Assembly (NCBI RefSeq): GCF_020535545.1
Contig: NZ_CP084753.1
Span: forward strand, 372,001-436,000
Reading direction: 5' to 3'
Origin: Roseateles sp. XES5
Lineage (GTDB): Bacteria; Pseudomonadota; Alphaproteobacteria; Rhizobiales; Rhizobiaceae
DNA length: 64,000 bases
The notes under the pieces were generated by a model. The model did no database searches and was not told where the DNA came from. It saw nothing but the letters and a program-made list of their open reading frames with translations. Both the position numbers and the translations under genes were made by a program. Below, piece after piece: positions 1-64,000 of this stretch; the first letter of the stretch is position 1; each line of letters opens with the position of its first letter.

Positions 1-303
1 TCGGACAAGGCGATGGCCGAAGTGACCGTCACTCCCGGCCGTGCCGGGCCGGTCGACGTGTCCGCCATCATTCTGGCACCTGACTTCTCGGCCATCATCC
101 CGAAGGAGGTGACCTTCGTGCTTTCCAATCCTCGGGCGGGCATCGAGGCGATGCGCCGGAAAGCAACCTTGCAGACCAGCGGCGTGTGGCTTGCTTCGGA
201 CGTTGTCGTGCCCATTGCCGGAGAGTGGCGTCTGAGGGTCGACATTCTCATCAGCGATTTTGAACTCGTACGGCTGCAAGACACGATCAAAATCGCCCGC
301 TAG
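1..303 (+). CDS. Copper-resistance CopC/CopD-type protein, C-terminal fragment
   Basis: The reading frame is open from the first base of the window, so the start lies upstream. The visible 100 residues contain no membrane segment and look like the beta-rich periplasmic domain (YtkA/FixH-like) found at the end of CopC-CopD copper-resistance fusions in rhizobia: a proline-rich strand pair (VTPGRAGPVD), a charged loop, then the segment GEWRLRVDILISDFE near the end. The stop codon TAG at 301-303 is the first base triplet of a RIME-like repeat. Function in copper handling is inferred from family resemblance only, since the membrane part is missing. No neighbour on the right shares this role. Confidence 0.6.
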   Translation, partial: SDKAMAEVTVTPGRAGPVDVSAIILAPDFSAIIPKEVTFVLSNPRAGIEAMRRKATLQTSGVWLASDVVVPIAGEWRLRVDILISDFELVRLQDTIKIAR

Positions 304-403
304 AGCATGTCAGGTTCAGATTGAACCGGACATGCTCTGAATTCTTTTGTTTTCGTTTGTCTTTTCGGGAAAACCGGTTCCCACTTTTCCCTGACAAACT
401 CTA
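300..403. repeat. RIME-like palindromic intergenic repeat, copy 1
   Basis: This 104-base element is nearly identical to one at 43662-43766, with four differences by eye. It has two hairpins. The first pairs AGAGCATGTC with GACATGCTCT; the second pairs GTTTGTC with GACAAAC and GGAAAA with TTTTCC. Its ends read CTAGAGCA and AACTCTA. It resembles the palindromic RIME-type elements scattered between genes in rhizobia. Its first TAG is also the stop codon of the preceding copper-resistance gene. Confidence 0.85.
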
Positions 404-593
404 ATGCGGACCACCGTGCCAGCAGGGGCACCGTTCGCTCTTCGACGACAGACGGCATGCGCGGCGGCGGGTGGAGGACCTCACGACGCGACAGTAGAGC
501 GGCGGTGCGATGCGCCACATCCATGAGAGGCTTTGCACCGTGCGGCCCGAAAGCTGGCAACACACAGGTTGACACTCGGCCAACAAAAATCGT
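404..593. other. Intergenic stretch with no supported gene
   Basis: Together with the repeat to its left and the operator-like palindrome to its right this fills the 336-base gap before the alpha-hydroxy-acid oxidase gene. Short open frames exist on the minus strand, but they run through the repeat and show no family resemblance. I see no further structure here. Confidence 0.5.
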
Positions 594-617
594 ATTGGAA
601 TTTCTATAAATTACAAT
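594..617. promoter_or_regulatory. Operator-like palindrome upstream of the FMN oxidase gene
   Basis: An imperfect palindrome with half-sites ATTGGAATT and AATTACAAT separated by 6 bases lies 22 bases before the start codon at 640. The same half-site word, ATTGNAATT in either orientation, recurs at 2785-2820 upstream of the binding-protein gene on the other side of the iclR-family gene. Control by that IclR protein is inferred. The AT-rich centre could also contain the -10 element. Confidence 0.5.
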
Positions 618-639
618 GTGATTTCTTTGGGAGCGCCGA

Positions 640-1788
640 ATGAAGCCACTTAACGTTGCCGACTATCGCCTTGCCGCAAAAAGGCGGCTTCCGCGGGGAA
701 TGTTCGAATACATCGATCGGGGCACGGAGGATGAGGTGGGCCTGCGCGGCATCCGCTCCCGGCTTGACGAAACCAAGCTTGAACAATTCGTTCTCAATGA
801 CGTCTCCAAACCCGACACCTCCACGGTGATCTTCGGAGAAAAACTTCCGCTACCTGTCATCGTCTCGCCCACTGCCGTTGCCGGTCTCCTCTGGCATGAC
901 GGGGAGGTGCAGCTCGCCCGCGCCGCGCGCGCCGCGGGCATCCCGTTCTGCGTGGCGACACAATCGATGACATCGATGGAGGACATCGCGGCCCGCGCCG
1001 CCGGTACAAATCTCTGGTTCCAGCTCTATGTGTTCGAAGACCGCCAATTGACGCGCGATCTGCTACGGCGAGCCAAAGCGCTCGGCATTCGCAACCTGCT
1101 CTTTACCGCCGACACGCCACGATCGCCGAAGAAGGAATGGAACACGCGCAACGGCTTCGGCATCCCGATCAAGCCGACTCTGGCCGGTGGGCTGGATGTC
1201 CTGGCGCATCCGCGCTGGTCGGTCTCGGTCATGCTGCGCTACCTGATGACGACCGGGATGCCGACCTATGCGCATTATCCGCCTGAATACCGTACGCGCA
1301 TCACGAGGGCGCTGGTCTGGGACAATGTCCGGCTCGCCCGACGGCTGACCTGGGAGGACTTTTCCGACATACGCCGGGAGTGGGAGGGCAATCTCATTCT
1401 AAAGGGTGTGCTCAGCCCCGCGGATGCAGAGCGAGCGTTATCGCACGGGGCCGATGGCATCGTCGTCTCCTGCCATGGCGGACGCAACCTCGACTCGGCT
1501 CCGGTCGCTCTGGACGCCCTGCCTCGCATTGCAGACGCGGTGGCCGGCCGCATGACGGTGCTTGCCGACAGCGGCATCCGGCGTGGCAGCGACATTGTCA
1601 AATACCTTGCCGCCGGTGCAGATGCGGTTCTGATCGGCCGCGCGCCTCTATACGGAACGGCGGCGGCGGGCGAAGCGGGTGCAACGGGCGTGATCGAGAT
1701 CCTGCGCGAGGAGCTTGACCACTGCATGGCCTTTACCGGCCGCACGCGCCTTTCGGAGATAGGCCGCGACGCGATCTGGCCGACCTGA
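640..1788 (+). CDS. FMN-dependent alpha-hydroxy-acid oxidase/dehydrogenase
   Basis: This 382-residue protein belongs to the L-lactate/mandelate dehydrogenase and glycolate oxidase family, which oxidises a 2-hydroxy acid to the 2-keto acid with FMN in a TIM barrel. Key residues are visible: Lys255 (LKGV), the catalytic His279 and Arg282 in SCHGGRNLD, and the FMN phosphate-binding DSGIRRGSDIVK segment. The usual Asn of SNHGG is Cys here. Length is normal for the family. The start follows a purine-rich TTTGGGAG. No membrane segment stands out. The substrate is unknown; the neighbouring amino-acid binding protein and DapA-family enzyme suggest a hydroxy acid formed during breakdown of an amino-acid-like compound. 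Assignment to family is firm; lactate specificity should not be assumed. Confidence 0.9.
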   Translation: MKPLNVADYRLAAKRRLPRGMFEYIDRGTEDEVGLRGIRSRLDETKLEQFVLNDVSKPDTSTVIFGEKLPLPVIVSPTAVAGLLWHDGEVQLARAARAAGIPFCVATQSMTSMEDIAARAAGTNLWFQLYVFEDRQLTRDLLRRAKALGIRNLLFTADTPRSPKKEWNTRNGFGIPIKPTLAGGLDVLAHPRWSVSVMLRYLMTTGMPTYAHYPPEYRTRITRALVWDNVRLARRLTWEDFSDIRREWEGNLILKGVLSPADAERALSHGADGIVVSCHGGRNLDSAPVALDALPRIADAVAGRMTVLADSGIRRGSDIVKYLAAGADAVLIGRAPLYGTAAAGEAGATGVIEILREELDHCMAFTGRTRLSEIGRDAIWPT

Positions 1789-1908
1789 ACCTTTCGACGC
1801 CTGCAGTGTGCACATCAATCTTGCCCCGTCCCCTCGACGCGGACGCGTTAGGCGGGCATTGTCGGGCAGGATCGCCGGCCCTGTGCCTCGGTCCGAGAGT
1901 GCAGGCGA

Positions 1909-2715
1909 ATGGGGCTGGATGACGGTATGTCGGAACTGAAAAAGGATGCGGACGATCACCTTCTGGTGGGCAGTGTCGTCAAGGCTTTCCGTGTCCTGGA
2001 GGCGTTCGACCGCCAGCATCGCAGCATGGGCTTCTCGGAAATTTCCCGCGTGACGGGTTTGGAGAAGAGTGCTGCACAGCGCGCCGCCCACACGCTCTGG
2101 CGTCTCGGTTATCTCGACAAGGCGCCGGGCTCCGGCGAATACAGGCTGTCCTTGCGTTGCCAGGATATCGGCATGCGCTTTGCCGAGGCCAATCGCATCG
2201 TCGAGATGGTCGCGCCTTACATCACGCTGCTTCGGCGCAAGACCCTGGCTTCGGTAAATCTCACAATGCTCGACCGCACGGAAACGGTCTTCGTGCAACG
2301 TCACACCACGGTCGACATGCTTGGCAACAAGCTCGGCGGACGTGGCCGCCTGCCGGCCTATTGCACCGCGACCGGCATAGCCATGCTGTCGCAACTCCCC
2401 GATGCCGAGGTCAAGGCGATCCTTGCCGAAAGCGAGTTGAAGCCACACATGCCCAATACGATCTGGCAGGTCGACGACATCCTCGCGCGCATCCGCAAGA
2501 CCCGGGAGGACCGATACGCATTCGGCGTTGAAGAGGATATCGCCAGCGATATCACCCTGGCCTGCGGCTTTACCGATCCGGCGACCGGTGACGTGGCGGC
2601 GATCGGGCTCTCCTACTTCAGCGGCGCGACCACGCCTGATGAGGTGCAGGCGCAAGCGCGCGATCTCCTGATCAGCATCGTCGACAACCTCGCACGCGAG
2701 TTGGCCGGCAGCTAA
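1909..2715 (+). CDS. IclR-family transcriptional regulator
   Basis: This is a 268-residue protein with the IclR layout: an N-terminal winged helix-turn-helix (about residues 20-80, with SVVKAFRVLEAFD and the helix KSAAQRAAHTLWRLGYLDK), then a ligand-binding GAF-like domain (about 95-265) that includes GRLPAYCTATGIAMLSQL and the late motif TLACGFTDPATGDVAAIGLS. IclR proteins usually repress or activate adjacent catabolic operons in response to an organic acid. It lies between the FMN oxidase and the binding-protein genes in the same orientation, and both flanking promoters carry the ATTGNAATT half-site, so they are likely targets. An alternative start is the in-frame ATG at 1927; neither has a strong ribosome binding site. 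Confidence 0.9.
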   Translation: MGLDDGMSELKKDADDHLLVGSVVKAFRVLEAFDRQHRSMGFSEISRVTGLEKSAAQRAAHTLWRLGYLDKAPGSGEYRLSLRCQDIGMRFAEANRIVEMVAPYITLLRRKTLASVNLTMLDRTETVFVQRHTTVDMLGNKLGGRGRLPAYCTATGIAMLSQLPDAEVKAILAESELKPHMPNTIWQVDDILARIRKTREDRYAFGVEEDIASDITLACGFTDPATGDVAAIGLSYFSGATTPDEVQAQARDLLISIVDNLARELAGS

Positions 2716-2784
2716 GGCCTCCTCCTGTTCAGTCTCGGTTTGGCGCCCAGCAACGCGGATTGATATGTCGGGCCCTCGCCGTCT

Positions 2785-2820
2785 AATTACAATGCAATTA
2801 TTTATAAACGTATTGCAATT
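2785..2820. promoter_or_regulatory. Operator-like inverted repeat upstream of the binding protein
   Basis: AATTACAAT (2785-2793) and ATTGCAATT (2812-2820) form an inverted repeat about 90 bases before the GTG start at 2913, and a further partial copy (AATGCAATT) starts at 2791. The half-site matches the palindrome at 594-617, though the two halves point outward here and inward there. This is a probable binding region for the adjacent IclR regulator. Confidence 0.45.
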
Positions 2821-2912
2821 TCATCTTTCTGCTATACGATCATTCCCGTGAGCGAACGAAGGCCTGGCAAGGCCGTCCGACGGCCGCCAACACGAACAAA
2901 GGGAACGATGCT

Positions 2913-3941
2913 GTGAAGAAAATTGCGATGTGGAGCGCGCTCTATGCTGCGGCGCTGGCGTTTGTGGGCACCGCCTCGGCGGGAACGCTCGAAAACGTGA
3001 AGAGCAACGATATCGTCAAATGCGGCGTGACGACCGGCAATGCCGGCTTTTCCGCTCCGGACGAGAAGGGCGACTGGAAGGGCTTCGACGTCGATCTCTG
3101 CCGCGCCGTGGCCGCCGCCGTGCTGGGCGATCCGACGAAGGTACAATTCACGCCGCTCTCGGCGAAGGACCGGTTCCCCGCACTGCAATCCGGCGAGATC
3201 GACATTCTGTCGCGCCAGACCACCTGGGTGCTGAGCCGTGAAGCGAGCCTCGGCCTGCTGTTCGGCGCCGTCACCTACTATGACGGCCAGGGGTTTCTCA
3301 TCAACAGCAAGAAAATGCCTGACGTGACCTCGGCCAAGGGGCTTGCTGGCGCGACCGTCTGCCTGCTCGCGGGCACCACCACCGAGCTCAACATCGCCGA
3401 CTATTTCAAGGCGAACGGGATAGAATATTCCCCTCTGGTCTTTGAGAAGATCGAGGAGGCCAAGTCCGCCTATGACACGGGCCGTTGCGACGTTTACTCC
3501 GACGACCAGTCGAACCTTTACAGTGCGCGCCTGTCGCTATCGGCACCGGCCGAGCATGTTGTCCTGCCGGAAATCATCTCCAAGGAGCCGCTCGGCCCCG
3601 TGGTGCGCCAGGGCGACGACCGTTGGTTCAACATCGTCAAATGGACCCATTTCGCAATGGTGCAAGCCGAGGAGTTCGGCATCACGCAGGCGAATGTCGA
3701 GGACATGAAGAATTCTCCCAATCCCGAGGTGAAGCGCCTGCTCGGCATGGAAGCGGACGCCAAGCTTGGGACCGATCTCGGCCTGACGGAAGATTGGGTG
3801 GTCCGCATCGTCAAGGCAGTCGGCAACTACGGCGAAGTCTTCGATCGCAACATCGGCTCCGGTAGCCCGCTGAAGATCGCGCGCGGACTGAACGCGCTAT
3901 GGACCGACCACGGCCTGCAATACGCGATGCCGGTTCGCTGA
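2913..3941 (+). CDS. AapJ-type amino-acid ABC transporter binding protein
   Basis: This is a periplasmic binding protein of 342 residues. A GTG start follows AAAGGGAA at the right distance, and the product begins with a signal peptide (about residues 1-23, ending TASA). The mature part has the general L-amino-acid binding protein signatures: CGVTTGNAGFSAPDEKGDWK, FDVDLCRAVAAAVLG, and a central SRQTTWVLSREA block with the conserved QTTWTLSRE-like pattern. Length matches AapJ (about 340). No permease or ATPase gene follows, so it is an orphan receptor here and must use a transporter encoded elsewhere, or serve only this island. Its promoter shares a half-site with that of the FMN oxidase gene. 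Confidence 0.9.
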   Translation: MKKIAMWSALYAAALAFVGTASAGTLENVKSNDIVKCGVTTGNAGFSAPDEKGDWKGFDVDLCRAVAAAVLGDPTKVQFTPLSAKDRFPALQSGEIDILSRQTTWVLSREASLGLLFGAVTYYDGQGFLINSKKMPDVTSAKGLAGATVCLLAGTTTELNIADYFKANGIEYSPLVFEKIEEAKSAYDTGRCDVYSDDQSNLYSARLSLSAPAEHVVLPEIISKEPLGPVVRQGDDRWFNIVKWTHFAMVQAEEFGITQANVEDMKNSPNPEVKRLLGMEADAKLGTDLGLTEDWVVRIVKAVGNYGEVFDRNIGSGSPLKIARGLNALWTDHGLQYAMPVR

Positions 3942-3951
3942 GACCGTCACC

Positions 3952-3974
3952 CCGGAGGCGGACGCCGCCTCCGG
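3952..3974 (+). other. Intercistronic hairpin
   Basis: CCGGAGGCG and CGCCTCCGG pair around a 5-base loop just after the binding-protein stop codon. There is no run of T, so it is more likely an mRNA-stabilising or attenuating hairpin than a full terminator. Such hairpins often raise binding-protein levels above downstream genes. Confidence 0.5.
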
Positions 3975-4022
3975 CACCTCTTCATTGCGGCCCGCCAAGC
4001 CTTTGTCTTCGAGGACATTTCC

Positions 4023-4919
4023 ATGCTCGACGCCCGAAACCTTCGCGGCATCATTCCCGCTCTCCCGACCCTTGTCCGCCCCGACGACACGATCGATGTC
4101 CAGGCGGTGAGAACCCATCTCGCCTATCTGATCGAACGGGGCGTCGACGGGGTCCTGCCGCTTGGCGGCACCGGCGAATATGGCGCACTGCCCCGATCCG
4201 AACGCATCCGCATGGCATCCGTCACCGTGGAGGCGGTCGGCGGCAAGATCCCGGTCATCGCCGGTGTGCTAGACACCGGCTATCACGATGCACTCCAGGC
4301 AGCACGCGAGTTTGCTGATGCCGGCGTCGACGCCCTGCTCGTGCTGACGCCCTACTACACCAATCCGACCCAGGCAGGCGTACGCGACTACTTCCTGCGC
4401 TACGCGGATGAATCGCCTCTGCCGATCCTGCTTTACGAGATTCCCTACCGCACGCGTATCGCCATCGACCCCGTGGTCACGCACGAATTGTCACGCCACG
4501 AGCGCATTATCGGCATGAAGGCCTGCAACACGGATATGTACCACTTCCTGCAGATAGTGGCCGGTGTGGATGACAATTTTACGGTCCTGAGCGGCGAAGA
4601 CAGCCTGTTCCCGCTGCATGTCGCAGCAGGCGCGAAGGGTGGCATCATCGTGACGGCCAGCCTAATCCCGGACGCCTGGCGGCGTGTCCTCGATCTGGCT
4701 GCGGCTGGCAATACGGAAGCGGCAATTGCCGCGCATCGCAAGCTGATCCCGCTCCTCAACCTGATCTTCGCGGAAACCAACCCCGGCCCGATGAAGGCGG
4801 TGATGGACATGATCGGGGTAAGCGCCCCGCACGTTCTGGCGCCGCTGAAGCCGCCGGCCAACGCATTGGAAGCGCGCCTGCGCGAGGAACTGGCGAGACA
4901 GCTCGCCCGCATGGGATAG
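4023..4919 (+). CDS. DapA/NanA-family lyase, aldolase or dehydratase
   Basis: This 298-residue class I aldolase-fold enzyme belongs to the dihydrodipicolinate synthase family. It keeps the Schiff-base Lys166 (GMKACN), the catalytic Tyr138 (LYEIPYRT) and the pyruvate carboxylate-binding loop GGTGEYG (residues 48-54). YYTNPTQ (111-117) matches the usual substrate loop. The family cleaves or forms 2-keto acids, or dehydrates/deaminates sugar and hydroxyproline derivatives. True DapA is unlikely because the gene sits in a catabolic island with an amino-acid binding protein and a hydroxy-acid oxidase. A ribosome binding site GAGGA precedes the ATG. It is probably co-transcribed with the binding protein 81 bases upstream. 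Confidence 0.88.
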   Translation: MLDARNLRGIIPALPTLVRPDDTIDVQAVRTHLAYLIERGVDGVLPLGGTGEYGALPRSERIRMASVTVEAVGGKIPVIAGVLDTGYHDALQAAREFADAGVDALLVLTPYYTNPTQAGVRDYFLRYADESPLPILLYEIPYRTRIAIDPVVTHELSRHERIIGMKACNTDMYHFLQIVAGVDDNFTVLSGEDSLFPLHVAAGAKGGIIVTASLIPDAWRRVLDLAAAGNTEAAIAAHRKLIPLLNLIFAETNPGPMKAVMDMIGVSAPHVLAPLKPPANALEARLREELARQLARMG

Positions 4920-5048
4920 GCCAATCGTCCAACGGGCCGGTGAAAGGATCAAGATCGACAAGGGGCTTCATCCCTGTCACCTTGCGTCAGGGGACCGACC
5001 AGAATGTGCCGACAGTGGAACGGGTTATTTTCCGGCGCTCCGCCTATC

Positions 5049-5801
5049 CTATCCCGGGTGCGGGGCCTGATCTGCGGCGCCACGAAAAATCGCAACCGCT
5101 TCTGCCACCAACGCCGCATTTGCAAACGCTTGCTCGCCGTTCCCGAGCAAGCGCCCATCTTCAAGTCCGATGCGAGTCGACCAGCGTTTTTCTCGTGCAC
5201 GCGAAACGAAGTGCCAGACGGTCTCATCGAACCCGTGCAACAATATCGGTCGCTGGATATCCGCGCGTTCGAGGATGCTGGCGATCGCCCCGGCAATCGA
5301 ATCCGCCTTCGCAATGTTCTGCTCTTCGATCTCGATGAGGATGCGGAAGACGCGCCGGCAATCGGGAAGTGAGACGAACCGCTCCGCGTCAGCAACCGTG
5401 GCCAAACCCGCTTCGACCCCGACATTCATGCGGTTCAGCAAAGCCATTACCACAGGAGCATCAGGCTCGCAGAGGTTTACCGAAGCATAGTCGGGAAGCC
5501 GGTTCCACTTGGCGATGCATTCCCTCGTTCGCGCCTCGTCACCTTCAATCCAAGCGCCGGTGGAAACCCCGACGAGACTTCCCGGGCACGCATGCCGCAA
5601 AGCATTCATCGTGTCATCGACCGCCGCCAGGCTCTCTCGTCCGTCCGGGCCGCGGGGATGGATGTGAAGTTCGGCCGCTCCGGCCGCGATGCAAGCGGCT
5701 CCGTCCTTCGCCAGAGCGGCTGCGGATACCGGGAGCCGGGGATGATAGTCCGCGAACCGTGCGCCATTCATGCAAGCCTGTACAATCATCGTAGGTTCCA
5801 T
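5049..5801 (-). CDS. BKACE-family beta-keto acid cleavage enzyme (DUF849)
   Basis: This enzyme of about 250 residues belongs to the beta-keto acid cleavage family, which uses zinc and acetyl-CoA to convert a beta-keto acid to acetoacetate plus a new CoA ester. The metal-binding HxH lies in AELHIHPRGPDG near residue 47, and later conserved segments include VGVSTGAWI, ASVNLCEPDA, GVEAGL and LLHGFDETVWHFV. It is somewhat shorter than typical members (about 275-310). The start is uncertain: the ATG at 5801 is the longest, while the ATG at 5789 has a better GGAA ribosome site. It lies convergent with the DapA-like gene and downstream of the deoR-like gene on the same strand. Confidence 0.85.
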   Translation of the reverse strand: MEPTMIVQACMNGARFADYHPRLPVSAAALAKDGAACIAAGAAELHIHPRGPDGRESLAAVDDTMNALRHACPGSLVGVSTGAWIEGDEARTRECIAKWNRLPDYASVNLCEPDAPVVMALLNRMNVGVEAGLATVADAERFVSLPDCRRVFRILIEIEEQNIAKADSIAGAIASILERADIQRPILLHGFDETVWHFVSRAREKRWSTRIGLEDGRLLGNGEQAFANAALVAEAVAIFRGAADQAPHPG

Positions 5802-5834
5802 GCCCTGCAACGCCGGGTCAGCCGCGATCCAATC

Positions 5835-5987
5835 TCACTCACTGCCTGTTGCCGCGACGGCGTCAACGCTGATTTCGGCCGGCACACCATTTCCTTGGCT
5901 CAGGAGTGGCATCACGAAGACTGAGCCGAAGATGACCATGAACATCGCCAAGAGGCAAAGACCGATGATGTTAACGCGACGGTTCAT
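5835..5987 (-). CDS. Putative 50-residue single-pass membrane protein
   Basis: An open frame of 50 codons starts at an ATG with a stop two codons upstream. The product begins with a short basic head (MNRRVN), has one strongly hydrophobic segment (about residues 7-29, GLCLLAMFMVIFGSVFVM) and a short polar tail ending GSE. This is the layout of a small inner-membrane protein with the basic end inside. The ribosome binding site is weak (TGGG). It lies 24 bases upstream of the BKACE gene on the same strand, so it could be the first gene of a two-gene unit. I do not recognise a family, and it could be a chance frame, although a clean transmembrane helix argues for it. Confidence 0.45.
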   Translation of the reverse strand: MNRRVNIIGLCLLAMFMVIFGSVFVMPLLSQGNGVPAEISVDAVAATGSE

Positions 5988-6008
5988 ATTTTACGACCCA
6001 AGACAAAC

Positions 6009-6027
6009 GCCCCGCGCGAAGCGGGGC
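6009..6027 (-). terminator. Probable terminator between deoR-like gene and small membrane protein
   Basis: GCCCCGC and GCGGGGC pair around a 5-base loop and are followed, reading on the minus strand, by GTTTGTCTT. It lies about 200 bases after the deoR-like stop codon. The stretch between the two (6028-6224) holds nothing I can support as a gene. Confidence 0.5.
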
Positions 6028-6224
6028 AAAGAAAGCTGAACTGCTAAAGGTGTGTCCGCCAAACGGCCCAGCGAAAGCATTGTTCCGCGCAAGGAGTTGT
6101 GGTCGGCGCCGCTGCAAGCGGGCACGTGGATGCGCCCGTTAAACCCAAGCAGGACCATCAGCTTTCACGACACGGAGAGCCGACCGCGCGTCGCACCGCC
6201 TATGCCGAACAGGGGCGGACATCG

Positions 6225-7004
6225 TCAATATTGCGTTGTGACAAGGGTGGTGGCACCACACGTCTCCATCGCCTCGGCGATATTTGCCGGTGGTTCGGCG
6301 TCTGTGACGAGGCGGCTCACGCGATCCCAACCGGTCACCTCGAATATGCCGCGTTTGTTGAACTTCGAGGCATCGGCGAGCACGGTGACCGTCTCGACCC
6401 GCTCGATCATCGCTCGAGCGATCTGCGTTTCCGCCTCATCGAAGTCCAGCAGGCCCGTTCCATCCAGCGCGCCGACGGTCAGGAATGCGTGGCGCGCCCG
6501 AAAGCGGGCGATCTGCTCGACGGCCAAAGAGCCGACCGTTTCCGACGCATCCATGCTGAACGCACCACCGATCAGAAAGACCTTGTTGTCGCCGCCGGCG
6601 GATACGAGCGAAGCGATGCGGATGCTGTTTGTAATCACCGTCAGGCCCGACAATCCGGCAATGGCTTCGGCGAACAGAACGGTCGTCGTCCCGGTATCGA
6701 TGAAAAGACTGTCTCCCGGGGACAGGAGGCTTGCGGCCGCCTTTGCGATTTGGCGCTTGGCCGAGAGGTTTTCGGCCATCCGCGCCGCAAATGGTCCTTC
6801 GCCGCCAATCTCCGTTGCAGCGATGGAGCGGAGTTTGGCTCCGCCATGGAACTTCTGAAGCCTGCCCAACTCATCGAGGCCGACCAGATCCCGGCGGATC
6901 GTCTCGCGGGAGACCTCGAGCTCTTCGGCAAGTTGATCCACGCTGACCTCGCCGCGACGGGTGACAAGCCGGATTATCTCTTCGTGACGCTCGTGTGGAC
7001 GCAC
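6225..7004 (-). CDS. DeoR/GlpR-family sugar-phosphate-responsive repressor
   Basis: This is a 259-residue DeoR-type regulator. It has an N-terminal helix-turn-helix (RHEEIIRLVTRRGEVSVDQL then VSRETIRRDLVGLDELG) and a C-terminal phosphosugar-sensing domain with the conserved FIDTGTTT, ITNS, IGG and TVGALDGTGLLDFD patterns. Members are usually relieved by a phosphorylated substrate such as glycerol-3-phosphate. A GTG start at 7004 is chosen because GGAAAGG precedes it and the resulting length is typical; an upstream frame would add 26 unlikely residues. It is divergent from the dehydrogenase/kinase operon, whose intergenic region carries repeated GACCGAAYGGT words, so it probably controls that operon and itself. 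Confidence 0.9.
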   Translation of the reverse strand: MRPHERHEEIIRLVTRRGEVSVDQLAEELEVSRETIRRDLVGLDELGRLQKFHGGAKLRSIAATEIGGEGPFAARMAENLSAKRQIAKAAASLLSPGDSLFIDTGTTTVLFAEAIAGLSGLTVITNSIRIASLVSAGGDNKVFLIGGAFSMDASETVGSLAVEQIARFRARHAFLTVGALDGTGLLDFDEAETQIARAMIERVETVTVLADASKFNKRGIFEVTGWDRVSRLVTDAEPPANIAEAMETCGATTLVTTQY

Positions 7005-7089
7005 TGGTGAACCTTTCCGATAACGCCTGAACTCATTGCCGCAGCATGCCCGAACGGGCAAAAAATACAGGAACGCGTCCACATATAGC

Positions 7090-7241
7090 GACCGAATGGT
7101 CGGGATGCAAAGCGTTCAGATATGAAAAATCGTCGTAGATTCAACGTTGAAGGGGTGCAGGACGAGGTCTGAAAGGATTCCTGCTTTACAGAATGATGCG
7201 GTTATTGTTACCGTTCGGTCATAAATCGCCCAAACGGTAGG
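7090..7241. promoter_or_regulatory. Divergent promoter region with repeated GACCGAAYGGT words
   Basis: GACCGAATGGT occurs at 7090-7100, its inverted form ACCGTTCGGTC at 7210-7220, and a related AAACGGTAGG at 7232-7241 immediately before the operon start. GACC-GAAT-GGTC at 7090-7101 is itself palindromic. Placement on both sides of the deoR/dehydrogenase divergent promoters fits operators for the DeoR repressor. The assignment is inferred. Confidence 0.45.
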
Positions 7242-7251
7242 AATTTATGTT

Positions 7252-8661
7252 GTGAACGCACAATCGCAACTTTCCGGCAGTGAGCTTTTCGACGTCGCGA
7301 TCATCGGGGCCGGCGTCGTCGGCTGCGCGGTTGCACGACGGTTCGCCCTTGCGGGTGCGAAAGTCGCCCTCATCGAGAAGGGCTCCGACATTCTTTCGGG
7401 CGCATCCAAGGCAAACAGCGCGATCCTTCACACGGGGTTCGATGCACCCAAGGCAAGCCTCGAACTCGCATTGGTCCAGGCCGGACGACAGGAATACCTC
7501 GATATCCATCAGGACATGAATTTGCCCCTGGTCGAAACAAGTGCTCTTGTTTGCGCTTGGACTCCCGATGAAGCCTCTAAGCTCGAAGGGATCGCCGAGC
7601 AGGGTCGCCAGAACGGGATCGACCGTCTCCGGTTGTTGACCTCCGCAGAAGCGCGCGCTGTGGAGCCCGGATTGGCAGATAATCTGGTTGCAGCGCTTCA
7701 TGTTCTCGATGAACACGTCATCGATCCGTGGTCAGCGCCCCTTGCTTACGTCAATCAGGCGACCGCGCTTGGCGCAACCGTCCTTCGCCAGTGCGAGGTA
7801 CGGGCAGGGGCATTCGACGGGACATGGCTGCTCGAAACCAACCGGGGCGACATCAGGTCGAAATGGGTGGTCAACGCGGCCGGTCTTTTCGGCGACCATG
7901 TCGATGCCCGTCTGGGATTCCAGCCCGAATTCCTGATCAAGCCTCGCAAAGGCCAGTTCGTCGTCCTCGACAAGGCGGCATCGCGGCAGCTGAAGACCAT
8001 CATTCTCCCCGTACCGAACGAGATCACCAAGGGTGTCGTCGTCTGTCCGACGGCATTCGGCAACATCCTGGTCGGTCCCACTGCCGAAGAACAGGACGAT
8101 CGCATCCGGGCGACAGTCGAACATGACACGCTCGCGGCGCTCGTTGCGCATGGCAGCAAGCTCGTCCCCGGTCTCGCCCATATTCCGGTCACTGCAGTTT
8201 ATGCAGGCCTGCGTCCCGCGACAGAAAAAAAGGAATACCGCGTCATCCATCGCGCCGAGCACAATGCCATCACCCTTGGCGGGATTCGTTCCACGGGGCT
8301 CAGTTCCGCCCTCGGCCTCGCGCAACATGCCTTGAAGCTTCATGGCGGTGCAGAGCGCGGCGAGTTCGCCGCCAGGGCAACACCGACGGTGTGCATGCCA
8401 AATCTAGCCGAGAGCAGACCGCGGGACTGGCAAGCCGCAAACCACGGCGACATCGTCTGCCACTGCGAGATGGTCACACGCCGCGAGATCGAAGCCACAC
8501 TCAGAAGCCCGCTTCCGCCCGGTGATTTCGGCGGCCTGCGACGGCGCACGCGCGCAGGGATGGGGCGCTGCCAAGGCTTCTACTGCAACGCCAGGCTCGC
8601 CGAAATCAGCAAGGACTGCCTCGCTACACCGTTGGCGGTCGATCGGGAGGGCGGCACATGA
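7252..8661 (+). CDS. GlpA-like FAD-dependent dehydrogenase with C-terminal [2Fe-2S] domain
   Basis: This 469-residue protein combines a DAO-type FAD domain (GAGVVG at 19-24, then ALIEKGSDILSGASKANS) with a BFD-like [2Fe-2S] domain at the end: Cys403 and Cys405 in VCHCE, Cys440 and Cys445 in GRCQGFYC. This is the build of GlpA, the catalytic subunit of anaerobic glycerol-3-phosphate dehydrogenase, and of some amino-acid and hydroxyproline dehydrogenases. It starts with GTG, preceded by AGGAA. The next gene overlaps its end by four bases and encodes a second flavoprotein, suggesting a heteromeric enzyme passing electrons from a polyol phosphate or similar substrate. No membrane anchor such as GlpC is nearby. 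The exact substrate is open. Confidence 0.85.
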   Translation: MNAQSQLSGSELFDVAIIGAGVVGCAVARRFALAGAKVALIEKGSDILSGASKANSAILHTGFDAPKASLELALVQAGRQEYLDIHQDMNLPLVETSALVCAWTPDEASKLEGIAEQGRQNGIDRLRLLTSAEARAVEPGLADNLVAALHVLDEHVIDPWSAPLAYVNQATALGATVLRQCEVRAGAFDGTWLLETNRGDIRSKWVVNAAGLFGDHVDARLGFQPEFLIKPRKGQFVVLDKAASRQLKTIILPVPNEITKGVVVCPTAFGNILVGPTAEEQDDRIRATVEHDTLAALVAHGSKLVPGLAHIPVTAVYAGLRPATEKKEYRVIHRAEHNAITLGGIRSTGLSSALGLAQHALKLHGGAERGEFAARATPTVCMPNLAESRPRDWQAANHGDIVCHCEMVTRREIEATLRSPLPPGDFGGLRRRTRAGMGRCQGFYCNARLAEISKDCLATPLAVDREGGT

Positions 8662-9878
8662 GCTGGTCCGACGTTATCATTATCGGCGGAGGTCCTTCCG
8701 GCGTCGCAGCCGCAATTGCGATGCGAAAGGCCGGTGTTGACAAAATCACGCTCCTTGAGAGGGAGCGTTACCTTGGCGGGGCGACGCGGCACTGCAGCCA
8801 TTCGCCCTTCGGAATGCTCGAGTTCGGCCGCGTCTATCTGGGCGCTGCCTATGGCCGCCGCCTGGAACAGGAGATCGCCAGGCACGACATCGACCTGCGA
8901 TACGGCCATTCCGTTGCCCAGCTGGGAGAAGACGGCGAACTCCTCGTAGCGAATCCCGATGGCCTTCAGACCCTGTCGGCCAAGCGCGTGCTTGTAACGA
9001 CCGGGGTACGGGAAACGACACGTGCCGCACGGCTCGTCACAGGTGATCGTCCGGTCGGCATCGTCACGACAGGCACCTTGCAGTCCTATGTCGCCTTCCA
9101 CAACATGATGCCGTTCAACCGCCCGGTCATTGTCGGATCGGAACTCGTTACGCTCTCCGCGATCTGGACATGCCTCAGCCATGGCGCCCGTCCCGCCGCA
9201 GTCCTTGAGCCGGGATCACATTCCCTGGTGCGCGCGCCACTGAATTGGTTTCCGTCCCTGATGGGTGTTCCATTCCACCGCGATGCGCAGGTTGTCGACA
9301 TTCTCGGCCGTGGCCGCGTCGAGGCCGTACGGATCAAGCGCGGCGATATCGTCGAAACGATCGAATGCGACGGCGTTCTGTTCTCCGGCGGGTTTACGCC
9401 AGAGGCCTCGCTGTTCCTGACGTCCGGGCTAGAAGTCGACCTGGGAAGCGCGGGCCCGGCTGTCGATCAGGATGGCCGCTGCGAAAACCCCCGCTATTTC
9501 GCTGCGGGCAACGTGTTGCGAGCCGTCGAGACCGGAGGATGGGCATTCCGCGAGGGCAGGGCCATCGGAACGGCCCTCGCGGCGGACCTGCTTGGCGACC
9601 CGGCGAGGGCCACTCCGACGAAGGTCACCTACGACGCACCGATCAAGCTTGTCGTGCCGAACCTCCTGCGAAGCGGATCAGCGCTTCCCGGTGGCTTGAA
9701 GGACTTTCAACTGCGCTTCCAGCGCAGGGTTAAGGGGACGCTCTCGCTGTCCATCGATGGAAGCGAGGTTTGGCAGCGTAGCGCAACATGGCGGCCGGAA
9801 AGCCGGATCGTCGTCCCACGACCAAACAATTCGACGGGCGCGCAAAGCGTCCACTTCGGCTTCAGGGAGGAAGTTTGA
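8658..9878 (+). CDS. FAD/NAD(P)-binding oxidoreductase, partner of the GlpA-like subunit
   Basis: This is a 406-residue two-dinucleotide-domain flavoprotein. An FAD motif GGGPSG is near residue 10, VLVTTGVRET near 115, and a closing FAD segment ends in RYFAAGNVLRAVETGGWAFREGRAIG. It resembles the NAD/FAD subunits that accompany GlpA-like or hydroxyproline-type dehydrogenases and lacks a BFD domain of its own. A conserved Cys pair is not evident. Its ATG overlaps the preceding TGA (ATGA), which indicates tight translational coupling and equal amounts of both subunits. The kinase gene starts directly after its stop codon. It most likely moves electrons between the GlpA-like subunit and a soluble or membrane acceptor. 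Confidence 0.8.
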   Translation: MSWSDVIIIGGGPSGVAAAIAMRKAGVDKITLLERERYLGGATRHCSHSPFGMLEFGRVYLGAAYGRRLEQEIARHDIDLRYGHSVAQLGEDGELLVANPDGLQTLSAKRVLVTTGVRETTRAARLVTGDRPVGIVTTGTLQSYVAFHNMMPFNRPVIVGSELVTLSAIWTCLSHGARPAAVLEPGSHSLVRAPLNWFPSLMGVPFHRDAQVVDILGRGRVEAVRIKRGDIVETIECDGVLFSGGFTPEASLFLTSGLEVDLGSAGPAVDQDGRCENPRYFAAGNVLRAVETGGWAFREGRAIGTALAADLLGDPARATPTKVTYDAPIKLVVPNLLRSGSALPGGLKDFQLRFQRRVKGTLSLSIDGSEVWQRSATWRPESRIVVPRPNNSTGAQSVHFGFREEV

Positions 9879-11273
9879 ATGCGTGTCGCATCGATAGACC
9901 AAGGAACGACATCGACCCGATGCCTGGTCGTGGAGGACGGGGGCGAATGGAAGATCGTCGCCAGCCGCAAGCACGGGCAGGATCACCCCTTCGCAGGCTG
10001 GGTCGAGCATGATCCGCACGAGCTTCTGAAGAATATCGTCACCGTTCTGGATGCAGCCGGAACGGTCGATGCGGTCGCAATCGCAAACCAGGGCGAGAGC
10101 TGCCTGGCATGGGATGCCGAGACCAAGGAAGCGCTTTCACCCGTGATCGTGTGGCAGGATTCCCGAACGGCGAAGTATCTCGCCGATCTGGGGAGCGACG
10201 CCGAGGAAACCTCCAGGCGCATCTGCGGTCTTCCGCTCGATCCGTATTTCTCGGCCAGCAAGCTCGCCTGGCTCCTCCGTCATGTTCCAAGCATTCAGGA
10301 AACCTACAAGGCAGGCCGGCTTCGCCTCGGGACGACAGACGCATTCTTCCTCGATTCTCTGGCGGACGTCTTCGCCACCGATCTCGCGACAGCGTCGCGA
10401 ACCGGCCTCCTTGATCTTGCGACGGGCACGTGGAGCGACGAGCTTTGCACCTTGCATGGTGTTCCGAGGGAATGCCTCCCGCGCATCGCGAACGTGGACG
10501 ATGATTTTGGCCAGATCAACGGCATTCCCGTAAAAGCCTCCATCGTCGACCAGCAAGCAGCCCTGTTCGGTCACGGATGCCGGAAGCCCGGCGACTGCAA
10601 GATAACGTTTGGAACGGGAGCGTTCCTTCTTGCCGTGAGCGGCAACGAACGCCCGCCGCAGTCGGAGTTGCTTCCGACCGTCGCCTGGGCGCTGAAGGAC
10701 AGCGGCACGGCCTTTGCCATCGAAGGCGGCGTCTACGATGCAGGCTCAGCGCTGGAATGGGCCAGAAATATCGGCCTCTACTCTGCGCTTGAAGAGCTGG
10801 GCGTGTTCGAGGGGCCATCGGCGCTGAGCCGCGGGATCATCTTCGTCCCGGCTCTGTCGGGTCTCGCAGCCCCATACTGGGATCGAACGGCCGCGCCGAT
10901 GTTCATCGGCATGGACCACACCACGGATCGGCGTGACCTCGTCCGCGCGGTCCTGGAAGGCATCGCCATGCTGACTGTCGGGCTGATCAAGGCCGCGTCC
11001 GAGGTCACGGATCTCGGTCCCAGCATTTCGATCGACGGCGGATTGTCGCAAAGCGCCTACTTCGCCCAGTTCCTCGCCTCGGCCAGCGGTCGCACCATCA
11101 CCGTCCCGGCGATGCACGAACTGACGGCCCTCGGGCTCGCGGAATTCTGCGGTCTCGACGTCACCGCAGCCCGCGCCAGGAGCGCACGTTACGGGCCCGA
11201 CGGATCGGTCACCGAAGCACACCACGCGCTGTTCAAGAAAGCCGTCGAGCGATCGCGCGGCTGGCGCGACTGA
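9879..11273 (+). CDS. FGGY-family kinase resembling glycerol kinase
   Basis: This 464-residue sugar/polyol kinase has the glycerol-kinase marks: the phosphate-binding SIDQGTTSTR at the N-terminus, WQDSRTAKYL, the polyol-contact region LPLDPYFSASKLAWLL, the catalytic Asp224 in DQQAALFGHG, and the C-terminal FGGY signature DGGLSQSAYFAQFLASASG. It should transfer phosphate from ATP to a small polyol. It is slightly shorter than GlpK (about 500). The start codon follows the previous stop with no gap, so translation is coupled to the dehydrogenase subunits. Glycerol is the obvious candidate, but no glpF or glycerol ABC importer is linked and the partners differ, so a related polyol or amino-polyol is possible. 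Confidence 0.85.
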   Translation: MRVASIDQGTTSTRCLVVEDGGEWKIVASRKHGQDHPFAGWVEHDPHELLKNIVTVLDAAGTVDAVAIANQGESCLAWDAETKEALSPVIVWQDSRTAKYLADLGSDAEETSRRICGLPLDPYFSASKLAWLLRHVPSIQETYKAGRLRLGTTDAFFLDSLADVFATDLATASRTGLLDLATGTWSDELCTLHGVPRECLPRIANVDDDFGQINGIPVKASIVDQQAALFGHGCRKPGDCKITFGTGAFLLAVSGNERPPQSELLPTVAWALKDSGTAFAIEGGVYDAGSALEWARNIGLYSALEELGVFEGPSALSRGIIFVPALSGLAAPYWDRTAAPMFIGMDHTTDRRDLVRAVLEGIAMLTVGLIKAASEVTDLGPSISIDGGLSQSAYFAQFLASASGRTITVPAMHELTALGLAEFCGLDVTAARARSARYGPDGSVTEAHHALFKKAVERSRGWRD

Positions 11274-11311
11274 CGCACCACAGAACGCTTAAAATCAGGA
11301 GTTTATGCTGC

Positions 11312-11668
11312 ATGCGAAAGATATTTCTCGCAGGCCCGTACGGTCATGCCGATCGCGAGGTCGTCGACCGCAGGTTCAACGAGGCGAATGCGGTCGCCGC
11401 CAGGATCGCTCGGAGCGGATCGACCGTCTTCAGCCAGATTTCCATGTCCCATCCGATCAACGGCCACCTGCCGGATCTCGACAAGGCGGCCATCGGCAAA
11501 CTGTGGGCTCCGATCGACCAGGCCTTCATGGAAGCCATGGACGAGATCGTCGTGATCGACGGTCCGGGCTGGCAGGAAAGCGCCGGCGTCAAGCGGGAGA
11601 TGGAGTTTTTTGAATCCAGGGGGCGTCGCGTCAGCCTCTGGAGCGATGTCGAGCACGAATTCGCTTAA
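11312..11668 (+). CDS. DUF1937 protein, nucleoside-2-deoxyribosyltransferase-like fold
   Basis: This 118-residue protein starts at the ATG ten bases after AGGAG; an out-of-frame ATG at 11305 is too close. The N-terminal FLAGPYGHADREVVDRRFNE and the central VFSQISMSHPI and MEAMDEIVVIDGPGWQES segments match the DUF1937 family, whose fold is like nucleoside 2-deoxyribosyltransferases. Those enzymes break N-glycosidic bonds, using an acidic residue; several Asp and Glu residues in the DEIVVIDG region could serve. Biological roles for DUF1937 are not established as far as I know. Its place between a polyol kinase and a permease suggests it acts on the same imported compound, perhaps releasing a base or amide from a glycosyl-type substrate. 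Confidence 0.7.
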   Translation: MRKIFLAGPYGHADREVVDRRFNEANAVAARIARSGSTVFSQISMSHPINGHLPDLDKAAIGKLWAPIDQAFMEAMDEIVVIDGPGWQESAGVKREMEFFESRGRRVSLWSDVEHEFA

Positions 11669-11701
11669 CCGACGCAACTGGGCAAGAAACAGGGGAATTC
11701 A

Positions 11702-13201
11702 ATGACTACAGTATCCAATCCCGGCTCCGCGCCGGGGCAAACCGATCACGACCATCTCAAGCGCGACGTCACGCCGTTCCAGTCGTTCGCGGTCGCGTTC
11801 GGCTTCGTCTCGATCGCCACGGGCATCTTTACCGCCTATGGCGCAATGCTTTCGAGTTCCGGCCCGATGGGCATCTGGACCTGGCCCGTCGTCGTCATCG
11901 GTCAGCTCATGGTCGCATTGATCATCGGTTCGCTTGCCGCCCGTATTCCGGTAACCGGCTACATCTACCAGTGGGCATCGCGTCTGACCAATCCGGTCTT
12001 CGGCTGGATCATGGGCTGGATCGGGTTTACCTTCCTCGCCGTGGTGCTTGTCGCGGTCGACTATACGATCGCCTCGACCGTCCTTCCGGTCCTGCTCAGC
12101 TATGAGGGGACCGCCGAGAACGCCTGGTGGATCACCGGTGTCGTGATCATCGCGCAGGCCGTCATGATCGCCTTCTCGACGAAGTTCACCCAAAAATTCA
12201 ACGCCGTCGCGGTAACCATCCAGCTCGTCGGCATGATTGGCCTCGTCGTGCTGCTGTTTGCTGTCGGCGCCTACAACAACGAGCTCGACTTCTCGAACCT
12301 TTTCAGCACCGGAAGCGTCGCACAGGAGGGCTACTATTCGCTCGGCACGCTGACGAGCGTCGGTCCCTGGATCATGGGTACGCTCCTCGGCGCATTCACG
12401 ATCGTCGGTTTCGAATCCGCGGCGAACCTTGCCGAAGAGACCCGCGATCCCGCGCGTGTCGTTCCCAAGGCCATGTGGCAGGCCGTCCTGAGCCTCGGCA
12501 TTATCGGCATGCTGTTTCTCATCGCCGTCACGGCGCTGCTCGGCGACCCGACCGCACTCAGCGGCTCCGCGACCCCGATTGCCGACGTCATCAACCGCGT
12601 TCTCGGTCCGGTTCTCGGCAATCTCCTTCTGGTGCTGGTCGTCATCTCGATCTTCTCCTGCGGCCTCGTCATCCTGCTGAGCGGCACCCGCCTCGTTTGG
12701 GCCATGTCGCGTGACGAGCGCTTCCCGGGCTGGCAGCTGTGGCATCGCATCAGCCCTTCCTTGAAGACGCCGGTTAACGCCACCGTGTTCATGGCCGTCG
12801 TCGGCCAGGTCATCCTTGCCTTGTTCGCGAAGCAGACGGATGCGCTGTTCGCACTGTTTTCGGCTGCGACCCTGCTTCCGGCGATCATCTATGCCGTCAC
12901 CGTCCTGATTTACGCGTTCCAGCGCACCAATTTGCCGCCAAGCCAAGGCTTTCGTCTTGGTGCGTGGGAAACGCCGGTGCTGATCGTGGCAATCCTCTGG
13001 CTTGTCTTCGAGCTTGCGATTTTCCGCGATGCATCGTTTGCGAAACCATGGTCCTATGTTGCAATCATGTTCGCGATCGGCGTGGTCTATCTGGTGTTCC
13101 TGCTTGCGACACGCGGGGGAACGAAGGGCCTCAAAATGCCCGACATGATCTCGGTTGACGCTATCCTCGATGCCGACAAGGGCGAGGAAGCCTTGCACTG
13201 A
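11702..13201 (+). CDS. APC-superfamily amino acid/amine permease
   Basis: This is a 499-residue inner-membrane transporter with about 12 hydrophobic segments. The early FQSFAVAFGFVSIATGIFT, the VALIIGSLAARIPVTGYIYQW block and GFESAANLAEETRDPARVVP (a hallmark of the amino acid/polyamine/organocation superfamily) fix the family. APC permeases of this branch carry amino acids, choline, GABA or ethanolamine-type amines with a proton or by exchange. A GGGGAATTC ribosome site precedes the ATG. It closes the DeoR-controlled operon and is followed by a clear terminator. Its presence instead of a glycerol facilitator is the main reason to doubt that plain glycerol is the substrate of the operon. Confidence 0.88.
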   Translation: MTTVSNPGSAPGQTDHDHLKRDVTPFQSFAVAFGFVSIATGIFTAYGAMLSSSGPMGIWTWPVVVIGQLMVALIIGSLAARIPVTGYIYQWASRLTNPVFGWIMGWIGFTFLAVVLVAVDYTIASTVLPVLLSYEGTAENAWWITGVVIIAQAVMIAFSTKFTQKFNAVAVTIQLVGMIGLVVLLFAVGAYNNELDFSNLFSTGSVAQEGYYSLGTLTSVGPWIMGTLLGAFTIVGFESAANLAEETRDPARVVPKAMWQAVLSLGIIGMLFLIAVTALLGDPTALSGSATPIADVINRVLGPVLGNLLLVLVVISIFSCGLVILLSGTRLVWAMSRDERFPGWQLWHRISPSLKTPVNATVFMAVVGQVILALFAKQTDALFALFSAATLLPAIIYAVTVLIYAFQRTNLPPSQGFRLGAWETPVLIVAILWLVFELAIFRDASFAKPWSYVAIMFAIGVVYLVFLLATRGGTKGLKMPDMISVDAILDADKGEEALH

Positions 13202-13213
13202 ATGACCGTACGT

Positions 13214-13240
13214 AAAGCCGGCGCCAGAGCGCCGGCTTTT
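13214..13240 (+). terminator. Rho-independent terminator of the DeoR-controlled operon
   Basis: AAAGCCGGCGC and GCGCCGGCTTT form an 11-base-pair stem around a CAGA loop, followed by T. It starts 13 bases after the permease stop codon. Confidence 0.8.
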
Positions 13241-13373
13241 CAATGTGCGATAAACGCTGCAAACCCGGCTGCGGCAGCCTGGCATGCCCCAACCGGCGTC
13301 CTGGTACGAAACGGGCGAACGGATATTTCTCCCTCGAAACGACACTGCGGATGGTCGACGGCTACAGGGTGCA

Positions 13374-14345
13374 TCATGGAGCAGGCGACGTATCCACAGA
13401 CACGGGCTGTCCCGCCGATGCTCCGTCATCACTCGCTTCGTCGCTACGCGCACATTCGACGAGAACGCGGACGGCTTCCTGCAGCATCGGGCCAAGATGC
13501 CGGCCTTTTTGCCAGAATACGACATAGTGGTAGAGAGCGCTTGGTTCGAACGGGCGGATCACGACGTCGAAACAGGTCGCCTGCCGAGCGGCGAAGGTGT
13601 TGCTGCTCGAAATACCGAGACCGGCTGCGACGAAGCTGATCTCCTGCCCGATAACATCCACCTGGATGGCGAGATGCGGTTCAGCCCCCATGTAACGCAT
13701 GGCATTCTCGCTCATGAGATGGGATTGCATTTGCGGCTCGATGTCCACCAGCGGCTCGCCCACGAGATCTTCCGCCCTTATCAGGTCTTCCTGCGCCAGC
13801 CTGTGGTCGGGATGGAAAATGCAGACATTGGTCGCCGTCGTGACCGGGCACCAGTCGAAGACATTTTCGTCCAGCGGCAGGCGGCCAAGCCCCAGATCGG
13901 CTCGCCCTTCGAGCACATGATCCGTCACGTCGGCATAGGTGCCTGACTTGAAGTGGACCGCCGCGAGAGGCTGGCGGATTCTCAGCATCCGGACAGCGTC
14001 GGGAAGGAGCCGCATGGAGAAAACATGAGGCGCCGCGATGCCGATCGTATCGCTGTCTATCCCCTGGAAGGATGCGACGGTCTTGGCGATCCTTTCCATC
14101 TGGACGAACGTGGCATCCGCCTCGCGAAACAGCGTCATCGTCTGAGCCGTCGGAACGAGTCTCCCCTTGTCCCGAATGAACAGGTGAACGCCAAGAAGGG
14201 TCTCGAGTTGCTTGATCTGCTGGCTGACGGCCGGCTGGGTGATGCGAAGCGACTTGGCCGCCGCGCGCTCGGAGCCCGTCCTGACCACCTCCCGCAATAT
14301 CTGGAGCTGGCGAAGCGTCACCCCCGTCTGCGCGATTTCCACCAT
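13374..14345 (-). CDS. LysR-family transcriptional regulator
   Basis: This 323-residue LysR protein has an N-terminal winged helix (about residues 8-67: LRQLQILREVVRTGSERAAAKSLRITQPAVSQQIKQLE) and a two-lobed effector-binding domain (about 95-300). The open frame continues far upstream into the neighbouring operon, but the ATG at 14345 gives the standard LysR N-terminus and length. It is divergent from the amino-acid ABC transporter operon starting at 14689 and separated from it by an AT-rich region with an inverted repeat, so it probably activates that operon in the presence of the imported compound. Effector unknown. Confidence 0.9.
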   Translation of the reverse strand: MVEIAQTGVTLRQLQILREVVRTGSERAAAKSLRITQPAVSQQIKQLETLLGVHLFIRDKGRLVPTAQTMTLFREADATFVQMERIAKTVASFQGIDSDTIGIAAPHVFSMRLLPDAVRMLRIRQPLAAVHFKSGTYADVTDHVLEGRADLGLGRLPLDENVFDWCPVTTATNVCIFHPDHRLAQEDLIRAEDLVGEPLVDIEPQMQSHLMSENAMRYMGAEPHLAIQVDVIGQEISFVAAGLGISSSNTFAARQATCFDVVIRPFEPSALYHYVVFWQKGRHLGPMLQEAVRVLVECARSDEASDDGASAGQPVSVDTSPAP

Positions 14346-14688
14346 GACGACGCCCTCATTGCCGGCAGAGTGTAGCGCGACGCGATCAAAGATCAACTTA
14401 TACTTAACCCCAAGATACGCGGCAGTTTGGCGAGCATACATATAAGCCTGGCTAATAGAAAAATAATCTCGCTTATAAATTGACCCCGTGGCGGCGGCGC
14501 GTAATTCTGTCTCCACAACGCCGCTTTGGCAGATACCCGGCGTCATCGGAGCCCGGAAGCTCCCCATCGCAAACATCGACAACGGAAAGGGTGGTGCCGC
14601 TCCATGCGTGCAGCAAAGGCTTTGTCGCGGCCAGAATCTGGCTTGCCCAGCATCGACGACGCAGGAGTATCGAAGAGGATCCGTGACG
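14346..14688. other. Divergent intergenic region between lysR and ABC operon
   Basis: This 343-base gap is AT-rich on the lysR side (14395-14480) and GC-rich on the operon side. The AT-rich half carries the TATAAGC/GCTTATA inverted repeat and probably both promoters. The GC-rich half can be read in frame with the ATPase gene from 14488, but that extension has no family support; it is more likely a long leader. Nothing else is recognisable. Confidence 0.5.
14441..14477. promoter_or_regulatory. Candidate LysR operator (TATAAGC/GCTTATA inverted repeat)
   Basis: TATAAGC (14441-14447) and GCTTATA (14471-14477) form a perfect 7-base inverted repeat around an AT-rich centre, roughly 100 bases upstream of the lysR start and 200 upstream of the ATPase start. 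A related ACTTATACTTA lies at 14396-14406. Position and symmetry suit a LysR-type site; this is inference. Confidence 0.4.
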
Positions 14689-15486
14689 ATGCTTGCATCT
14701 AGGGCGGAACCGACGCGGACGCTCGGCATTCGCGCGGAGCGGATCGTCAAGCGGTTCGGAGGCGACGATGTCCTGCGGGGCGTCAATCTCACCGTTCGGC
14801 CTGGTGAAATCCTCTCCATTCTCGGCAGCAGTGGCTCGGGCAAGAGCACACTTCTCAGGTGCCTCAACCTGCTGACCGTTCCCGATGGGGGCGATATCTG
14901 GGTGCACGGCGAAAAGCTGGCGCTCGGGGCGTCGTCTCGCCCTGGCGAACAGGCCGTAATCTTCGACGCGTTGCAGGTCCGCCGGGTACGCGCGTCCATG
15001 GGCATGGTGTTCCAGAACTTCAATCTCTGGCCCCACAAGACAGCGCTCGAAAATGTCACCGAAGGTCCCGTTCACGTCAAAGGAATGCAGCGCCGCGCCG
15101 CCGCCGAACTTGGACGCGCCTATCTTGCGAAGGTCGGGCTGTCGGAGAAGGCGGATGCCTATCCGCATCACCTCTCGGGCGGCCAGCAGCAACGCGTGGC
15201 GATCGCCCGCGCGCTTGCGATGGAGCCTCGCGTCCTGCTTTTCGACGAGCCGACATCGGCACTCGATCCGGAACTGGTGGGCGAAGTGCTGCGCGTCATG
15301 GGCGCGCTTGCCGCAGAGGGGCGCACGATGGTGATCGTCACCCACGAACTGGCCTTCGCACGCGAGGTATCGACGCAAGTCGCCTTCATGCACGGCGGGA
15401 GGATCGAGGAAGAAGGCCCGCCACAGGCGTTTTTCTCCTCTCCCGTCTCCAGCCGCCTTCGCGGCTTTCTGGCCTCACATCGATAG
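14689..15486 (+). CDS. Amino-acid ABC transporter ATPase (GlnQ/HisP type)
   Basis: This is a 265-residue ATPase subunit. Walker A is GSSGSGKST (near residue 46), the Q-loop lies in MGMVFQNFNLWPH, the signature is [17 protein letters not shown], and Walker B is VLLFDEPTSALDPE. It powers the two permeases encoded immediately after it. The ATG at 14689 is chosen because AGAGGA precedes it by about nine bases; a GTG six bases earlier is also possible. It is the first gene of an operon running to the CapA-like gene. The insert between the Walker A region and the Q-loop (GEKLALGASSRPGEQAVIF) is somewhat long but typical of histidine/arginine-type ATPases. Confidence 0.92.
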   Translation: MLASRAEPTRTLGIRAERIVKRFGGDDVLRGVNLTVRPGEILSILGSSGSGKSTLLRCLNLLTVPDGGDIWVHGEKLALGASSRPGEQAVIFDALQVRRVRASMGMVFQNFNLWPHKTALENVTEGPVHVKGMQRRAAAELGRAYLAKVGLSEKADAYPHHLSGGQQQRVAIARALAMEPRVLLFDEPTSALDPELVGEVLRVMGALAAEGRTMVIVTHELAFAREVSTQVAFMHGGRIEEEGPPQAFFSSPVSSRLRGFLASHR

Positions 15487-15499
15487 AAGGGCGTTGCGC

Positions 15500-16159
15500 A
15501 TGGATGGCTTTGGCATGCAGTTCGTCGAGGGACTGAAGACGACGGTACTGCTGGCGCTTGCCAGCGGTACGCTCGGCATGGCGCTGGGTTTGCTCGCCGC
15601 CGCAGGGCGGTTGTCGCGATGGAAGGCGCTGAGCGTCGGGATCGGCGTCTACACGACGATCATTCGGGGCGTGCCCGAACTGATCATAATCCTGCTGATC
15701 TATTTCGGCGGAACGATCGCAATCAGCGCCTTCTTCGGCCGCTATATCGAGATCAACGCGTTCCTCGCCGGTGTCGTTTCCCTGACGGTCGTCTTCGGCG
15801 CCTATACCGCGGAAATCTTCCGGGGAGCGGTCCTGAGCATACCCAAGGGGCAGATCGAGGCCGCCCGCTCGCTCGGGATGCATCCCTGGCAGACCTGGCT
15901 TCTGATCATCGCTCCGCAGATGCTGCGCATCGCACTGCCGGCCCTTGCGAACCAGTGGATATCTCTCGTCAAGGAAACGTCGCTGATCTCGATCGTCGGC
16001 CTGACCGACATCATGCGGGTCGCCGCCATTGGCGCCGGCTCCCTGCGTGCGCCGCTGACATTCTACCTCGCCGCGTCCGCTCTCTATCTCACCCTGACCA
16101 GTCTTGCGCTGGTGATCTTCAACCGTCTCGAACGGCGTTTTGCCGTCCCCGGACGATGA
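15500..16159 (+). CDS. Amino-acid ABC transporter permease 1 (HisM/HisQ type)
   Basis: This is a 219-residue inner-membrane subunit with about five hydrophobic segments and the HisMQ-type coupling loop EAARSLGMHPWQTWLLIIAP, which docks on the ATPase. An early TIIRGVPELIIILLIYFG segment is typical of polar-amino-acid permeases. The ATG at 15500 is preferred over a TTG six bases earlier because AGAAGGG is well spaced from it. Its stop codon overlaps the start of the next permease (ATGA), as usual for such heterodimeric pairs. Confidence 0.9.
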   Translation: MDGFGMQFVEGLKTTVLLALASGTLGMALGLLAAAGRLSRWKALSVGIGVYTTIIRGVPELIIILLIYFGGTIAISAFFGRYIEINAFLAGVVSLTVVFGAYTAEIFRGAVLSIPKGQIEAARSLGMHPWQTWLLIIAPQMLRIALPALANQWISLVKETSLISIVGLTDIMRVAAIGAGSLRAPLTFYLAASALYLTLTSLALVIFNRLERRFAVPGR

Positions 16160-16902
16160 GGCTGTCTATCATGGATTTCGCCCTTCTCCTGACAAGCACG
16201 ATCGCCCTTGCCAGCGGCATTCCGCTGACGCTCCTTCTGACATTCGCATCGCTGCTTGCCGGTTTCGTTCTGGCAGTACCGCTGGCCTTCATGCGTGCCT
16301 CGCCTCGCAGGCGGTTTTCCCTGCCGGTGCTCGCTTACACCTATGTGTTCCGCGGCACCCCGCTGCTCGTCCAGCTTTTCATCATCTACTATGGGCTCGG
16401 CCAGATCGGCGCCATTCGCGCAAGTGTCTTCTGGCTCCTGCTGCGCGATCCGTTCTGGTGCTGCCTCTTTGCCTTCTCCCTCAACAGCGCCGCCTACGCG
16501 ACGGAAATTTTCCGTGGAGGAATTCAAGCCGTATCGACCGGGGCGATCGAGGCGGCGAAGGCGGTCGGCATGTCGCCGCTACAGATCAAGCGCCGGATCG
16601 TTTTCCCCATCGCCTTCAGAAGCGTTCTTCCATCCTACGCCAACGAAGTCATCAGCCTCGTGAAAGCGACGTCTCTCGCCAGCACGGTGACCTTGCTGGA
16701 GATCACCGGCCTCTCGCGAAAACTGGTTTCGGAGACCTTTGCGCCCTACGAAATCTTCATTGCCGCCGGCGTGCTCTATCTCGCCCTGACATTTCTCCTC
16801 ACGGCCTTCTTCAACGCGCTGGAGGCTCGTTTGAACGACGCGCCGCCGGTCAAGGCGCGCCCGCGTCTCCTCAATCTCCAGCAGGTGCCCCATGAACAAT
16901 AG
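16156..16902 (+). CDS. Amino-acid ABC transporter permease 2
   Basis: This is the 248-residue second permease. It has VFRGTPLLVQLFIIYYGLG near the middle and the ATPase-docking loop EAAKAVGMSPLQIKRRIVFP. A longer open frame begins well inside the previous gene, but the ATG overlapping the previous stop gives the family length. Its last bases overlap the start of the racemase-fold gene by 11, so the transporter and that enzyme are translationally linked. Confidence 0.9.
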   Translation: MRLSIMDFALLLTSTIALASGIPLTLLLTFASLLAGFVLAVPLAFMRASPRRRFSLPVLAYTYVFRGTPLLVQLFIIYYGLGQIGAIRASVFWLLLRDPFWCCLFAFSLNSAAYATEIFRGGIQAVSTGAIEAAKAVGMSPLQIKRRIVFPIAFRSVLPSYANEVISLVKATSLASTVTLLEITGLSRKLVSETFAPYEIFIAAGVLYLALTFLLTAFFNALEARLNDAPPVKARPRLLNLQQVPHEQ

Positions 16903-18058
16903 CGTGCGCCAGACGGCACCGCCGTTCTGCGAAACCGCCTGGCGGGAAATCGACCTCACCGCCGTCGCCTTCAACTACCGTGCCATCCGGGCGGCGGTCG
17001 CGCCCGGGACGAAGATCATCGCCTGCCTCAAGCAGGACGCCTATGGATGCGGGGCCGGGGAGGTGGCATCCGTTCTCGCGGAGGCAGGCGTCGACGGTTT
17101 TGGCGTGGTGTCCCTCGCCGACGCGTTGGCCGTACGAAAGGCCGCGCCGGCGCGGCCCATTCTCCTCTATCCGGGCATCCGCCCGAACGCTGTCGACCTC
17201 CTCCAGGAGCACGACCTCACGATTACCATTTCCGGCGAAGACGACTTGCGCGAATGGCTGTCGACGGGCGCAAGGCTCAAGGTGTTCCTCAAGGTCGACC
17301 TTGGCTTCTGGCGCGCCGGCGCGGCACCGGCAGATATCGAGCGCCTGGTGGATCTGTGCGCCGCGCAACCCACGATCTCGATTGTCGGGCTCTATGCGCA
17401 TCTCAGCGAATTCGGCGAAGCCGGCTCCTCGGCGACAGTGCAGGTCGCGCGGCTTACGCCGCTACTCGAAGGATTGAAGGCGAAGGGGCGCCTGCCTGGA
17501 ACCGTCATGGTCTCAAGCAGTGAAAGCCTGCTTCACCATCCGGAATTCGACATGGACGCGGTCGATCCCGGTGCGCTGCTCTTCGGATTGGCCCGCTCGC
17601 ATCTCGCCTCCCGCGCCCTGCACACCCGTCCTGCCTTGACGGCGATTAGAGCGCGCATCGTGGCGCTCAAGACGAGCGACCTGTCCATGGGGCTGCCGCC
17701 AAGCCTGCCCGGATATCGTGCGGGCATGCGTCTTGCCGTGCTGGGTATCGGCTGGGGACATGGTTTGCCGCGCAATCTCGGCAACGCGGCCTCGGTGCTC
17801 GTCAGAGGAAGACGCGCGCCCGTCGTGCCGCCCATCCATCTCGAACATCTTCGCATCGATGTCACCGATATCCCGGAAGCCTCGCTCGGGGATGAAGCCG
17901 TCCTGCTCGGTATTTCCGAGACGGACCGGATCACGCTGCCGGAACTCGCACACGCCTGGAACACGGACGAAACGGGCGTTGGCTGCGGCCTGCGGGAGAG
18001 CCTGCGGCGGTTCCACATCGCATCAAAATCGAAACCGAACCAACACGAAGGGGAATGA
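16892..18058 (+). CDS. Alanine-racemase-fold PLP protein with altered active site
   Basis: This 388-residue protein has the two-domain fold III PLP architecture: an N-terminal barrel (about 15-245) and a C-terminal beta domain (about 250-375). The PLP lysine is present (Lys47 in CLKQDAYGCG), and Arg141 in KVDLGFWRAG matches a conserved Arg. By alignment with Geobacillus alanine racemase, however, the arginine that contacts the pyridine nitrogen (Arg219) is Asp225 in VDPGALLFG, the catalytic tyrosine (Tyr265) is Met266 in LSMGLPP, the second tyrosine (Tyr284) is Trp288 in GIGWGHGLPR, and the Asp of the MD motif is Glu318. Ordinary alanine racemisation is therefore doubtful. It sits between the permease and binding-protein genes, so its substrate is probably the transported compound. 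Confidence 0.8.
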   Translation: MNNSVRQTAPPFCETAWREIDLTAVAFNYRAIRAAVAPGTKIIACLKQDAYGCGAGEVASVLAEAGVDGFGVVSLADALAVRKAAPARPILLYPGIRPNAVDLLQEHDLTITISGEDDLREWLSTGARLKVFLKVDLGFWRAGAAPADIERLVDLCAAQPTISIVGLYAHLSEFGEAGSSATVQVARLTPLLEGLKAKGRLPGTVMVSSSESLLHHPEFDMDAVDPGALLFGLARSHLASRALHTRPALTAIRARIVALKTSDLSMGLPPSLPGYRAGMRLAVLGIGWGHGLPRNLGNAASVLVRGRRAPVVPPIHLEHLRIDVTDIPEASLGDEAVLLGISETDRITLPELAHAWNTDETGVGCGLRESLRRFHIASKSKPNQHEGE

Positions 18059-18059
18059 C

Positions 18060-18905
18060 ATGAAACGATATCTGATCTGCACGCTCGCCGCATTTTTCTC
18101 GCTTGCCGGCCTTGCACATGCTGGCGAGCGATCGGCTATCACCATCGCTTCGGAAGGGGCTTCGCCACCGTGGGACTACATCGACGAGAACGGCGCGCTT
18201 GTCGGCTTCGACATCGATGTCGGCAACGAGCTCTGCGCCCGGATGAAGCTGCAATGCACATTTGTCGCCCAGGATTGGGACGGCATCATTCCCGGTCTTC
18301 TGGTGAAGAAGTACGACGCGATCATGGCGGGCATGTCGATCACCGAAAAGCGGAAGAAGTCGATCTCCTTCTCCTTGCCCTATGCGGTGGCGGCAAACCA
18401 GATCGTCATGCGCAAGGCCCTCGGCCTGCCGCCGGGTGACGTGACGGCGAAGCTGAACCTCACGGATCTCGACCCAACGAAGAAGCAGGTCATCGACGAC
18501 TTGCGCGAAAGCCTGAAAGGCAAGACCCTGGGCGTCCTTCGATCCTCCAATTCGGAGGCGGTCGTTCAGGAGCTCTTTGGCGATATCGCGGACGTGCGCA
18601 GTTACGACAGCCAGGAAAATCTCAAGCTCGATCTGACGTCCGAACGCATTGACGGCGGCCTTGGAGACCGGCTGGTCTGGAAGCAGTTTCTCGATACGCC
18701 GGAGGGCAAGGCGGTCGAGTTCTTCGGCCCGGAACTGTCGGGCGGCACCTGGGGACCGGGTGTCGGCGTCGGCCTGCGCAAAGAGGATGCCGATCTTGTC
18801 GAAGCCTTCGACAAGGCCATCAAAGCGAGCATCGAGGACGGTGCGCTCGGCAAGATCAGCCAGAAATGGTTCGGCGCGGATATTTCGCCTGAGCTCGGCA
18901 AATAA
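18060..18905 (+). CDS. Polar amino-acid/opine-type ABC binding protein
   Basis: This is a 281-residue periplasmic binding protein. A signal peptide (residues 1-21, ending AHAG) is followed by ITIASEGASPPWDYIDENG, FDIDVGNELCARM and the WDGIIPGLLVKKYDAIMAGMSIT block, which are the family 3 (HisJ/OccT) signatures. The ATG follows GAAGGGG and lies one base after the stop codon of the racemase-fold gene. It completes the transporter with the upstream ATPase and permeases. The ligand is likely a positively charged or polar amino acid or opine, judged only by family; the acidic pocket cannot be confirmed by eye. Confidence 0.9.
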   Translation: MKRYLICTLAAFFSLAGLAHAGERSAITIASEGASPPWDYIDENGALVGFDIDVGNELCARMKLQCTFVAQDWDGIIPGLLVKKYDAIMAGMSITEKRKKSISFSLPYAVAANQIVMRKALGLPPGDVTAKLNLTDLDPTKKQVIDDLRESLKGKTLGVLRSSNSEAVVQELFGDIADVRSYDSQENLKLDLTSERIDGGLGDRLVWKQFLDTPEGKAVEFFGPELSGGTWGPGVGVGLRKEDADLVEAFDKAIKASIEDGALGKISQKWFGADISPELGK

Positions 18906-18924
18906 CCCCTCTCGAACATCTTCC

Positions 18925-18942
18925 GGCGGCCCTCGGGCCGCC
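18925..18942 (+). other. Intercistronic hairpin after the binding protein
   Basis: GGCGGCC and GGCCGCC pair around a CTCG loop between the binding-protein and CapA-like genes. No T run follows, so it more likely sets relative mRNA levels than ends transcription. Confidence 0.45.
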
Positions 18943-18974
18943 ACCACCAAATCCATTTCCGGGATGTATCCGTC

Positions 18975-20237
18975 ATGCCTTCACCGTTCACGCTCGCCTT
19001 GACCGGGCAATCCCTCATTCATCATGACCTCCGGCACGTCGCCGACCACGGATTTGCCGCCGTCAAGGCACTGATCCAGCAAGCCGATATCGCTTTCACG
19101 AATTTCGAGACCACCGTGCTCGGCCGTCATGGCGGATGGCCTATGAAGGGCTCATACTTCGGTTGTTCGGCGCCTGTCGTTCTGGATGCGCTGCAGGACA
19201 TCGGCTTCAACACGCTTGCGCTCTCCAACAATCATGCCTTCGACCTTGGCCCTCCCGGCGTTCTGTCGACGCTCGAGGAGGTGGCGGCGCGGGATTTCCT
19301 GCACGCCGGCATCGGCCCTGACCTTTCGGCTGCGCGCCGGCCGGGGCAAAAGACGATCGCCGGAAGAATGGTGGCACTGGTCGCCATGGATGCCGGACCT
19401 GGGCCGGCAACGATGTATGCCGCCGACGCGACCGATGGGCGACCGGCGCGGCCGGGCGTCAACGGGGTCGATGTCTCCAGGGTCTTCGATGTGAATCCAT
19501 CGAATTTCGCGACGCTCGCCGGAATTCAGAAGACGTTTCAGAGCAGTTCCATGGAGCGAGGCAACTATGCCCAGCCGCATGATCCGCCTGTGTTGCAATC
19601 CGACGATGAAATCGACTTCTATGGTGCGGTTTTTCGCCGGTCCGTCGAAAACCGGCGCAGAATTCACGTGGACGAGGCCAGTCTGGACGTCCAGCTTTCG
19701 GCGATATCCGAGGCGGCGGCGAAGGGGGCTTTCGTCATCGCCTACCTGCACCATCACCATTGGGAGCCGAACTGGCGCGAGGTGCCGCCCTGGGTCCAGT
19801 CCTTCGCCCGCCGGTGCATCGATGCCGGCGCGGGGATATTCGTCAGTCATGGCGCGCCGGTCCTCCAGGCCATCGAGATCTATCGTGGCGCGCCGATCTT
19901 TTTCGGATTGGGCAATTTTCTGTTCCACCTCGGCGAGGGGGAAGTGGAATGGAGTTCGCCCGACGTATGGAAAAGTGTGGTGGCGAGCTGCCATTTTGAC
20001 AGCAGCGCCAAGCTCTTGTCGATCGACCTTCATCCCGTCGTCATCGGAGGCGAGAGGTTGGAAGCCGACAATTACCACGAGCGGATCATTCCCGTTCCAG
20101 CGCCGAGGCGGCTGGCATGCGAAATGATCGAGGATCTGGCCGCGCGCTCGGCTCGACACGGCGTATCGATTTCCTGCGAGGATTTCGGCGGCAGAATACT
20201 ATCGCCGACGAAGAGGAGCATGGATCGCACGGGTTGA
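18975..20237 (+). CDS. CapA/PgsA-family metallophosphatase-like protein
   Basis: This 420-residue protein belongs to the CapA family (poly-gamma-glutamate capsule type), which has a calcineurin-like metallophosphatase fold. Visible motifs run in the family order: NFETTVLG (about residue 38), LSNNHAFDLG (about 77), a His-rich AYLHHHHWEP (about 258), SHGAP (about 287) and FFGLGNFLF (about 310). No signal peptide or membrane anchor is seen, unlike classical CapA, so it is probably cytoplasmic. Many such proteins sit in catabolic operons and their reactions are unknown. As the distal gene of an amino-acid transporter and PLP-enzyme operon it may hydrolyse a phosphoester or peptide-like form of the substrate. 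Confidence 0.8.
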   Translation: MPSPFTLALTGQSLIHHDLRHVADHGFAAVKALIQQADIAFTNFETTVLGRHGGWPMKGSYFGCSAPVVLDALQDIGFNTLALSNNHAFDLGPPGVLSTLEEVAARDFLHAGIGPDLSAARRPGQKTIAGRMVALVAMDAGPGPATMYAADATDGRPARPGVNGVDVSRVFDVNPSNFATLAGIQKTFQSSSMERGNYAQPHDPPVLQSDDEIDFYGAVFRRSVENRRRIHVDEASLDVQLSAISEAAAKGAFVIAYLHHHHWEPNWREVPPWVQSFARRCIDAGAGIFVSHGAPVLQAIEIYRGAPIFFGLGNFLFHLGEGEVEWSSPDVWKSVVASCHFDSSAKLLSIDLHPVVIGGERLEADNYHERIIPVPAPRRLACEMIEDLAARSARHGVSISCEDFGGRILSPTKRSMDRTG

Positions 20238-20303
20238 CGCTGGAGGAGCGAGGATAGACGATCCGAAGCTCCAGGCGGCCACCGCAACGGATGTGAGAAA
20301 CCG

Positions 20304-20843
20304 ATGCAAATAGCCGATGACGACCTCGTTCTCTTCGAGCGGCAAGGCGCGCCGGCATTGCCGGCCGCGCGTGCGGACGGTTTTGTGGAACATGACGGTG
20401 CGCGCATCTGGCATGCCGTCCATGGCGAAGGCCCGGCTGTCATCCTTCTGCATGGCGGGCTCGGCAATGCCGGCAACTGGGGCTATCAGGTTCCGGCCCT
20501 CGTCGCCGCCGGGCGCACGGTGATCGTCATCGACAGCCGGGGGCATGGCCGCAGCACGCGCGATACCCAACCCTTCGGCTATGGGCGCATGGCGGAAGAC
20601 GTGCTCGCCGTCATGGATCACCTCGGCCTTGTGAAGGCCGATCTCGCCGGCATCCGGGTTCCGGTCACGGTGGCAATCGGGGAGGGCGACGAGTTCATCC
20701 GGCAGGAGCATGCGGTCTATCTTGCGCAGAGCATTCCCGGCGCGAATCTGGTCAACCTTCCCGAGGTCAGCCATTTCGCACCGCTGCAGCGACCGGCTCT
20801 CTTCAACCGTGCGGTCCTGCGTTTTCTCGACCGGAACGGATAG
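20304..20843 (+). pseudogene. Alpha/beta hydrolase with internal in-frame deletion
   Basis: The first 110 residues are a normal alpha/beta hydrolase start: ILLHGGLGNAGNW (oxyanion region), VIVIDSRGHGRST and MAEDVLAVMDHLGLVKADL. In intact relatives this is followed by the nucleophile elbow (G-x-S-x-G) and a cap domain. Here the sequence jumps directly to GIRVPVTVAIGEGDEFI and then SHFAPLQRPALFNRAVLRFL, the strand with the acid and the final catalytic His. About 90 residues including the nucleophile serine are missing, and the reading frame is kept. The protein (179 residues) is probably inactive as a hydrolase. Its TAG stop is the first triplet of a RIME-like repeat. Confidence 0.7.
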
Positions 20844-20946
20844 AGCATTTCCAGCCGAAGCGGGATCGCTTCGGCGTCGGATAATGCGGTAAGAACAAAA
20901 AGCGAGAGCATCCCCGGTGAACCGGATTTCACCGGGGATGCTCTAG
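20841..20946. repeat. RIME-like palindromic intergenic repeat, different subtype
   Basis: The element starts with TAGAGCA (its TAG is the hydrolase stop codon) and ends TGCTCTAG. It has two hairpins: CCGAAGCG/CGCTTCGG, and a 16-base-pair stem AGAGCATCCCCGGTGA (20905-20920) with TCACCGGGGATGCTCT (20929-20944). The termini match those of the elements at 300 and 43662 while the interior differs. It may act as a bidirectional terminator between the convergent genes beside it. Confidence 0.75.
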
Positions 20947-20949
20947 ACT

Positions 20950-21105
20950 CTACTGACCGAAGAACAGCACCGCGGCGATGACGACCGACGCCCCGACGGC
21001 GGAGAGCGTGCCTGCGCCCTGCAGTACACCCATGCGATAGAGCATCAGTGCGAAGCCGGCGATGACGGGCGCGGCGACGATGAGGCCGAACTGTGCGTCG
21101 GTCAT
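20950..21105 (-). CDS. 51-residue small membrane protein divergent from norE
   Basis: A GGAAAGGA ribosome site precedes the ATG at 21105; a longer frame upstream is less likely. The product has two hydrophobic segments (about residues 6-23, LIVAAPVIAGFALML, and 29-48, LSAVGASVVIAAVLF) joined by a short RMGVLQGAG turn. I do not recognise a family. It is divergent from norE and shares a 100-base intergenic region with a perfect CTTTG-N8-CAAAG box, so it is probably induced together with nitric oxide reductase. Confidence 0.65.
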   Translation of the reverse strand: MTDAQFGLIVAAPVIAGFALMLYRMGVLQGAGTLSAVGASVVIAAVLFFGQ

Positions 21106-21155
21106 GACATTTTCCTTTCCTTTGCCGCCACCATGCACCACCCATCCGCGCGTCT

Positions 21156-21173
21156 CTTTGTGCCGGCGCAAAG
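21156..21173. promoter_or_regulatory. NnrR/Fnr-type box, small membrane protein and norE
   Basis: CTTTG and CAAAG flank eight bases (TGCCGGCG). The match to the Crp/Fnr-family half-site pattern seen five more times in this island is exact. It lies 31 bases upstream of norE and about 50 upstream of the divergent small gene. Confidence 0.7.
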
Positions 21174-21204
21174 AAGCCAGGGGCTTTGCGCGCTAGGACG
21201 AGGC

Positions 21205-21753
21205 ATGGCAACGATAGACGACCTGGACAACGCGACTTTGAAAATGGAGAGCGGAGAAGCGGATTCGCTGCTGCTCTGGATCCTCGTCTGGAGCGAGCTT
21301 GCCGCCTTCGGCGCCCTGCTCATCGCCTTCCTGGTGATGACCGTCATGGACACGCAAGGTGCGGCGCTGCTGCGCGCGCATCTCCATCCGGGCCTTGCGG
21401 CGCTCAACACAGTCTTGCTTGTCCTCAGCGGCTGGCAGGCGGCGCTGGCGGTGCGCGGCAACGCGGTCCGGCGGCCGCTGGCGATCGCAGCGCTGTGCGG
21501 TCTCGCCTTCGTGGCGGTCAAGGCCGTGGAATACACGATCGAGATTCGCTCCGGCATCGGTGAAGCGGGCCGGCTGACGGAACTCTATTTCCTCATTACC
21601 GGTTTCCATCTGCTGCACGTCCTCTTCGGGGCCGGCATTCTCCTTCTCGTCGCCTGGCGGCCCGTGAGGGGCAATGTCGTGATGATCGCCACGCTCTGGC
21701 ATGCCATCGACCTCGTCTGGCTCGTCATGTTCCCCATCGTCTATCTCACCTGA
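21205..21753 (+). CDS. norE: NorE, cytochrome-oxidase-subunit-III-like protein
   Basis: This 182-residue membrane protein with about five hydrophobic segments belongs to the haem-copper oxidase subunit III family. Typical features are LLLWILVWSELAAFGALL near the start, FLITGFHLLHVLFGAGIL and ATLWHAIDLVWLVMFPIVYL at the end. NorE is dispensable for catalysis but helps nitric oxide reductase assembly or activity in Paracoccus and rhizobia. The ATG at 21205 follows AGGACGAGG; a longer frame would read through the NnrR-type box. norF follows nine bases later, then norCBQD. Confidence 0.85.
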   Translation: MATIDDLDNATLKMESGEADSLLLWILVWSELAAFGALLIAFLVMTVMDTQGAALLRAHLHPGLAALNTVLLVLSGWQAALAVRGNAVRRPLAIAALCGLAFVAVKAVEYTIEIRSGIGEAGRLTELYFLITGFHLLHVLFGAGILLLVAWRPVRGNVVMIATLWHAIDLVWLVMFPIVYLT

Positions 21754-21762
21754 GGATTTCCG

Positions 21763-22038
21763 ATGACCCGACAGGCCCGCGAACAGTTCGTCGCCACCCT
21801 CGCCATGCTGCTGACGCTCGCCGTCGGCGGCGCCTTCGTCGGTGGTCTCAGCGGCGGCCTTCTGGTGCCCATCGCGGCGGTGCTGGTCATGGCCTATGCC
21901 AAGGGCCGGCTCGTCATCCTCGACTTCATGGAGCTGCGGCCGAGTCGGAGCCTCCTCAGATCCGCGCTGCTCGCCTGGCCGGCCGCGCTGCTGTCGCTCG
22001 CCCTTGCACGCGCCGTCGCCGTCACGCTGATCGGCTAA
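21763..22038 (+). CDS. norF: NorF, small nitric oxide reductase accessory membrane protein
   Basis: This 91-residue protein has two to three hydrophobic segments and the central YAKGRLVILDFMELR motif typical of NorF and the cytochrome-oxidase subunit IV-like family. It lies nine bases after norE and 148 before norC, as in other alphaproteobacterial norEFCBQD clusters. NorF is thought to help NorCB reach full activity. A separate NnrR-type box follows it, so norCBQD can also be transcribed from an internal promoter. Confidence 0.8.
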   Translation: MTRQAREQFVATLAMLLTLAVGGAFVGGLSGGLLVPIAAVLVMAYAKGRLVILDFMELRPSRSLLRSALLAWPAALLSLALARAVAVTLIG

Positions 22039-22048
22039 CCGCCCCGCT

Positions 22049-22066
22049 CTTTGCCAATGCGCAAAG
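22049..22066. promoter_or_regulatory. NnrR/Fnr-type box upstream of norC
   Basis: CTTTG-N8-CAAAG with the spacer CCAATGCG, an exact match. It is centred about 130 bases upstream of the norC start codon. Confidence 0.75.
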
Positions 22067-22186
22067 AAGGCTTTTCCCTGCCGCTAGAACGAAGACGTTC
22101 CGCACTGCCGGCGAGGGGATCGCCGGCACATCAGTCTGCGGGTTGGCGCCGGGCCCTCGGGTCCCGGCAAGGGAAAGGACCAGGGG

Positions 22187-24011
<1,825 letters not shown>

Positions 24012-24077
24012 GCGCTGGCCGGCCCCGTCATCCCGCGGGGCCGGCACTTCCCCTCTTGAAAATTCGTGGAGACCGCA

Positions 24078-24881
24078 ATGAACGTCATCCTCAAGGCTTC
24101 GCGCGCCGACATTCCCGCCTACAGCCCGACCGGCAATGAATGCGCCCTGTTCGAGACCGCCTGGACGCGCCAGCTTCCGCTGCTGCTGAAAGGCCCGACG
24201 GGCTGTGGCAAGACCCGCTTCGTCAGCCACATGGCCGCAAGGCTCGGCCTGCCGCTTGCCACCGTCTCCTGCCATGACGACCTCTCGGCCGCCGACCTCA
24301 CCGGCCGCTACCTCCTGAAGGGCGGCGATACGGTCTGGGTCGACGGCCCACTGACCCGCGCCGTGCGCGAAGGGGGCGTCTGCTATCTCGACGAGATCGT
24401 CGAGGCGCGCAAGGACGTCGCCGTCGTTCTGCACCCGCTCACCGACGACCGGCGAATCCTGCCCCTGGAACGCACCGGCGAGGTGCTGGAAGCGCCGCCA
24501 GGCTTCATGCTCGTCGTCTCCTACAATCCCGGCTACCAGAACCTCCTGAAGGCGCTGAAGCCCTCGACACGCCAGCGCTTCGTCGCCATCGAATTCGACT
24601 TCCTGCCGAAAGCCGCGGAGATTGCCGTCGTCGCCGAGGAAAGCGGACTGGACGAAGCCCGCGTTGCGCCGCTCGTCGCCCTTGCCCACCGGCTGCGCGC
24701 CCTCAAGGGGCACGATCTGGAAGAAGGCGTCTCCACGCGCCTCCTCGTCTATTGCGCCTGCCTGATCGACAGCGGCATGCCGATGCGCGAGGCCGTGCGC
24801 GCGGCGATGATCGAGCCGCTCACCGACGAGCCGGACGTGCGCGCCGCCCTGCTCGAAGTCGCCGATGCGGCGATCCGTTGA
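24078..24881 (+). CDS. norQ: NorQ, MoxR-type AAA+ ATPase
   Basis: This 267-residue AAA+ chaperone has Walker A GPTGCGKT at residues 39-46, Walker B-like VCYLDEIVEA (about 107-116) and the sensor-type VVSYNPGYQ. NorQ works with NorD to insert the non-haem iron (FeB) into NorB. The ATG at 24078 follows GTGGAGA; a GTG 12 bases earlier is also in frame. It lies between norB and norD in the usual order. Confidence 0.93.
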   Translation: MNVILKASRADIPAYSPTGNECALFETAWTRQLPLLLKGPTGCGKTRFVSHMAARLGLPLATVSCHDDLSAADLTGRYLLKGGDTVWVDGPLTRAVREGGVCYLDEIVEARKDVAVVLHPLTDDRRILPLERTGEVLEAPPGFMLVVSYNPGYQNLLKALKPSTRQRFVAIEFDFLPKAAEIAVVAEESGLDEARVAPLVALAHRLRALKGHDLEEGVSTRLLVYCACLIDSGMPMREAVRAAMIEPLTDEPDVRAALLEVADAAIR

Positions 24882-24888
24882 GGCCGCC

Positions 24889-26787
24889 ATGCTGGATTTC
24901 CTGGAGCTTGAGGAAACCGTCGGCCGCGCCTGGCACCGGCTGATCGGCAACACCGCCAGCTGGCCGCGCCACGGCGAGCACGCCGTGCGCCTGGAGGACA
25001 TCCGCCCGATGCTCGCCGTCTGCTTCCGCGGCTTCGGCGGGGAGGGCGCGGTGCAGATCGCCCCGGCGCGCGGGCGCACCTCGACGCACCGCCTCCGGCT
25101 GCGCCAGCGCCTGGGTCTGGGCGAGGAGAAGCTGGTGCAGCCCGGTCGCGACCACGCGACGCTGATGCTGCCCGGCGAGATCGCGCTATTCCCCGACAAG
25201 GACCTCAACCGCGATCTCTATATCTGGCTCGCCGCTGCCATGGCCGTCATGCCGCTCGACAAGGTGGCCGAGGGCGATCCGCTGCGGCGCGACCTCGCCC
25301 TTCTCCAGCGCGCCGAAGCGACGGCCAAGACCGTTCTGACCGCCTATCCGGGTCTTGTCAGGCGCTACCGCCGGCTTTGCGCCGCGACGCTCGAGGCCCG
25401 CCGTGCCCGGCCGCTGCCGTCCATCGAGCGCCATGTCGAGAACCGCATTCTCGGCCTCTTGAGGAAGGGCGCCGGCTTTTCCGACGACACACTGCCGGTC
25501 ATATTCCCGCACCGCGCGCCGCCGCGTTACCTGCCCATGCTGCCCGTGCCGCTCTGGCCGGACGCCCTGTTGCGTGAAGATGGCGACGGGCGCGAGGAGG
25601 AGGATCAACCCGCGGCGGGTGGCGCGCCGGAGGCGGCCGAGACAGGGCGCCATGTCGCACAGCGCGAGAAGGCGGAGAACCGCAAGGGCGAACGCAGCCC
25701 CTTCATCCTCAATCGCTTCGAGAAGATCCTCGCCATGGCCGAGATGGTCAATGTCGACCGTCCCGGCGACGACAGCGACGACCACGATTCCAGCGCTGCC
25801 GACGAGCTGGACGACATGACGCTCGGCGAGCGCAAGGGCCGCCCTGCCGCCCGCTTCCGTTTCGATCTCGACCTGCCGCCGGAAGCGCTCGACCGCTCCC
25901 GGTTGACCGGCGAATACACCTATCCCGAATGGGATTATCGCACCGCGAGCTACCTGCCGGACCATTGTCGCGTGCTCGCCGCGCCCGCGCCGGACACGGC
26001 CGTTGCGCCGGAGGTGGACGCGGACACGAAGAGCCTGATCCGCCGCGTGCGCCGGCAGTTCGAGGTGCTGCGCCCGCGCCACGAAATGCTGCGCGCGCAG
26101 CTCGACGGCGCGGAGCTCGATCTCGACGCGGTGGTCCGGGCGCGCAGCGACCTGGCAGCCGGCGGGCAGGGCAGCGATCGCATCCACCTGATGAGCCGAC
26201 CGCAGGCGCATGACCTTGCCGTCACCATCCTCGTCGACGTCTCGCTCTCGACCGACGCCTGGTTCGACAACCGCCGGGTGCTCGATGTGGAAAAGGAGGC
26301 GCTGCTGGTGCTCGCCCACGGCCTTGCCGCCTGCGGCGACAGCCATTCGATCCTCACCTTCACCTCACGCCGCCGCTCCTGGGTGCGCGTCGAGACCGTC
26401 AAGGATTTCGGCGAGCCGATGGGCCATGGCGTGGAAGCACGCATCGCGGCGCTGAAGCCGGGCTTCTACACCCGCATCGGTCCGGCGATCCGCCACGCGG
26501 CGGCCAGGCTCAACGAACAGCCGAACCGCCGCAAGCTCCTCCTCGTCCTCACCGACGGCAAGCCGAACGATGTCGACCACTACGAGGGCCGTTTCGCGCT
26601 GGAGGACAGCCGGCGCGCCGTCATGGAAGCGCGGCGCAGCGGCACCAGCGTGTTCGGAGTGACGGTGGACCGGGAGGCGCAGGCCTATGTGCCGGCCATG
26701 TTCGGCCGCAACGGCTATGCCATTGTCAGCAACATCGCCCGGCTGCCAGCGGCGCTGCCGGCGATCTATCGCGGTCTTGTGGGATAG
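24889..26787 (+). CDS. norD: NorD, VWA-domain protein for nitric oxide reductase maturation
   Basis: This 632-residue cytoplasmic protein has a C-terminal von Willebrand A domain (about 440-630) whose metal-ion site DVSLSTD begins at Asp450, with further conserved TDGKPNDVDHYEGR. The middle part (about 240-300) is highly charged and probably unstructured. NorD pairs with the ATPase NorQ to activate NorB. The ATG at 24889 follows GAGGC and lies just after norQ; an in-frame start at 24865 would overlap it. The gene is followed by a strong terminator shared with the convergent hemN. Confidence 0.92.
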   Translation: MLDFLELEETVGRAWHRLIGNTASWPRHGEHAVRLEDIRPMLAVCFRGFGGEGAVQIAPARGRTSTHRLRLRQRLGLGEEKLVQPGRDHATLMLPGEIALFPDKDLNRDLYIWLAAAMAVMPLDKVAEGDPLRRDLALLQRAEATAKTVLTAYPGLVRRYRRLCAATLEARRARPLPSIERHVENRILGLLRKGAGFSDDTLPVIFPHRAPPRYLPMLPVPLWPDALLREDGDGREEEDQPAAGGAPEAAETGRHVAQREKAENRKGERSPFILNRFEKILAMAEMVNVDRPGDDSDDHDSSAADELDDMTLGERKGRPAARFRFDLDLPPEALDRSRLTGEYTYPEWDYRTASYLPDHCRVLAAPAPDTAVAPEVDADTKSLIRRVRRQFEVLRPRHEMLRAQLDGAELDLDAVVRARSDLAAGGQGSDRIHLMSRPQAHDLAVTILVDVSLSTDAWFDNRRVLDVEKEALLVLAHGLAACGDSHSILTFTSRRRSWVRVETVKDFGEPMGHGVEARIAALKPGFYTRIGPAIRHAAARLNEQPNRRKLLLVLTDGKPNDVDHYEGRFALEDSRRAVMEARRSGTSVFGVTVDREAQAYVPAMFGRNGYAIVSNIARLPAALPAIYRGLVG

Positions 26788-26806
26788 AGGGCACAGGATC
26801 TGCGAG

Positions 26807-26841
26807 AAAGGCCCGGCATGCCGCACCATGCCGGGCCTTTT
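26807..26841. terminator. Bidirectional terminator between norD and hemN
   Basis: AAAGGCCCGGCATG and CATGCCGGGCCTTT form a 14-base-pair stem around six bases, with T on one side and A on the other, so it can stop transcription from both directions. Confidence 0.85.
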
Positions 26842-26844
26842 GCG

Positions 26845-28197
26845 TCACGCCGCCTTGCTGTGTGTGCGGGCCGACTGGTCGATATAGGCGTCGAAGGCGG
26901 CAGCGACGGCGCGAATGATGAAGCGATGATCCTGCCGGACCGTGACGATGCCATCGTCGATATCGATGGCGCCATCATCCTTCAGTGCGGCGAGCCGTGC
27001 ATTGCCCTCGAACAGCGGGGCCACCTCGAAGCCGTGGCGCGCGGCGATGGCGCCGGCATCGACACGGAAATCGCACATCAGCCGCTCGATGATCTCCGCG
27101 CGCAACCGGTCTTCGGCGGTGAGCCGGTAGCCCTTGACGGTCGCAAGGCTTCCAGAGGCGATGCGCTGCGCATAGAGACCCGGCGGCACCTCATTCTGGA
27201 TATAGCCGTCCGGCGTCCGCCCGATGGCCGATGCACCGAAGCCGATGAGGGTCGTGCAGGCGTCCGTCGTATAACCCTGAAAATTGCGATGCAGCCGGCC
27301 GTGCCGCGCCGCAAGCGCCAGACTGTCGTCCGGCAGGGCATAGTGGTCGAGGCCGATGCGAACATAGCCGGCACCGCCCAGCGTCTCGGCAATCGCTTCC
27401 GCCTGTTCGATACGCAGTGCCGCATCCGGCAGGGCGCGCTCATCGATCAGCCGCTGGTGTTTCTTGAAGGAGGGGATGTGGGCGTATCCGAAGACGGCGA
27501 ACCGTTCCGGCCGCATGGCGACCGCCGCCTTCGCCGTCGCGATGCAGGATGCGACGGTCTGGTGCGGCAGCCCATAGATGAGGTCGAAGTTGATGCCGCC
27601 GACCCCGGCCTCACATAGCCGCACCACGGCCTCCATCGTCTGTGCCTCACTCTGAACGCGGTTGATCGCCTTCTGCACGACGGGATCGAAACTCTGCACA
27701 CCGAGGCTGGCGCGGGTAACGCCCGACTGTCCCAGCGCCGCAGCCATTTCGGGCGTCAACGTGCGCGGGTCGATCTCGACCGCGATCTCCATGCCCGATG
27801 TGAAGGCGAAGCGGGCACGCAGAAGCGCGATCAGGGCGGAAAACTCTTCCGGCTGCATGATCGTCGGCGTGCCTCCGCCAAAATGCACATGACGGATCTG
27901 CGGGCGGGCGCCCGTTTTCCCGGAGACCAGATCAATCTCCTTCCGCAGCATGTCGATATAGTCGAGGATCGGCTCGTCACGCTGGGTAATGGTGGTGTGA
28001 CAGCCGCAGTACCAGCACATGGAGCGGCAGAACGGGATATGCAGGTAGAGCGAGGCCTCCGTGTCCGGATCGATGGCGGAGAGCCAGTCGCCATAGGTCC
28101 CGGCGCCGACGACGGGCGAAAAGGCAGGGGCGGTCGGGTAGCTCGTATAGCGTGGCAGCCGTGCCTCGCCGTATTTGTCGATCAGGGCCTGTTGCAT
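26845..28197 (-). CDS. hemN: HemN, oxygen-independent coproporphyrinogen III dehydrogenase
   Basis: This is a 450-residue radical SAM enzyme that decarboxylates coproporphyrinogen III to protoporphyrinogen IX without oxygen. The [4Fe-4S]/SAM site is Cys57-Cys61-Cys64 in FCRSMCWYCGCH, followed by the HFGGGTPT segment, and the substrate part has NFQGYTTDACTTLIGFG. The ATG at 28197 follows GAGGAAAG; the frame upstream is not part of the gene. Its promoter region carries two near-consensus NnrR/Fnr boxes, so it should supply haem for the cytochromes made under denitrifying conditions. Confidence 0.95.
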   Translation of the reverse strand: MQQALIDKYGEARLPRYTSYPTAPAFSPVVGAGTYGDWLSAIDPDTEASLYLHIPFCRSMCWYCGCHTTITQRDEPILDYIDMLRKEIDLVSGKTGARPQIRHVHFGGGTPTIMQPEEFSALIALLRARFAFTSGMEIAVEIDPRTLTPEMAAALGQSGVTRASLGVQSFDPVVQKAINRVQSEAQTMEAVVRLCEAGVGGINFDLIYGLPHQTVASCIATAKAAVAMRPERFAVFGYAHIPSFKKHQRLIDERALPDAALRIEQAEAIAETLGGAGYVRIGLDHYALPDDSLALAARHGRLHRNFQGYTTDACTTLIGFGASAIGRTPDGYIQNEVPPGLYAQRIASGSLATVKGYRLTAEDRLRAEIIERLMCDFRVDAGAIAARHGFEVAPLFEGNARLAALKDDGAIDIDDGIVTVRQDHRFIIRAVAAAFDAYIDQSARTHSKAA

Positions 28198-28258
28198 GGC
28201 GCTTTCCTCTTTGCAGACGTTCGATTGACGAAAGCCTAGGAGGGGCGAAGGTCTCCTT

Positions 28259-28276
28259 CTTTGCGAAAAGCCAAGG
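28259..28276. promoter_or_regulatory. NnrR/Fnr-type box, hemN side
   Basis: CTTTG-N8-CAAGG, one mismatch to the island consensus, 62 bases upstream of hemN in the divergent region between hemN and the DUF2249 operon. Confidence 0.55.
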
Positions 28277-28307
28277 AGCGCGGCAGGACGGCCGGAATTC
28301 CCGAATT

Positions 28308-28325
28308 GTTTGCGCATGGTCAAAG
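28308..28325. promoter_or_regulatory. NnrR/Fnr-type box, DUF2249 operon side
   Basis: GTTTG-N8-CAAAG, one mismatch, centred about 107 bases upstream of the first DUF2249 gene. With the box at 28259 it could serve the two divergent promoters separately. Confidence 0.55.
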
Positions 28326-28423
28326 TGCCGCGCCGACGGCGGCGTTAGCGTCAGCTGGTTCCGGTCGTGTCGGGCCGCACCCTTCCGGAACACCATCCGA
28401 GCGGCCGGGACGGAATCCAAGAC

Positions 28424-28702
28424 ATGTCAGACCACCAGGAAAAGCCCCTCATCGACGTCCGCACCGTGCCGCCGCGCGAGCGCCATCCGCGCATCTTCGG
28501 CATGCTCGGCGCGTTGCTGCCCGGAAAGTCCATGCTGATCACCAGCGATCACGACCCGCGCCCGCTGCACTACCAGTTGGAGACGAATTTCCCCGGGCAG
28601 TTCGGCTGGGACTATCTGGAGGCAGGACCAGAGGTCTGGCGCGTCGAGATCGACCGGCTGGAAGACGGCGGTTGCGACTGCTGCTGCGGCTCGGACCACT
28701 AA
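28424..28702 (+). CDS. DUF2249 protein with cysteine-rich tail
   Basis: This 92-residue soluble protein is one DUF2249 domain (about residues 8-80: IDVRTVPPRERHPRIFGML, LITSDHDPRPLHYQLE, FGWDYLEAGPEVWRVEI) ending in GGCDCCCGSDH, with four Cys (84, 86, 87, 88) and a final His that could bind a metal. DUF2249 proteins often accompany denitrification genes, but their role is not known to me. It leads a tightly packed operon of four genes and is divergent from hemN with NnrR-type boxes between. The ATG at 28424 has a GGAA upstream; an in-frame start at 28367 is less likely. Confidence 0.8.
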   Translation: MSDHQEKPLIDVRTVPPRERHPRIFGMLGALLPGKSMLITSDHDPRPLHYQLETNFPGQFGWDYLEAGPEVWRVEIDRLEDGGCDCCCGSDH

Positions 28703-28727
28703 AGTATCCGCGGCGAGGGAGACCGAC

Positions 28728-30077
28728 ATGCCGGGCGCAACGCTTTCCCGCTGGACCATGTCCTACTTCGCCGCCGCCTGCCTCATGCTGCTGGCCGGGC
28801 AGGGGCTGATGGTTGCGGGCTATGGCTACCCGGCCGCGTCCATCGGCGCCCCGGAAACGCTGGTGCTCGTCCATGTCCTTGTTATCGGATGGCTGAGCCT
28901 GCTGATGGCCGGCGCGCTGTTGCAGTTCGTACCGGTCCTGATCGCCCGGCCGCTCGTCGGCGGGCGCTTCGCCGCGCCCGCATTGATACTGCTCCTTGGA
29001 GGGCTCGGATTTCTCATCGCCGGTTTCATCGGGCTTTCCGGCACGCTGGACCTGCCGCTTGCCCTGCTGCCGCTCGGCGGCACCCTGCTTCTTTCCGGCT
29101 TCGGCCTGATCGCAGGCCTTCTGGCGGCGACGCTCTGGCAGGCCCACCCCCTGCCGCTGCCGGCCCGCTTCGTCGCCCTCGGGCTTGCCGCGCTTGCCGG
29201 TACGGTCCTCGTCGGCTTCGCCTTCACCCTTGCTCTTTCCGGCCTTGCCGAAAGCGATGCCCTGACGCAACTGGTCGCCAACGGCCTGTCCTTGCATGCA
29301 ATGCTCGGCCTCGCCGGCTGGCTCACCATAACGGCGGTCGGGGTCAGTTACCGGCTGCTCGCCATGTTCCTGCTCGCCCCGGAAACCGAGCGGCGCAGCA
29401 GCCGGGCGGCCTGGTGGATAGCCGCGCTTGCGATCGGGCTCGCTGCCGCCGCCATTCCCGCCGTGCTGTTTTCCCTTTCCGGCAGCATCCTCCTTGCCGT
29501 CGCACTCGTCCTGTCGCTGGCGGCGATGCTGCTCTATGGCGGCGATGTCATGCACCTTTATCGTGCGCGCAAGCGCAAGCAGGCGGAACTGAACATCCGC
29601 GCCACCTTTCCGGCCTTCGTGTCCCTCGCGGTTTCCATCGCCCTGCTCAATCTTCCGGCGGTACGGGCAGGCGAGGGCATGGCGGCTGCGGTCTATCTCC
29701 TCGTCTTCGGCTGGCTGACCGGCCTCGGCCTTGCGCAGCTCTACAAGATCGTGGCTTTCCTCACATGGCTGGAGGCCTATGGCCCGGTGCTCGGCCGCGC
29801 GCCTGTGCCGCGCGTGCAGGACCTTGTCGCGGAGAACCGCGGGCGTATCCTGTTCTTCGTCTATTACAGCGCCGTTGCTGCGGCCACGCTGGCGCTTGCG
29901 GTCGGCGCGCCCGGCTACTTTCGTGGCGCAGTCGGCCTGCAGCTCGTTTCCACGCTGGCGCTGATGCGGGAGTTCGTTCGCGCACGCCGGCTCACCGTCG
30001 TGCCCGCCGCGACCCGCTCTCCCGCGGGCATGGTGCGGCCGCATCTCTTCCTGCCTCTTTCCCTTTCAAGGAGATAA
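28728..30077 (+). CDS. Polytopic membrane protein, haem-copper-oxidase subunit I-like
   Basis: This 449-residue protein has about 12 hydrophobic segments and few charges between them. Several helices carry histidines at positions reminiscent of oxidase subunit I: LVLVHVLVIGWLSLLMAG (about residue 43), GLSLHAMLGLAGWLT (about 188) and MHLYRARK (about 276). It lacks the clear double-His site of NorB, so catalysis is doubtful. Similar genes occur beside DUF2249 genes in denitrifiers, usually annotated as hypothetical. It lies 25 bases after the first DUF2249 gene and three before the next. Possible roles are electron transfer, haem handling or nitric oxide sensing; none is shown. Confidence 0.7.
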   Translation: MPGATLSRWTMSYFAAACLMLLAGQGLMVAGYGYPAASIGAPETLVLVHVLVIGWLSLLMAGALLQFVPVLIARPLVGGRFAAPALILLLGGLGFLIAGFIGLSGTLDLPLALLPLGGTLLLSGFGLIAGLLAATLWQAHPLPLPARFVALGLAALAGTVLVGFAFTLALSGLAESDALTQLVANGLSLHAMLGLAGWLTITAVGVSYRLLAMFLLAPETERRSSRAAWWIAALAIGLAAAAIPAVLFSLSGSILLAVALVLSLAAMLLYGGDVMHLYRARKRKQAELNIRATFPAFVSLAVSIALLNLPAVRAGEGMAAAVYLLVFGWLTGLGLAQLYKIVAFLTWLEAYGPVLGRAPVPRVQDLVAENRGRILFFVYYSAVAAATLALAVGAPGYFRGAVGLQLVSTLALMREFVRARRLTVVPAATRSPAGMVRPHLFLPLSLSRR

Positions 30078-30080
30078 TCG

Positions 30081-30614
30081 ATGTCCAACATTTCGACCGG
30101 GATCGCACCGAAGGTGCTCGACGTGCGGCCGACCCTGCAGAGTGGCGGCGAACCGTTCCAGGAGATCATGCAGGCGGTGCAGGCCCTTGCCCCCGGACAG
30201 GGGCTGAAACTCGTCGCCCCCTTCCGCCCGCAGCCGCTCTTTCGCGTCATGGAGGGGCGCGGCTTCGACCACGAGGCCCGCGAGATCGAAAGCGGGCATT
30301 GGGAAGTCCTGTTCACGCCGCAGAAGGATGCTGCGCCGGTGGAAATCTCCGTCGATGCCGACCGGCCGGAAACCTGGCCGGATCCGTCCTTCCATCTCGA
30401 TCTTTCGGACCTCGACCCTCCGGAGCCCATGGTGCGCATCCTTGCAGCCGTGGAAAAGCTGGATGCGGGAGACGTCCTCTTCGCGGTGCTTTCCCGCGAA
30501 CCGCTGTTCCTGTTCCCGGAACTGACGAAACGCGGCCACCAGTGGGCCGGCAATTTCGATGAGACGGGCAGCGCCTACCGCATCCTCGTCCGCGTCGGGC
30601 AAGCGAAGGCCTGA
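30081..30614 (+). CDS. Tandem DUF2249-domain protein
   Basis: This 177-residue protein contains two DUF2249 repeats: about residues 12-78 (VLDVRPTLQSGGEPFQEIM, GLKLVAPFRPQPLF, GHWEVLF) and about 104-172 (LDLSDLDPPEPMVRIL, FAVLSREPLFLFPELTKRG, YRILVRVG). Both have the hallmark pattern of a hydrophobic strand, a PxPLF-type turn and a final strand. No cysteine-rich tail is present, unlike the single-domain protein of the same operon. It starts three bases after the membrane protein gene, showing coupled translation. Function unknown; linkage to nor/nir suggests a role in denitrification or nitric oxide tolerance. Confidence 0.8.
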   Translation: MSNISTGIAPKVLDVRPTLQSGGEPFQEIMQAVQALAPGQGLKLVAPFRPQPLFRVMEGRGFDHEAREIESGHWEVLFTPQKDAAPVEISVDADRPETWPDPSFHLDLSDLDPPEPMVRILAAVEKLDAGDVLFAVLSREPLFLFPELTKRGHQWAGNFDETGSAYRILVRVGQAKA

Positions 30615-30618
30615 AACG

Positions 30619-30912
30619 ATGGACGCAGAGGAAAAGACGGCGCTCGCCGACGATATCCGCAATGCGCTGCGCATGATCATCGACCCGGAGATCGGCCGCA
30701 ACATTGTCGAACTCGGCCTGATCTACGACATCGCGGTGGAAGAGGGTGGCATCGCCCGCGTCACCATGACCACCACGACACGCGGTTGCCCGGCAAGCAG
30801 CTACCTCAAGGAAGCGGTGGGCAATTGCGTCTGGTACGTACCGGGTGTCGAATATGCCGAAGTGTCCATGACCTATGAGCCGCCCTGGACGCCTGACATG
30901 ATGGAGCCATGA
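30619..30912 (+). CDS. MIP18/SufT-family (DUF59) metal-sulfur cluster protein
   Basis: This 97-residue protein has the MIP18 fold motif: IRNALRMIIDPEIGRNIVELGLIYDIAVEE, then VTMTTTTRGCPASSYLKEAV, where the Cys in TRGCP is the conserved residue of PaaD/SufT-type Fe-S assembly factors, and it ends in MTYEPPWTPDMM. Proteins of this family help load Fe-S clusters or other metal sites. It starts four bases after the tandem DUF2249 gene and ends the operon before a terminator. Here it may support an Fe-S or FeB-containing enzyme of denitrification. Confidence 0.85.
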   Translation: MDAEEKTALADDIRNALRMIIDPEIGRNIVELGLIYDIAVEEGGIARVTMTTTTRGCPASSYLKEAVGNCVWYVPGVEYAEVSMTYEPPWTPDMMEP

Positions 30913-30915
30913 GAA

Positions 30916-30943
30916 GAAGGCCCGGAGACAGCTCCGGGCCTTC
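30916..30943. terminator. Bidirectional terminator between DUF2249 operon and nnrS
   Basis: GAAGGCCCGGAG and CTCCGGGCCTTC form a 12-base-pair stem with an ACAG loop, placed between two convergent genes. No long T run follows on the plus strand. Confidence 0.7.
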
Positions 30944-30949
30944 CGCGTT

Positions 30950-32164
30950 TCAAAGCGGGGTGCGGCGCTTGCGCGCCAGGATCGGCGCATATTCCAGGCA
31001 GAAGAGCCCGAAGGCTGCGATCCAGAGCAGGCCGGCCGCGCCATAGATGTGCTGGCTCATCTCCGGAAGGATTTCTCCCAGCGGCCGCACGAGGGCGCAG
31101 AGAATCAACGCTGCGTAGGCTGCCATGGTGAGGCGCGAGGCCGCGAGAACCCGGCCCGTATGGCCAAGGCTCGCCCGGGTCATCACCGCCAGCATCATGC
31201 AGGCAATGGCGCCCACCGAGAGCAGATGCAGCACCGAACGCTCCTCCAGAACATTGAGGGCGTTCAGCGCGATGGCAAAGAAGCCGAGCGGTACGAACGC
31301 ATAGGCGACATGGAGAATGACGAGCAGCTTTTCCGGCGCCGTCGTCCAGCCCCGCCAGCGGTGGAGGCGGATGCAATGCAATACGGCGGCGGCAAGACCG
31401 AGCCCGACGGTCACCGGATGCTCCGGCACCGCGACCCAGACGGCAAAGGCGGCGACGCCAGCCAGGATCGCCACGGTGTCGAAGCCGTTATAGGGCACCG
31501 GGAAATCCGTACGCCCGAACTTGTTGAGCCAGTTGCGCGTGAAGCTCGGCACGATGCGGCCACCGACGATCGTCACCAGAACCACGTAGGCGGCGACGGC
31601 AAGGCGAATGGCGAGGTGGTCGTGTCCGCCCTCGATCACCGCGACATGGAAGACGGCATTGGCGAGCGACAGCGCCAACAGGCCGCCGAGCACTTTCAGG
31701 TCCTTCCATTTGCGCCCCGCCACCACCTCGCGCGTGCAGATCGCCATGAGCACGGGCAGGAAGAGACCGTCGATCACGGCCGCCGCGACAAGCCCGATTT
31801 CATCCGTCGCGAGAAGGGCGATCCGCCCGGCGCACCACAGGCCGAAAAGTCCGGCGAGCGGCCAGCCGGAGACCGGTAGCCGTCCGGTCCAGTTCGGCAC
31901 GGCCGTCAGGAGGAAGCCGGCCAGCACCGCCGAGGCGAAGCCGAACAGCATCTCGTGGGCGTGCCAGTTGGGCGCGCCGTAGTCGCCGGCAAGCTCGATC
32001 CGCCCGGTGATGGCCGCGATCCAGAGCGCCATCGCGGCAATGGCCCAAAGCGCCCCGCCCAGAAAGAAGGGCCGGAACCCATAGGAAAACAGCACCGGGC
32101 CGGTGCGCGAGAGGCCGCGCGGGACGGCGCGGCTGACACGCGCTGCAGGTTGGCTAGCGTTCAT
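30950..32164 (-). CDS. nnrS: NnrS, haem/copper membrane protein linked to NO stress
   Basis: This is a 404-residue, 12-helix membrane protein of the NnrS family. The N-terminal RTGPVLFSYGFRPFFLGGALWA, the NWHAHEMLFGFASAVLAGFLLTAVPNW segment with two His, and TRASLGHTGR near residue 330 are family hallmarks. NnrS protects cells from nitric oxide and related nitrosative stress in denitrifiers. The ATG at 32164 lies after AAAGGAAAGAG; the frame also runs 21 bases upstream from a TTG. Its promoter region is shared with nirK and holds two NnrR-type boxes. Confidence 0.93.
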   Translation of the reverse strand: MNASQPAARVSRAVPRGLSRTGPVLFSYGFRPFFLGGALWAIAAMALWIAAITGRIELAGDYGAPNWHAHEMLFGFASAVLAGFLLTAVPNWTGRLPVSGWPLAGLFGLWCAGRIALLATDEIGLVAAAVIDGLFLPVLMAICTREVVAGRKWKDLKVLGGLLALSLANAVFHVAVIEGGHDHLAIRLAVAAYVVLVTIVGGRIVPSFTRNWLNKFGRTDFPVPYNGFDTVAILAGVAAFAVWVAVPEHPVTVGLGLAAAVLHCIRLHRWRGWTTAPEKLLVILHVAYAFVPLGFFAIALNALNVLEERSVLHLLSVGAIACMMLAVMTRASLGHTGRVLAASRLTMAAYAALILCALVRPLGEILPEMSQHIYGAAGLLWIAAFGLFCLEYAPILARKRRTPL

Positions 32165-32221
32165 GATCGTCTCTTTCCTTTGCAATCGTCAGCTCTTTCT
32201 AGGGCAGTCGCCCGGCGGCTT

Positions 32222-32239
32222 CTTTGCGAGATGGCAAAG
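32222..32239. promoter_or_regulatory. NnrR/Fnr-type box upstream of nnrS
   Basis: CTTTG-N8-CAAAG with spacer CGAGATGG, an exact match, 58 bases upstream of nnrS. Confidence 0.75.
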
Positions 32240-32284
32240 AGCAAATCGGCCTCTGCCAAAATGCCGCAGCGGCCGCAAAGGCCT

Positions 32285-32302
32285 GTTTGAGCCATCACAA
32301 AG
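32285..32302. promoter_or_regulatory. NnrR/Fnr-type box upstream of nirK
   Basis: GTTTG-N8-CAAAG, one mismatch, centred about 85 bases upstream of the nirK start codon. Confidence 0.65.
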
Positions 32303-32377
32303 AGGTCGGCGCGAATGCTCCTAGAACAGAAGGGACAGGGCGATACACCGCTCCGTCCTTTGAAAAGGAGAAATGCA

Positions 32378-33520
32378 ATGACTGAGCAGTTTCAGATGAC
32401 ACGCCGCACCATTCTCGGCGGTGCCGCCTTTGCCGGCGTCCTGACGCCGATCATTGCGGCGTCGGTGGCGCGGGCCGAAGGCGGCGCCGTCACGACCAAT
32501 GCTGCCGCAACCGCGGCCGATATCGCCAAGCTGGAACGGGTGAAGGTCGAGCTGGTCAAGCCGCCCTTCGTCCATGTTCACAGCCAGAAGGCCGAGGGCG
32601 GCCCGAAAGTCTATGAATTCACCATGACCATCGAGGAAAAGAAGATGATCCTCGACGACAAGGGCACCGAGGTGCACGCCATGACCTTCAACGGCTCGGT
32701 TCCGGGTCCCCTGATGGTCGTGCACCAGGGCGACTATGTCGAGCTGACGCTGATCAATCCCGATACCAATGAGTTGCAGCACAACATCGACTTCCATTCG
32801 GCAACCGGCGCCCTCGGCGGCGGTGCGCTGACGGTGGTCAACCCCGGTGAACGCACCGTGCTGCGCTTCAAGGCCACCAAGGCCGGCGTCTTCGTCTACC
32901 ATTGCGCACCTCCCGGCATGGTGCCCTGGCATGTCACCTCGGGCATGAACGGCGCGATCATGGTGCTGCCGCGCGAGGGCCTGACGGACGGGCACGGCAA
33001 GGAGCTGACCTACGACCGCGTCTACTATGTCGGCGAGCAGGATTTCTATGTGCCTCGCGATGCCGAGGGGAACTACAAGAAATACGACAGCGTCGGCGAA
33101 GCCTATGACGATACGCTGAAGGTCATGCGCACGCTGACCCCGAGCCACATCGTCTTCAACGGCGCGGTCGGGGCGCTGACCGGCGACAACGCCCTGCAGG
33201 CCAAGGTGGGCGAGAAGGTGCTGATCGTGCATTCGCAGGCCAATCGCGATACGCGCCCGCACCTCATCGGCGGCCATGGCGACTATGTCTGGGCGACCGG
33301 CAAGTTCCGCAACGTACCCGACGTCGACCAGGAGACCTGGTTCATTCCCGGCGGTACGGCAGGCGCGGCCTTCTACACCTTCGAGCAGCCGGGCATCTAC
33401 GCCTATGTCAACCACAACCTGATCGAGGCCTTCGAGCTGGGCGCGGCCGCCCACTTCACGGTCACGGGCGAATGGAACGACGACCTGATGACCTCGGTCA
33501 CTCCCCCGAGCGGCGTCTGA
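32378..33520 (+). CDS. nirK: NirK, copper-containing nitrite reductase
   Basis: This 380-residue periplasmic enzyme reduces nitrite to nitric oxide. A Tat-type signal (MTRRTILGG, cleavage near residue 33) is followed by two cupredoxin domains. Offset by 40 from the Alcaligenes numbering, all ligands are present: type 1 copper His135, Cys176, His185, Met190; type 2 copper His140, His175, His346; catalytic Asp138 and His295. This is a class I NirK. AAAGGAG precedes the ATG. nirV follows after a 132-base gap, and an NnrR-type box lies upstream. Confidence 0.97.
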
Positions 33521-33652
33521 CGCCACAAGCTCCCCGATGCGTCCGTCCACGGGCGGGCGCATCCTTCCGGGCCGCCGCCGGCGGTCCGGTTCCCTATCGG
33601 CGCCCGTCCCGGATGCCGAACGATCGTCCGGGCAAGGCGCAAGGAGGCCACC

Positions 33653-34567
33653 ATGGCTGTTCTGACATCGAGACCCGGCCCTCTCTGGACATCGCTGACC
33701 CTTCCTGCCCTGCTGCTCGCCGCCCTTGCGGGCGCTATGGCGGTCAAGACCGGTCTCATCCGCACGACGCCGGCCGGCCCGGTCCTGGACGAACCGCTGA
33801 CGGTCGAGATCGCTCCGCGCAGCTTCGCCTACCGCGACAGCGGCGAATTCTACCGCAACGGCTTTGCCGTCGACGGACCGGTGAAGACCGTCGCGGTCAC
33901 CCGTCCTCTCACCATCATGAAATACCAGGTCACGGCGAGCGACTATGCACGCTGCGTGGCCGACGGCGCCTGCCCGGCCGCCGAGCCGGGCTTTGCGCCG
34001 GCCGATCCCGCCGATACGCCCGCAACCGGCGTCAGCTATGACGACGCCGTGGCCTATGCCGGCTGGCTGAGCGAGCGCACCGGCGAAATCTGGACGCTGC
34101 CAAGCGACCGGGATCTTGCCTTCGCCGCCGGCACGCGCTTTCCAGACGATGCGCTGGGCGTCGACATCAACAGCACCAACCCCGCCGAACGCTGGCTTGC
34201 CGACTATCGCCGCGAGGCGGCGCGCAAGGCCTCGCGCGATCCCGTTCCCCAGCCGCTCGGCCGGTTCGGCGAGAACGAATACGGCCTTGCCGATTTCGCC
34301 GGCAATGTCTGGGAATGGACGGCGACCTGCAACCGGCGCGTCAATCTCGACAAGGAGGGCTATGTGGTGAACGATGTCTCGTCCTGCGGCATCTATGTGG
34401 CGAGCGGCAAGCATCGCGCCGCGATGAGTTCGTTCGTGCGCAATCCGAAGGGTGGCGGTTGCGCGGTCGGCGTTCCGCCCGACAATGTCGGCTTCCGGCT
34501 GGTCAAGGATACGCGCTGGTATGCGCCGCTCCTTGCAGCACTTCGCGCGCGCGGCATTCCGCTCTGA
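33653..34567 (+). CDS. nirV: NirV, formylglycine-generating-enzyme-like protein
   Basis: This 304-residue protein has an N-terminal hydrophobic anchor (about residues 12-31) and a sulfatase-modifying-factor (FGE-sulfatase) domain: the early MKYQVTASDYARCVADG, NEYGLADFAGNVWEWT (about 213-228) and the closing NVGFRLVKD. NirV is commonly encoded directly after nirK, and its exact role is unsettled, possibly in NirK maturation or export. It most likely faces the periplasm. Co-transcription with nirK is expected. Confidence 0.92.
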   Translation: MAVLTSRPGPLWTSLTLPALLLAALAGAMAVKTGLIRTTPAGPVLDEPLTVEIAPRSFAYRDSGEFYRNGFAVDGPVKTVAVTRPLTIMKYQVTASDYARCVADGACPAAEPGFAPADPADTPATGVSYDDAVAYAGWLSERTGEIWTLPSDRDLAFAAGTRFPDDALGVDINSTNPAERWLADYRREAARKASRDPVPQPLGRFGENEYGLADFAGNVWEWTATCNRRVNLDKEGYVVNDVSSCGIYVASGKHRAAMSSFVRNPKGGGCAVGVPPDNVGFRLVKDTRWYAPLLAALRARGIPL

Positions 34568-34629
34568 ACTTCCGGCAGGGCGACAGGCGTGATAGAAGCC
34601 GGTAACTTTCACGCGAGAGGAATGCGATT

Positions 34630-35325
34630 GTGAAGATTGACCGGACCGTCGTCCGCTCGCTCGCCCTGTTCGAGAGGATGAGCGACGAAGACCTCGACAG
34701 GCTGCTGACCCATGCGACCGCGCGCCGCGTGGCGCAGGGCGATGCCGTCTTCGAGCAGGGTCAGGCGGCGGCGAGTTTCTTCCTGCTGCTGCATGGCCGT
34801 CTCAAGGTGACCCAGGTGACCGAGGACGGCCAGCAGATCATCGTGCGCGTCGTGCATCCCGGCGATCTCTTCGGCTTCGCCAAGGCCCTTCAGCGTTCCG
34901 ACTATCCCGGCACCGCGCGCGCGGCGACCGAAAGCGTGATCCTCGGCTGGCCGACGGATCTCTGGCCGCATTTCGTCGAGCAGAATCCCCGCCTTGCCGT
35001 CACCGCCATGCAGACCATCGGCCAGCGGCTGGAGGAGGCGCATACCCGCATCCGCGAAATGTCCACGCAGGAAGTGGAGCGCCGCGTCGCCCACGCGGTG
35101 CTGCGCCTGTCCAAGCAGGCCGGCCGGAAGGAAGGCGAGGGCATCCGGATCGACTTCCCGATCTCCCGGCAGGACATCGCCGAGATGACCGGCACGACGC
35201 TGCACACGGTCTCGCGCATTCTCAGTGCCTGGGAATCTCAGGGGCTCGTCGAAGGCGGCCGCCAGAAACTCCTCGTCCGTGACCTCGCCGGCCTTTCGGC
35301 GCTGGCTGACGGACCGCGGGATTAA
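34630..35325 (+). CDS. nnrR: NnrR, Crp/Fnr-family nitric-oxide-responsive regulator
   Basis: This 231-residue regulator has a cyclic-nucleotide-type sensory domain (about 10-125), a long dimer helix (about 125-155) and a C-terminal HTH (ISRQDIAEMTGTTLHTVSRILSAW, about 178-201). There is no cysteine anywhere, so it carries no FNR-type iron-sulfur cluster, as expected for the NO-responsive NnrR/Dnr branch. The GTG start is chosen because GAGAGGA is nine bases upstream. A four-codon frame ATG-CGA-TTG-TGA overlaps the start and might couple or dampen translation. It is the likely reader of the CTTTG-N8-CAAAG boxes. Confidence 0.92.
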   Translation: MKIDRTVVRSLALFERMSDEDLDRLLTHATARRVAQGDAVFEQGQAAASFFLLLHGRLKVTQVTEDGQQIIVRVVHPGDLFGFAKALQRSDYPGTARAATESVILGWPTDLWPHFVEQNPRLAVTAMQTIGQRLEEAHTRIREMSTQEVERRVAHAVLRLSKQAGRKEGEGIRIDFPISRQDIAEMTGTTLHTVSRILSAWESQGLVEGGRQKLLVRDLAGLSALADGPRD

Positions 35326-35416
35326 CGCTATTCTTCATCCGTCCCTATCGGCCCTTGCCGGGATGGGGGAACCGCCGCTAAGTCTTGCGGCAACTGGCTG
35401 CGTAAGGGAGGGCGCC

Positions 35417-35578
35417 TTGAACGACAACAACGTGCTGAAATTCGAGCGTCCGAAGCCGAAGCAGGAGAACAAGCCCGCCGCGCCGGGGCCGCGCAAGGGC
35501 CTGATCTGGCTCCTCGTCGCAGCCGCCGTCGTGCTCGTCTGGGCCTATTACCAGTTCATCGCACCGGCGAGCGTCTAG
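35417..35578 (+). CDS. 53-residue single-pass membrane protein, TTG start
   Basis: A TTG start at 35417 follows AAGGGAGGG. The product has a basic, proline-rich head (about residues 7-27, KFERPKPKQENKP) and one C-terminal hydrophobic segment (about 29-45, LIWLLVAAAVVLVWAYY). It is likely a tail-type or signal-anchor inner-membrane protein. No family is recognised. It lies 91 bases after nnrR in the same direction and directly before a convergent phosphatase gene, so it may be read through from nnrR. The open frame could be taken further upstream, but that part has no coding character. Confidence 0.6.
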   Translation: MNDNNVLKFERPKPKQENKPAAPGPRKGLIWLLVAAAVVLVWAYYQFIAPASV

Positions 35579-35579
35579 G

Positions 35580-36164
35580 TCAGTCCAGCACCGCCATGCG
35601 AAGCTCGGTCTCGCGGCCGAGGGTCGTCATCCATTCGGTGAACTGCGGGCGTCCCTTGATCTGCCGGCCATAGTGGCGGCCGAGCCCGGCGGTCAACTCT
35701 CCCTTGCGGCCAAGCTGCTCATCGGCAAAACCGATCATCTGCGAATTCGGCCAGGCCTGCGGGCGGATAGCGACGAGGCGAGCAAAGAGGCTCTCCGCCT
35801 CCTCGTCCGGATTGGCCTGGGCCATCAGCGTGAGCATGGCGGCCGTCGAGCGCGATATGCCCATATGGCAATGGACGAGGAGATGGCTCTGCGTCTGCTT
35901 CTCCCTGAGTTCGAGGAAGTCGGCGCCGAAGCCGAGGATCGTCGCGACATGATCGGCGGTCGGCATCACGCGGCCGGGCGCGGTGGCGATGATATCGTGG
36001 AACCGCAGTGTCGTGCGCTCATGCCGGCCGTAGGCGGTGAAGGCCTCCAGTTCGGGATGCTCGGGGTCGATGAGCGAGAGAACATGGGTGACGTTGCGGC
36101 TGCTCTGGCCGGGCAGTTCCTCGATGCCGCAAACTGTCAGCATCGGCGAGAAAACCATATCCAT
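35580..36164 (-). CDS. Protein tyrosine phosphatase-like protein
   Basis: This 194-residue protein is of the dual-specificity/tyrosine phosphatase type. The P-loop HCHMGISRS (residues 98-106; catalytic Cys99 and Arg105) fits HC-x5-R, and DIIATAPG (about 57-64) is the likely general-acid loop. The ATG at 36164 is chosen because GAAGGA lies seven bases upstream; ATGs at 36170 and 36158 are alternatives, and a longer upstream frame lacks support. Such enzymes are common in rhizobia, and their targets are mostly unknown. It is convergent with the small membrane protein gene. Confidence 0.85.
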   Translation of the reverse strand: MDMVFSPMLTVCGIEELPGQSSRNVTHVLSLIDPEHPELEAFTAYGRHERTTLRFHDIIATAPGRVMPTADHVATILGFGADFLELREKQTQSHLLVHCHMGISRSTAAMLTLMAQANPDEEAESLFARLVAIRPQAWPNSQMIGFADEQLGRKGELTAGLGRHYGRQIKGRPQFTEWMTTLGRETELRMAVLD

Positions 36165-36492
36165 GTTCATGTCCTTCAAATTCTGCGTATGACGGGTTCT
36201 GCTCAGTTGGTGCAAGGGGAGCAAAGATGGCGGTACATGTCCACATCGGTCCGCGCCGTCGGCGGTGCGTCGACGTGGCGATCCTGCACGGGGATTGATA
36301 GTCAAAACCGGGCGGCACGACAACGCGCCTTCTGCGCGAACCCGCGCATTCCGGCATGGCACCCCGGAAAACGCCCCCGCATCGGCCCGCCATATCGGAT
36401 CGCGAATACTCTCGGAGCGAGTGCCGGACTTTAGGCGGTTGTTCAGCATTCTGCCGTAACGTCAGCGGACTTCATGCAGGCAGGGACTTCCT
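36165..36492. other. Intergenic stretch, divergent promoters
   Basis: This 328-base gap separates the divergent phosphatase and diguanylate cyclase genes. I see no convincing gene, repeat or terminator. The region just right of the phosphatase start is less GC-rich and may hold its promoter. Confidence 0.4.
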
Positions 36493-37674
36493 ATGGGCGT
36501 GGTGACGCTGGAGCAGGTGGAGCGCCAGATCGCAAAAGGTTTCCCCTTTCTGCGTTTTGCGCCCGGTGTGGAAGCGGCCTTCCGCAAGGACTATGCGGAC
36601 GAACGCGTGCGGCTCGCCATCATCTGGGGCGTGGTCGGCACGCTGATCTACGATCTCGTCTATTTCGGTGACCGCACCATGATGGCGGACGTGTTCGGGG
36701 AGCTGATCGTCGCACGCTTCCTCGTCTTCACGCCCTTCGTCATCGGCTGCATCGTCGCGGTCCGACGCTGGCGCAATGCCTTGCTCTACGACATCCTGTC
36801 CGTCGCCATCGCCGTCCTGGGGGTGACGTTGCCTATGCTCGCCGCCACGCAGAGCGCCAGCCCCTATCTCTTCGTCTACCAGAACGGCAATTCCGCCGCC
36901 TTCCTGTTCTTCGTCATCGCGCTCCGGCCACGCTTTCCCGCCATATTGGCCGGCCTCGTTCTGATGTGCGCCTCGCATTTCACCACGACGAAGCTGACAG
37001 GCGCCTTCGATGCCGTCACCTATTCCGGCATCATCACCTTCTACGTCACGCTTTCGATCTTCCTGGCCGTCAGCGCCTATTTCCTGGAACAGAAGGACCG
37101 GCAGAACTTCCTCAACCAGTTGCGGGCCGGCCTGCTCTACGACCAGTTGGAACGCAATGCCGAACGCGACGAACTGACCGGCCTCCTCAACCGGCGCTCG
37201 CTGGCACGCACTGGCGAGCGGCTGTGGACGGGCGCCGGCGCCTCCGCCGTCTCGGCCATCCTGCTCGATATCGATCACTTCAAGCGCTTCAACGACGTGC
37301 ACGGCCATATCGAGGGCGATGCCTGCATCCGCGCCGTCGCGCACTGCATCCGCCGGACGGCGGATGAGGCCGCCTTCGTCTTCCGCTTCGGCGGGGAGGA
37401 AATCCTCGTGCTTTCCGCCTGTGCGGAACCGCTGACGGCTCTCGCCATGGCGGAGCGCATCCGCGCTGCCATAGAAGACCTCGCCATCGACCACCGCGGT
37501 CTGGACGACGGCTGCGTCACCGTGAGCCTGGGTGTCGCGCTCGCCGAGCCCACCGGCACCACGCTGGAAAAGCTGCTGCAGGTGGCGGACGGTGCGCTCT
37601 ACGAGGCCAAGCACAGGGGTCGGAACACCGTGGCGCTCGCGGACGGCCTCGTGCCCGGCGCCCGCGTCGCCTGA
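36493..37674 (+). CDS. Membrane-bound diguanylate cyclase (GGDEF)
   Basis: This 393-residue protein has about five or six hydrophobic segments in residues 40-205 and a C-terminal GGDEF domain (about 225-390). The domain starts with DELTGLLNRRSL, has the metal-binding LDIDHFKRFND and the signature FRFGGEEI near residue 300. It makes cyclic di-GMP, which governs motility and surface attachment. The usual RxxD inhibitory site five residues before the signature is not in place; RTAD lies further upstream, so product inhibition through that site is unlikely. The sensory input of the membrane part is unknown. It is convergent with the hypothetical gene that follows. Confidence 0.88.
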   Translation: MGVVTLEQVERQIAKGFPFLRFAPGVEAAFRKDYADERVRLAIIWGVVGTLIYDLVYFGDRTMMADVFGELIVARFLVFTPFVIGCIVAVRRWRNALLYDILSVAIAVLGVTLPMLAATQSASPYLFVYQNGNSAAFLFFVIALRPRFPAILAGLVLMCASHFTTTKLTGAFDAVTYSGIITFYVTLSIFLAVSAYFLEQKDRQNFLNQLRAGLLYDQLERNAERDELTGLLNRRSLARTGERLWTGAGASAVSAILLDIDHFKRFNDVHGHIEGDACIRAVAHCIRRTADEAAFVFRFGGEEILVLSACAEPLTALAMAERIRAAIEDLAIDHRGLDDGCVTVSLGVALAEPTGTTLEKLLQVADGALYEAKHRGRNTVALADGLVPGARVA

Positions 37675-37680
37675 AACCCT

Positions 37681-38058
37681 TCAGACCTCGAAGACATCCT
37701 CGAAGGATTCCGGGAAGCTCTGGCGGGCGACTTTCTCATTGATGATGAAAAGCGCCTCGTAAGACAGCGGGTCGAAATCCTTCTCGGCCGGCAGAACCTC
37801 GCGGCCGAAGAGCAGATTGAGCCGCGCGGCGTCGAGATTGCCGCGCTCGAAGGGCTCGTCCCCGAAATAATGCCAGAGGGCATGCAGGAAGGCGGCATCG
37901 ATGCGGTGCTCGGCCGTGCCCGGCCGTGCCTTGCGGGGCAGCGCCTTGATCGGCGTCACCCCGCGCGGATTGGCGCGACGGATGGTGAACTGGATTCCCG
38001 TGCCCGGCATGCCGGACGGGAAGCCGCGATGTTTGGTCATGTCGGGCAGGTTCGCCAT
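37681..38058 (-). CDS. Hypothetical protein downstream of yghU
   Basis: This 125-residue soluble protein has no family I recognise. It starts with MANLPDMTKHRGFPSGMPGTG, is basic in the first half (IRRANPRGVTPIKALPRKARPG) and acidic and helical in the second (DEPFERGNLDAARLNLLF, FIINEKVARQSFPESFEDVFEV). The ATG at 38058 lies 10 bases after the yghU stop codon, so the two are probably one transcription unit. An upstream extension of 20 residues is arginine-rich and reads antisense to yghU, so it is rejected. Confidence 0.6.
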   Translation of the reverse strand: MANLPDMTKHRGFPSGMPGTGIQFTIRRANPRGVTPIKALPRKARPGTAEHRIDAAFLHALWHYFGDEPFERGNLDAARLNLLFGREVLPAEKDFDPLSYEALFIINEKVARQSFPESFEDVFEV

Positions 38059-38068
38059 CCGCTTGTCC

Positions 38069-38974
38069 TTATGCCTTGCCGATCTTGTCCTGCGTCTTCG
38101 TGTCGAAGTCGGAGGCATCGTGCCGTTCGTGCAACTGCTCGGCGGGATCGCCGTTCAGCCGATTGACCATGCGGCCGCGGACGACTGCCGGACGCGCGGC
38201 GATTTCGGCCGTCCAGCGCTGGACGTTCTTGTAGGTCTCGACCTCGAGGAACGTTCCGGCATCGCCATACTGCTTGTTCTGGGCAAGGCTGCCATACCAA
38301 GGCCAGATCGCCATGTCGGCAATGGTGTAGTCGGCACCCGCCACGAAGCGGTTGTCGGCAAGCTGGCGGTCGAGCACGTCGAGTTGGCGCTTCACCTCCA
38401 TGGCGTAGCGGTCGATGGCATATTTGATGCGGATCGGTGCATAGGCATAGAAGTGACCGAAGCCGCCGCCGAGGAAGGGCGCCGAGCCCATCTGCCAGAA
38501 CAGCCAGTTGAAGGTTTCCGTCCGGGCGCGCAGGTCGGTCGGCAGGAAGGCATCGAACTTTTCCGCGAGATAGAGGAGGATCGAGGCCGACTCGAAGATG
38601 CGCACCGGCTCGCCGCCGCCCTTCGGCGCATGGTCCATCAGCGCCGGGATCTTGGAATTCGGATTGACGTCAACGAAACCGGAACCGAACTGGTCGCCAT
38701 CGCCGATGCGGATCGGCCAGGCATCGTATTCCGCGCCCGCATGGCCGGCGGCCAGAAGCTCCTCCAGCAGGATCGAGACCTTCACGCCATTCGGCGTCGC
38801 CAGCGAATAGAGCTGCAGGGGATGTTTGCCGACAGGCAGATCCTTGTCGTGGGTCGGGCCGGCGATGGGGCGGTTGATATTGGCGAAGGCGCCGCCATTG
38901 CCCTTGTCCCAGGTCCAGACCTCAGCGGGCTCGTAGCCGGCGGGGAAGTTGTCGGCGGGAGATTTTTCGGTCAT
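38069..38974 (-). CDS. yghU: YghU, glutathione-dependent disulfide-bond oxidoreductase
   Basis: This 301-residue glutathione transferase-fold protein belongs to the nu-class/YghU group: N-terminal extension, thioredoxin domain (about 45-140, with ATPNGVKVSILLEEL, NPNSKIPALMDH, FESASILLYLAEKF) and an all-helix domain (about 150-280). YghU binds two glutathiones and reduces disulfides or organic peroxides. The length matches the E. coli protein (about 290). It is probably cytoplasmic. The gene below it on the same strand follows closely. Confidence 0.9.
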   Translation of the reverse strand: MTEKSPADNFPAGYEPAEVWTWDKGNGGAFANINRPIAGPTHDKDLPVGKHPLQLYSLATPNGVKVSILLEELLAAGHAGAEYDAWPIRIGDGDQFGSGFVDVNPNSKIPALMDHAPKGGGEPVRIFESASILLYLAEKFDAFLPTDLRARTETFNWLFWQMGSAPFLGGGFGHFYAYAPIRIKYAIDRYAMEVKRQLDVLDRQLADNRFVAGADYTIADMAIWPWYGSLAQNKQYGDAGTFLEVETYKNVQRWTAEIAARPAVVRGRMVNRLNGDPAEQLHERHDASDFDTKTQDKIGKA

Positions 38975-39154
38975 GAAACGATCCTTGTCGAAGAATGCGC
39001 ACGATGCCGACGCAAAGAGCCGGCTGCTTCGCGCAGTTCTATACCGTCCGCACGCCGCCTTCTAGGCATGCGGGTTCCGGTTCGGCGCCGCCCAAGGAAT
39101 TTTCGTTCGCCGTCCGGTCGCGGCGATCGCGACCGGAGCGGATTTCGCAAGGTC

Positions 39155-39544
39155 TTACGCGCGGTCCGCGCGGTAGGCGACGCAGTCGATTTCCACGCGG
39201 CAATCGACCATCATGCGCGACTGCACGCAGGCGCGGGCCGGCGGGTTCTTGCCGAAATACTCGGCATAGACGCCGTTGAAGCTCCAGAAGTCGCGCGGAT
39301 CGTCGAGCCAGACGCCGATGCGCACGATATCCTCGACGCCGTAGCCGGCCTCGTGAAGAATGGCGATCATGTTCTCGATGGCCTTGCGGCTCTCGGCGAC
39401 GATGCCGCCGGAAACGATCTCACCCTTTTCCATCGGCACCTGGCCGGAGACATAGAGCCAGCCGGCCGCTTCGGTGGCGCGGGCGAAGGGCAGCGGCTGG
39501 CCGCCGGCGCCGGTTTCCCCGGCGCCATAACGCTTGATCGTCAT
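39155..39544 (-). CDS. RidA/YjgF-family protein
   Basis: This is a 129-residue trimeric chorismate-mutase-like fold protein. GWLYVSGQVPMEKGEIVSGG and the catalytic Arg104 in PPARACVQSR, followed by VEIDCVAYRA, match RidA, which hydrolyses reactive enamine/imine intermediates to ketoacids and ammonia. The gene is 30 bases upstream of the ABC transporter ATPase stop codon on the same strand; order and spacing suggest it is the last gene of that transporter operon. It may detoxify an imine made during use of the imported amino acid. Confidence 0.9.
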   Translation of the reverse strand: MTIKRYGAGETGAGGQPLPFARATEAAGWLYVSGQVPMEKGEIVSGGIVAESRKAIENMIAILHEAGYGVEDIVRIGVWLDDPRDFWSFNGVYAEYFGKNPPARACVQSRMMVDCRVEIDCVAYRADRA

Positions 39545-39574
39545 GGAATTCTCTCTTTTCTGGTTGAAACTGGC

Positions 39575-40345
39575 TTAGTTGAAACTGGACGTCTTGAGGA
39601 ACTCGGCGAGCCGCTCGGTCTTCGGCTGCACGAACATTTCCTTCGGGTCGCCTTCCTCGCAGATGACGCCCTGGTTCATGAAGATGACGCGCGAGGAGAC
39701 CTCGAAGGCGAAACGCATTTCGTGCGTGACGAGCAGCATGGTCATGCCGTCGGCGGCAAGGCCCTTGATGACCTGCAGCACCTCGCCCACCAGTTCCGGG
39801 TCGAGGGCGGAGGTCACTTCATCGAACAGCATGAGGCGCGGCGACATGGCGATGGCACGGGCAATGGCGACGCGCTGCTGCTGGCCGCCGGAGAGCTGGC
39901 CGGGATAATGGTTGGTGCGGGCTGCAAGGCCGACGCGGTCCAGCCATTTCTCCGCGATGGCGCGCGCCTCGGGCTTGGCCATCTTCTTCACCTTGATGAG
40001 GCCGAGCATGACATTCTCGGCCGCGGTCATATGCGGGAAGAGATTGAACTGCTGGAAGGCCATGCCGGTCAGCGCGCGCTGGCGGGCGATCTCCTTCTCG
40101 CTCTTGCGCCGGCGCGTCGCGCCTTCGACGTGGTAGCCGATCTCCTCGCCGTCGAGGCGGATCGTGCCGCCCTGGAATTCCTCCAGCATGTTGATGCAGC
40201 GAAGCATGGTCGTCTTGCCGGAACCGGACGAGCCGATGATGGAAATCACCTCGCCTTCCGCAACGGTGCAGTCGACGCTTTTCAGCACCTCGTTCTGGCC
40301 ATAGGTCTTGCGCAGGCCCTTGATGTCGAGAATGGTCTTGGCCAT
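39575..40345 (-). CDS. Amino-acid ABC transporter ATPase
   Basis: This is a 256-residue ATPase subunit with Walker [10 protein letters not shown] (about 38-46), the Q-loop region [12 protein letters not shown], signature [17 protein letters not shown] and Walker [15 protein letters not shown]. The D-loop and switch His (TLLVTHEM-like [10 protein letters not shown]) are present. The ATG at 40345 fits family length; a frame extending 15 residues overlaps the preceding permease stop. It is the third gene of the operon: binding protein, permease, permease, ATPase, RidA. Confidence 0.92.
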
Positions 40346-40358
40346 CGGTCGGGTCTCC

Positions 40359-41021
40359 TCAGGACGGCAGGGCGGTCTTGCGTTCGACATATTTGCCGAG
40401 ACGCTCGATGCCGAAGTTGACGATGAAATAGAGAGCCCCGGCCAGGAAATAGAACTGGAGGCTCATGAAGTTGCGCGAGATGATCTCCTGCGTGCGCAGG
40501 AGCAGTTCGGCAACGCCGATGACGGAGAGCAGCGTGGAGGCCTTCACCATTTCGGCGGCGGTGTTGACCCAGGCCGGCAGGCACTGGCGCAGCGCCTGGG
40601 GCCAGAGCACCGAGGTGAAGGTCTGGCTGAAGGTGAGGCCGATCGCCTTGGCGGCCTCGGTCTGCCCCTTCGGGATCGCCTGCAGCGCGCCGCGCACGAT
40701 CTCGCCAATGTGAGAGGAGCAGAAGACCGCCAGCGCCAGGATGCCGGCCGAGAAGGGACCGAGATCGATCCCGGCCGCCGCCGAGACATAGTAGCTCGCA
40801 AGCACGAGCACCAGCACCGGCGTGCCGCGGATGATGTCGGTATAGGCGCGCATGACGAGACGCAGGATCCTGCCGCCATAGACGAGCGCGAGGCCGACGA
40901 AGACGCCGAACAGCGAGCCGGCGACGATGGCGAGCAGCGAGATGGAAACGGTGGTGCCGAGGCCGCTCAGGATGACGTAGCGAGCGACCCAGAGCTGTTC
41001 GAGGAAGGCGAAGGAAGACAT
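40359..41021 (-). CDS. Amino-acid ABC transporter permease 2
   Basis: This 220-residue HisM/GlnP-type subunit has about five hydrophobic segments and the docking loop [20 protein letters not shown]. The ATG at 41021 follows GAGGTGA with good spacing; a GTG at 41030, overlapping the upstream stop codon, would add three residues. It forms the channel with the permease encoded just upstream. Confidence 0.9.
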
Positions 41022-41026
41022 CTGGA

Positions 41027-41689
41027 TCACCTCGGCAGGGCCAGCCGGCGCTCGACGAGGCGCAGCAGGGCGGCAATGAGGAAACAGGTGACGACATAGA
41101 GGGCGGACGTCACCATCCAGGTCTCGATGACGCGGAAGCTCTCGACGTTGATCTTGCGCGCCGCGAAGGTCAGCTCCGGCACGGCGATGGCCGCGGCGAG
41201 CGAGGTATCCTTGAACAGCGAGATGACCGTGGAGGAGAGCGAAGGCAGCACGTTGCGGAACATCAGCGGCGCGATGATCGAGCCGCGGATCTGCATCGGC
41301 GTGAGGCCGATGGCGAGCCCGGCCTCGGTCAGGCCGCGCGGAATGGACAGAAGCCCGGCGCGGAAGACCTCGGCGAGATAGGCGCCGGAATAGAGCGAGA
41401 GCACCAGCACGAAGCTCTGGACCTTGCCGAGCCGGAAGCCCATCTGCGGCAGGGCGAAATAGGCGAAGAGCACCAGCACGAGGATCGGCAGATTGCGGAT
41501 GATCGTGACGTAGAGCCGCGCCGGTGCACCGATAAGCCTGTTCCTGGACGTCAGCGCGAAGGCGACGGCAAGGCCGATGGCGGCACCGATGAAGATGGAG
41601 ATGACCGCGAGGCCAAGGCTCAGCGCAAGACCGCTGAGCAACAGATCGAAGCTGCGCCAGACGGCGCCGAAATTCAGCGTGTAACCCAT
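41027..41689 (-). CDS. Amino-acid ABC transporter permease 1
   Basis: This 220-residue subunit has about five hydrophobic segments, TIIRNLPILVLVLFAYFALPQ and the docking loop EAGLAIGLTPMQIRGSIIAP. It is the first permease of the pair. It starts 50 bases after the binding-protein stop codon and nearly abuts the next permease gene. Confidence 0.9.
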   Translation of the reverse strand: MGYTLNFGAVWRSFDLLLSGLALSLGLAVISIFIGAAIGLAVAFALTSRNRLIGAPARLYVTIIRNLPILVLVLFAYFALPQMGFRLGKVQSFVLVLSLYSGAYLAEVFRAGLLSIPRGLTEAGLAIGLTPMQIRGSIIAPLMFRNVLPSLSSTVISLFKDTSLAAAIAVPELTFAARKINVESFRVIETWMVTSALYVVTCFLIAALLRLVERRLALPR

Positions 41690-41739
41690 GGCAGGCTATC
41701 CCGGTTTGGGGAGCGAGGCGAACCTCGCTCCCCTGACGA

Positions 41740-42582
41740 TTACTTGTATTCGACCGGGAAGCCGATCTGCGGAGGCGTCAGTTCCTTGCCGAACCAGGTC
41801 TTGTAGGACGTGGCGTAGAAGTCGAACTCGACACCGGTCATGGCTTCGTGCAGGGCGGTATTGACGAAGTTCAGCCAGTCCTGATCGCCGCGCTTGACGC
41901 CGCAGGCATAGGTCTGCGGGTTCCAGCCGTAGCCGGCGTCCTTGTAGCGGCCGGGGTTCTGCGTCATGTACCAGGCGAGCGACGACTGGTCGGTGGCGAC
42001 GGCGTCGGCGCGACCCGATTCCAGCGCCTGATAGATCAGGTCGACGGATTCGTATTGATCGACCGTCGCTTCGGGCAGCGCGGCATGCACCATCGCCTCG
42101 GCATAGACGTTCTGCAGAACGGAGATGGTGACGGAAGATCCCGCCGCCTTCAGCGCCGCATAGTCGGCATACTGCCCATCCCCCTTCAGCATCAGGCCGA
42201 CGCCTTCGCGGTAGTAGGGAATGGTGAAGGCGATCTGCTGGGCGCGCTCGCCCGTCACCGTCATGAACTGGCAGGTGAGGTCCACCTTGTCCGTCGTGAT
42301 GTTCGGAATGCGCGCGTCGGACGACTGGTTGACATACTCGATCTTGTCGGGATCGCCGAACAGCGCCTTGGCGATGATACGGCCCATATCCACGTCGAAG
42401 CCCTGCAGCTTGTCTTCCGCACTCTTGAAGTGCCAGGGCGCATTCGTGCTGCCGGTGCCGAGGATCAGGTGGCCGCGGGCGATGACTTCATCGAGCTTGC
42501 TGCCATCGGCGAGGACGGGCGTTGCAAACAGCGCGGCGGAAACGGCCAGCGACAGCGCGCCGGCGCGGAAAGAAAGGTTCAT
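41740..42582 (-). CDS. Amino-acid ABC transporter binding protein
   Basis: This 280-residue periplasmic receptor has a signal peptide (about residues 1-25, ending VLAD) and family 3 features: LILGTGSTNAPWHFK, FDVDMGRIIAKALFGDP, the QFMTVTGERAQQIAFTIPYY block. The ATG follows GGGGGGAG. Its gene leads an operon with two permeases, ATPase and RidA, and is divergent from the MerR-XRE-cupin regulator. Ligand unknown; RidA linkage favours an amino acid that yields an imine on oxidation or deamination. Confidence 0.9.
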   Translation of the reverse strand: MNLSFRAGALSLAVSAALFATPVLADGSKLDEVIARGHLILGTGSTNAPWHFKSAEDKLQGFDVDMGRIIAKALFGDPDKIEYVNQSSDARIPNITTDKVDLTCQFMTVTGERAQQIAFTIPYYREGVGLMLKGDGQYADYAALKAAGSSVTISVLQNVYAEAMVHAALPEATVDQYESVDLIYQALESGRADAVATDQSSLAWYMTQNPGRYKDAGYGWNPQTYACGVKRGDQDWLNFVNTALHEAMTGVEFDFYATSYKTWFGKELTPPQIGFPVEYK

Positions 42583-42614
42583 GGTGCTCCCCCCAAGTGA
42601 ACGCATTTATGAAA

Positions 42615-42628
42615 TCCAATATAATGGA
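42615..42628. promoter_or_regulatory. Operator-like TCCA-N6-TGGA palindrome
   Basis: TCCA and TGGA flank an AT-rich six bases about 33-46 bases upstream of the binding-protein gene, a good place for a regulator or the promoter core. On the regulator side (42715-42780) several TGCATGCA/TGTATGCA/TGCATGTACA words cluster. Both may be targets of the divergent regulator; this is inferred. Confidence 0.35.
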
Positions 42629-42821
42629 CACTAGTCTATTTTACCGGATGCCGTATGAAGCGCCAAGGCCGCGGGCTTGTCAATAGGGATTCCTAAAACA
42701 CACGGCCCATTGTATGCATTTGCCTGCACCCGCTGCATGCATGGCCTTTTTCTCGACGGACGGGTCCGTTTGCATGTACATGGGAGGGGTGAGGGACAGG
42801 GCAGAATCGGGGAATGGCGTG

Positions 42822-43637
42822 ATGGGTTCTGCGGAACCGGTGCACTACAAGGTCGCGGAGGCTGCACGGCTTGCCGGCGTTTCGGCGTCCACGCTCCGGC
42901 TTTGGGAAGCGCAGGGGCTTGTGGTGCCGGGGCGCTCGGAAACGGGGCATCGCCAGTACAGCGCCGAGGACGTCGCCCGACTGAAGCGTATCGCCTGGTA
43001 TCGAACGGAGCGCGGGCTCAACCCTGCCGCCATCCGCGAGGCGCTGGAGGCGGAAGAGCCCGCGGCCGACCCGCCGCATACCGAAGGCGATGCGCCGCAA
43101 GGTGTCGGCCGCAAGCTGCGCAGCCTCCGGCACGCCGCCGGCAAGACACTGGAGCAGGTCGCCGGCGATATCGGCATCGCGACATCCGTTCTCTCCACCT
43201 TCGAGCGCACCTCGCAGGGGGTGACCTTCCGCGTGCTGCACGACCTTGCCGCCTATTACGAGACGACCGTCTCGAAGCTTTCCGGCGAGGAAGAGAGCGG
43301 CGACCGCTCCGTCGTGCGCGCCGGCGAGTGGAAGCTCTGGCCGGAAACTTCGCCCGGCGTCACCGTGCAGGTGCTGGCGGACGGACGCAACATGATGGAT
43401 TGCCATCGCTTCGTGCTCGCCCCCGGCGCCTCCTCGGATGGCGCCTACAAGCATGAGGGCGAGGAGTTCGTGCATGTTCTCTCTGGCAGGATCGAACTGG
43501 TGCTCGACGGCCATGAGTTCCACGACCTCGGCCCGGGCGACAGCCTCTATTTCGAGAGTTGCCGCCGCCACGCCTGGCGCAACCGGCATGACGGCGAGAC
43601 GGTGCTGATCTGGATCAACACACCGCCGACGTTCTGA
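42822..43637 (+). CDS. Three-domain regulator: MerR HTH, XRE HTH, cupin
   Basis: This 271-residue protein joins two DNA-binding domains to one sensor. Residues 8-75 are a MerR-type winged helix (YKVAEAARLAGVSASTLRLWEAQGL, then GHRQYSAEDVARLKRI). Residues 93-150 are an XRE-type HTH (GRKLRSLRHAAGKTLEQVAGDIGI, SVLSTFERTSQG). Residues 190-270 are a cupin (YKHEGEEFVHVLSGRIEL, LGPGDSLYFES, HAWRN). The ATG at 42822 follows GGGGAA; earlier in-frame ATGs at 42714 and 42780 add residues without domain support. It is divergent from the amino-acid transporter and very likely controls it. Confidence 0.8.
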   Translation: MGSAEPVHYKVAEAARLAGVSASTLRLWEAQGLVVPGRSETGHRQYSAEDVARLKRIAWYRTERGLNPAAIREALEAEEPAADPPHTEGDAPQGVGRKLRSLRHAAGKTLEQVAGDIGIATSVLSTFERTSQGVTFRVLHDLAAYYETTVSKLSGEEESGDRSVVRAGEWKLWPETSPGVTVQVLADGRNMMDCHRFVLAPGASSDGAYKHEGEEFVHVLSGRIELVLDGHEFHDLGPGDSLYFESCRRHAWRNRHDGETVLIWINTPPTF

Positions 43638-43661
43638 GCAATTCCAGCGATCGGCGAAGAC

Positions 43662-43766
43662 CTAGAGCATGTCAGGTTCAGATTGAACCAGACATGCTCT
43701 AAATTTTTTTGTTTCCGTTTGTCTTTTCGGGAAAACCGGTTCCCACTTTTCCCTGACAAACTCTAG
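43662..43766. repeat. RIME-like palindromic intergenic repeat, copy 2
   Basis: This 105-base element is a near copy of that at 300-403, with the same two-hairpin layout and CTAGAGCA/CTCTAG ends. On the minus strand its terminal TAG (43763-43765) is the stop codon of the adjacent transporter gene. It lies between the convergent regulator and transporter genes. Confidence 0.85.
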
Positions 43767-44662
43767 CCGCGCCGCTTCAACTGCTGCTCGCGGAAGAAGA
43801 TGAAGAGGCCGGAGGCGACGATGAAGCCGGCGCCGACCAGCATGGCCGGGCGCGGCGCATCGGCAAAGAAGATCCAGCCGAAGACCAGCGCCCACAGCAG
43901 CAGCGTATATTGCAACGGCACGACGGTCGCCGCATCCGCCAGCTTCAGCGAGCGGTTGACCAGCATATGCGCGCTCATCGCCACGATGCCGAGAAGGCTC
44001 AGAAGGCCGAAGTCGACGGAACTGACCGGCGCCCAGCCGGCGGGATCGGCAAGGCACCAGATGCCGGAAAACACCGCCGCGCCGGCAATCTGCCAGAAGA
44101 CCAGCGTCGTGTCGGGCGTGGCGCGCAACGACCGGCCGAGCACCATGGCAATGCCGAAGGCAAGGCTGCCGGCCAGTGCGATGAGGGCGGGAAGGGTGAA
44201 ACTGTCCTTCGACGGTTCCAGCGCGATGAGAACGCCGACGAAACCGACGACGATGGCCGTCCAGCGGCGCCAGCCGACCTTTTCGCCCAGCATCAGCGGC
44301 GAGAGGGCTGCGACATAGATGGGCGCGGCGAGCCAATAGGTCATGGCGTCGGCGAGCGGCATGTAGGCGACGGCAAAGTAGAAGCCGGAGGCTTCGAAGG
44401 CGAAGAGGGCGGAGCGCAGGAGATGCAATTTCGGCCGTTCGACCTCGATCAGCCGCCGCCAGCCGACGCGCCAGAAGAAGGGCGCGAGCACCACCAGCGC
44501 GGCGATACTGCGGATCAGCATGAGTTGCCCGACCGAATAGGTCGCCATCAGCCATTTGCCGAGCACGTCGTTCAGCGAGAACATCACCATGCCGAGCAGC
44601 ATCAACAGGACGCCGAGGCGGGCGGAGCCGGAATCAGATGAGGAAAGGGTGGTATCGGTCAT
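43763..44662 (-). CDS. EamA/DMT-family metabolite exporter
   Basis: This is a 299-residue membrane protein with about ten hydrophobic segments in two repeated EamA halves (about 15-150 and 160-295): MVMFSLNDVLGKWLMATYSVGQLMLIRS in the first, and LGIVAMSAHMLVNRSLKLADA in the second. Such transporters export amino acids or metabolites. The ATG at 44662 gives family length; the long upstream frame is rejected. The stop codon is supplied by the repeat. A second transporter of the same family is encoded upstream on the same strand. Confidence 0.9.
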   Translation of the reverse strand: MTDTTLSSSDSGSARLGVLLMLLGMVMFSLNDVLGKWLMATYSVGQLMLIRSIAALVVLAPFFWRVGWRRLIEVERPKLHLLRSALFAFEASGFYFAVAYMPLADAMTYWLAAPIYVAALSPLMLGEKVGWRRWTAIVVGFVGVLIALEPSKDSFTLPALIALAGSLAFGIAMVLGRSLRATPDTTLVFWQIAGAAVFSGIWCLADPAGWAPVSSVDFGLLSLLGIVAMSAHMLVNRSLKLADAATVVPLQYTLLLWALVFGWIFFADAPRPAMLVGAGFIVASGLFIFFREQQLKRRG

Positions 44663-44745
44663 GGCGAAAACTCGGGCATCTCGGGATGCCAGCGCTGTGA
44701 CACATTCCGCAAGGCCGATCCAGTCAGCAATTTTGATGCTTGCAT

Positions 44746-45621
44746 TCAGCCGCGACGGGCGATGAGGATGCCGAAGAGCACGATGACCCCGCCGACGGCC
44801 TGCATCAGCCCCACCGGTTCGGCCAGAAGGATCCACGCGAGGATGGCGGCGACCACCGGCTGGAGCAGTAGCGTCAGCGATGAGAAGGCGGTCGGCAGAT
44901 AGGCCAGCGCATAGGTGACGAGGCCCTGCCCGCCGACATGGCTGATGAAGGCAAGGCCGAGCACCATCGCCCAGCCGAACAGCGTGACCGGCACCATGCC
45001 CGCCTCGAAGAAGAAGGCGAGGGGCAACATGCAGACGGCAGCGGAGAAGGTGGTCCAGACCATGATGCGCAGGGTCGAGAAACGCGACCGTATATGGCCG
45101 AGCGTCAGCATGTAGCAGGCATAGAAGATCGCCGCGACGATGGCTGTCAGGTCGCCGGCAAGCTGCCCGCCGCCGATGGCCGCAGGTCCGCCCTTCAGCA
45201 CGATGACGCCGGTAAGCGCCAGTGCGAGCCCGGCCAGGAAGACCGGCGTGATGCGGGTGCGGAAGATGAGCCAGGAGCCGAGCGTCACGAAGACGGGCGC
45301 GAGGTTGGCGAGCAACGTTGCATTGGCCACCGAGGTCATGTGCAGCGAGAGGTGCCAGGCGGCAAGATCGATGGCGAGGAATGCGCCGGGCAGCAGCAGG
45401 AAGATGTAGTCGCGCAGGCCGGACGGCGTTTCGTCGCCCTGCTTCGTCACACGCGAGATCAGGAAGAAGGGGATGAGCGCCAGCGAAACGCGCCAGAAAG
45501 CCGTCGCCATCGGCCCGACTTCCGAAAGACGCACGAAGATCGGCGATCCGCCGATGGCGGCGCCTCCGATCAGAAGGGCGAACAGGGCAAGGCGGCTATG
45601 GCGGGAGGCGGCAGGTGACAC
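44746..45621 (-). CDS. EamA/DMT-family metabolite exporter 2
   Basis: This is a 291-residue transporter with about ten hydrophobic segments and the two EamA repeats: SPIFVRLSEVGPMATAFWRV in the first, YALAYLPTAFSSLTLLLQPVVAAILAW near the end. It uses a GTG start. It is not a close copy of the neighbour at 43763, so the pair did not arise by recent duplication. Substrate unknown. Confidence 0.88.
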   Translation of the reverse strand: MSPAASRHSRLALFALLIGGAAIGGSPIFVRLSEVGPMATAFWRVSLALIPFFLISRVTKQGDETPSGLRDYIFLLLPGAFLAIDLAAWHLSLHMTSVANATLLANLAPVFVTLGSWLIFRTRITPVFLAGLALALTGVIVLKGGPAAIGGGQLAGDLTAIVAAIFYACYMLTLGHIRSRFSTLRIMVWTTFSAAVCMLPLAFFFEAGMVPVTLFGWAMVLGLAFISHVGGQGLVTYALAYLPTAFSSLTLLLQPVVAAILAWILLAEPVGLMQAVGGVIVLFGILIARRG

Positions 45622-45724
45622 GGTCGAGCGTCCGGATGGCGAGAATGCCAGCGGGGCTATCAGACCGCACGGGCTTGAACCAGACGGGCACCGCTAAATT
45701 AGCGGAAAACTTGCGGCGGATGCA

Positions 45725-45750
45725 AAGACGGCGCCCGAAGGCGCCGTCTT
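45725..45750 (-). terminator. Terminator of the aldehyde dehydrogenase gene
   Basis: AAGACGGCGCC and GGCGCCGTCTT form an 11-base-pair stem with a CGAA loop, eight bases after the aldehyde dehydrogenase stop codon on the minus strand. Confidence 0.75.
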
Positions 45751-45757
45751 CAAACCC

Positions 45758-47191
45758 TCAAGCCGCGTCGGGCCGGTGGATGGTCTTCACTTCGAGGAAG
45801 TCCTCGAGGCCGAACATGCCGCCTTCGCGGCCGTTGCCCGACTGCTTGTAGCCGCCGAAGGGGCTGCCGTAGCGGTGCGGGCCGCCGTTAATGTGCACCA
45901 TGCCGGCGCGAAGGCGCGCGGCGACACGCTCGGCGCGTTCCGGGTTGCCGGTCTGGAGATAGGCGGCAAGGCCGTAGGCCGTGTCATTGGCGATCGCGAT
46001 GGCTTCCTCTTCGGTGTCGAAGGGAATGATCGCGAGAACCGGGCCGAACACCTCTTCACGGGCGATGCGCATGTCGTTGTTGACGTCGGCGAAGATCGTC
46101 GGCTTGACGAAATAGCCGGTCTCGAAACCCTCCGGCTTGCCGGGGCCGCCGACGAGCAGGCGCGCGCCTTCGGCAACGCCAGCCTCGATCAGCGCCTGCA
46201 CGCGGCCGAACTGGATGTGCGAGACGAGCGGGCCGATATGCGTGCCTTCTTCTTCCGGATTGCCGACGGTCGCTTCCTTGCCGACGCGCTCGGCGATCTC
46301 GACCACCTTGTCATACGCCGCGCGCTCGACGAGCATGCGGGTCGGCGCGTCGCAGGACTGGCCGGAATTGTTGAAGCATTCGCGGATCGTTCCGGCGACG
46401 CGGTCTTCGAGGTCGGCGTCGGCAAAGACGAGGTTCGGCGACTTGCCGCCGAGTTCCAGCGTCACGCGCTTGACCGTCTCGGCCGCATCCTTGCTGACGG
46501 CGATGCCGGCGCGGGTGGAGCCGGTGAAGGACATCATGTCGACGTCCTTGTGCTTAGAGAGCGTTGCGCCGCACTCGATACCGTCGCCGTTGACGAGGTT
46601 GAAGGTGCCCGCCGGGAAGCCGGCCTCGTGCACCATCTCGGCGTAAAGCATGGCGTTGAGGGGCGTGAACTCGGACGGCTTCAGCACGCAGGTCGAACCC
46701 GTCGCCAGCGCCGGCACGACCTTCAGCGCGATCTGGTTGATCGGCCAGTTCCAGGGCGTGATGAGACCGCAGACGCCGATCGGCTCGCGGCGCACAACGT
46801 CGCCGTTCGGCAGCACGTCGCGGCTCTTGAGGCGCTTCAGCGCATCGATGAAGCCCTGCAGGTGACCGACGCCAACGTCAGCCTGCTGCTCGGTGCTCAT
46901 GGTGATCGGCGCACCGAGTTCCAGCGTGATGGTGCGGGCCATCTCCTCATAGCGGCGCTTGTAGATCTCCATCAGCTTTTCGAGCAACGCGAGACGCTCC
47001 TCGACGCTGGTCTGGCTGTAGGTCGCAAAGGCCTTCTTCGCGGCGGCGACCGCGCGGTCGATATCGGCGGCGGTGCCCATGGTGATGACGGCGATCGGCT
47101 TTTCCGTCGCCGGATTGATGACCGCGAGGTCATTGGGCTTCAGCGGGTCCACCCACTGGCCGTCGATGTAGAATTTGCGCTTGTCGAGCAT
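45758..47191 (-). CDS. NAD(P)-dependent aldehyde dehydrogenase
   Basis: This 477-residue enzyme oxidises an aldehyde to the acid. Catalytic residues are clear: Cys280 in NNSGQSCDAPTR, Glu246 in LELGGKSPN and Asn148 in PWNWP, with FTGST (222-226) for cofactor binding. The length is typical. Downstream is a terminator; upstream on the same strand is the metallo-hydrolase gene, 12 bases away. Being next to a polyamine-type ABC transporter, it may oxidise an aminoaldehyde such as 4-aminobutanal, but the sequence does not prove this. Confidence 0.93.
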   Translation of the reverse strand: MLDKRKFYIDGQWVDPLKPNDLAVINPATEKPIAVITMGTAADIDRAVAAAKKAFATYSQTSVEERLALLEKLMEIYKRRYEEMARTITLELGAPITMSTEQQADVGVGHLQGFIDALKRLKSRDVLPNGDVVRREPIGVCGLITPWNWPINQIALKVVPALATGSTCVLKPSEFTPLNAMLYAEMVHEAGFPAGTFNLVNGDGIECGATLSKHKDVDMMSFTGSTRAGIAVSKDAAETVKRVTLELGGKSPNLVFADADLEDRVAGTIRECFNNSGQSCDAPTRMLVERAAYDKVVEIAERVGKEATVGNPEEEGTHIGPLVSHIQFGRVQALIEAGVAEGARLLVGGPGKPEGFETGYFVKPTIFADVNNDMRIAREEVFGPVLAIIPFDTEEEAIAIANDTAYGLAAYLQTGNPERAERVAARLRAGMVHINGGPHRYGSPFGGYKQSGNGREGGMFGLEDFLEVKTIHRPDAA

Positions 47192-47203
47192 GTTCGTCTC
47201 CCG

Positions 47204-47932
47204 TCACTTCAGTTTTTCATCGAGCCAGCTCCGGATGAGCTGGCGGTAGCGGTCCCCGCCGAAACTTGGAAAATGGCCGCCATGGACCAGCCGCACCGGC
47301 AGGTCCATGAGCCGTTCCATCGAGGCGATGTAGTCCTTCCCGTCGGAATGATAGGTGTCCTCGATCAGCGGGCCATCGTAGAGGATGTCGCCTGAGAACA
47401 GAATTTCCGACGCCTTTTCATAGAGCGCAATACCCCCTGGGGAGTGGCCCGGCGTGTGGATGACCTCGAAGCGCCTGTCGCCGAGATCGATCACGTCGCC
47501 GTCTTCGAGGATGCGCGTCGCCGGCGCCTTCTTCACCGCGTAGCATTTCGAACAATAGGGTTCCGGCGGCAGGGCGTCGAAGATCTCGTCGGTGACATAG
47601 GGGTCGGCGAGCGTGTTTTCGCGCGTCGGACTGGCAAGCAGGTCGGCTTCGGCCGCATGCACGGCGCGGCATTCGAACTCGTGGTGGCAGCCTATGTGGT
47701 CGAAATGGGTGTGGCTGGCGACGGCGATCAGGTCCCGCTCGGTGACGAGCGGCACCCATTCCCGCAGCGAAACGACGCCCATGCCGCTATCGACCAGCAT
47801 GTCGCGGTCGCGCCCGCGCACATGCCAGATGTTGCAGCGATAGAATTCCTGAATATAGGGTTCGGAAATGGCGGTCACATCGTCGTCGAGGCGACGCACG
47901 CTGTACCAATCTTCCGGGCGGATGCGCCGCAT
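47204..47932 (-). CDS. MBL-fold metallo-hydrolase
   Basis: This 242-residue enzyme has the zinc motif SHTHFDHIGCHHEF (HxHxDH at about residues 73-78), followed by HTPGHSPGG (about 157-165), the Asp of FSGDIL and the late His of LVHGGHFPSF. Members hydrolyse thioesters, lactones or phosphodiesters. It has an unusual CSKCYAVKK segment that may be a second structural site. It lies between the aldehyde dehydrogenase and ABC ATPase genes on the same strand with gaps of 12 and 5 bases, so it is part of the same operon. Confidence 0.88.
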   Translation of the reverse strand: MRRIRPEDWYSVRRLDDDVTAISEPYIQEFYRCNIWHVRGRDRDMLVDSGMGVVSLREWVPLVTERDLIAVASHTHFDHIGCHHEFECRAVHAAEADLLASPTRENTLADPYVTDEIFDALPPEPYCSKCYAVKKAPATRILEDGDVIDLGDRRFEVIHTPGHSPGGIALYEKASEILFSGDILYDGPLIEDTYHSDGKDYIASMERLMDLPVRLVHGGHFPSFGGDRYRQLIRSWLDEKLK

Positions 47933-47937
47933 GGACC

Positions 47938-49023
47938 TTACACTCCCGCTCCGTCCTGAAGCACGACGATGCTATCCGCCTTCAGCCGAAGGTCAAGCTC
48001 GCTGCCGGCTTCCGGACTATCCGTCTGGGGAAGATGAGCAGTCAGCGCCATGCCGCCCGCGGCCACATGGCAGCGGTGGTGCGTGCCGAAAAAGGCGCTG
48101 CCGGTGATGCGGCCGCGGCCGAGCGAGACGGTCGGCGCATCGTCCGTGGCGGAACGGAAATGCTCCGGACGGATGCAGAGCGTGACGTCGCCGCCGGCCG
48201 CCGGCACACCGGAAACGAAGGCGGAGGCGGGCAGGATCGCCCGGCCCAGCGCGGTTTCCACCTCGGCCGTCTCGGCGGCCGCGCCGCGCACCTTGGCCGG
48301 CAGGAAATTGGCCTCGCCCATGAAGCCGGCGGAAAACAGCGAACGCGGGCGCATGTAGATCGAGGCCGGCGTGCCGACGTCCTCGATACGCCCCTTGTTC
48401 ATCACCACGATGCGGTCGGCGATCGCCATCGCCTCTTCCTGGTCGTGGGTGACATGGACGAAGGTCGTGCCGACACGCTTCTGGATCGCCTTCAACTCGT
48501 CCTGCATCTGCCGGCGCAACTTGAGGTCCAGCGCACCGAGCGGTTCGTCGAGCAGCAGCACGTCGGGATCGACGGCAAGCGCCCGGGCGAGCGCCACGCG
48601 CTGGCGCTGGCCGCCCGAGAGTTCGTGCGGCTTCCTGGCGGAGGACGCCTTCAGGCCGACGAGGTCGAGATAGGAAAGCGCCTTCTCGAAGCGTTCGGCT
48701 TTGGCCATGCCGCGCATCCGAAGGCCGAAACCGACATTGTCGCGCAGGCACATATGCGGGAAGAGCGCGTAGTCCTGGAACATGGTGGTGGTCGGGCGTC
48801 TGGCCGGCGAGACATGCGTCATGTCGCGTCCGCCGATGGCGATGGTGCCCGAGGTCGGCTCGATGAAGCCGCCGAGAATGGAGAGCAAGGTCGTCTTGCC
48901 GCAGCCGGACGGGCCGAGCAGCACGATGAACTCGCCGGCGGCGATGTCGAGCGAGACGTCGTCCAGCGCCCGGAACGCGCCAAAGACCTTCGTGGCATTG
49001 CGAATGGAGACATCGGCGGTCAT
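47938..49023 (-). CDS. Polyamine-type ABC transporter ATPase (PotA/PotG-like)
   Basis: This 361-residue ATPase has Walker A GPSGCGKTT (about 37-45), signature HELSGGQRQRVALARALA, Walker B VLLLDEPLGALDLK and a C-terminal TOBE domain (about 285-355). The ATG overlaps the upstream permease stop codon by four bases (ATGA). It forms an importer with the next two permeases and the binding protein at 50858. Polyamines, spermidine-like or other cations are likely substrates by family. Confidence 0.92.
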   Translation of the reverse strand: MTADVSIRNATKVFGAFRALDDVSLDIAAGEFIVLLGPSGCGKTTLLSILGGFIEPTSGTIAIGGRDMTHVSPARRPTTTMFQDYALFPHMCLRDNVGFGLRMRGMAKAERFEKALSYLDLVGLKASSARKPHELSGGQRQRVALARALAVDPDVLLLDEPLGALDLKLRRQMQDELKAIQKRVGTTFVHVTHDQEEAMAIADRIVVMNKGRIEDVGTPASIYMRPRSLFSAGFMGEANFLPAKVRGAAAETAEVETALGRAILPASAFVSGVPAAGGDVTLCIRPEHFRSATDDAPTVSLGRGRITGSAFFGTHHRCHVAAGGMALTAHLPQTDSPEAGSELDLRLKADSIVVLQDGAGV

Positions 49024-49808
49024 GAGGATTTCCCGGTTTTGCGGAAGACGGCGAGTTCGAGAACGATCAGGAACGCTACCGAGACGAGGAAGACGACGCT
49101 GCCGATGGCATTGGTCCGGGGATCGAGACCGGAGCGCAACATGCTCCAGATCTCGACCGGCAGCGTGACGTCGAAGCGCGACAGCAGGAAGGCGACGATG
49201 AACTCGTCCCAGCTGAAGGTGACGGACAGGAAGAAGGCGGCGAGGATCGACGGCAGCAGCATGGGCGCAGTGACGAGCAGCATCACCTGCCAGTCCTTCG
49301 CCCCGAGGTCGCGCGCCGCGCGCTCGATATTCACCTGATGCCCGCCCATCGAGGCGTAGATGATGGCAAAGCAGAGCGGCAGGTTGATCACCACATGGCC
49401 GATACCGACCGTCACCAGCGACAGCCGCATGCCCGTGACGTTGAGCATCGAAAGCAGGCCGAGACCTATGATCAGCGTGCTGACCGTCATCGGCGCGACG
49501 ATGAGACCGCGCAGCAGGCCCGAGGCCGGCAATGTATAGCGGGCGAAGGCGTAGGCCGCGAGGAAGCCGAGAAGGCACGCGACCGCCGACGACAGCATCG
49601 CCACCACGAGCGAATTGCCGAGCGCGGCCATCAGCTTGCCGTCGGAGAACACCGCCTCGTACCAGCGCAGCGTCAGCCCGTTCAGCGGCGGCACCGGAAG
49701 GGTGCCGTCCTGGAAGGAGAACAGCACCAGCACGATGACCGGCAGGAAGATGAAGAGATAGAGGAGGCCGGCATAGAGCGCGGCCAGCGCGGTGGAAAGC
49801 TGGCGCAT
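49020..49808 (-). CDS. Polyamine-type ABC transporter permease (PotC/PotI-like)
   Basis: This 262-residue membrane subunit has about six hydrophobic segments and the ATPase-docking loop ERAARDLGAKDWQVMLLVTAP. The family-typical SFSWDEF-like TFSWDEFIVAFLLS follows. The ATG at 49808 is chosen from family length; longer frames through 51221 are not coding. It pairs with the gene at 49811. Confidence 0.9.
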   Translation of the reverse strand: MRQLSTALAALYAGLLYLFIFLPVIVLVLFSFQDGTLPVPPLNGLTLRWYEAVFSDGKLMAALGNSLVVAMLSSAVACLLGFLAAYAFARYTLPASGLLRGLIVAPMTVSTLIIGLGLLSMLNVTGMRLSLVTVGIGHVVINLPLCFAIIYASMGGHQVNIERAARDLGAKDWQVMLLVTAPMLLPSILAAFFLSVTFSWDEFIVAFLLSRFDVTLPVEIWSMLRSGLDPRTNAIGSVVFLVSVAFLIVLELAVFRKTGKSS

Positions 49809-49810
49809 GG

Positions 49811-50674
49811 TCAGGTCCTTTCCATCTTCAGCCAGCGCGCGCAGGCGATATAGGCAAGCGTCACGACGGCCATCAGCACCAGCGAGAGCGCGGCCGCCAT
49901 CGGGAAATCCGCCCGCCGGCCAAGCTGCAGCATGATGACCTGCGGCAGCACCAGTTCGTTGTTGCCGCCGAGGATCTGCGGCGTGATGTAATCGCCGATG
50001 CACAGCACGAAGGTCAGGAACGCACCGACCATGATGCCCGGCAGCGTCAGCGGCAGCACGACATGCCAGAAGGTCTGGAAGGCGTTCGCGCCGAGATCGG
50101 CGGCGGCGCGGCGATAGTTCGGCGAGAGCTGGATGAGATTGGCGTAGATCGTCAGCGTCAGCAGCATGACGAAGAAATGCACGAAGCCGATGACCGTGCC
50201 GGTGCGGTTGGCCGAGAGTTCCAGCGGCTCGGCGATGATGCCGAGCCAGAGCAGCGCCTGGTTGACGACGCCGCCCTTGGACAGCACCAGCAGCCAGGAA
50301 TAGGAGCGCACCACATAGGAGGTCCAGAACGGCAGGATCGCCATGATCAGGGCGAAGCGCTGCCATTTCTTCGGCACCCGCTCCGCGATGATCCAGGCGA
50401 GCGGATAGGCGAGCAGGATGGAGATGACCGTGACGACCGCCGTGATCTCCAGCGAGACGACGAGACCTTTGAAGAAATGCGCCTTCCCGAAGAAGGCGAT
50501 GTAGTTGTCGAGCGTCCAGGTCGCGACGATCTCGCGCCCCTGCCGCGTCCAGAAGCTGATCGCCGCCATATAGGCGAAGGGCACGAGGAAGAAGAACCCC
50601 GTCCAGAGCAGCGCCGGCAGGGCAAAGGCCCAGGCCTTGCGGCGCTCCGCGCGTTCGAGGGCTGTGGCGGTCAT
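49811..50674 (-). CDS. Polyamine-type ABC transporter permease (PotB/PotH-like)
   Basis: This 287-residue subunit has about six hydrophobic segments, an N-terminal FALPALLWTGFFFLVPF and the docking loop RRAAADLGANAFQTFWHVVLP. It starts about 180 bases after the binding-protein stop codon, and a pair of inverted palindromic repeats lies in that gap. The other permease follows after two bases. Confidence 0.9.
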   Translation of the reverse strand: MTATALERAERRKAWAFALPALLWTGFFFLVPFAYMAAISFWTRQGREIVATWTLDNYIAFFGKAHFFKGLVVSLEITAVVTVISILLAYPLAWIIAERVPKKWQRFALIMAILPFWTSYVVRSYSWLLVLSKGGVVNQALLWLGIIAEPLELSANRTGTVIGFVHFFVMLLTLTIYANLIQLSPNYRRAAADLGANAFQTFWHVVLPLTLPGIMVGAFLTFVLCIGDYITPQILGGNNELVLPQVIMLQLGRRADFPMAAALSLVLMAVVTLAYIACARWLKMERT

Positions 50675-50706
50675 CGTCTTGGGGCCTCGTTGGTGGTGCC
50701 GGGAAC

Positions 50707-50845
50707 GTGGATCCTCGGCTCAAGCCCGAGGTGGACGAAAGGAGAAAGGTGTCGCGGCGAAAGCGAAGGGCAGCCTGTCGCGCGGCGGGGCGAAAATCCT
50801 CGTTCTCCCCGCCGTCGTCCTCGGGCAAGGCCCGAGGATCCGCAC
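50707..50845. repeat. Pair of inverted palindromic repeats between binding protein and permease
   Basis: Two related hairpin units lie at 50707-50737 and 50813-50845 in opposite orientation. Each has the core CCTCGG-N-CCCGAGG and the flanking GGATCC word. They sit between the receptor gene and the permease gene of one operon, so they may reduce read-through or protect the receptor mRNA. Similar CCTCGGGC/GCCCGAGG palindromes are common in rhizobial intergenic DNA. Confidence 0.6.
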
Positions 50846-50857
50846 TTCCTGCCAGCC

Positions 50858-51934
50858 TTACTGCTGCAGCATTTCCGTCCAGACGTCCTGCATCGCCGCA
50901 TCCATGTCGGCGTCGGCGACCGGATAGAGCTGCGAGTTCTTCAGGTATTCCGGCTGCTTGTCCCAGCGCAGCGCCGCCTTCTGCGGGTCCGTCAGGTGCT
51001 CGCCAGCCTTGGCATTCGCCGGCATCGCCCAGTAGCAGGAGGAGGTGGCAAGCCGCGCCTGCCCTTCGGGGCTGACGATATACTGCACGAACTTCAGCGC
51101 GAGGTCCTGCTTCTCGCTGTCCTTGAAGACGCCGATGGACTGCGCCCAGCGCAGCGCGCCCTGCTTGGGAATCGTCCAGTCGAGATTGGGCTTTTCGGCG
51201 GAAAGGCCGGCCGTCAGCCACTCGCCGCCACCCACCACGATATCCACTTCGCCGGTCGCCAGCGCCGTCTGCGAGGCGACGACGTCGCTCACCTGGCGGG
51301 AGACCTTCTTCATCTCGAAGAGCTTTTCCTTGATCGCCGGCAGGTCCTCCTGCTTGAGATCGGCCGTCTTCTTGCCGATGCCGACGCCGGTCAGGCCGAC
51401 CATGGGCAGGTAGTAGTCATAGAGCGCGATGCGCCCCTTGTACTTGTCCGACCACATGACCGAGAGGTCTTCCATATCGGTCGGATCGACCTTGGTCTTG
51501 TCGTAGGAGATCGTGTTGTAGCCGAACTTTTCCGTGACGGCGTAGACCTTGCCGTCCTTCGTGGTCGTCGCATCCATGCGCACTTCCGGGAAGAGATCGT
51601 TCAGCGGCAGCTTGTCGGCCGGCATTTCGCCAAGGATTTCCATGTCGATGGCGCGCGGCACGTCGACGGCGTCGATGACCAGCACGTCCCAGTCGCCGGG
51701 ACGGGACTGCTCGATGATCGAGATCGCGGCGCCTGTGCCTTCGTATTCCTTGAGGTTGACCTTGACGTTGTTTGCCTTCTCGAAGGGCTCGACCAGCGCC
51801 GGATCGGTATGGTCGCACCAGACGAGCGCGTTCAGCTCATCCTGCGCCATCGCGCCGGCAGGGGTGAGCGTCGCAATGGCAACGGTGGCAAGCAGCATGC
51901 GGCGGGAGAGCCCGCCGGAAACGGTGTTCTTCAT
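50858..51934 (-). CDS. Polyamine-type ABC transporter binding protein (PotD-like)
   Basis: This 358-residue periplasmic receptor has a twin-arginine-like signal (about residues 10-31, SRRMLLATVAIATLTPAGAMA). The mature part has LVWCDHTDPALVEPFEK, DWDVLVIDAVDVPR and a late IVSPEGQARLATSSCYWAMP that match PotD/PotF-type receptors. It leads the transporter operon and is divergent from a TetR-family regulator, which lies beyond an operator-like region. Confidence 0.9.
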   Translation of the reverse strand: MKNTVSGGLSRRMLLATVAIATLTPAGAMAQDELNALVWCDHTDPALVEPFEKANNVKVNLKEYEGTGAAISIIEQSRPGDWDVLVIDAVDVPRAIDMEILGEMPADKLPLNDLFPEVRMDATTTKDGKVYAVTEKFGYNTISYDKTKVDPTDMEDLSVMWSDKYKGRIALYDYYLPMVGLTGVGIGKKTADLKQEDLPAIKEKLFEMKKVSRQVSDVVASQTALATGEVDIVVGGGEWLTAGLSAEKPNLDWTIPKQGALRWAQSIGVFKDSEKQDLALKFVQYIVSPEGQARLATSSCYWAMPANAKAGEHLTDPQKAALRWDKQPEYLKNSQLYPVADADMDAAMQDVWTEMLQQ

Positions 51935-52001
51935 CGTCTTTCCCTCTGGCTGAAGGCTTGTGGGCCTTGCGAATGGCGCTCATGGCGGCGCCTTGAGAAA
52001 A

Positions 52002-52033
52002 AGATTGAACGAGTTCATTTTTTAAGTCAATCT
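52002..52033. promoter_or_regulatory. Candidate TetR operator between receptor and regulator genes
   Basis: AGATTGA (52002-52008) and TCAATCT (52027-52033) are a perfect 7-base inverted repeat, and TGAAC-GA-GTTCA (52006-52017) is a second palindrome inside it. It lies in the 130-base region between the divergent binding-protein and tetR genes, as expected for a TetR binding site. Confidence 0.5.
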
Positions 52034-52064
52034 CATTTTTGAGGAGATTCCAACAGAGGTTCCG

Positions 52065-52691
52065 ATGGCTGGATTGCGCGCAAAACAGAAGGCGGACAGG
52101 ACCCGCCGCATCCTTGAGGCGGCGACCACGCTGTTCCGCGCCCAGGGCTATGACAGCGCCCGCATCGAGGACATTGCCGAGATGGCCGAGGTCTCCGTCG
52201 GCACGCTCTACAACTACTATCAGAACAAGGGCGACATCCTCGTCGCCACCGTCGCGATGGAAGTCACGGAAGTGCTGGAGGGCGGCGCCCGCATCGTCGC
52301 CGATCCGCCGCTCAACGTCGCCGAGGCCCTGCGGCGGCTGATCGACCAGTATTACGATCACTCGCTCGTCTATCTTTCCAAGGAGATGTGGCGCACGGCG
52401 ATGGCGATCTCCATCCAGCAGCCGGAAACGCCCCTCGCGCGCCGCTATAGCGAGCTCGACGGCCAGCTTTCCGCCCAGGTCGTCCAGCTTGTCGAGACGC
52501 TGAAGGCGCGGGGCGTCGTCCATGCCGGCGTCGACACCAAGGCCATCGGCGAGGTCTTCTTCAACAATCTCAACATGATGTTCACCGAGTTCTGCAAGGT
52601 GGACGCCATGCCGCTCGAAGACCTGAAGACCCGCGTCAACGCCCAGCACGAGCCCATCGCCGCGCTGATCAGCAGTATCAAGATCGTCTGA
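52065..52691 (+). CDS. TetR-family transcriptional regulator
   Basis: This 208-residue regulator has an N-terminal HTH (about 9-58: ADRTRRILEAATTLFRAQGY, EDIAEMAEVSVGTLYNYYQNKGDIL) and a ligand-binding all-helix domain (about 70-205). It is divergent from the polyamine-type importer operon with a palindrome-rich intergenic region, so it probably represses that operon until the substrate or a derivative binds. The next gene follows after eight bases. Confidence 0.9.
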   Translation: MAGLRAKQKADRTRRILEAATTLFRAQGYDSARIEDIAEMAEVSVGTLYNYYQNKGDILVATVAMEVTEVLEGGARIVADPPLNVAEALRRLIDQYYDHSLVYLSKEMWRTAMAISIQQPETPLARRYSELDGQLSAQVVQLVETLKARGVVHAGVDTKAIGEVFFNNLNMMFTEFCKVDAMPLEDLKTRVNAQHEPIAALISSIKIV

Positions 52692-52699
52692 GAACCCGC

Positions 52700-53092
52700 A
52701 TGACCGAAGCCGAATCCACCGTCCTCGCCGCAGCCGATGCCCTGGTCGCCGCCTTTGCCCGGCACGACCGCGAAGCCTATTTCGCGGCCTTCGCGCCCGA
52801 AGCGACCTTCCTTTTCTACAATCTCGACCGCCCCCTCGACGGCCGCGCCGCCTATGAGGCGGAATGGGCGCTCTGGGAAGCGCGCGACGGCTTCCGCGTC
52901 AGCGCCTGCCGCTCCTCCGACCGCCGCGTCCAGCTTCTCGGCAATGTCGCCATCTTCACGCACGCCGTCGAAACGGAGCTTTCCGCGGGCGGCGAGAACG
53001 TGACGAACAACGAGCGCGAAACCATCGTCTTTTCCCGCGACCCCGCCGGCCGCTGGCTCGCCGTACACGAACACCTCTCTGCCGCCGGCTGA
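52700..53092 (+). CDS. SnoaL/NTF2-like protein
   Basis: This is a 130-residue protein of the nuclear-transport-factor-2 fold (SnoaL/DUF4440-type): an N-terminal helical stretch (VLAAADALVAAFARHDREAYFAAFAPEA), a central LDGRAAYEAEWALWEA and a closing ERETIVFSRDPAGRWLAVHEHLSA. Such proteins bind small hydrophobic ligands or act as isomerases or hydrolases. It is likely co-transcribed with the tetR gene. Possible role in the same pathway is inferred only from position. Confidence 0.8.
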   Translation: MTEAESTVLAAADALVAAFARHDREAYFAAFAPEATFLFYNLDRPLDGRAAYEAEWALWEARDGFRVSACRSSDRRVQLLGNVAIFTHAVETELSAGGENVTNNERETIVFSRDPAGRWLAVHEHLSAAG

Positions 53093-53093
53093 A

Positions 53094-53504
53094 CTAGCAG
53101 CATTGCCCTTCCGTATCTCCGCTCGCCAGCTGCTCGAGGATCGGACAATCCGGACGGTCGTCGCCGTGGCAATGGGAAGAGAGATGTTCCAGCGTGTGGA
53201 CCATTTCCTGCAGCAACCGCATCTTTTCCCGCATCTCGTCGATATGCTCGCCGGCGATGCGCTTGACGTCGGCGGAAGCGCGGGCGCGATCCTGCCAGAG
53301 GGCGAGGAGGTCGCGGATCTGGGCGATGGAGAAGCCGAGATCGCGCGAGCGGCGGATGAAGGACAGCGTCGAGAGATCCTTGGGGCCGTAGACCCGGTAG
53401 CCGGATCCGGTGCGGCCGGCGGCCCGGATGAGGCCGATCTGCTCGTAGTGACGGATCATCTTTGCGGTGACGCCCGTGGCCTCCGCCGCTTCACCGATAT
53501 TCAT
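53094..53504 (-). CDS. cueR: CueR, Cu(I)-responsive MerR-family regulator
   Basis: This 136-residue regulator has an N-terminal MerR HTH ([24 protein letters not shown]), a dimer helix, and a metal loop with Cys112 and Cys120 ([10 protein letters not shown]), the same positions as in E. coli CueR, plus Ser77. It activates copper efflux when Cu(I) binds. It overlaps the copA stop codon by four bases, forming a coupled copA-cueR unit. CueR-type operators are visible upstream of copA and copZ. Confidence 0.92.
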
Positions 53505-55975
53505 GGCTTTTCTCCCTTCAAGGCGGGACGGAAACGCTTCAGCCGCAATGCGTTCGAGACGACGAAGACGCTGGAAAGCGCCATGGCGCCCGCTGCGAGC
53601 GCCGGCGAGAGCTGAATGCCGAAGGCCGGATAGAAGAGCCCCGCAGCCAACGGAATGAGGGCGACATTGTAGCCGAAGGCCCAGAAGAGATTCTGGCGGA
53701 TATTGCGCATGGTCGCCCGTGACAGGGCGATACCGGTGGCGACGCCTCGCATGTCACCCGCCATCAGCACCACATCCGCGCTTTCGATGGCGACATCCGT
53801 GCCCGTGCCGATGGCGATACCGGTATCGGCGGCGGCGAGCGCCGGAGCGTCGTTGATACCGTCGCCGACGAAGGCGACCTTCTTCGCACCGTCGGCGGAA
53901 AGCGCCCGCACGGCGGCAACCTTGCCGTCCGGCAAAACCTCCGCCATCACCCTGTCGATGCCGAGCGTTGCCGCCACCGCCTCGGCGGTGCGGCGATTGT
54001 CTCCGGTGATCATCGCCACTTCGATGCCGAGCGCCTTCAGAGCGGCCACCGCGTCCCGCGTCGTCGGCTTGACCGGATCGGTGACGGCGAAGAGCGCGGC
54101 CAGCCGGCCGTCAATGGCGGCATAGAGCGGCGAGGCGCCTTCGGCGGCCAGCCGTTCGGCATGGCTCGCAAAAGGCGCGACGTCGAGACTGCGCGCCCGC
54201 ATGAAGCCGACCGAGCCGGCTTCGACCTTGCGGCCGGCAACCTCGGCGGAAATGCCTTGACCCGACGTGGTGACGAAGCCTGTCGCAGTGGACAGGTCGA
54301 GGCCCTCCGCCACTGCCGCCTCGTGGATGGCGGTGGCGATCGGATGCTCGGAATGCACCTCCGCGGCGGCAACGAGCGAAAGCACCTCGTCCCGGGCAAA
54401 ACCCTCGGCCGGTACGATCTCGGTCAGGGTCGGATGGCCAAGGGTCAGCGTGCCAGTCTTGTCGACGGCGACGATATCCGTGCCTTCCAGCGTCTGGAGG
54501 GCCGTTCCCTGGCGGAAGAGCACGCCAAGCTCCGCCGCCCGGCCGGTCCCGGTGATGATGGAGGTCGGCGTCGCAAGCCCCATGGCGCAGGGGCAGGCGA
54601 TGATGAGCACGGCGACCGCATTGACCAGTGCGTGGGCAAGAACCGGGCTCGGCCCCAGCGCCAGCCAGAGGCCGAAGGTGACAAGCGCGACGGCAATGAC
54701 GGCCGGCACGAACCATTGCGTGACGCGGTCGACCAGCGCCTGGATCGGCAACTTCGCGGCCTGCGCATCCTCGACCATGCGGATGATCTGCGAGAGCACC
54801 GTGTCGGCGCCAACACGGGTGGCGCGGAAGGTGAGGGAGCCGGTCGTGTTCACCGTACCGCCCGTCACCATGTCGCCGGTCGTGCGCGCGACGGGCATCG
54901 GCTCGCCGGTGATCATGGATTCGTCGACATAGGAACTGCCGTCCGTCACCTCGCCATCGACCGGCACCTTCTCACCGGGCCGCACGAGCACCATGTCGCC
55001 GGGCACGACGCTCTCCAGCGGCACGTCTTCCGCCCTGCCATCGCGCAGCACGCGGGCGGACTTGGCGCGAAGACCGGCGAGATGGCGGATCGCCTCGCCG
55101 GTGCGCCCCTTGGCGCGGGCCTCCAGATAGCGGCCGGCAAGAATGAGCGTCACGATGACAGCGGCCGCCTCGAAATAGACATTGGCCGTGCCGCCCGGCA
55201 GCAGGCCGGGCGCAAAGGTCGCCACCGTGGAAAAACTCCAGGCCGCGAGCGTGCCGATGACGACGAGCGAGTTCATGTCCGGCGCGAGGCGCAGGAGGGC
55301 GGGAATACCCTTGCGGAAGAAGCGCAGACCCGGCCCCGCAAGCACCAGCGTCGCCAGCACGAACTGGATGACGCGGCTCGTCTGCATGCCGAGGGATTCA
55401 TGGATGTAGTGGCCGAAGGAGGGGAAGGCATGCGCGCCCATTTCCATGACGAAGAGCGGCGCCGTCAGCACGGCGGCAATGACGAGGTCGCGCCGAAGCA
55501 TCTTCGCCTCGGCCGCGCGCCGGTCTTCCTCCGGCGCCGCCACGGCCTCGCGAACGGCCTTGTAGCCGCGGCGCTCGACGGCGGCAGCGAAATCCTCGAA
55601 AGAAGCCGCCCCTTTCAGAAAACGCACACGCGCGCGCTCCTGGGCAAGATTGGCGGTGGCATCGAGCACGCCGGGCACCGTCTTCAACGCCTTCTCGACG
55701 CGCGCGATGCAGGACGCGCAGGTCATGCCCTCGACAGGAAACTCCAGCACATCTTCCGCAATGCCGTAGCCAGCCTTGCGCACGGCTTCCAGGACGGCCG
55801 GCACATCCGGCGCGCCGGCAAAGGCCACATCGGCCTTTTCCGTCGCGAGATTGACGGCAGCGCCGGTAACGCCCGGCACCTTGCCGATGGCCTTCTCCAC
55901 CCGGCGTACGCAGGACGCGCAGGTCATGTCGGAAATGGAAAGCTTGATGGTCTGCTGGTTGTTCGCGGTGAGCAT
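53501..55975 (-). CDS. copA: CopA, Cu(I)-exporting P-type ATPase
   Basis: This is an 824-residue P1B-type ATPase. Two N-terminal HMA metal-binding domains carry MTCASC (residues 17-22, and again near 85), then about eight transmembrane helices. The CPC transport motif (ACPCAMGL, about residue 459), the phosphorylation site DKTGTLT (about 506) and [10 protein letters not shown] are intact. It pumps Cu(I) out of the cytoplasm. AAAGG precedes the ATG. cueR overlaps the 3' end, and a CueR operator lies directly upstream. Confidence 0.95.
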
Positions 55976-56010
55976 GGTGCACCTTTCATCCTAAGTCGGA
56001 TAGATCGTGC

Positions 56011-56031
56011 ACCTTCCCATCATGTCAAGGT
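56011..56031 (-). promoter_or_regulatory. CueR operator upstream of copA
   Basis: ACCTTCCC and TCAAGGT halves form an inverted repeat around ATCATG. On the copA strand the -35-like TTGACA overlaps it, the overlong-spacer layout typical of CueR-type promoters. Confidence 0.65.
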
Positions 56032-56047
56032 CAAGTGGCTTTTGCGC

Positions 56048-56260
56048 TCAGGCATCGGCGGGGGAGTAGCCCTCCGCCTCGATGACGGAGGCGACTGCGG
56101 CGCGATCGCCGGCGTTCTCGATGGAGACGCGCTTTGTGGCAAGGTCGATCTCGACTTTCGCGGCCGGATAGGCGTCAAGCACCGCACCCGTAATCGTCTT
56201 GGCGCAATGACCGCAGGTCATATCGGAAACGGTGAAGGCGAGAATCTTGTCGTTGCTCAT
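56048..56260 (-). CDS. copZ: CopZ, copper chaperone
   Basis: This is a 70-residue HMA-domain protein with the metal site MTCGHC (residues 14-19). It has the beta-alpha-beta-beta-alpha-beta pattern (ILAFTVSDMTC..., KVEIDLATKRVSIE, AAVASVIEAEGY). It ferries Cu(I) to CopA and is encoded just upstream of copA, with its own CueR-like operator. It lies on the same strand as copA, 72 bases upstream. Confidence 0.93.
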   Translation of the reverse strand: MSNDKILAFTVSDMTCGHCAKTITGAVLDAYPAAKVEIDLATKRVSIENAGDRAAVASVIEAEGYSPADA

Positions 56261-56291
56261 GGGGTATCTCCTGATGTTTCGCGCATGCTGA

Positions 56292-56312
56292 AGCCTTCCC
56301 CCATGGGAAGGT
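56292..56312 (-). promoter_or_regulatory. CueR operator upstream of copZ
   Basis: CCTTCCC and GGGAAGG form an inverted repeat around CCAT, about 32-52 bases upstream of copZ. The match to the site upstream of copA supports shared CueR control. Confidence 0.65.
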
Positions 56313-56330
56313 CAAGGCCCGAAACGAGCC

Positions 56331-56798
56331 TCACCCGAAGAGGCGGCGCAAAAGCAGCAGGAACTGGTCGCGGGAGCGTGTGCCGCCCAGCCGCTCCAGG
56401 CAATCCGCCTCGAAATCCGCCTCCGCGCGGCGGGCTTCACCGAGGAGGCTTTCGCCCGCTGGCGTGAGATAGAGGGCATAGGAGCGCCGGTCATGCGGCA
56501 CGCTGCGCCGCTCCGTGAGATGGCGGCTTTCCAGCTCGTTCATCAGCACCACGAAATTCGCCCGCTGGATGCCGAGCGCAGCCGCAATCTCCGATTGCTT
56601 CCGCCCCGGGTTTTCCGCGATCAGCGCCAGCACGCCGAACTCCACCGGGCGCAGATTCACCTCGGAAAAATAGTGAAGGAAGCGATTGACGAACTGGTTA
56701 TGCGTGCGCCGCAATTGATGCGTCACGCTTTGCGCCACGCCGGAGGCATCGAGAGCCTCCATGAGAGCGGGATCGTAAGTTTCGCTTATCTTTTCCAT
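56331..56798 (-). CDS. MarR-family transcriptional regulator
   Basis: This 155-residue regulator has the winged-helix core of MarR proteins: LRPVEFGVLALIAENPGRKQSEIAAALGIQRANFVVLMNELESR, then LTERRSVPHDRRSYALYLTPAG, the MarR wing motif DRR..L.LT. It likely binds a phenolic or acidic ligand. The ATG at 56798 is chosen because the upstream part of the frame is not family-like. No clear target gene is adjacent other than itself. Confidence 0.88.
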   Translation of the reverse strand: MEKISETYDPALMEALDASGVAQSVTHQLRRTHNQFVNRFLHYFSEVNLRPVEFGVLALIAENPGRKQSEIAAALGIQRANFVVLMNELESRHLTERRSVPHDRRSYALYLTPAGESLLGEARRAEADFEADCLERLGGTRSRDQFLLLLRRLFG

Positions 56799-57019
56799 AA
56801 CTTGACCGCCCTTGTCCCAAGCCGGACAATTTCCGGCCCAGGGCCCGATAGCGACCATAGGGGCGCATTCCCCGTGCGCAAGACGCGGAATGCGCGATTG
56901 CAGCAATTTTCTACACGCAATCCATGGATGAGGAATGATTTTGCCGAACACCCAAAGGCCTTCGACGCCCTGAGTTTATTTCAGGGGCGCTTCATTCAAT
57001 CAAAAATGGTGAGCCTTGC

Positions 57020-58192
57020 TCAGTCGAGTGCGAATCGCTCGAGGCGTTCCCGCAGCCGTCCGATGGTTTCGACATCCGCATTAGCGAAGGCAAAGCGCAG
57101 ATAACCTTCCTGCCCGGCCCCGAAATAGCTGCCGGGAAGGCAGAGGATGCCGGCCTCCTTGGCGAGCTTTTCCGCAACATGCGCGGACGACGCCTCGCCG
57201 AAAGGATGACCGATGAAGGCGAAGTAGGCGCCAACCGCGCCGACACGCCAGGCCGGTACGCCAGCCATGGTCGCACGAAGGGCTTCCACGCGCCGGGCGA
57301 TCTCGCGGCGGTTCTCCTCACGCCAGTCCGCGAGCAGCGGAAGGGCGGTCGCGACGGCCGCCTGGGCCGAACGCGGCGGGCAGATCTGCAGGTTGTCCAT
57401 GATCTTCGCCACCTGCTCGACCACATCGGCCCCCGCCGTGATCGCACCGAGGCGATGGCCGGGAATGCAGAAGGACTTCGAGAAGCTGTAGAGGCTGATC
57501 AGCGTTTCCTCCCAGCCCGGACGGGCGAAGAGGTCGTGCGGCCGGCGCGTGCCGGCCGGCAGGAAGTCCCGGTAGGTCTCGTCGAGGATCAGCCAGACGC
57601 CGCGCGCCTTGCAGACGTCGTAGAGGGCGGCCAGCAGGTCCGGCGGATAGACGGCGCCCGTGGGATTGTTCGGGGAAACGAGGGCGACGGCGCGCACATC
57701 CGGCGTGATCGCGGCCGCAAGCGCATCGGCCTCCGGCAGGAATCCGTTCGCCGGCTCGCACGCGACGAAGCGCGTCTTGATGCCGAGCATCGCAAGCGTG
57801 GTTTCCTGATTGAAGTAGTAGGGGTCGGTCATCAGGACGGCATCGCCGGCACCGGCGACCGCCATCGCGGCGCAGATGAAGGCCTGGTTGCAGCCGGCCG
57901 TGACATGCACGTTGCCGGCCGAAAGCGGGGCGCCATAGGTCCCGGTCATGTGCTCGGCATAGGCCGTGCGCAGGCAATCCTCCCCCTCGATGGGGCCGTA
58001 ACCGGTATAGGCGCGCGAGGCGGCATACTCGCCCAGAAGACGCAGCATCTCCGGATGCGGCGGATAACCGGGCACGGCCTGCGACAGGTCGATCATCGGC
58101 CCGCTACGGCCGTCATAGGCATCGCCCCAGGCGAAGACGGACGGGATCGGCGGCGGGGCAAGGGTTTCAACGAGCGGATTGAAGCGGGGCAT
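57020..58192 (-). CDS. Class I/II PLP-dependent aminotransferase
   Basis: This is a 390-residue fold-type I aminotransferase. The PLP lysine is Lys239 in YSFSKSFCIPGHRLG, with Asp204 (LILDETY) for the pyridine nitrogen and Asn176 in SPNNPTG. The N-terminal PGYPPHPEML segment resembles the kynurenine/aspartate/alanine aminotransferase-like group. Three ATGs are clustered at the start; 58192 has the best spacing from GGAA. It lies 16 bases downstream of a LysR gene on the same strand. Confidence 0.88.
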   Translation of the reverse strand: MPRFNPLVETLAPPPIPSVFAWGDAYDGRSGPMIDLSQAVPGYPPHPEMLRLLGEYAASRAYTGYGPIEGEDCLRTAYAEHMTGTYGAPLSAGNVHVTAGCNQAFICAAMAVAGAGDAVLMTDPYYFNQETTLAMLGIKTRFVACEPANGFLPEADALAAAITPDVRAVALVSPNNPTGAVYPPDLLAALYDVCKARGVWLILDETYRDFLPAGTRRPHDLFARPGWEETLISLYSFSKSFCIPGHRLGAITAGADVVEQVAKIMDNLQICPPRSAQAAVATALPLLADWREENRREIARRVEALRATMAGVPAWRVGAVGAYFAFIGHPFGEASSAHVAEKLAKEAGILCLPGSYFGAGQEGYLRFAFANADVETIGRLRERLERFALD

Positions 58193-58208
58193 GGTCATTT
58201 CCATTGGA

Positions 58209-59222
58209 TCAGGCGCGGGTCTTGCGCGGGGAAGGGGAGGCGATGCGGCGCGGCGCCGGCGCCGAAAGAGGACGATGGGCTTCCGCGGCGCGGCCGCGGG
58301 CGCGCAGCAGCGTGCGGGCGGAGGCCTGCGGCTCGGCATGGGTTTCTTCGAGCGCGGCGAAGAGCCAGTCGATGAAGACCTTGACGATGGGCGCCTGTCG
58401 CGCCGACTGCCTGCAGGCGACATAGAAGGCGTGGTTGGCCGGCACGGTCAGGTCGAAGGGCACGACGAGTTCACCGCGCGCGATCAGGTTGCTGGCGGTG
58501 ATCGTGTCGCCGAGCGCGATGCCCTGGCCATGCAGCGCCGCCTCGGTGGAAAGACGGGCGTCGCTCATGAAATGCTGGCGGCTGCCCGCCATGCCAAGCG
58601 CGTCGGCAGCGGAAAGCCAGGTGTTCCATTCCTGCCCGTCGTCGCCGTGAAACAGCGTATGGTCAGCCAGATCGCGCACGGAGCGCAGCGGCCGGCTGTT
58701 GAGCAGCATGGGGCTGGCGACAGGAAAAAGCTGCAGGCGCGACCAGAGGCGGGTCCAGCAATCCGGCCAGTTGCCGGCGCCGTAGAGAAGGCAGATGTCC
58801 GTATCGAGCGAACGCAGGTGATCGGGGTCGTTGGAGGCGATGAGCGAGACCCGCACGCCGGGATAATGATCCGTGAAGGTGGCAAGGCGCGGGATCAGCC
58901 AGAGCGAAAGCAGGGCGGGCACGCAGGTGATGGTGATCTCGCCGCGGGTTTCCTGTTCCCGCATTAGCGCCGTCGCCGCCGCGATCTCGCCGAAGGCATT
59001 GGTGACGGCGGGCAGGAGCAGTGCGCCCTGCGGCGTCAGCTTCAGCCGCTTGCCGCCGCGCTCGAAGAGCGCCATTCCAAGCGCTTCTTCCAGCGCACGG
59101 ATCTGGTGGCTGACGGCGCCATGTGTCACGCTCAATTCCCGCGCGGCCGCGGAAACGGAGCCCCGGCGGACAGTGGCCTCAAAGGCGCGCAGGGGATTGA
59201 GCGGGGGAAGCCGCGAGGCCAT
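58209..59222 (-). CDS. LysR-family regulator (GcvA-like)
   Basis: This 337-residue LysR protein has an N-terminal HTH (PPLNPLRAFEATVRRGSVSAAARELSVTHGAVSHQIRALEE) typical of GcvA-like members, and an effector domain (about 95-300). The C-terminal 35 residues are proline- and arginine-rich and look disordered. It is divergent from the polyamine-type importer operon and upstream of the aminotransferase gene. It most likely controls both. Confidence 0.9.
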   Translation of the reverse strand: MASRLPPLNPLRAFEATVRRGSVSAAARELSVTHGAVSHQIRALEEALGMALFERGGKRLKLTPQGALLLPAVTNAFGEIAAATALMREQETRGEITITCVPALLSLWLIPRLATFTDHYPGVRVSLIASNDPDHLRSLDTDICLLYGAGNWPDCWTRLWSRLQLFPVASPMLLNSRPLRSVRDLADHTLFHGDDGQEWNTWLSAADALGMAGSRQHFMSDARLSTEAALHGQGIALGDTITASNLIARGELVVPFDLTVPANHAFYVACRQSARQAPIVKVFIDWLFAALEETHAEPQASARTLLRARGRAAEAHRPLSAPAPRRIASPSPRKTRA

Positions 59223-59527
59223 CGATCGAACCGTTATTGTGAGTTTTTCTCACGCAGAACGCTATAACAATGTCAGTTGCTTTTCCAAGCGTTTTATTAC
59301 GATACTGTAAAAAACGAGGGCCTAAGCCCCGGGGAACGGATCGGGAGATTTCATATCGCTGGAACGGTGCGGTGCGTAACGTGCGCCCCGGCATTCATGC
59401 GATTTTCCTCCATTTTCCAAACCGGCGCTTTCAGGCCTTCCGTGGCGCGGACCGCGTGACATAGAATAGAAACAACGGGAACGACCCGGCCGGATCGACC
59501 GGCCGGCCTAACAGGAGAGAGACGATC
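59223..59527. other. Divergent promoter region with operator and leader hairpin
   Basis: This 305-base gap separates lysR from the receptor gene. GTGAG-TTTTT-CTCAC (59239-59253) is an inverted repeat 17 bases upstream of lysR, a plausible autoregulatory LysR site. CCGGCCGG pairs with itself around ATCGA at 59486-59506 just before the receptor ribosome site AGGAGAG, so it may affect translation. Short open frames in between have no coding support. Confidence 0.5.
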
Positions 59528-60616
59528 ATGCGTGATATCCTCAAGACCAATGTCAGCCGCCGCGCCGTGCTGGGCGCGGGCGTTGCCGGCGCTTCGCTGC
59601 TCGCCATGCCGGCGGTTCTGCGCGCGCAGGACAAGTCGCTGAAGGTCGGCGTCTACGGCGGTTATTTCAAGGATTCCTTCGACAAGAACATTTTCGCGGA
59701 TTTCACCAAGGCGACGGGCATCGCGATCGAATCGGTCGCCGAGCCGACCGGTGAAGCCTGGCTCGTGCAGCTCGAGCAGGCCGCCAAGGCCGGCCAGGCG
59801 CCGGCCGACGTCTCCATGATGTCGCAGACGGCCATGCTGAAGGGCCAGCCGGCCGAGCTCTGGGCACCGCTCGACATGGCGAAGATCCCGAATTCCTCGA
59901 ACCTCATCGAGCACTTCATCAACAAGTATCCGGACGGCCGCGTCGCCGGCATCGGCGCCGTTGCCTGGTACATCACGCTCGTCACCAACACCGACGTCTA
60001 CAAGGAAGCCCCAACCTCCTGGGCCGCCCTGTGGGATCCGGCGAATGCCGACAAGCTCGGCCTTCTGGCGCTGGTCTCCAACTCCTTCCTGCTGGAAGTG
60101 ACGGCCAAGACGCATTTCGGCGGCACCAATGCGCTCGACACAGAGGAAGGCCTCCTCAAGGCGTTTGAAAAGCTCGCCGAAGTGAAGCCCAACGTGCGCC
60201 TGTGGTACCGCGACGAAGCCCAGTTCGAGCAGTCGCTGAAATCGGGCGAAATCCCGATGGGCCAGTACTACCACGACGTGACCGGCCTTGCCGCCAAGGA
60301 CGGCCAGCCGGTTCGCTCCACCTTCCCGAAGGAAGGCGGCATCATGGACTCCGGCTGCTGGGCGCTGTCGCGCGCCTCGCAGAAGGTCGAGGAAGCCCAT
60401 ACCTTCATCAACTACATGTGCCAGCCGCAGATCCAGGCGCTGCTGTCGCGCAAGGTCGGCACCGCGCCGACGGTCAAGCGCGACCTGCTCGACCTCACGG
60501 CCGAGGAATTCTCCGCCGTGTCCTCGGATATCGAGCCGATCATCCCGCGCTACGACCTCCTGACCTCCAAGGCCGACTGGCTGAACCAGAAGTGGACGGA
60601 AATGATCGCAGGCTGA
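59528..60616 (+). CDS. Polyamine-type ABC transporter binding protein 2
   Basis: This 362-residue periplasmic receptor has a twin-arginine signal (SRRAVLGAGVAGASLLAMP, about residues 10-28). The mature part has VGVYGGYFKDSFDKNIFADF and the late YMCQPQIQALLSRKVGTAP, typical of the PotD-type family 1 receptors. It is the first gene of the operon and is followed by a hairpin, then the ATPase and permease genes. It differs clearly from the receptor at 50858, so the two transporters probably have different ligands. Confidence 0.9.
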   Translation: MRDILKTNVSRRAVLGAGVAGASLLAMPAVLRAQDKSLKVGVYGGYFKDSFDKNIFADFTKATGIAIESVAEPTGEAWLVQLEQAAKAGQAPADVSMMSQTAMLKGQPAELWAPLDMAKIPNSSNLIEHFINKYPDGRVAGIGAVAWYITLVTNTDVYKEAPTSWAALWDPANADKLGLLALVSNSFLLEVTAKTHFGGTNALDTEEGLLKAFEKLAEVKPNVRLWYRDEAQFEQSLKSGEIPMGQYYHDVTGLAAKDGQPVRSTFPKEGGIMDSGCWALSRASQKVEEAHTFINYMCQPQIQALLSRKVGTAPTVKRDLLDLTAEEFSAVSSDIEPIIPRYDLLTSKADWLNQKWTEMIAG

Positions 60617-60641
60617 TGCCTGCCCTTTCCTGACGACAATA

Positions 60642-60665
60642 CCGGCCGGCTCTTCAGTCGGCCGG
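60642..60665 (+). other. Intercistronic hairpin
   Basis: CCGGCCG and CGGCCGG pair around a 10-base loop between the receptor and ATPase genes, with no T run. It probably stabilises the receptor mRNA. Confidence 0.45.
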
Positions 60666-60694
60666 CCTCAAACCCAGCGCCGAGCGGAGCCCCA

Positions 60695-61729
60695 ATGTCC
60701 GGATTGACCCTCCAGAATATCGTCAAGCAGTTCGGCCAGTTCACGGCCGTCAAGAATGTCGAGCTGACCGTGCCGCATGGCACCTTCGTCTGCCTTCTCG
60801 GCCCGTCGGGCTGCGGCAAGACCACGTTGATGCGCATGGTCGCCGGCCTCGATCTGCCGACGAGCGGAGCGATCAAGCTCGACGGCAAGGACATCACCAA
60901 CGTTCCGACCCACAAGCGCGAACTCGGCATGGTCTTCCAGTCGCTGGCGCTCTTCCCGCATCTCACCGTTGGCGAGAACATCGCCTATTCGCTGCGCATC
61001 CGCGGCGTTGGCAAGGAAGAGCAGAAGAAGCGCGTCGACGAGCTTCTGTCGATGATCCATCTCACCGGCTATGCCGACCGGCCCGTCGCAAAGCTTTCCG
61101 GCGGCCAGCGCCAGCGTGTCGCCATCGCTCGCGCGCTCGCCATCTCGCCCAAGCTCTTCCTGCTCGACGAGCCGTTGTCGGCGCTCGACGCCAAGCTGCG
61201 CGAGGCCATGCAGGTGGAGCTGCGCCAGCTCCAGCAGCGCCTCGGCATCACCACCATCGTCGTCACCCACGACCAGCGCGAGGCCATGACCATGGCCGAT
61301 ACCGTCGTCGTCATGAGCGGCGGCGAGATCCGCCAGGCCGCCCCGCCGGTGGAAATCTATCGCCGCCCGGCCGACACCTTCGTCGCCGACTTCATCGGCA
61401 TGACGAACCTCATCGATTTCAATACGGATGGCGCGGGCGCCAGCGTGCTCGGCGCCTCCGTTCCCGGCCTTGCCATTCCCGCCGGCCTCAAGTCCGGCAT
61501 CGTCTCGGTGCGTCCGGAAGACGTGCACCTGACGGCGGCCGGCAACGCCCCGATCACCGGCACGGTCACTTTCGTGCGCGACCTCGGCGGCACCATCGAA
61601 ACCTTCGTGGAAGCGGGCGGCAAGCAGATCGTCGCCGTCTCCATGCCGAACGCCCGGCCGGACGTTTCCGTCGGCCAGTCCGTGGGCGTCCAGCTCAACC
61701 CGGCAGACTGCGTGGTGCTGAAGTCATGA
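60695..61729 (+). CDS. Polyamine-type ABC transporter ATPase 2
   Basis: This 344-residue ATPase has Walker A GPSGCGKTT (about 36-44), signature [18 protein letters not shown], Walker B LFLLDEPLSALDAK and a C-terminal TOBE domain (about 270-340). The following permease overlaps its stop codon by four bases (ATGA). The operon is receptor, ATPase, permease, permease and amidase. Confidence 0.93.
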   Translation: MSGLTLQNIVKQFGQFTAVKNVELTVPHGTFVCLLGPSGCGKTTLMRMVAGLDLPTSGAIKLDGKDITNVPTHKRELGMVFQSLALFPHLTVGENIAYSLRIRGVGKEEQKKRVDELLSMIHLTGYADRPVAKLSGGQRQRVAIARALAISPKLFLLDEPLSALDAKLREAMQVELRQLQQRLGITTIVVTHDQREAMTMADTVVVMSGGEIRQAAPPVEIYRRPADTFVADFIGMTNLIDFNTDGAGASVLGASVPGLAIPAGLKSGIVSVRPEDVHLTAAGNAPITGTVTFVRDLGGTIETFVEAGGKQIVAVSMPNARPDVSVGQSVGVQLNPADCVVLKS

Positions 61730-62580
61730 GACGCGAAGCCCCGCAGAAACTCTCCGACTACGGCCCGCTGCTCTTTCCCGCGGGCATGCTGATCGTCTTC
61801 TTCGTCGTACCCTTCGCGACGATGATCGCCGTATCCTTCTTCCGGCGCGATCCGTCCGGCTTCTACACGCCGGATTTCGTCTTCGACAACTACGCCCGCT
61901 TCCTCAGCCTGTTCTTCGGCAAGGTGCTCGGCTTCTCGCTGTTCCTCGCCGTCGCGGTCGCCATCTGCTGCGTGGCGCTCGCCGTGCCCTTCACCTATCT
62001 CCTGTCGCGCACCAAGCGGCGCACGCAGGTGCTCTGGCTGGTGGCGCTGCTGTCGATCCTGTCGCTCTCGGAAGTCATCATCGGCTTTGCCTGGTCGACG
62101 CTCTTTTCGCGTACCGCCGGCATCACCAATCTTTTCGTCATGCTCGGCATCATGAGCGAACCGGTGGCGCTCAACCCGAGCTTCGGCGCGGTGCTGACCG
62201 CCATGACCTACCAGGCGCTGCCCTATACGGTGCTCGTGCTCTATCCCGCCCTCGTGCGCCTCGATCCGACGCTGACGGAGGCCGCGCGCACATTGGGCGC
62301 TTCGCCGGTGAAATCCTTCTTCACCGTCGTCGTGCCGGCGTTGCGCAACACCATCGTCGCCACGCTGATCATGGTCTTCATCTTCGCGCTTGGCTCCTAC
62401 CTGCTGCCGCAGATCCTCGGCCGGCCGCAGCACTGGACGCTCTCGGTGCTCATCACCGACCAGGCGATCTATCAGTCCAACATGCCGTTCGCCGCAGCCA
62501 TGGCCGTGTTCCTCGTGCTCGTCACGCTCGGCCTCGTCGCGCTCACGGTCATTGCCGGCCGCAAGGGAGAAGCCGCATGA
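61726..62580 (+). CDS. Polyamine-type ABC transporter permease 3
   Basis: This 284-residue subunit has about six hydrophobic segments, LLFPAGMLIVFFVVPFATMIAVSFF at the start and the docking loop TEAARTLGASPVKSFFTVVVP. It overlaps the ATPase stop and the next permease start by four bases each, showing coupled translation. Confidence 0.91.
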   Translation: MRREAPQKLSDYGPLLFPAGMLIVFFVVPFATMIAVSFFRRDPSGFYTPDFVFDNYARFLSLFFGKVLGFSLFLAVAVAICCVALAVPFTYLLSRTKRRTQVLWLVALLSILSLSEVIIGFAWSTLFSRTAGITNLFVMLGIMSEPVALNPSFGAVLTAMTYQALPYTVLVLYPALVRLDPTLTEAARTLGASPVKSFFTVVVPALRNTIVATLIMVFIFALGSYLLPQILGRPQHWTLSVLITDQAIYQSNMPFAAAMAVFLVLVTLGLVALTVIAGRKGEAA

Positions 62581-63374
62581 ACGCGCTTTTGCAGAAGGCC
62601 TATTTCGGTCTCATCGGCCTCTTCCTGTCGCTGCCGATCATCGTGGTCGCCGGCGTCTCGGTGAACGAGAAACAGGACCTTGCCTTCCCGCCCAAGGGCT
62701 TCTCCCTCGGCTGGTACGGCGAGATCTTCGCCAATGTCGAATGGCGCAACGCGCTCTTCGCCTCGATCACGCTGGCAGCCCTTTCGGCAGCCGTTGCGCT
62801 CGCCATCGCCCTGCCGCTCGCCTGGTTCCTGTGGCGGCGGCATGCGCCCTGGGCAAACATCTTCCAGCTGCTCGGCGTCGCGCCCTTCACGCTGCCGCCG
62901 GTCATCACTGCCCTTGGTCTTTTGACCTTCTGGGCGACCACCGGCTTCTATGGCCAGCCGGCGACCGCCGTCATTAGCCATGCGATCTTCTTCGTGACGC
63001 TGCCGCTGGTGACGCTGTCCCTCGGCTTCTCCTCCATCGACCGCTCGCTGGTGGAGGCCGCCGCGACCATGGGGGCGGACGACAGCACGATCTTCCGCAC
63101 GGTGGTCCTGCCGCTCATCCTACCCTATCTCATCTCTGGCTACGCCTTCGCCTTCGTTCTGTCGCTCAACGAGTATATCGTGGCCTACATGACGATCGGC
63201 TTCACCATGGAGACGCTGCCGATCAAGATCTTCAACGCGCTGCGCTACGGCTATACGCCGACGATGGCCTCGGTCACGATCCTCTTCGTCGCGATCGCCG
63301 CCACCATCTTCGGCCTCGTCGCCCGTTTCGGCGACCTGCCGAAACTGCTCGGCGCCATGTCGTCAAAGGACTAG
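62577..63374 (+). CDS. Polyamine-type ABC transporter permease 4
   Basis: This 265-residue subunit has about six hydrophobic segments and the docking loop VEAAATMGADDSTIFRTVVLP, then SLNEYIVAYMT, the family-typical segment after it. It pairs with the previous permease. The amidase gene begins six bases after its stop. Confidence 0.91.
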   Translation: MNALLQKAYFGLIGLFLSLPIIVVAGVSVNEKQDLAFPPKGFSLGWYGEIFANVEWRNALFASITLAALSAAVALAIALPLAWFLWRRHAPWANIFQLLGVAPFTLPPVITALGLLTFWATTGFYGQPATAVISHAIFFVTLPLVTLSLGFSSIDRSLVEAAATMGADDSTIFRTVVLPLILPYLISGYAFAFVLSLNEYIVAYMTIGFTMETLPIKIFNALRYGYTPTMASVTILFVAIAATIFGLVARFGDLPKLLGAMSSKD

Positions 63375-63380
63375 GACCCC

Positions 63381-64000
63381 ATGCGGATCGCCGCCCTCCA
63401 GATGCATGCCATAGCCGGCGACGGCGAGGCGAACATGGCGCGCATCGCCGCCGCTGCCGCGGATGCGGCGGCGGGCGGCGCGAAGCTCCTCATCGTGCCG
63501 GAGCTTGCGGTCACGGGCTATGGGGCAGGGGATAACGCCTTCGAGCGACTGGCCTCTTCCGCGACGGGCGATGTCGCGGCGCAGTTGAGTGCGATCGCGC
63601 GCGACAACGGTCTTGCCGTCGTCGCCGGCTTTGCCGAACTGGAAGGCACGACCACCTACAACAGCGCGCTCTTCACGGACGGCATCGGCACCAATGCCGT
63701 CTACCGGAAGTCCCATCTTTACGGCGACTACGAACGCGACGTCTTCAAGCCGGGCGTTCCCGCTTCCGTCATGGTGGAGATCGGCGGCATCCGGCTCGGC
63801 ATGCTGATCTGCTACGACGTGGAATTTCCCGAAAACGTGCGCCGCCTCGCGCTCGCCGGGGCCGACCTCGTCGTCGTACCGACTGCGCTACCGAAGGGCG
63901 CCTCCGGCACGTTCATCGCCAACCACATGATCCAGGTGCGCGCCTTCGAGAACCAGGTCTTCGTCGCCTATATCAACCATTGCGGCGCGGACGACCGTTT
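63381..64000 (+). CDS. Nitrilase-superfamily carbon-nitrogen hydrolase, N-terminal part
   Basis: The window ends inside this gene, leaving 206 codons. The catalytic triad is intact: Glu41 in VPELAVTGYG, Lys110 in YRKSHLYGDYER and Cys144 in LICYDVEFPE. This is the C-N hydrolase superfamily, which cleaves amides (for example omega-amidase, N-carbamoylputrescine amidase). It is the last gene of the transporter operon as far as can be seen. With the aminotransferase at 57020 it could form an aminotransferase/omega-amidase pair, but that link is inferred. Confidence 0.88.
   Translation, partial: MRIAALQMHAIAGDGEANMARIAAAAADAAAGGAKLLIVPELAVTGYGAGDNAFERLASSATGDVAAQLSAIARDNGLAVVAGFAELEGTTTYNSALFTDGIGTNAVYRKSHLYGDYERDVFKPGVPASVMVEIGGIRLGMLICYDVEFPENVRRLALAGADLVVVPTALPKGASGTFIANHMIQVRAFENQVFVAYINHCGADDR

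What the first reader, a model, noticed from the sequence alone, without database searches (positions are those of the whole stretch)
6225..13201. Undescribed-looking DeoR-controlled kinase/dehydrogenase/DUF1937/APC island
The order is DeoR repressor, then on the other strand a GlpA-like FAD/[2Fe-2S] protein, a flavoprotein partner, a GlpK-like kinase, a DUF1937 protein and an APC permease, with overlapping or abutting start codons in the first three operon genes. Family knowledge says kinase plus GlpA-type dehydrogenase converts a polyol to a keto-phosphate. But there is no glpF, no GlpC anchor and no glycerol ABC importer. An amino acid/amine permease and a nucleoside-deoxyribosyltransferase-fold protein take their place. 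My inference is that the substrate is an amino-polyol or a glycosyl-type compound whose breakdown yields a glycerol-like alcohol.
Basis: partly seen in the sequence, partly recalled or inferred. Interest (0 to 1): 0.7.

Follow-up and report, generated by a model that had tools for sequence, protein, structure and literature searches.

The report
Probable amino-alcohol version of glycerol breakdown
A five-gene cassette in a soil bacterium looks like the glycerol-burning pathway re-tuned for a small amino alcohol such as serinol or ethanolamine, and it ties a protein family of unknown function, also found in Pseudomonas aeruginosa, to that pathway.

Summary
The cassette is real: divergent DeoR, then GlpA-like, GlpB-like, GlpK-like kinase, DUF1937 and APC permease at 7252-13201. 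It is conserved as a block in other bacteria. The kinase belongs to a distinct FGGY subfamily. All 71 distinct member kinases examined carry Gly where glycerol kinases carry Arg83; Glu84, Trp103, Tyr135, Asp245 and Phe270 are kept. Six of six non-member paralogues read keep Arg. The GlpA-like partner keeps the glycerol-3-phosphate oxidase residues checked. Relatives carry the EtoX-type TRAP transporter, whose characterised homologues bind ethanolamine (19 of 71 loci), or sit near ethanolamine ammonia-lyase EutB (6 of 71) or the ethanolamine transporter EutH (P. aeruginosa, with DUF1937). Best reading: import of a 2-amino alcohol, phosphorylation by the re-tuned kinase, FAD-linked oxidation to a triose phosphate, with loss of ammonia if the amine is on C2. 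Serinol (2-aminoglycerol) fits best; ethanolamine is the main rival. DUF1937 has the nucleoside-deoxyribosyltransferase / nucleotide N-glycosidase fold; its reaction is unknown. Nothing was assayed; the substrate is inference.

The parts
6225..7004 (-). DeoR-family repressor (259 aa if it starts at GTG 7004; the longer ORF starts at 7082)
   Evidence: Pfam HTH_DeoR + DeoRC; start from codon-usage calling and sequence
7209..7239 (.). Candidate DeoR operator TACCGTTCGG-N11-CCAAACGGTA (arms 9/10 complementary) between DeoR and the operon
   Evidence: Block conserved in 7 of 7 aligned intergenic regions, including two whose other intergenic sequence has diverged; function inferred
7252..8661 (+). 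GlpA-like FAD dehydrogenase with C-terminal BFD-like [2Fe-2S] domain (469 aa)
   Evidence: DAO + Fer2_BFD; best solved relative is glycerophosphate oxidase 4x9m; Ser47/His51/Lys258/Arg320/Ser348 equivalents and 4 BFD Cys: 69 of 70 rows have the residue at each position, the other row has a gap
8658..9878 (+). GlpB-like FAD/NAD-type flavoprotein partner (406 aa)
   Evidence: Pyr_redox_2; found in 68 of 71 member loci
9879..11273 (+). FGGY kinase, GlpK-like subfamily with Gly72 in place of Arg83 (464 aa); proposed amino-alcohol kinase
   Evidence: FGGY_N/C; TIGR01311 382.6 bits, below its cut-off of 590; signature residues
11312..11668 (+). DUF1937 protein, N-(deoxy)ribosyltransferase fold (118 aa), putative N-glycosidase; accessory
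   Evidence: PF09152 122 bits; 64% identical to 1t1j, model pLDDT 95.6; invariant S90, G92, R95, E96 among 30 homologues
11702..13201 (+). APC-superfamily permease (499 aa), proposed amino-alcohol importer
   Evidence: AA_permease_2; best NCBIfam TIGR03428, far below its cut-off; EtoX-type TRAP transporter in its stead in related cassettes

Best explanation
The cassette is a DeoR-controlled catabolic operon for a small 2-amino alcohol, most likely one with a glycerol skeleton (serinol, 2-amino-1,3-propanediol). The APC permease imports it. The GlpK-like kinase, in which Arg83 (which contacts glycerol hydroxyls) is Gly while the acidic Glu84 and Asp245 stay, binds the amine in place of a hydroxyl and phosphorylates a primary hydroxyl. 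The GlpA/GlpB-like FAD and [2Fe-2S] pair, whose glycerol-3-phosphate residues are unchanged, oxidises C2 of the isosteric phosphate; if C2 bears the amine, the imine hydrolyses to dihydroxyacetone phosphate and ammonia, which enter central metabolism. DUF1937 is an accessory enzyme with an N-glycosidase-type fold, perhaps freeing the amine from an N-linked conjugate. Shown: the genes, their order, the residue patterns, the neighbours. Inferred: substrate, chemistry, direction of transport, role of DUF1937.
For: Kinase: Gly at the Arg83 position in 71 of 71 distinct members (75 alignment rows: 73 Gly, of which 2 are duplicate places, and 2 Arg, this genome's own paralogues). All 6 non-member paralogues that I read, L007, L008, L009, L101, L089 and the second copy in L011, keep Arg. 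[quoted passage not shown] GlpA residues kept in every row that covers them, 69 of 70 per position. EtoX-type binding protein: closest solved relative 4uab/4xf5 at E 5.6e-135; 4uab is Csal_0678 with ethanolamine (PMC12410723, passages; ethanolamine binding also PMC4646407, passages) and EtoX binds ethanolamine at Kd 7.9 uM (PMC10132767, passages). In 52 kinase-bearing genomes, 14 of 21 EtoX-type genes lie within 10 kb of the kinase. EutB lies within 10 kb of the kinase in 5 of the 18 sampled genomes that hold both, and near the cassette of a Chelatococcus plasmid. A P. aeruginosa plasmid has kinase, GlpB, GlpA and DeoR beside EutH-DUF1937. Transporter swaps inside one 20-kinase clade (support 100/100). 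Ethanolamine, L-alaninol and serinol bind one sensor site alike (PMC12410723, passages). Class II fructose-bisphosphate aldolase and FBPase genes follow the cassette in an Agrobacterium plasmid, as expected for a triose-phosphate product.
Against: No assay. The window's own genome has neither EutB nor an EtoX-type protein. None of the 9 NCBIfam families listed for the window's APC permease is an ethanolamine permease. 12 of 71 member loci have none of the partner genes I labelled within 9 kb, and other branches sit beside MttB, class IV aminotransferase, dimethylformamidase-like or peptide-type binding-protein genes, so the wider kinase family may not share one substrate. Two members (L078, L117) have no GlpA/GlpB beside the kinase in the stretch held. 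Serinol was not picked out by any direct evidence; ethanolamine fits the transporter evidence at least as well. His51, the base for alcohol oxidation in GlpO, is kept, which would also suit a C2-OH substrate such as 3-amino-1,2-propanediol. DUF1937 has no obvious step in the route.
Confidence: 0.55

Rival explanations
1. The substrate is ethanolamine itself: the kinase makes phosphoethanolamine and the FAD pair deaminates it to glycolaldehyde phosphate.
For: EtoX homologues bind ethanolamine; EutB or EutH neighbours. 12 of 19 EtoX-bearing loci have neither EutB nor a glutamine-synthetase-like gene within 9 kb, so the cassette might be the whole ethanolamine route there.
Against: The GlpA residues are conserved as for three-carbon glycerol 3-phosphate; Trp103 and Phe270, which pack on the glycerol carbons, are kept. 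Where EutBC is present an ethanolamine route already exists. Cassette-linked EtoX proteins are 70-89% identical to the L055 one, while of the 7 unlinked copies four are 61-65% (the other three 76-85%), which hints at, but does not prove, a different ligand. Glycolaldehyde phosphate has no obvious outlet (inference).
Confidence: 0.17
2. It serves another amino alcohol: 3-amino-1,2-propanediol (giving 3-amino-2-oxopropyl phosphate), L-alaninol, or an N-methylated or N-acylated form.
For: Catalytic His51 kept for a C2 hydroxyl; neighbours in some relatives belong to families that act on amides or N-methyl compounds: gamma-glutamyltranspeptidase, P1-family aminopeptidase, MttB, glutamine-synthetase-like.
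Against: No gene for onward metabolism of an amino-keto phosphate was recognised; these neighbours vary between branches.
Confidence: 0.15
3. An ordinary extra glycerol / glycerol-3-phosphate island with a non-standard permease.
For: Family names; GlpA residues unchanged; PA1487 is listed in print as a presumed glycerol kinase (PMC8151288, passages).
Against: Arg83 lost in 71 of 71; kinase and GlpA far below the GlpK and GlpA equivalog cut-offs; the genome already has a kinase with the full glycerol signature (L101); transporter partners in relatives are of amino-alcohol type.
Confidence: 0.08
4. DUF1937 defines the pathway: the substrate is an N-glycoside or nucleotide-like compound that DUF1937 cleaves first, and the kinase and dehydrogenase act on the released part.
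For: NDT/DNPH1/MilB fold with invariant Glu96; in the order sample the 3 strong DUF1937 genes (over 110 bits) all lie beside or within 12 kb of this kinase and the 3 weak ones (under 80 bits) do not.
Against: 57 of 71 cassettes lack DUF1937 within 9 kb; no nucleoside gene is in the window's cassette. Genes annotated adenosine deaminase (L094) and rutA (L095) lie near two relatives, but no DUF1937 was found in those loci. Nucleoside genes were not searched for systematically.
Confidence: 0.05

Closest known systems
Glycerol catabolism: GlpK with GlpD or GlpABC
   Same: FGGY kinase, FAD dehydrogenase pair and DeoR repressor; glycerol-3-phosphate oxidase residues kept
   Different: Kinase lacks Arg83 and scores under the GlpK cut-off; no glpF, no GlpC in the cassette; amino-alcohol-type transporters in relatives; DUF1937
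Type 2 glycerol-3-phosphate oxidase (Mycoplasma pneumoniae GlpO, 4x9m)
   Same: Best solved relative; catalytic His and four other checked residues kept
   Different: Extra BFD-like [2Fe-2S] domain and a flavoprotein partner, so probably a dehydrogenase, not an oxidase (inference)
Ethanolamine use through the EtoVWX TRAP transporter and gamma-glutamylation (Chromohalobacter, Phaeobacter, Agrobacterium C58)
   Same: EtoX-type binding protein near the kinase in 19 of 71 loci; a glutamine-synthetase-like gene near 4 (one of them at 30% identity)
   Different: No kinase or GlpAB pair in the Phaeobacter operon as listed in a figure legend; the window uses an APC permease instead
Ethanolamine ammonia-lyase EutBC / EutH systems
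   Same: Neighbours of orthologous cassettes
   Different: EutB absent from the window's genome
Pseudomonas aeruginosa PA1485-PA1492 (numbers by counting from PA1492 and PA1498; read on a plasmid)
   Same: APC, P1 peptidase, kinase, GlpB, GlpA, DeoR, EutH, DUF1937: an orthologous set in another class
   Different: EutH-DUF1937 on the other strand from the kinase genes; kinase 51% identical
Nucleoside deoxyribosyltransferases and nucleotide N-glycosidases (DNPH1, MilB)
   Different: About 12-20% identity in the structural alignments; not hit by the sequence profile at E 10; activity unknown

Membership tests
Glycerol kinase GlpK | Signature Arg83, Glu84, Tyr135, Asp245, Phe270 | tested here: not met
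   Arg83 is Gly72; the other four kept
Glycerol kinase GlpK | Score above NCBIfam TIGR01311 cut-off | tested here: not met
   382.6 against 590.35 bits
Glycerol kinase GlpK | Phosphorylates glycerol as best substrate | not testable with these tools
   needs an enzyme assay
[quoted passage not shown]
   147 and 91 bits, both above cut-off
Anaerobic glycerol-3-phosphate dehydrogenase GlpABC | GlpA equivalog score and GlpC anchor | tested here: not met
   131 against 552.8 bits; no GlpC among the cassette genes
Glycerol-3-phosphate oxidase/dehydrogenase active site | Ser47, His51, Lys258, Arg320, Ser348 of M. pneumoniae GlpO (His51; the rest recalled) | tested here: met
   all present in the window protein; 69 of 70 family rows at each position, the other row a gap
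EutBC ethanolamine degradation | EutB in the genome | tested here: not met
   0 matches in G000
EtoX-type amino-alcohol import | EtoX-type TRAP binding protein in the genome | tested here: not met
   0 matches in G000 at E 1e-100; present near 19 of 71 member kinases
DUF1937 | PF09152 over its cut-off | tested here: met
   122.1 against 23 bits
N-(deoxy)ribosyltransferase fold | Structural match to NDT, DNPH1 and MilB | tested here: met
Nucleotide N-glycosidase (DNPH1/MilB type) | Hydrolysis of nucleoside 5'-monophosphates | not testable with these tools
   needs an assay; that the Ser90...Glu96 spacing resembles these enzymes is from recall only
Serinol catabolic enzyme | Kinase and dehydrogenase act on serinol and serinol phosphate | not testable with these tools
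   inference from pocket and neighbours

The most novel reading that the evidence does not exclude
An undescribed bacterial pathway that degrades 2-aminoglycerol (serinol): a glycerol kinase re-tuned by one invariant Arg83-to-Gly change makes serinol phosphate, a GlpA/GlpB-type flavoprotein pair removes the amine oxidatively to give dihydroxyacetone phosphate and ammonia, and DUF1937 is an N-glycosidase that frees the amino alcohol from a natural conjugate; the same set in P. aeruginosa gives the orphan structure 1T1J (PA1492) a pathway.
Probability: 0.3. Interest if true: 0.75.

Novelty: new variant of a known kind. Interest (0 to 1): 0.6.

Why it matters
Such kinases are taken for glycerol kinases, for instance in the annotation of two P. 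aeruginosa plasmids and for PA1487 in print. A one-residue diagnostic (NQGE in place of NQRE) would split off a whole subfamily, 52 of 397 sampled genomes of this order, as likely amino-alcohol kinases. It gives DUF1937, solved in 2004 as 1T1J and called uncharacterised in 2020 (PMC7308715), a pathway context in which to test it, and suggests a route by which soil and rhizosphere bacteria turn small amino alcohols into triose phosphate and ammonia.

Tried and rejected
Ordinary glycerol island: rejected as most likely reading (Arg83 loss, cut-offs, transporters). DUF1937 as the defining gene: rejected, not within 9 kb in 57 of 71 cassettes. The neighbouring SBP_bac_3, DHDPS-family and BKACE genes (2913-5810) and the LysR-like, amino-acid ABC, racemase and second binding-protein genes (13374-18905) as part of the system: rejected, because in the six named loci (L010-L015) a tblastn with all of them found only one ABC ATPase match, in L012 (L010 is short at 10.9 kb). 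DUF1937 profile against PDB sequences found only 1t1j even at E 10. The phylum samples added little: 4 of 398 genomes for the kinase and 2 of 299 for DUF1937, G000 included in both. Paper searches on DUF1937 (0 papers), FGGY/DeoR/APC terms (0), serinol catabolism and amino-alcohol terms (0) showed no description of this pathway; others (1,435 papers, 20 listed; 468 papers, 10 listed) gave listings, of which I read passages of two papers (PMC9283133; PMC7765489). All ten paper searches are used. The other papers cited were seen as passages only. My first gene caller produced spurious antisense genes and was replaced; three loci without the kinase (L083-L085) had too little training data and were dropped. 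The beta-aminopeptidase search was seen as a listing only. The ligand of L055's binding protein is taken from its relative 4uab; that 4xf5 holds 2-amino-1-propanol is recalled, from no call. The chance figure for EtoX linkage is my own arithmetic, not a simulation.
Full report
Observation. The window lies at G000:C2:372001-436000 of a 5.8-Mb genome. A same-genus genome, G010, has a contig of exactly the length (541,497 bases) of the Shinella sp. SUS2 contig that carries the same cassette, so the window is probably Shinella (inference). The six genes are as described: DeoR on the minus strand, then GlpA-like 7252-8661, GlpB-like 8658-9878, FGGY kinase 9879-11273, DUF1937 11312-11668 and APC permease 11702-13201. 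Overlap of 4 bp, abutment, then gaps of 38 and 33 bp make one operon likely. DeoR more probably starts at 7004. Between DeoR and the operon, an inverted repeat at 7209-7239 is conserved in all 7 intergenic regions aligned, also in two whose other sequence has diverged: a likely operator.

Conservation. A scan of named genomes for close relatives of DUF1937 gave 6 loci: Mesorhizobium, a Xanthobacteraceae bacterium, Neorhizobium, Shinella, Rubellimicrobium and Ensifer. All 6 have GlpA, GlpB, kinase, DUF1937 and APC in this order; GlpA in L015 and APC in L014 match in two pieces, and L014 has its DeoR downstream. Three same-genus genomes have it too, one of them probably the same as L013. The window's kinase is 95-98% identical to those in L010, L011 and L099 but 74% to those of its own genus, which points to horizontal transfer.

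The wider family. In 397 genomes of the order, the kinase has a close relative (E up to 1e-90) in 52 and DUF1937 occurs in 6. I fetched the surroundings of the 51 other than the window's, two more same-genus loci, one more genome of the class, and 10 of the 11 plasmid records with a kinase hit. With the window and the six named loci that makes 71 distinct members. In the stretches held GlpA-like was found in 69, GlpB-like in 68 and DeoR in 49; in one of the 69 (L078) the GlpA match is some 9 kb from the kinase, not beside it. So the stable core is kinase plus the flavoprotein pair; transporter and accessory genes vary.

Kinase pocket. In E. coli numbering, Arg83, Glu84, Tyr135 and Asp245 hold the glycerol hydroxyls and Trp103/Phe270 pack on its carbons (PMC3245297 and PMC2680290, passages; similar in PMC7765489, passages). 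In all 71 members Arg83 is Gly, and Glu84, Trp103, Tyr135, Asp245 and Phe270 are kept; 75 alignment rows gave 73 Gly (two of them duplicate places) and 2 Arg, the latter this genome's own two other FGGY kinases. All six non-member paralogues that I read, these two included, keep Arg83; other glycerol-kinase matches were not read. The members were chosen by overall similarity or by DUF1937, not by this residue. The FGGY study says that GlpK signature residues are identical among its clusters, so this is a departure from a rule in print. Replacing an Arg by Gly beside a kept Glu makes room for, and favours, a positive charge: inference.

Dehydrogenase. The GlpA-like protein is nearest to type 2 glycerophosphate oxidase. 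His51, proposed as the catalytic base (PMC10726252, passages), and the equivalents of Ser47, Lys258, Arg320 and Ser348 (contact roles recalled) are kept in every row that covers them, 69 of 70 rows at each position with one gap, as are four Cys of the BFD-like domain (one row is a duplicate place). So the second step should act on a molecule shaped like glycerol 3-phosphate.

Neighbours. The clue to the substrate is in the relatives. (i) 19 of 71 loci have a TRAP transporter whose binding protein belongs with that of L055, whose closest solved relative is 4uab/4xf5 (E 5.6e-135; next best 6e-15). 4uab is Csal_0678 with ethanolamine bound (PMC12410723, passages), an atypical TRAP ligand (PMC4646407, passages), and its relative EtoX binds ethanolamine but not phosphoethanolamine, glycerol 1- or 3-phosphate or phosphocholine (PMC10132767, passages). 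The Glu in the stretch that I take to hold the Csal_0678 ligand Glu (numbering not checked) is invariant in 19 of 19. In the 52 kinase genomes, 14 of 21 EtoX-type genes lie within 10 kb of the kinase; by rough arithmetic chance would give about 0.1. (ii) EutB lies within 10 kb of the kinase in 5 of the 18 sampled genomes with both; 117 of 397 genomes hold EutB at all. Four of the five are one genus, so the events are not independent, but a Chelatococcus plasmid adds a sixth locus with EtoX-type TRAP and EutBC together. (iii) A P. aeruginosa plasmid has APC permease, P1-family peptidase, kinase, GlpB, GlpA, DeoR, EutH and DUF1937 in one stretch, which by counting from PA1492 and PA1498 corresponds to PA1485-PA1492. 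(iv) In fewer loci, within 9 kb: MttB methyltransferase (7), class IV aminotransferase (4), glutamine-synthetase-like (4), peptide-type binding protein (4), aldolase-like (3), gamma-glutamyltranspeptidase (2), dimethylformamidase-like (2), nitrilase-like (2), choline-kinase-like (1) (families). Twelve members had none of the labelled partners; among these L050 has another kind of TRAP transporter and L066 a DUF1937 gene about 12 kb away.

Transporter swap. In a maximum-likelihood tree the window's kinase sits in a clade of 20 (support 100/100) that mixes DUF1937+APC cassettes with EtoX-TRAP, EutB and GGT cassettes; the Chelatococcus EtoX+EutB cassette is sister to the Shinella/Ensifer DUF1937+APC group at 96/93. 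If close kinases share a substrate, the APC permease carries what the EtoX-type system carries.

Which amino alcohol? Transport evidence says ethanolamine-like; pocket evidence says glycerol-like. Serinol is both; a sensor that binds ethanolamine also binds L-alaninol and serinol, and transaminases slowly turn DHAP into serinol phosphate in vitro, with a matching weak peak in a cell line (PMC9283133, passages). Oxidative loss of the C2 amine of serinol phosphate would give DHAP and ammonia; aldolase and FBPase genes directly after the cassette in an Agrobacterium plasmid fit. I give an amino-alcohol substrate of some kind about 0.87 (the sum of the three such readings), serinol itself about 0.4. 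Ethanolamine, alaninol and 3-amino-1,2-propanediol stay open.

Verdict. The most likely account is a glycerol-type pathway re-tuned for a 2-amino alcohol, a new variant of a known kind. It is testable with one kinase assay.

Noticed in passing
6225-13201 against L010, L011, L099 and same-genus G004/G010/G011: The kinase is 95-98% identical to ones in other genera but 74% to those of its own genus: probable horizontal transfer of the cassette.
   Followed up: partly
L089 (G000:C3:302439-303743): A further FGGY kinase of the same genome keeps Arg83 but has Met for Tyr135 and Ser for Phe270: another glycerol-kinase paralogue of unknown specificity.
   Followed up: no
2913-5810: Amino-acid-type binding protein (SBP_bac_3), DHDPS-family enzyme and divergent BKACE (beta-keto acid cleavage) gene upstream; possibly a separate catabolic island.
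   Followed up: no
13374-18905: A LysR-like gene (by eye), an amino-acid ABC transporter (by eye and by clustering), an alanine-racemase-family protein that also scores on VanT serine racemase models below their cut-off, and a second binding protein: looks like a D-amino-acid or serine operon.
   Followed up: no
L062, L065, L072, L111, L113, L114, L116: MttB-family methyltransferase near the kinase in one family (f23) of the order; may mark an N-methylated substrate.
   Followed up: no
7040-7110: Two further short palindromes (GCCCGAACGGGC, GACCGAATGGTC) near the DeoR start resemble the operator core.
   Followed up: no
L014:8421-11241: The APC permease match in Rubellimicrobium is in two pieces about 1.4 kb apart and DeoR lies downstream: a rearranged or interrupted copy.
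   Followed up: no
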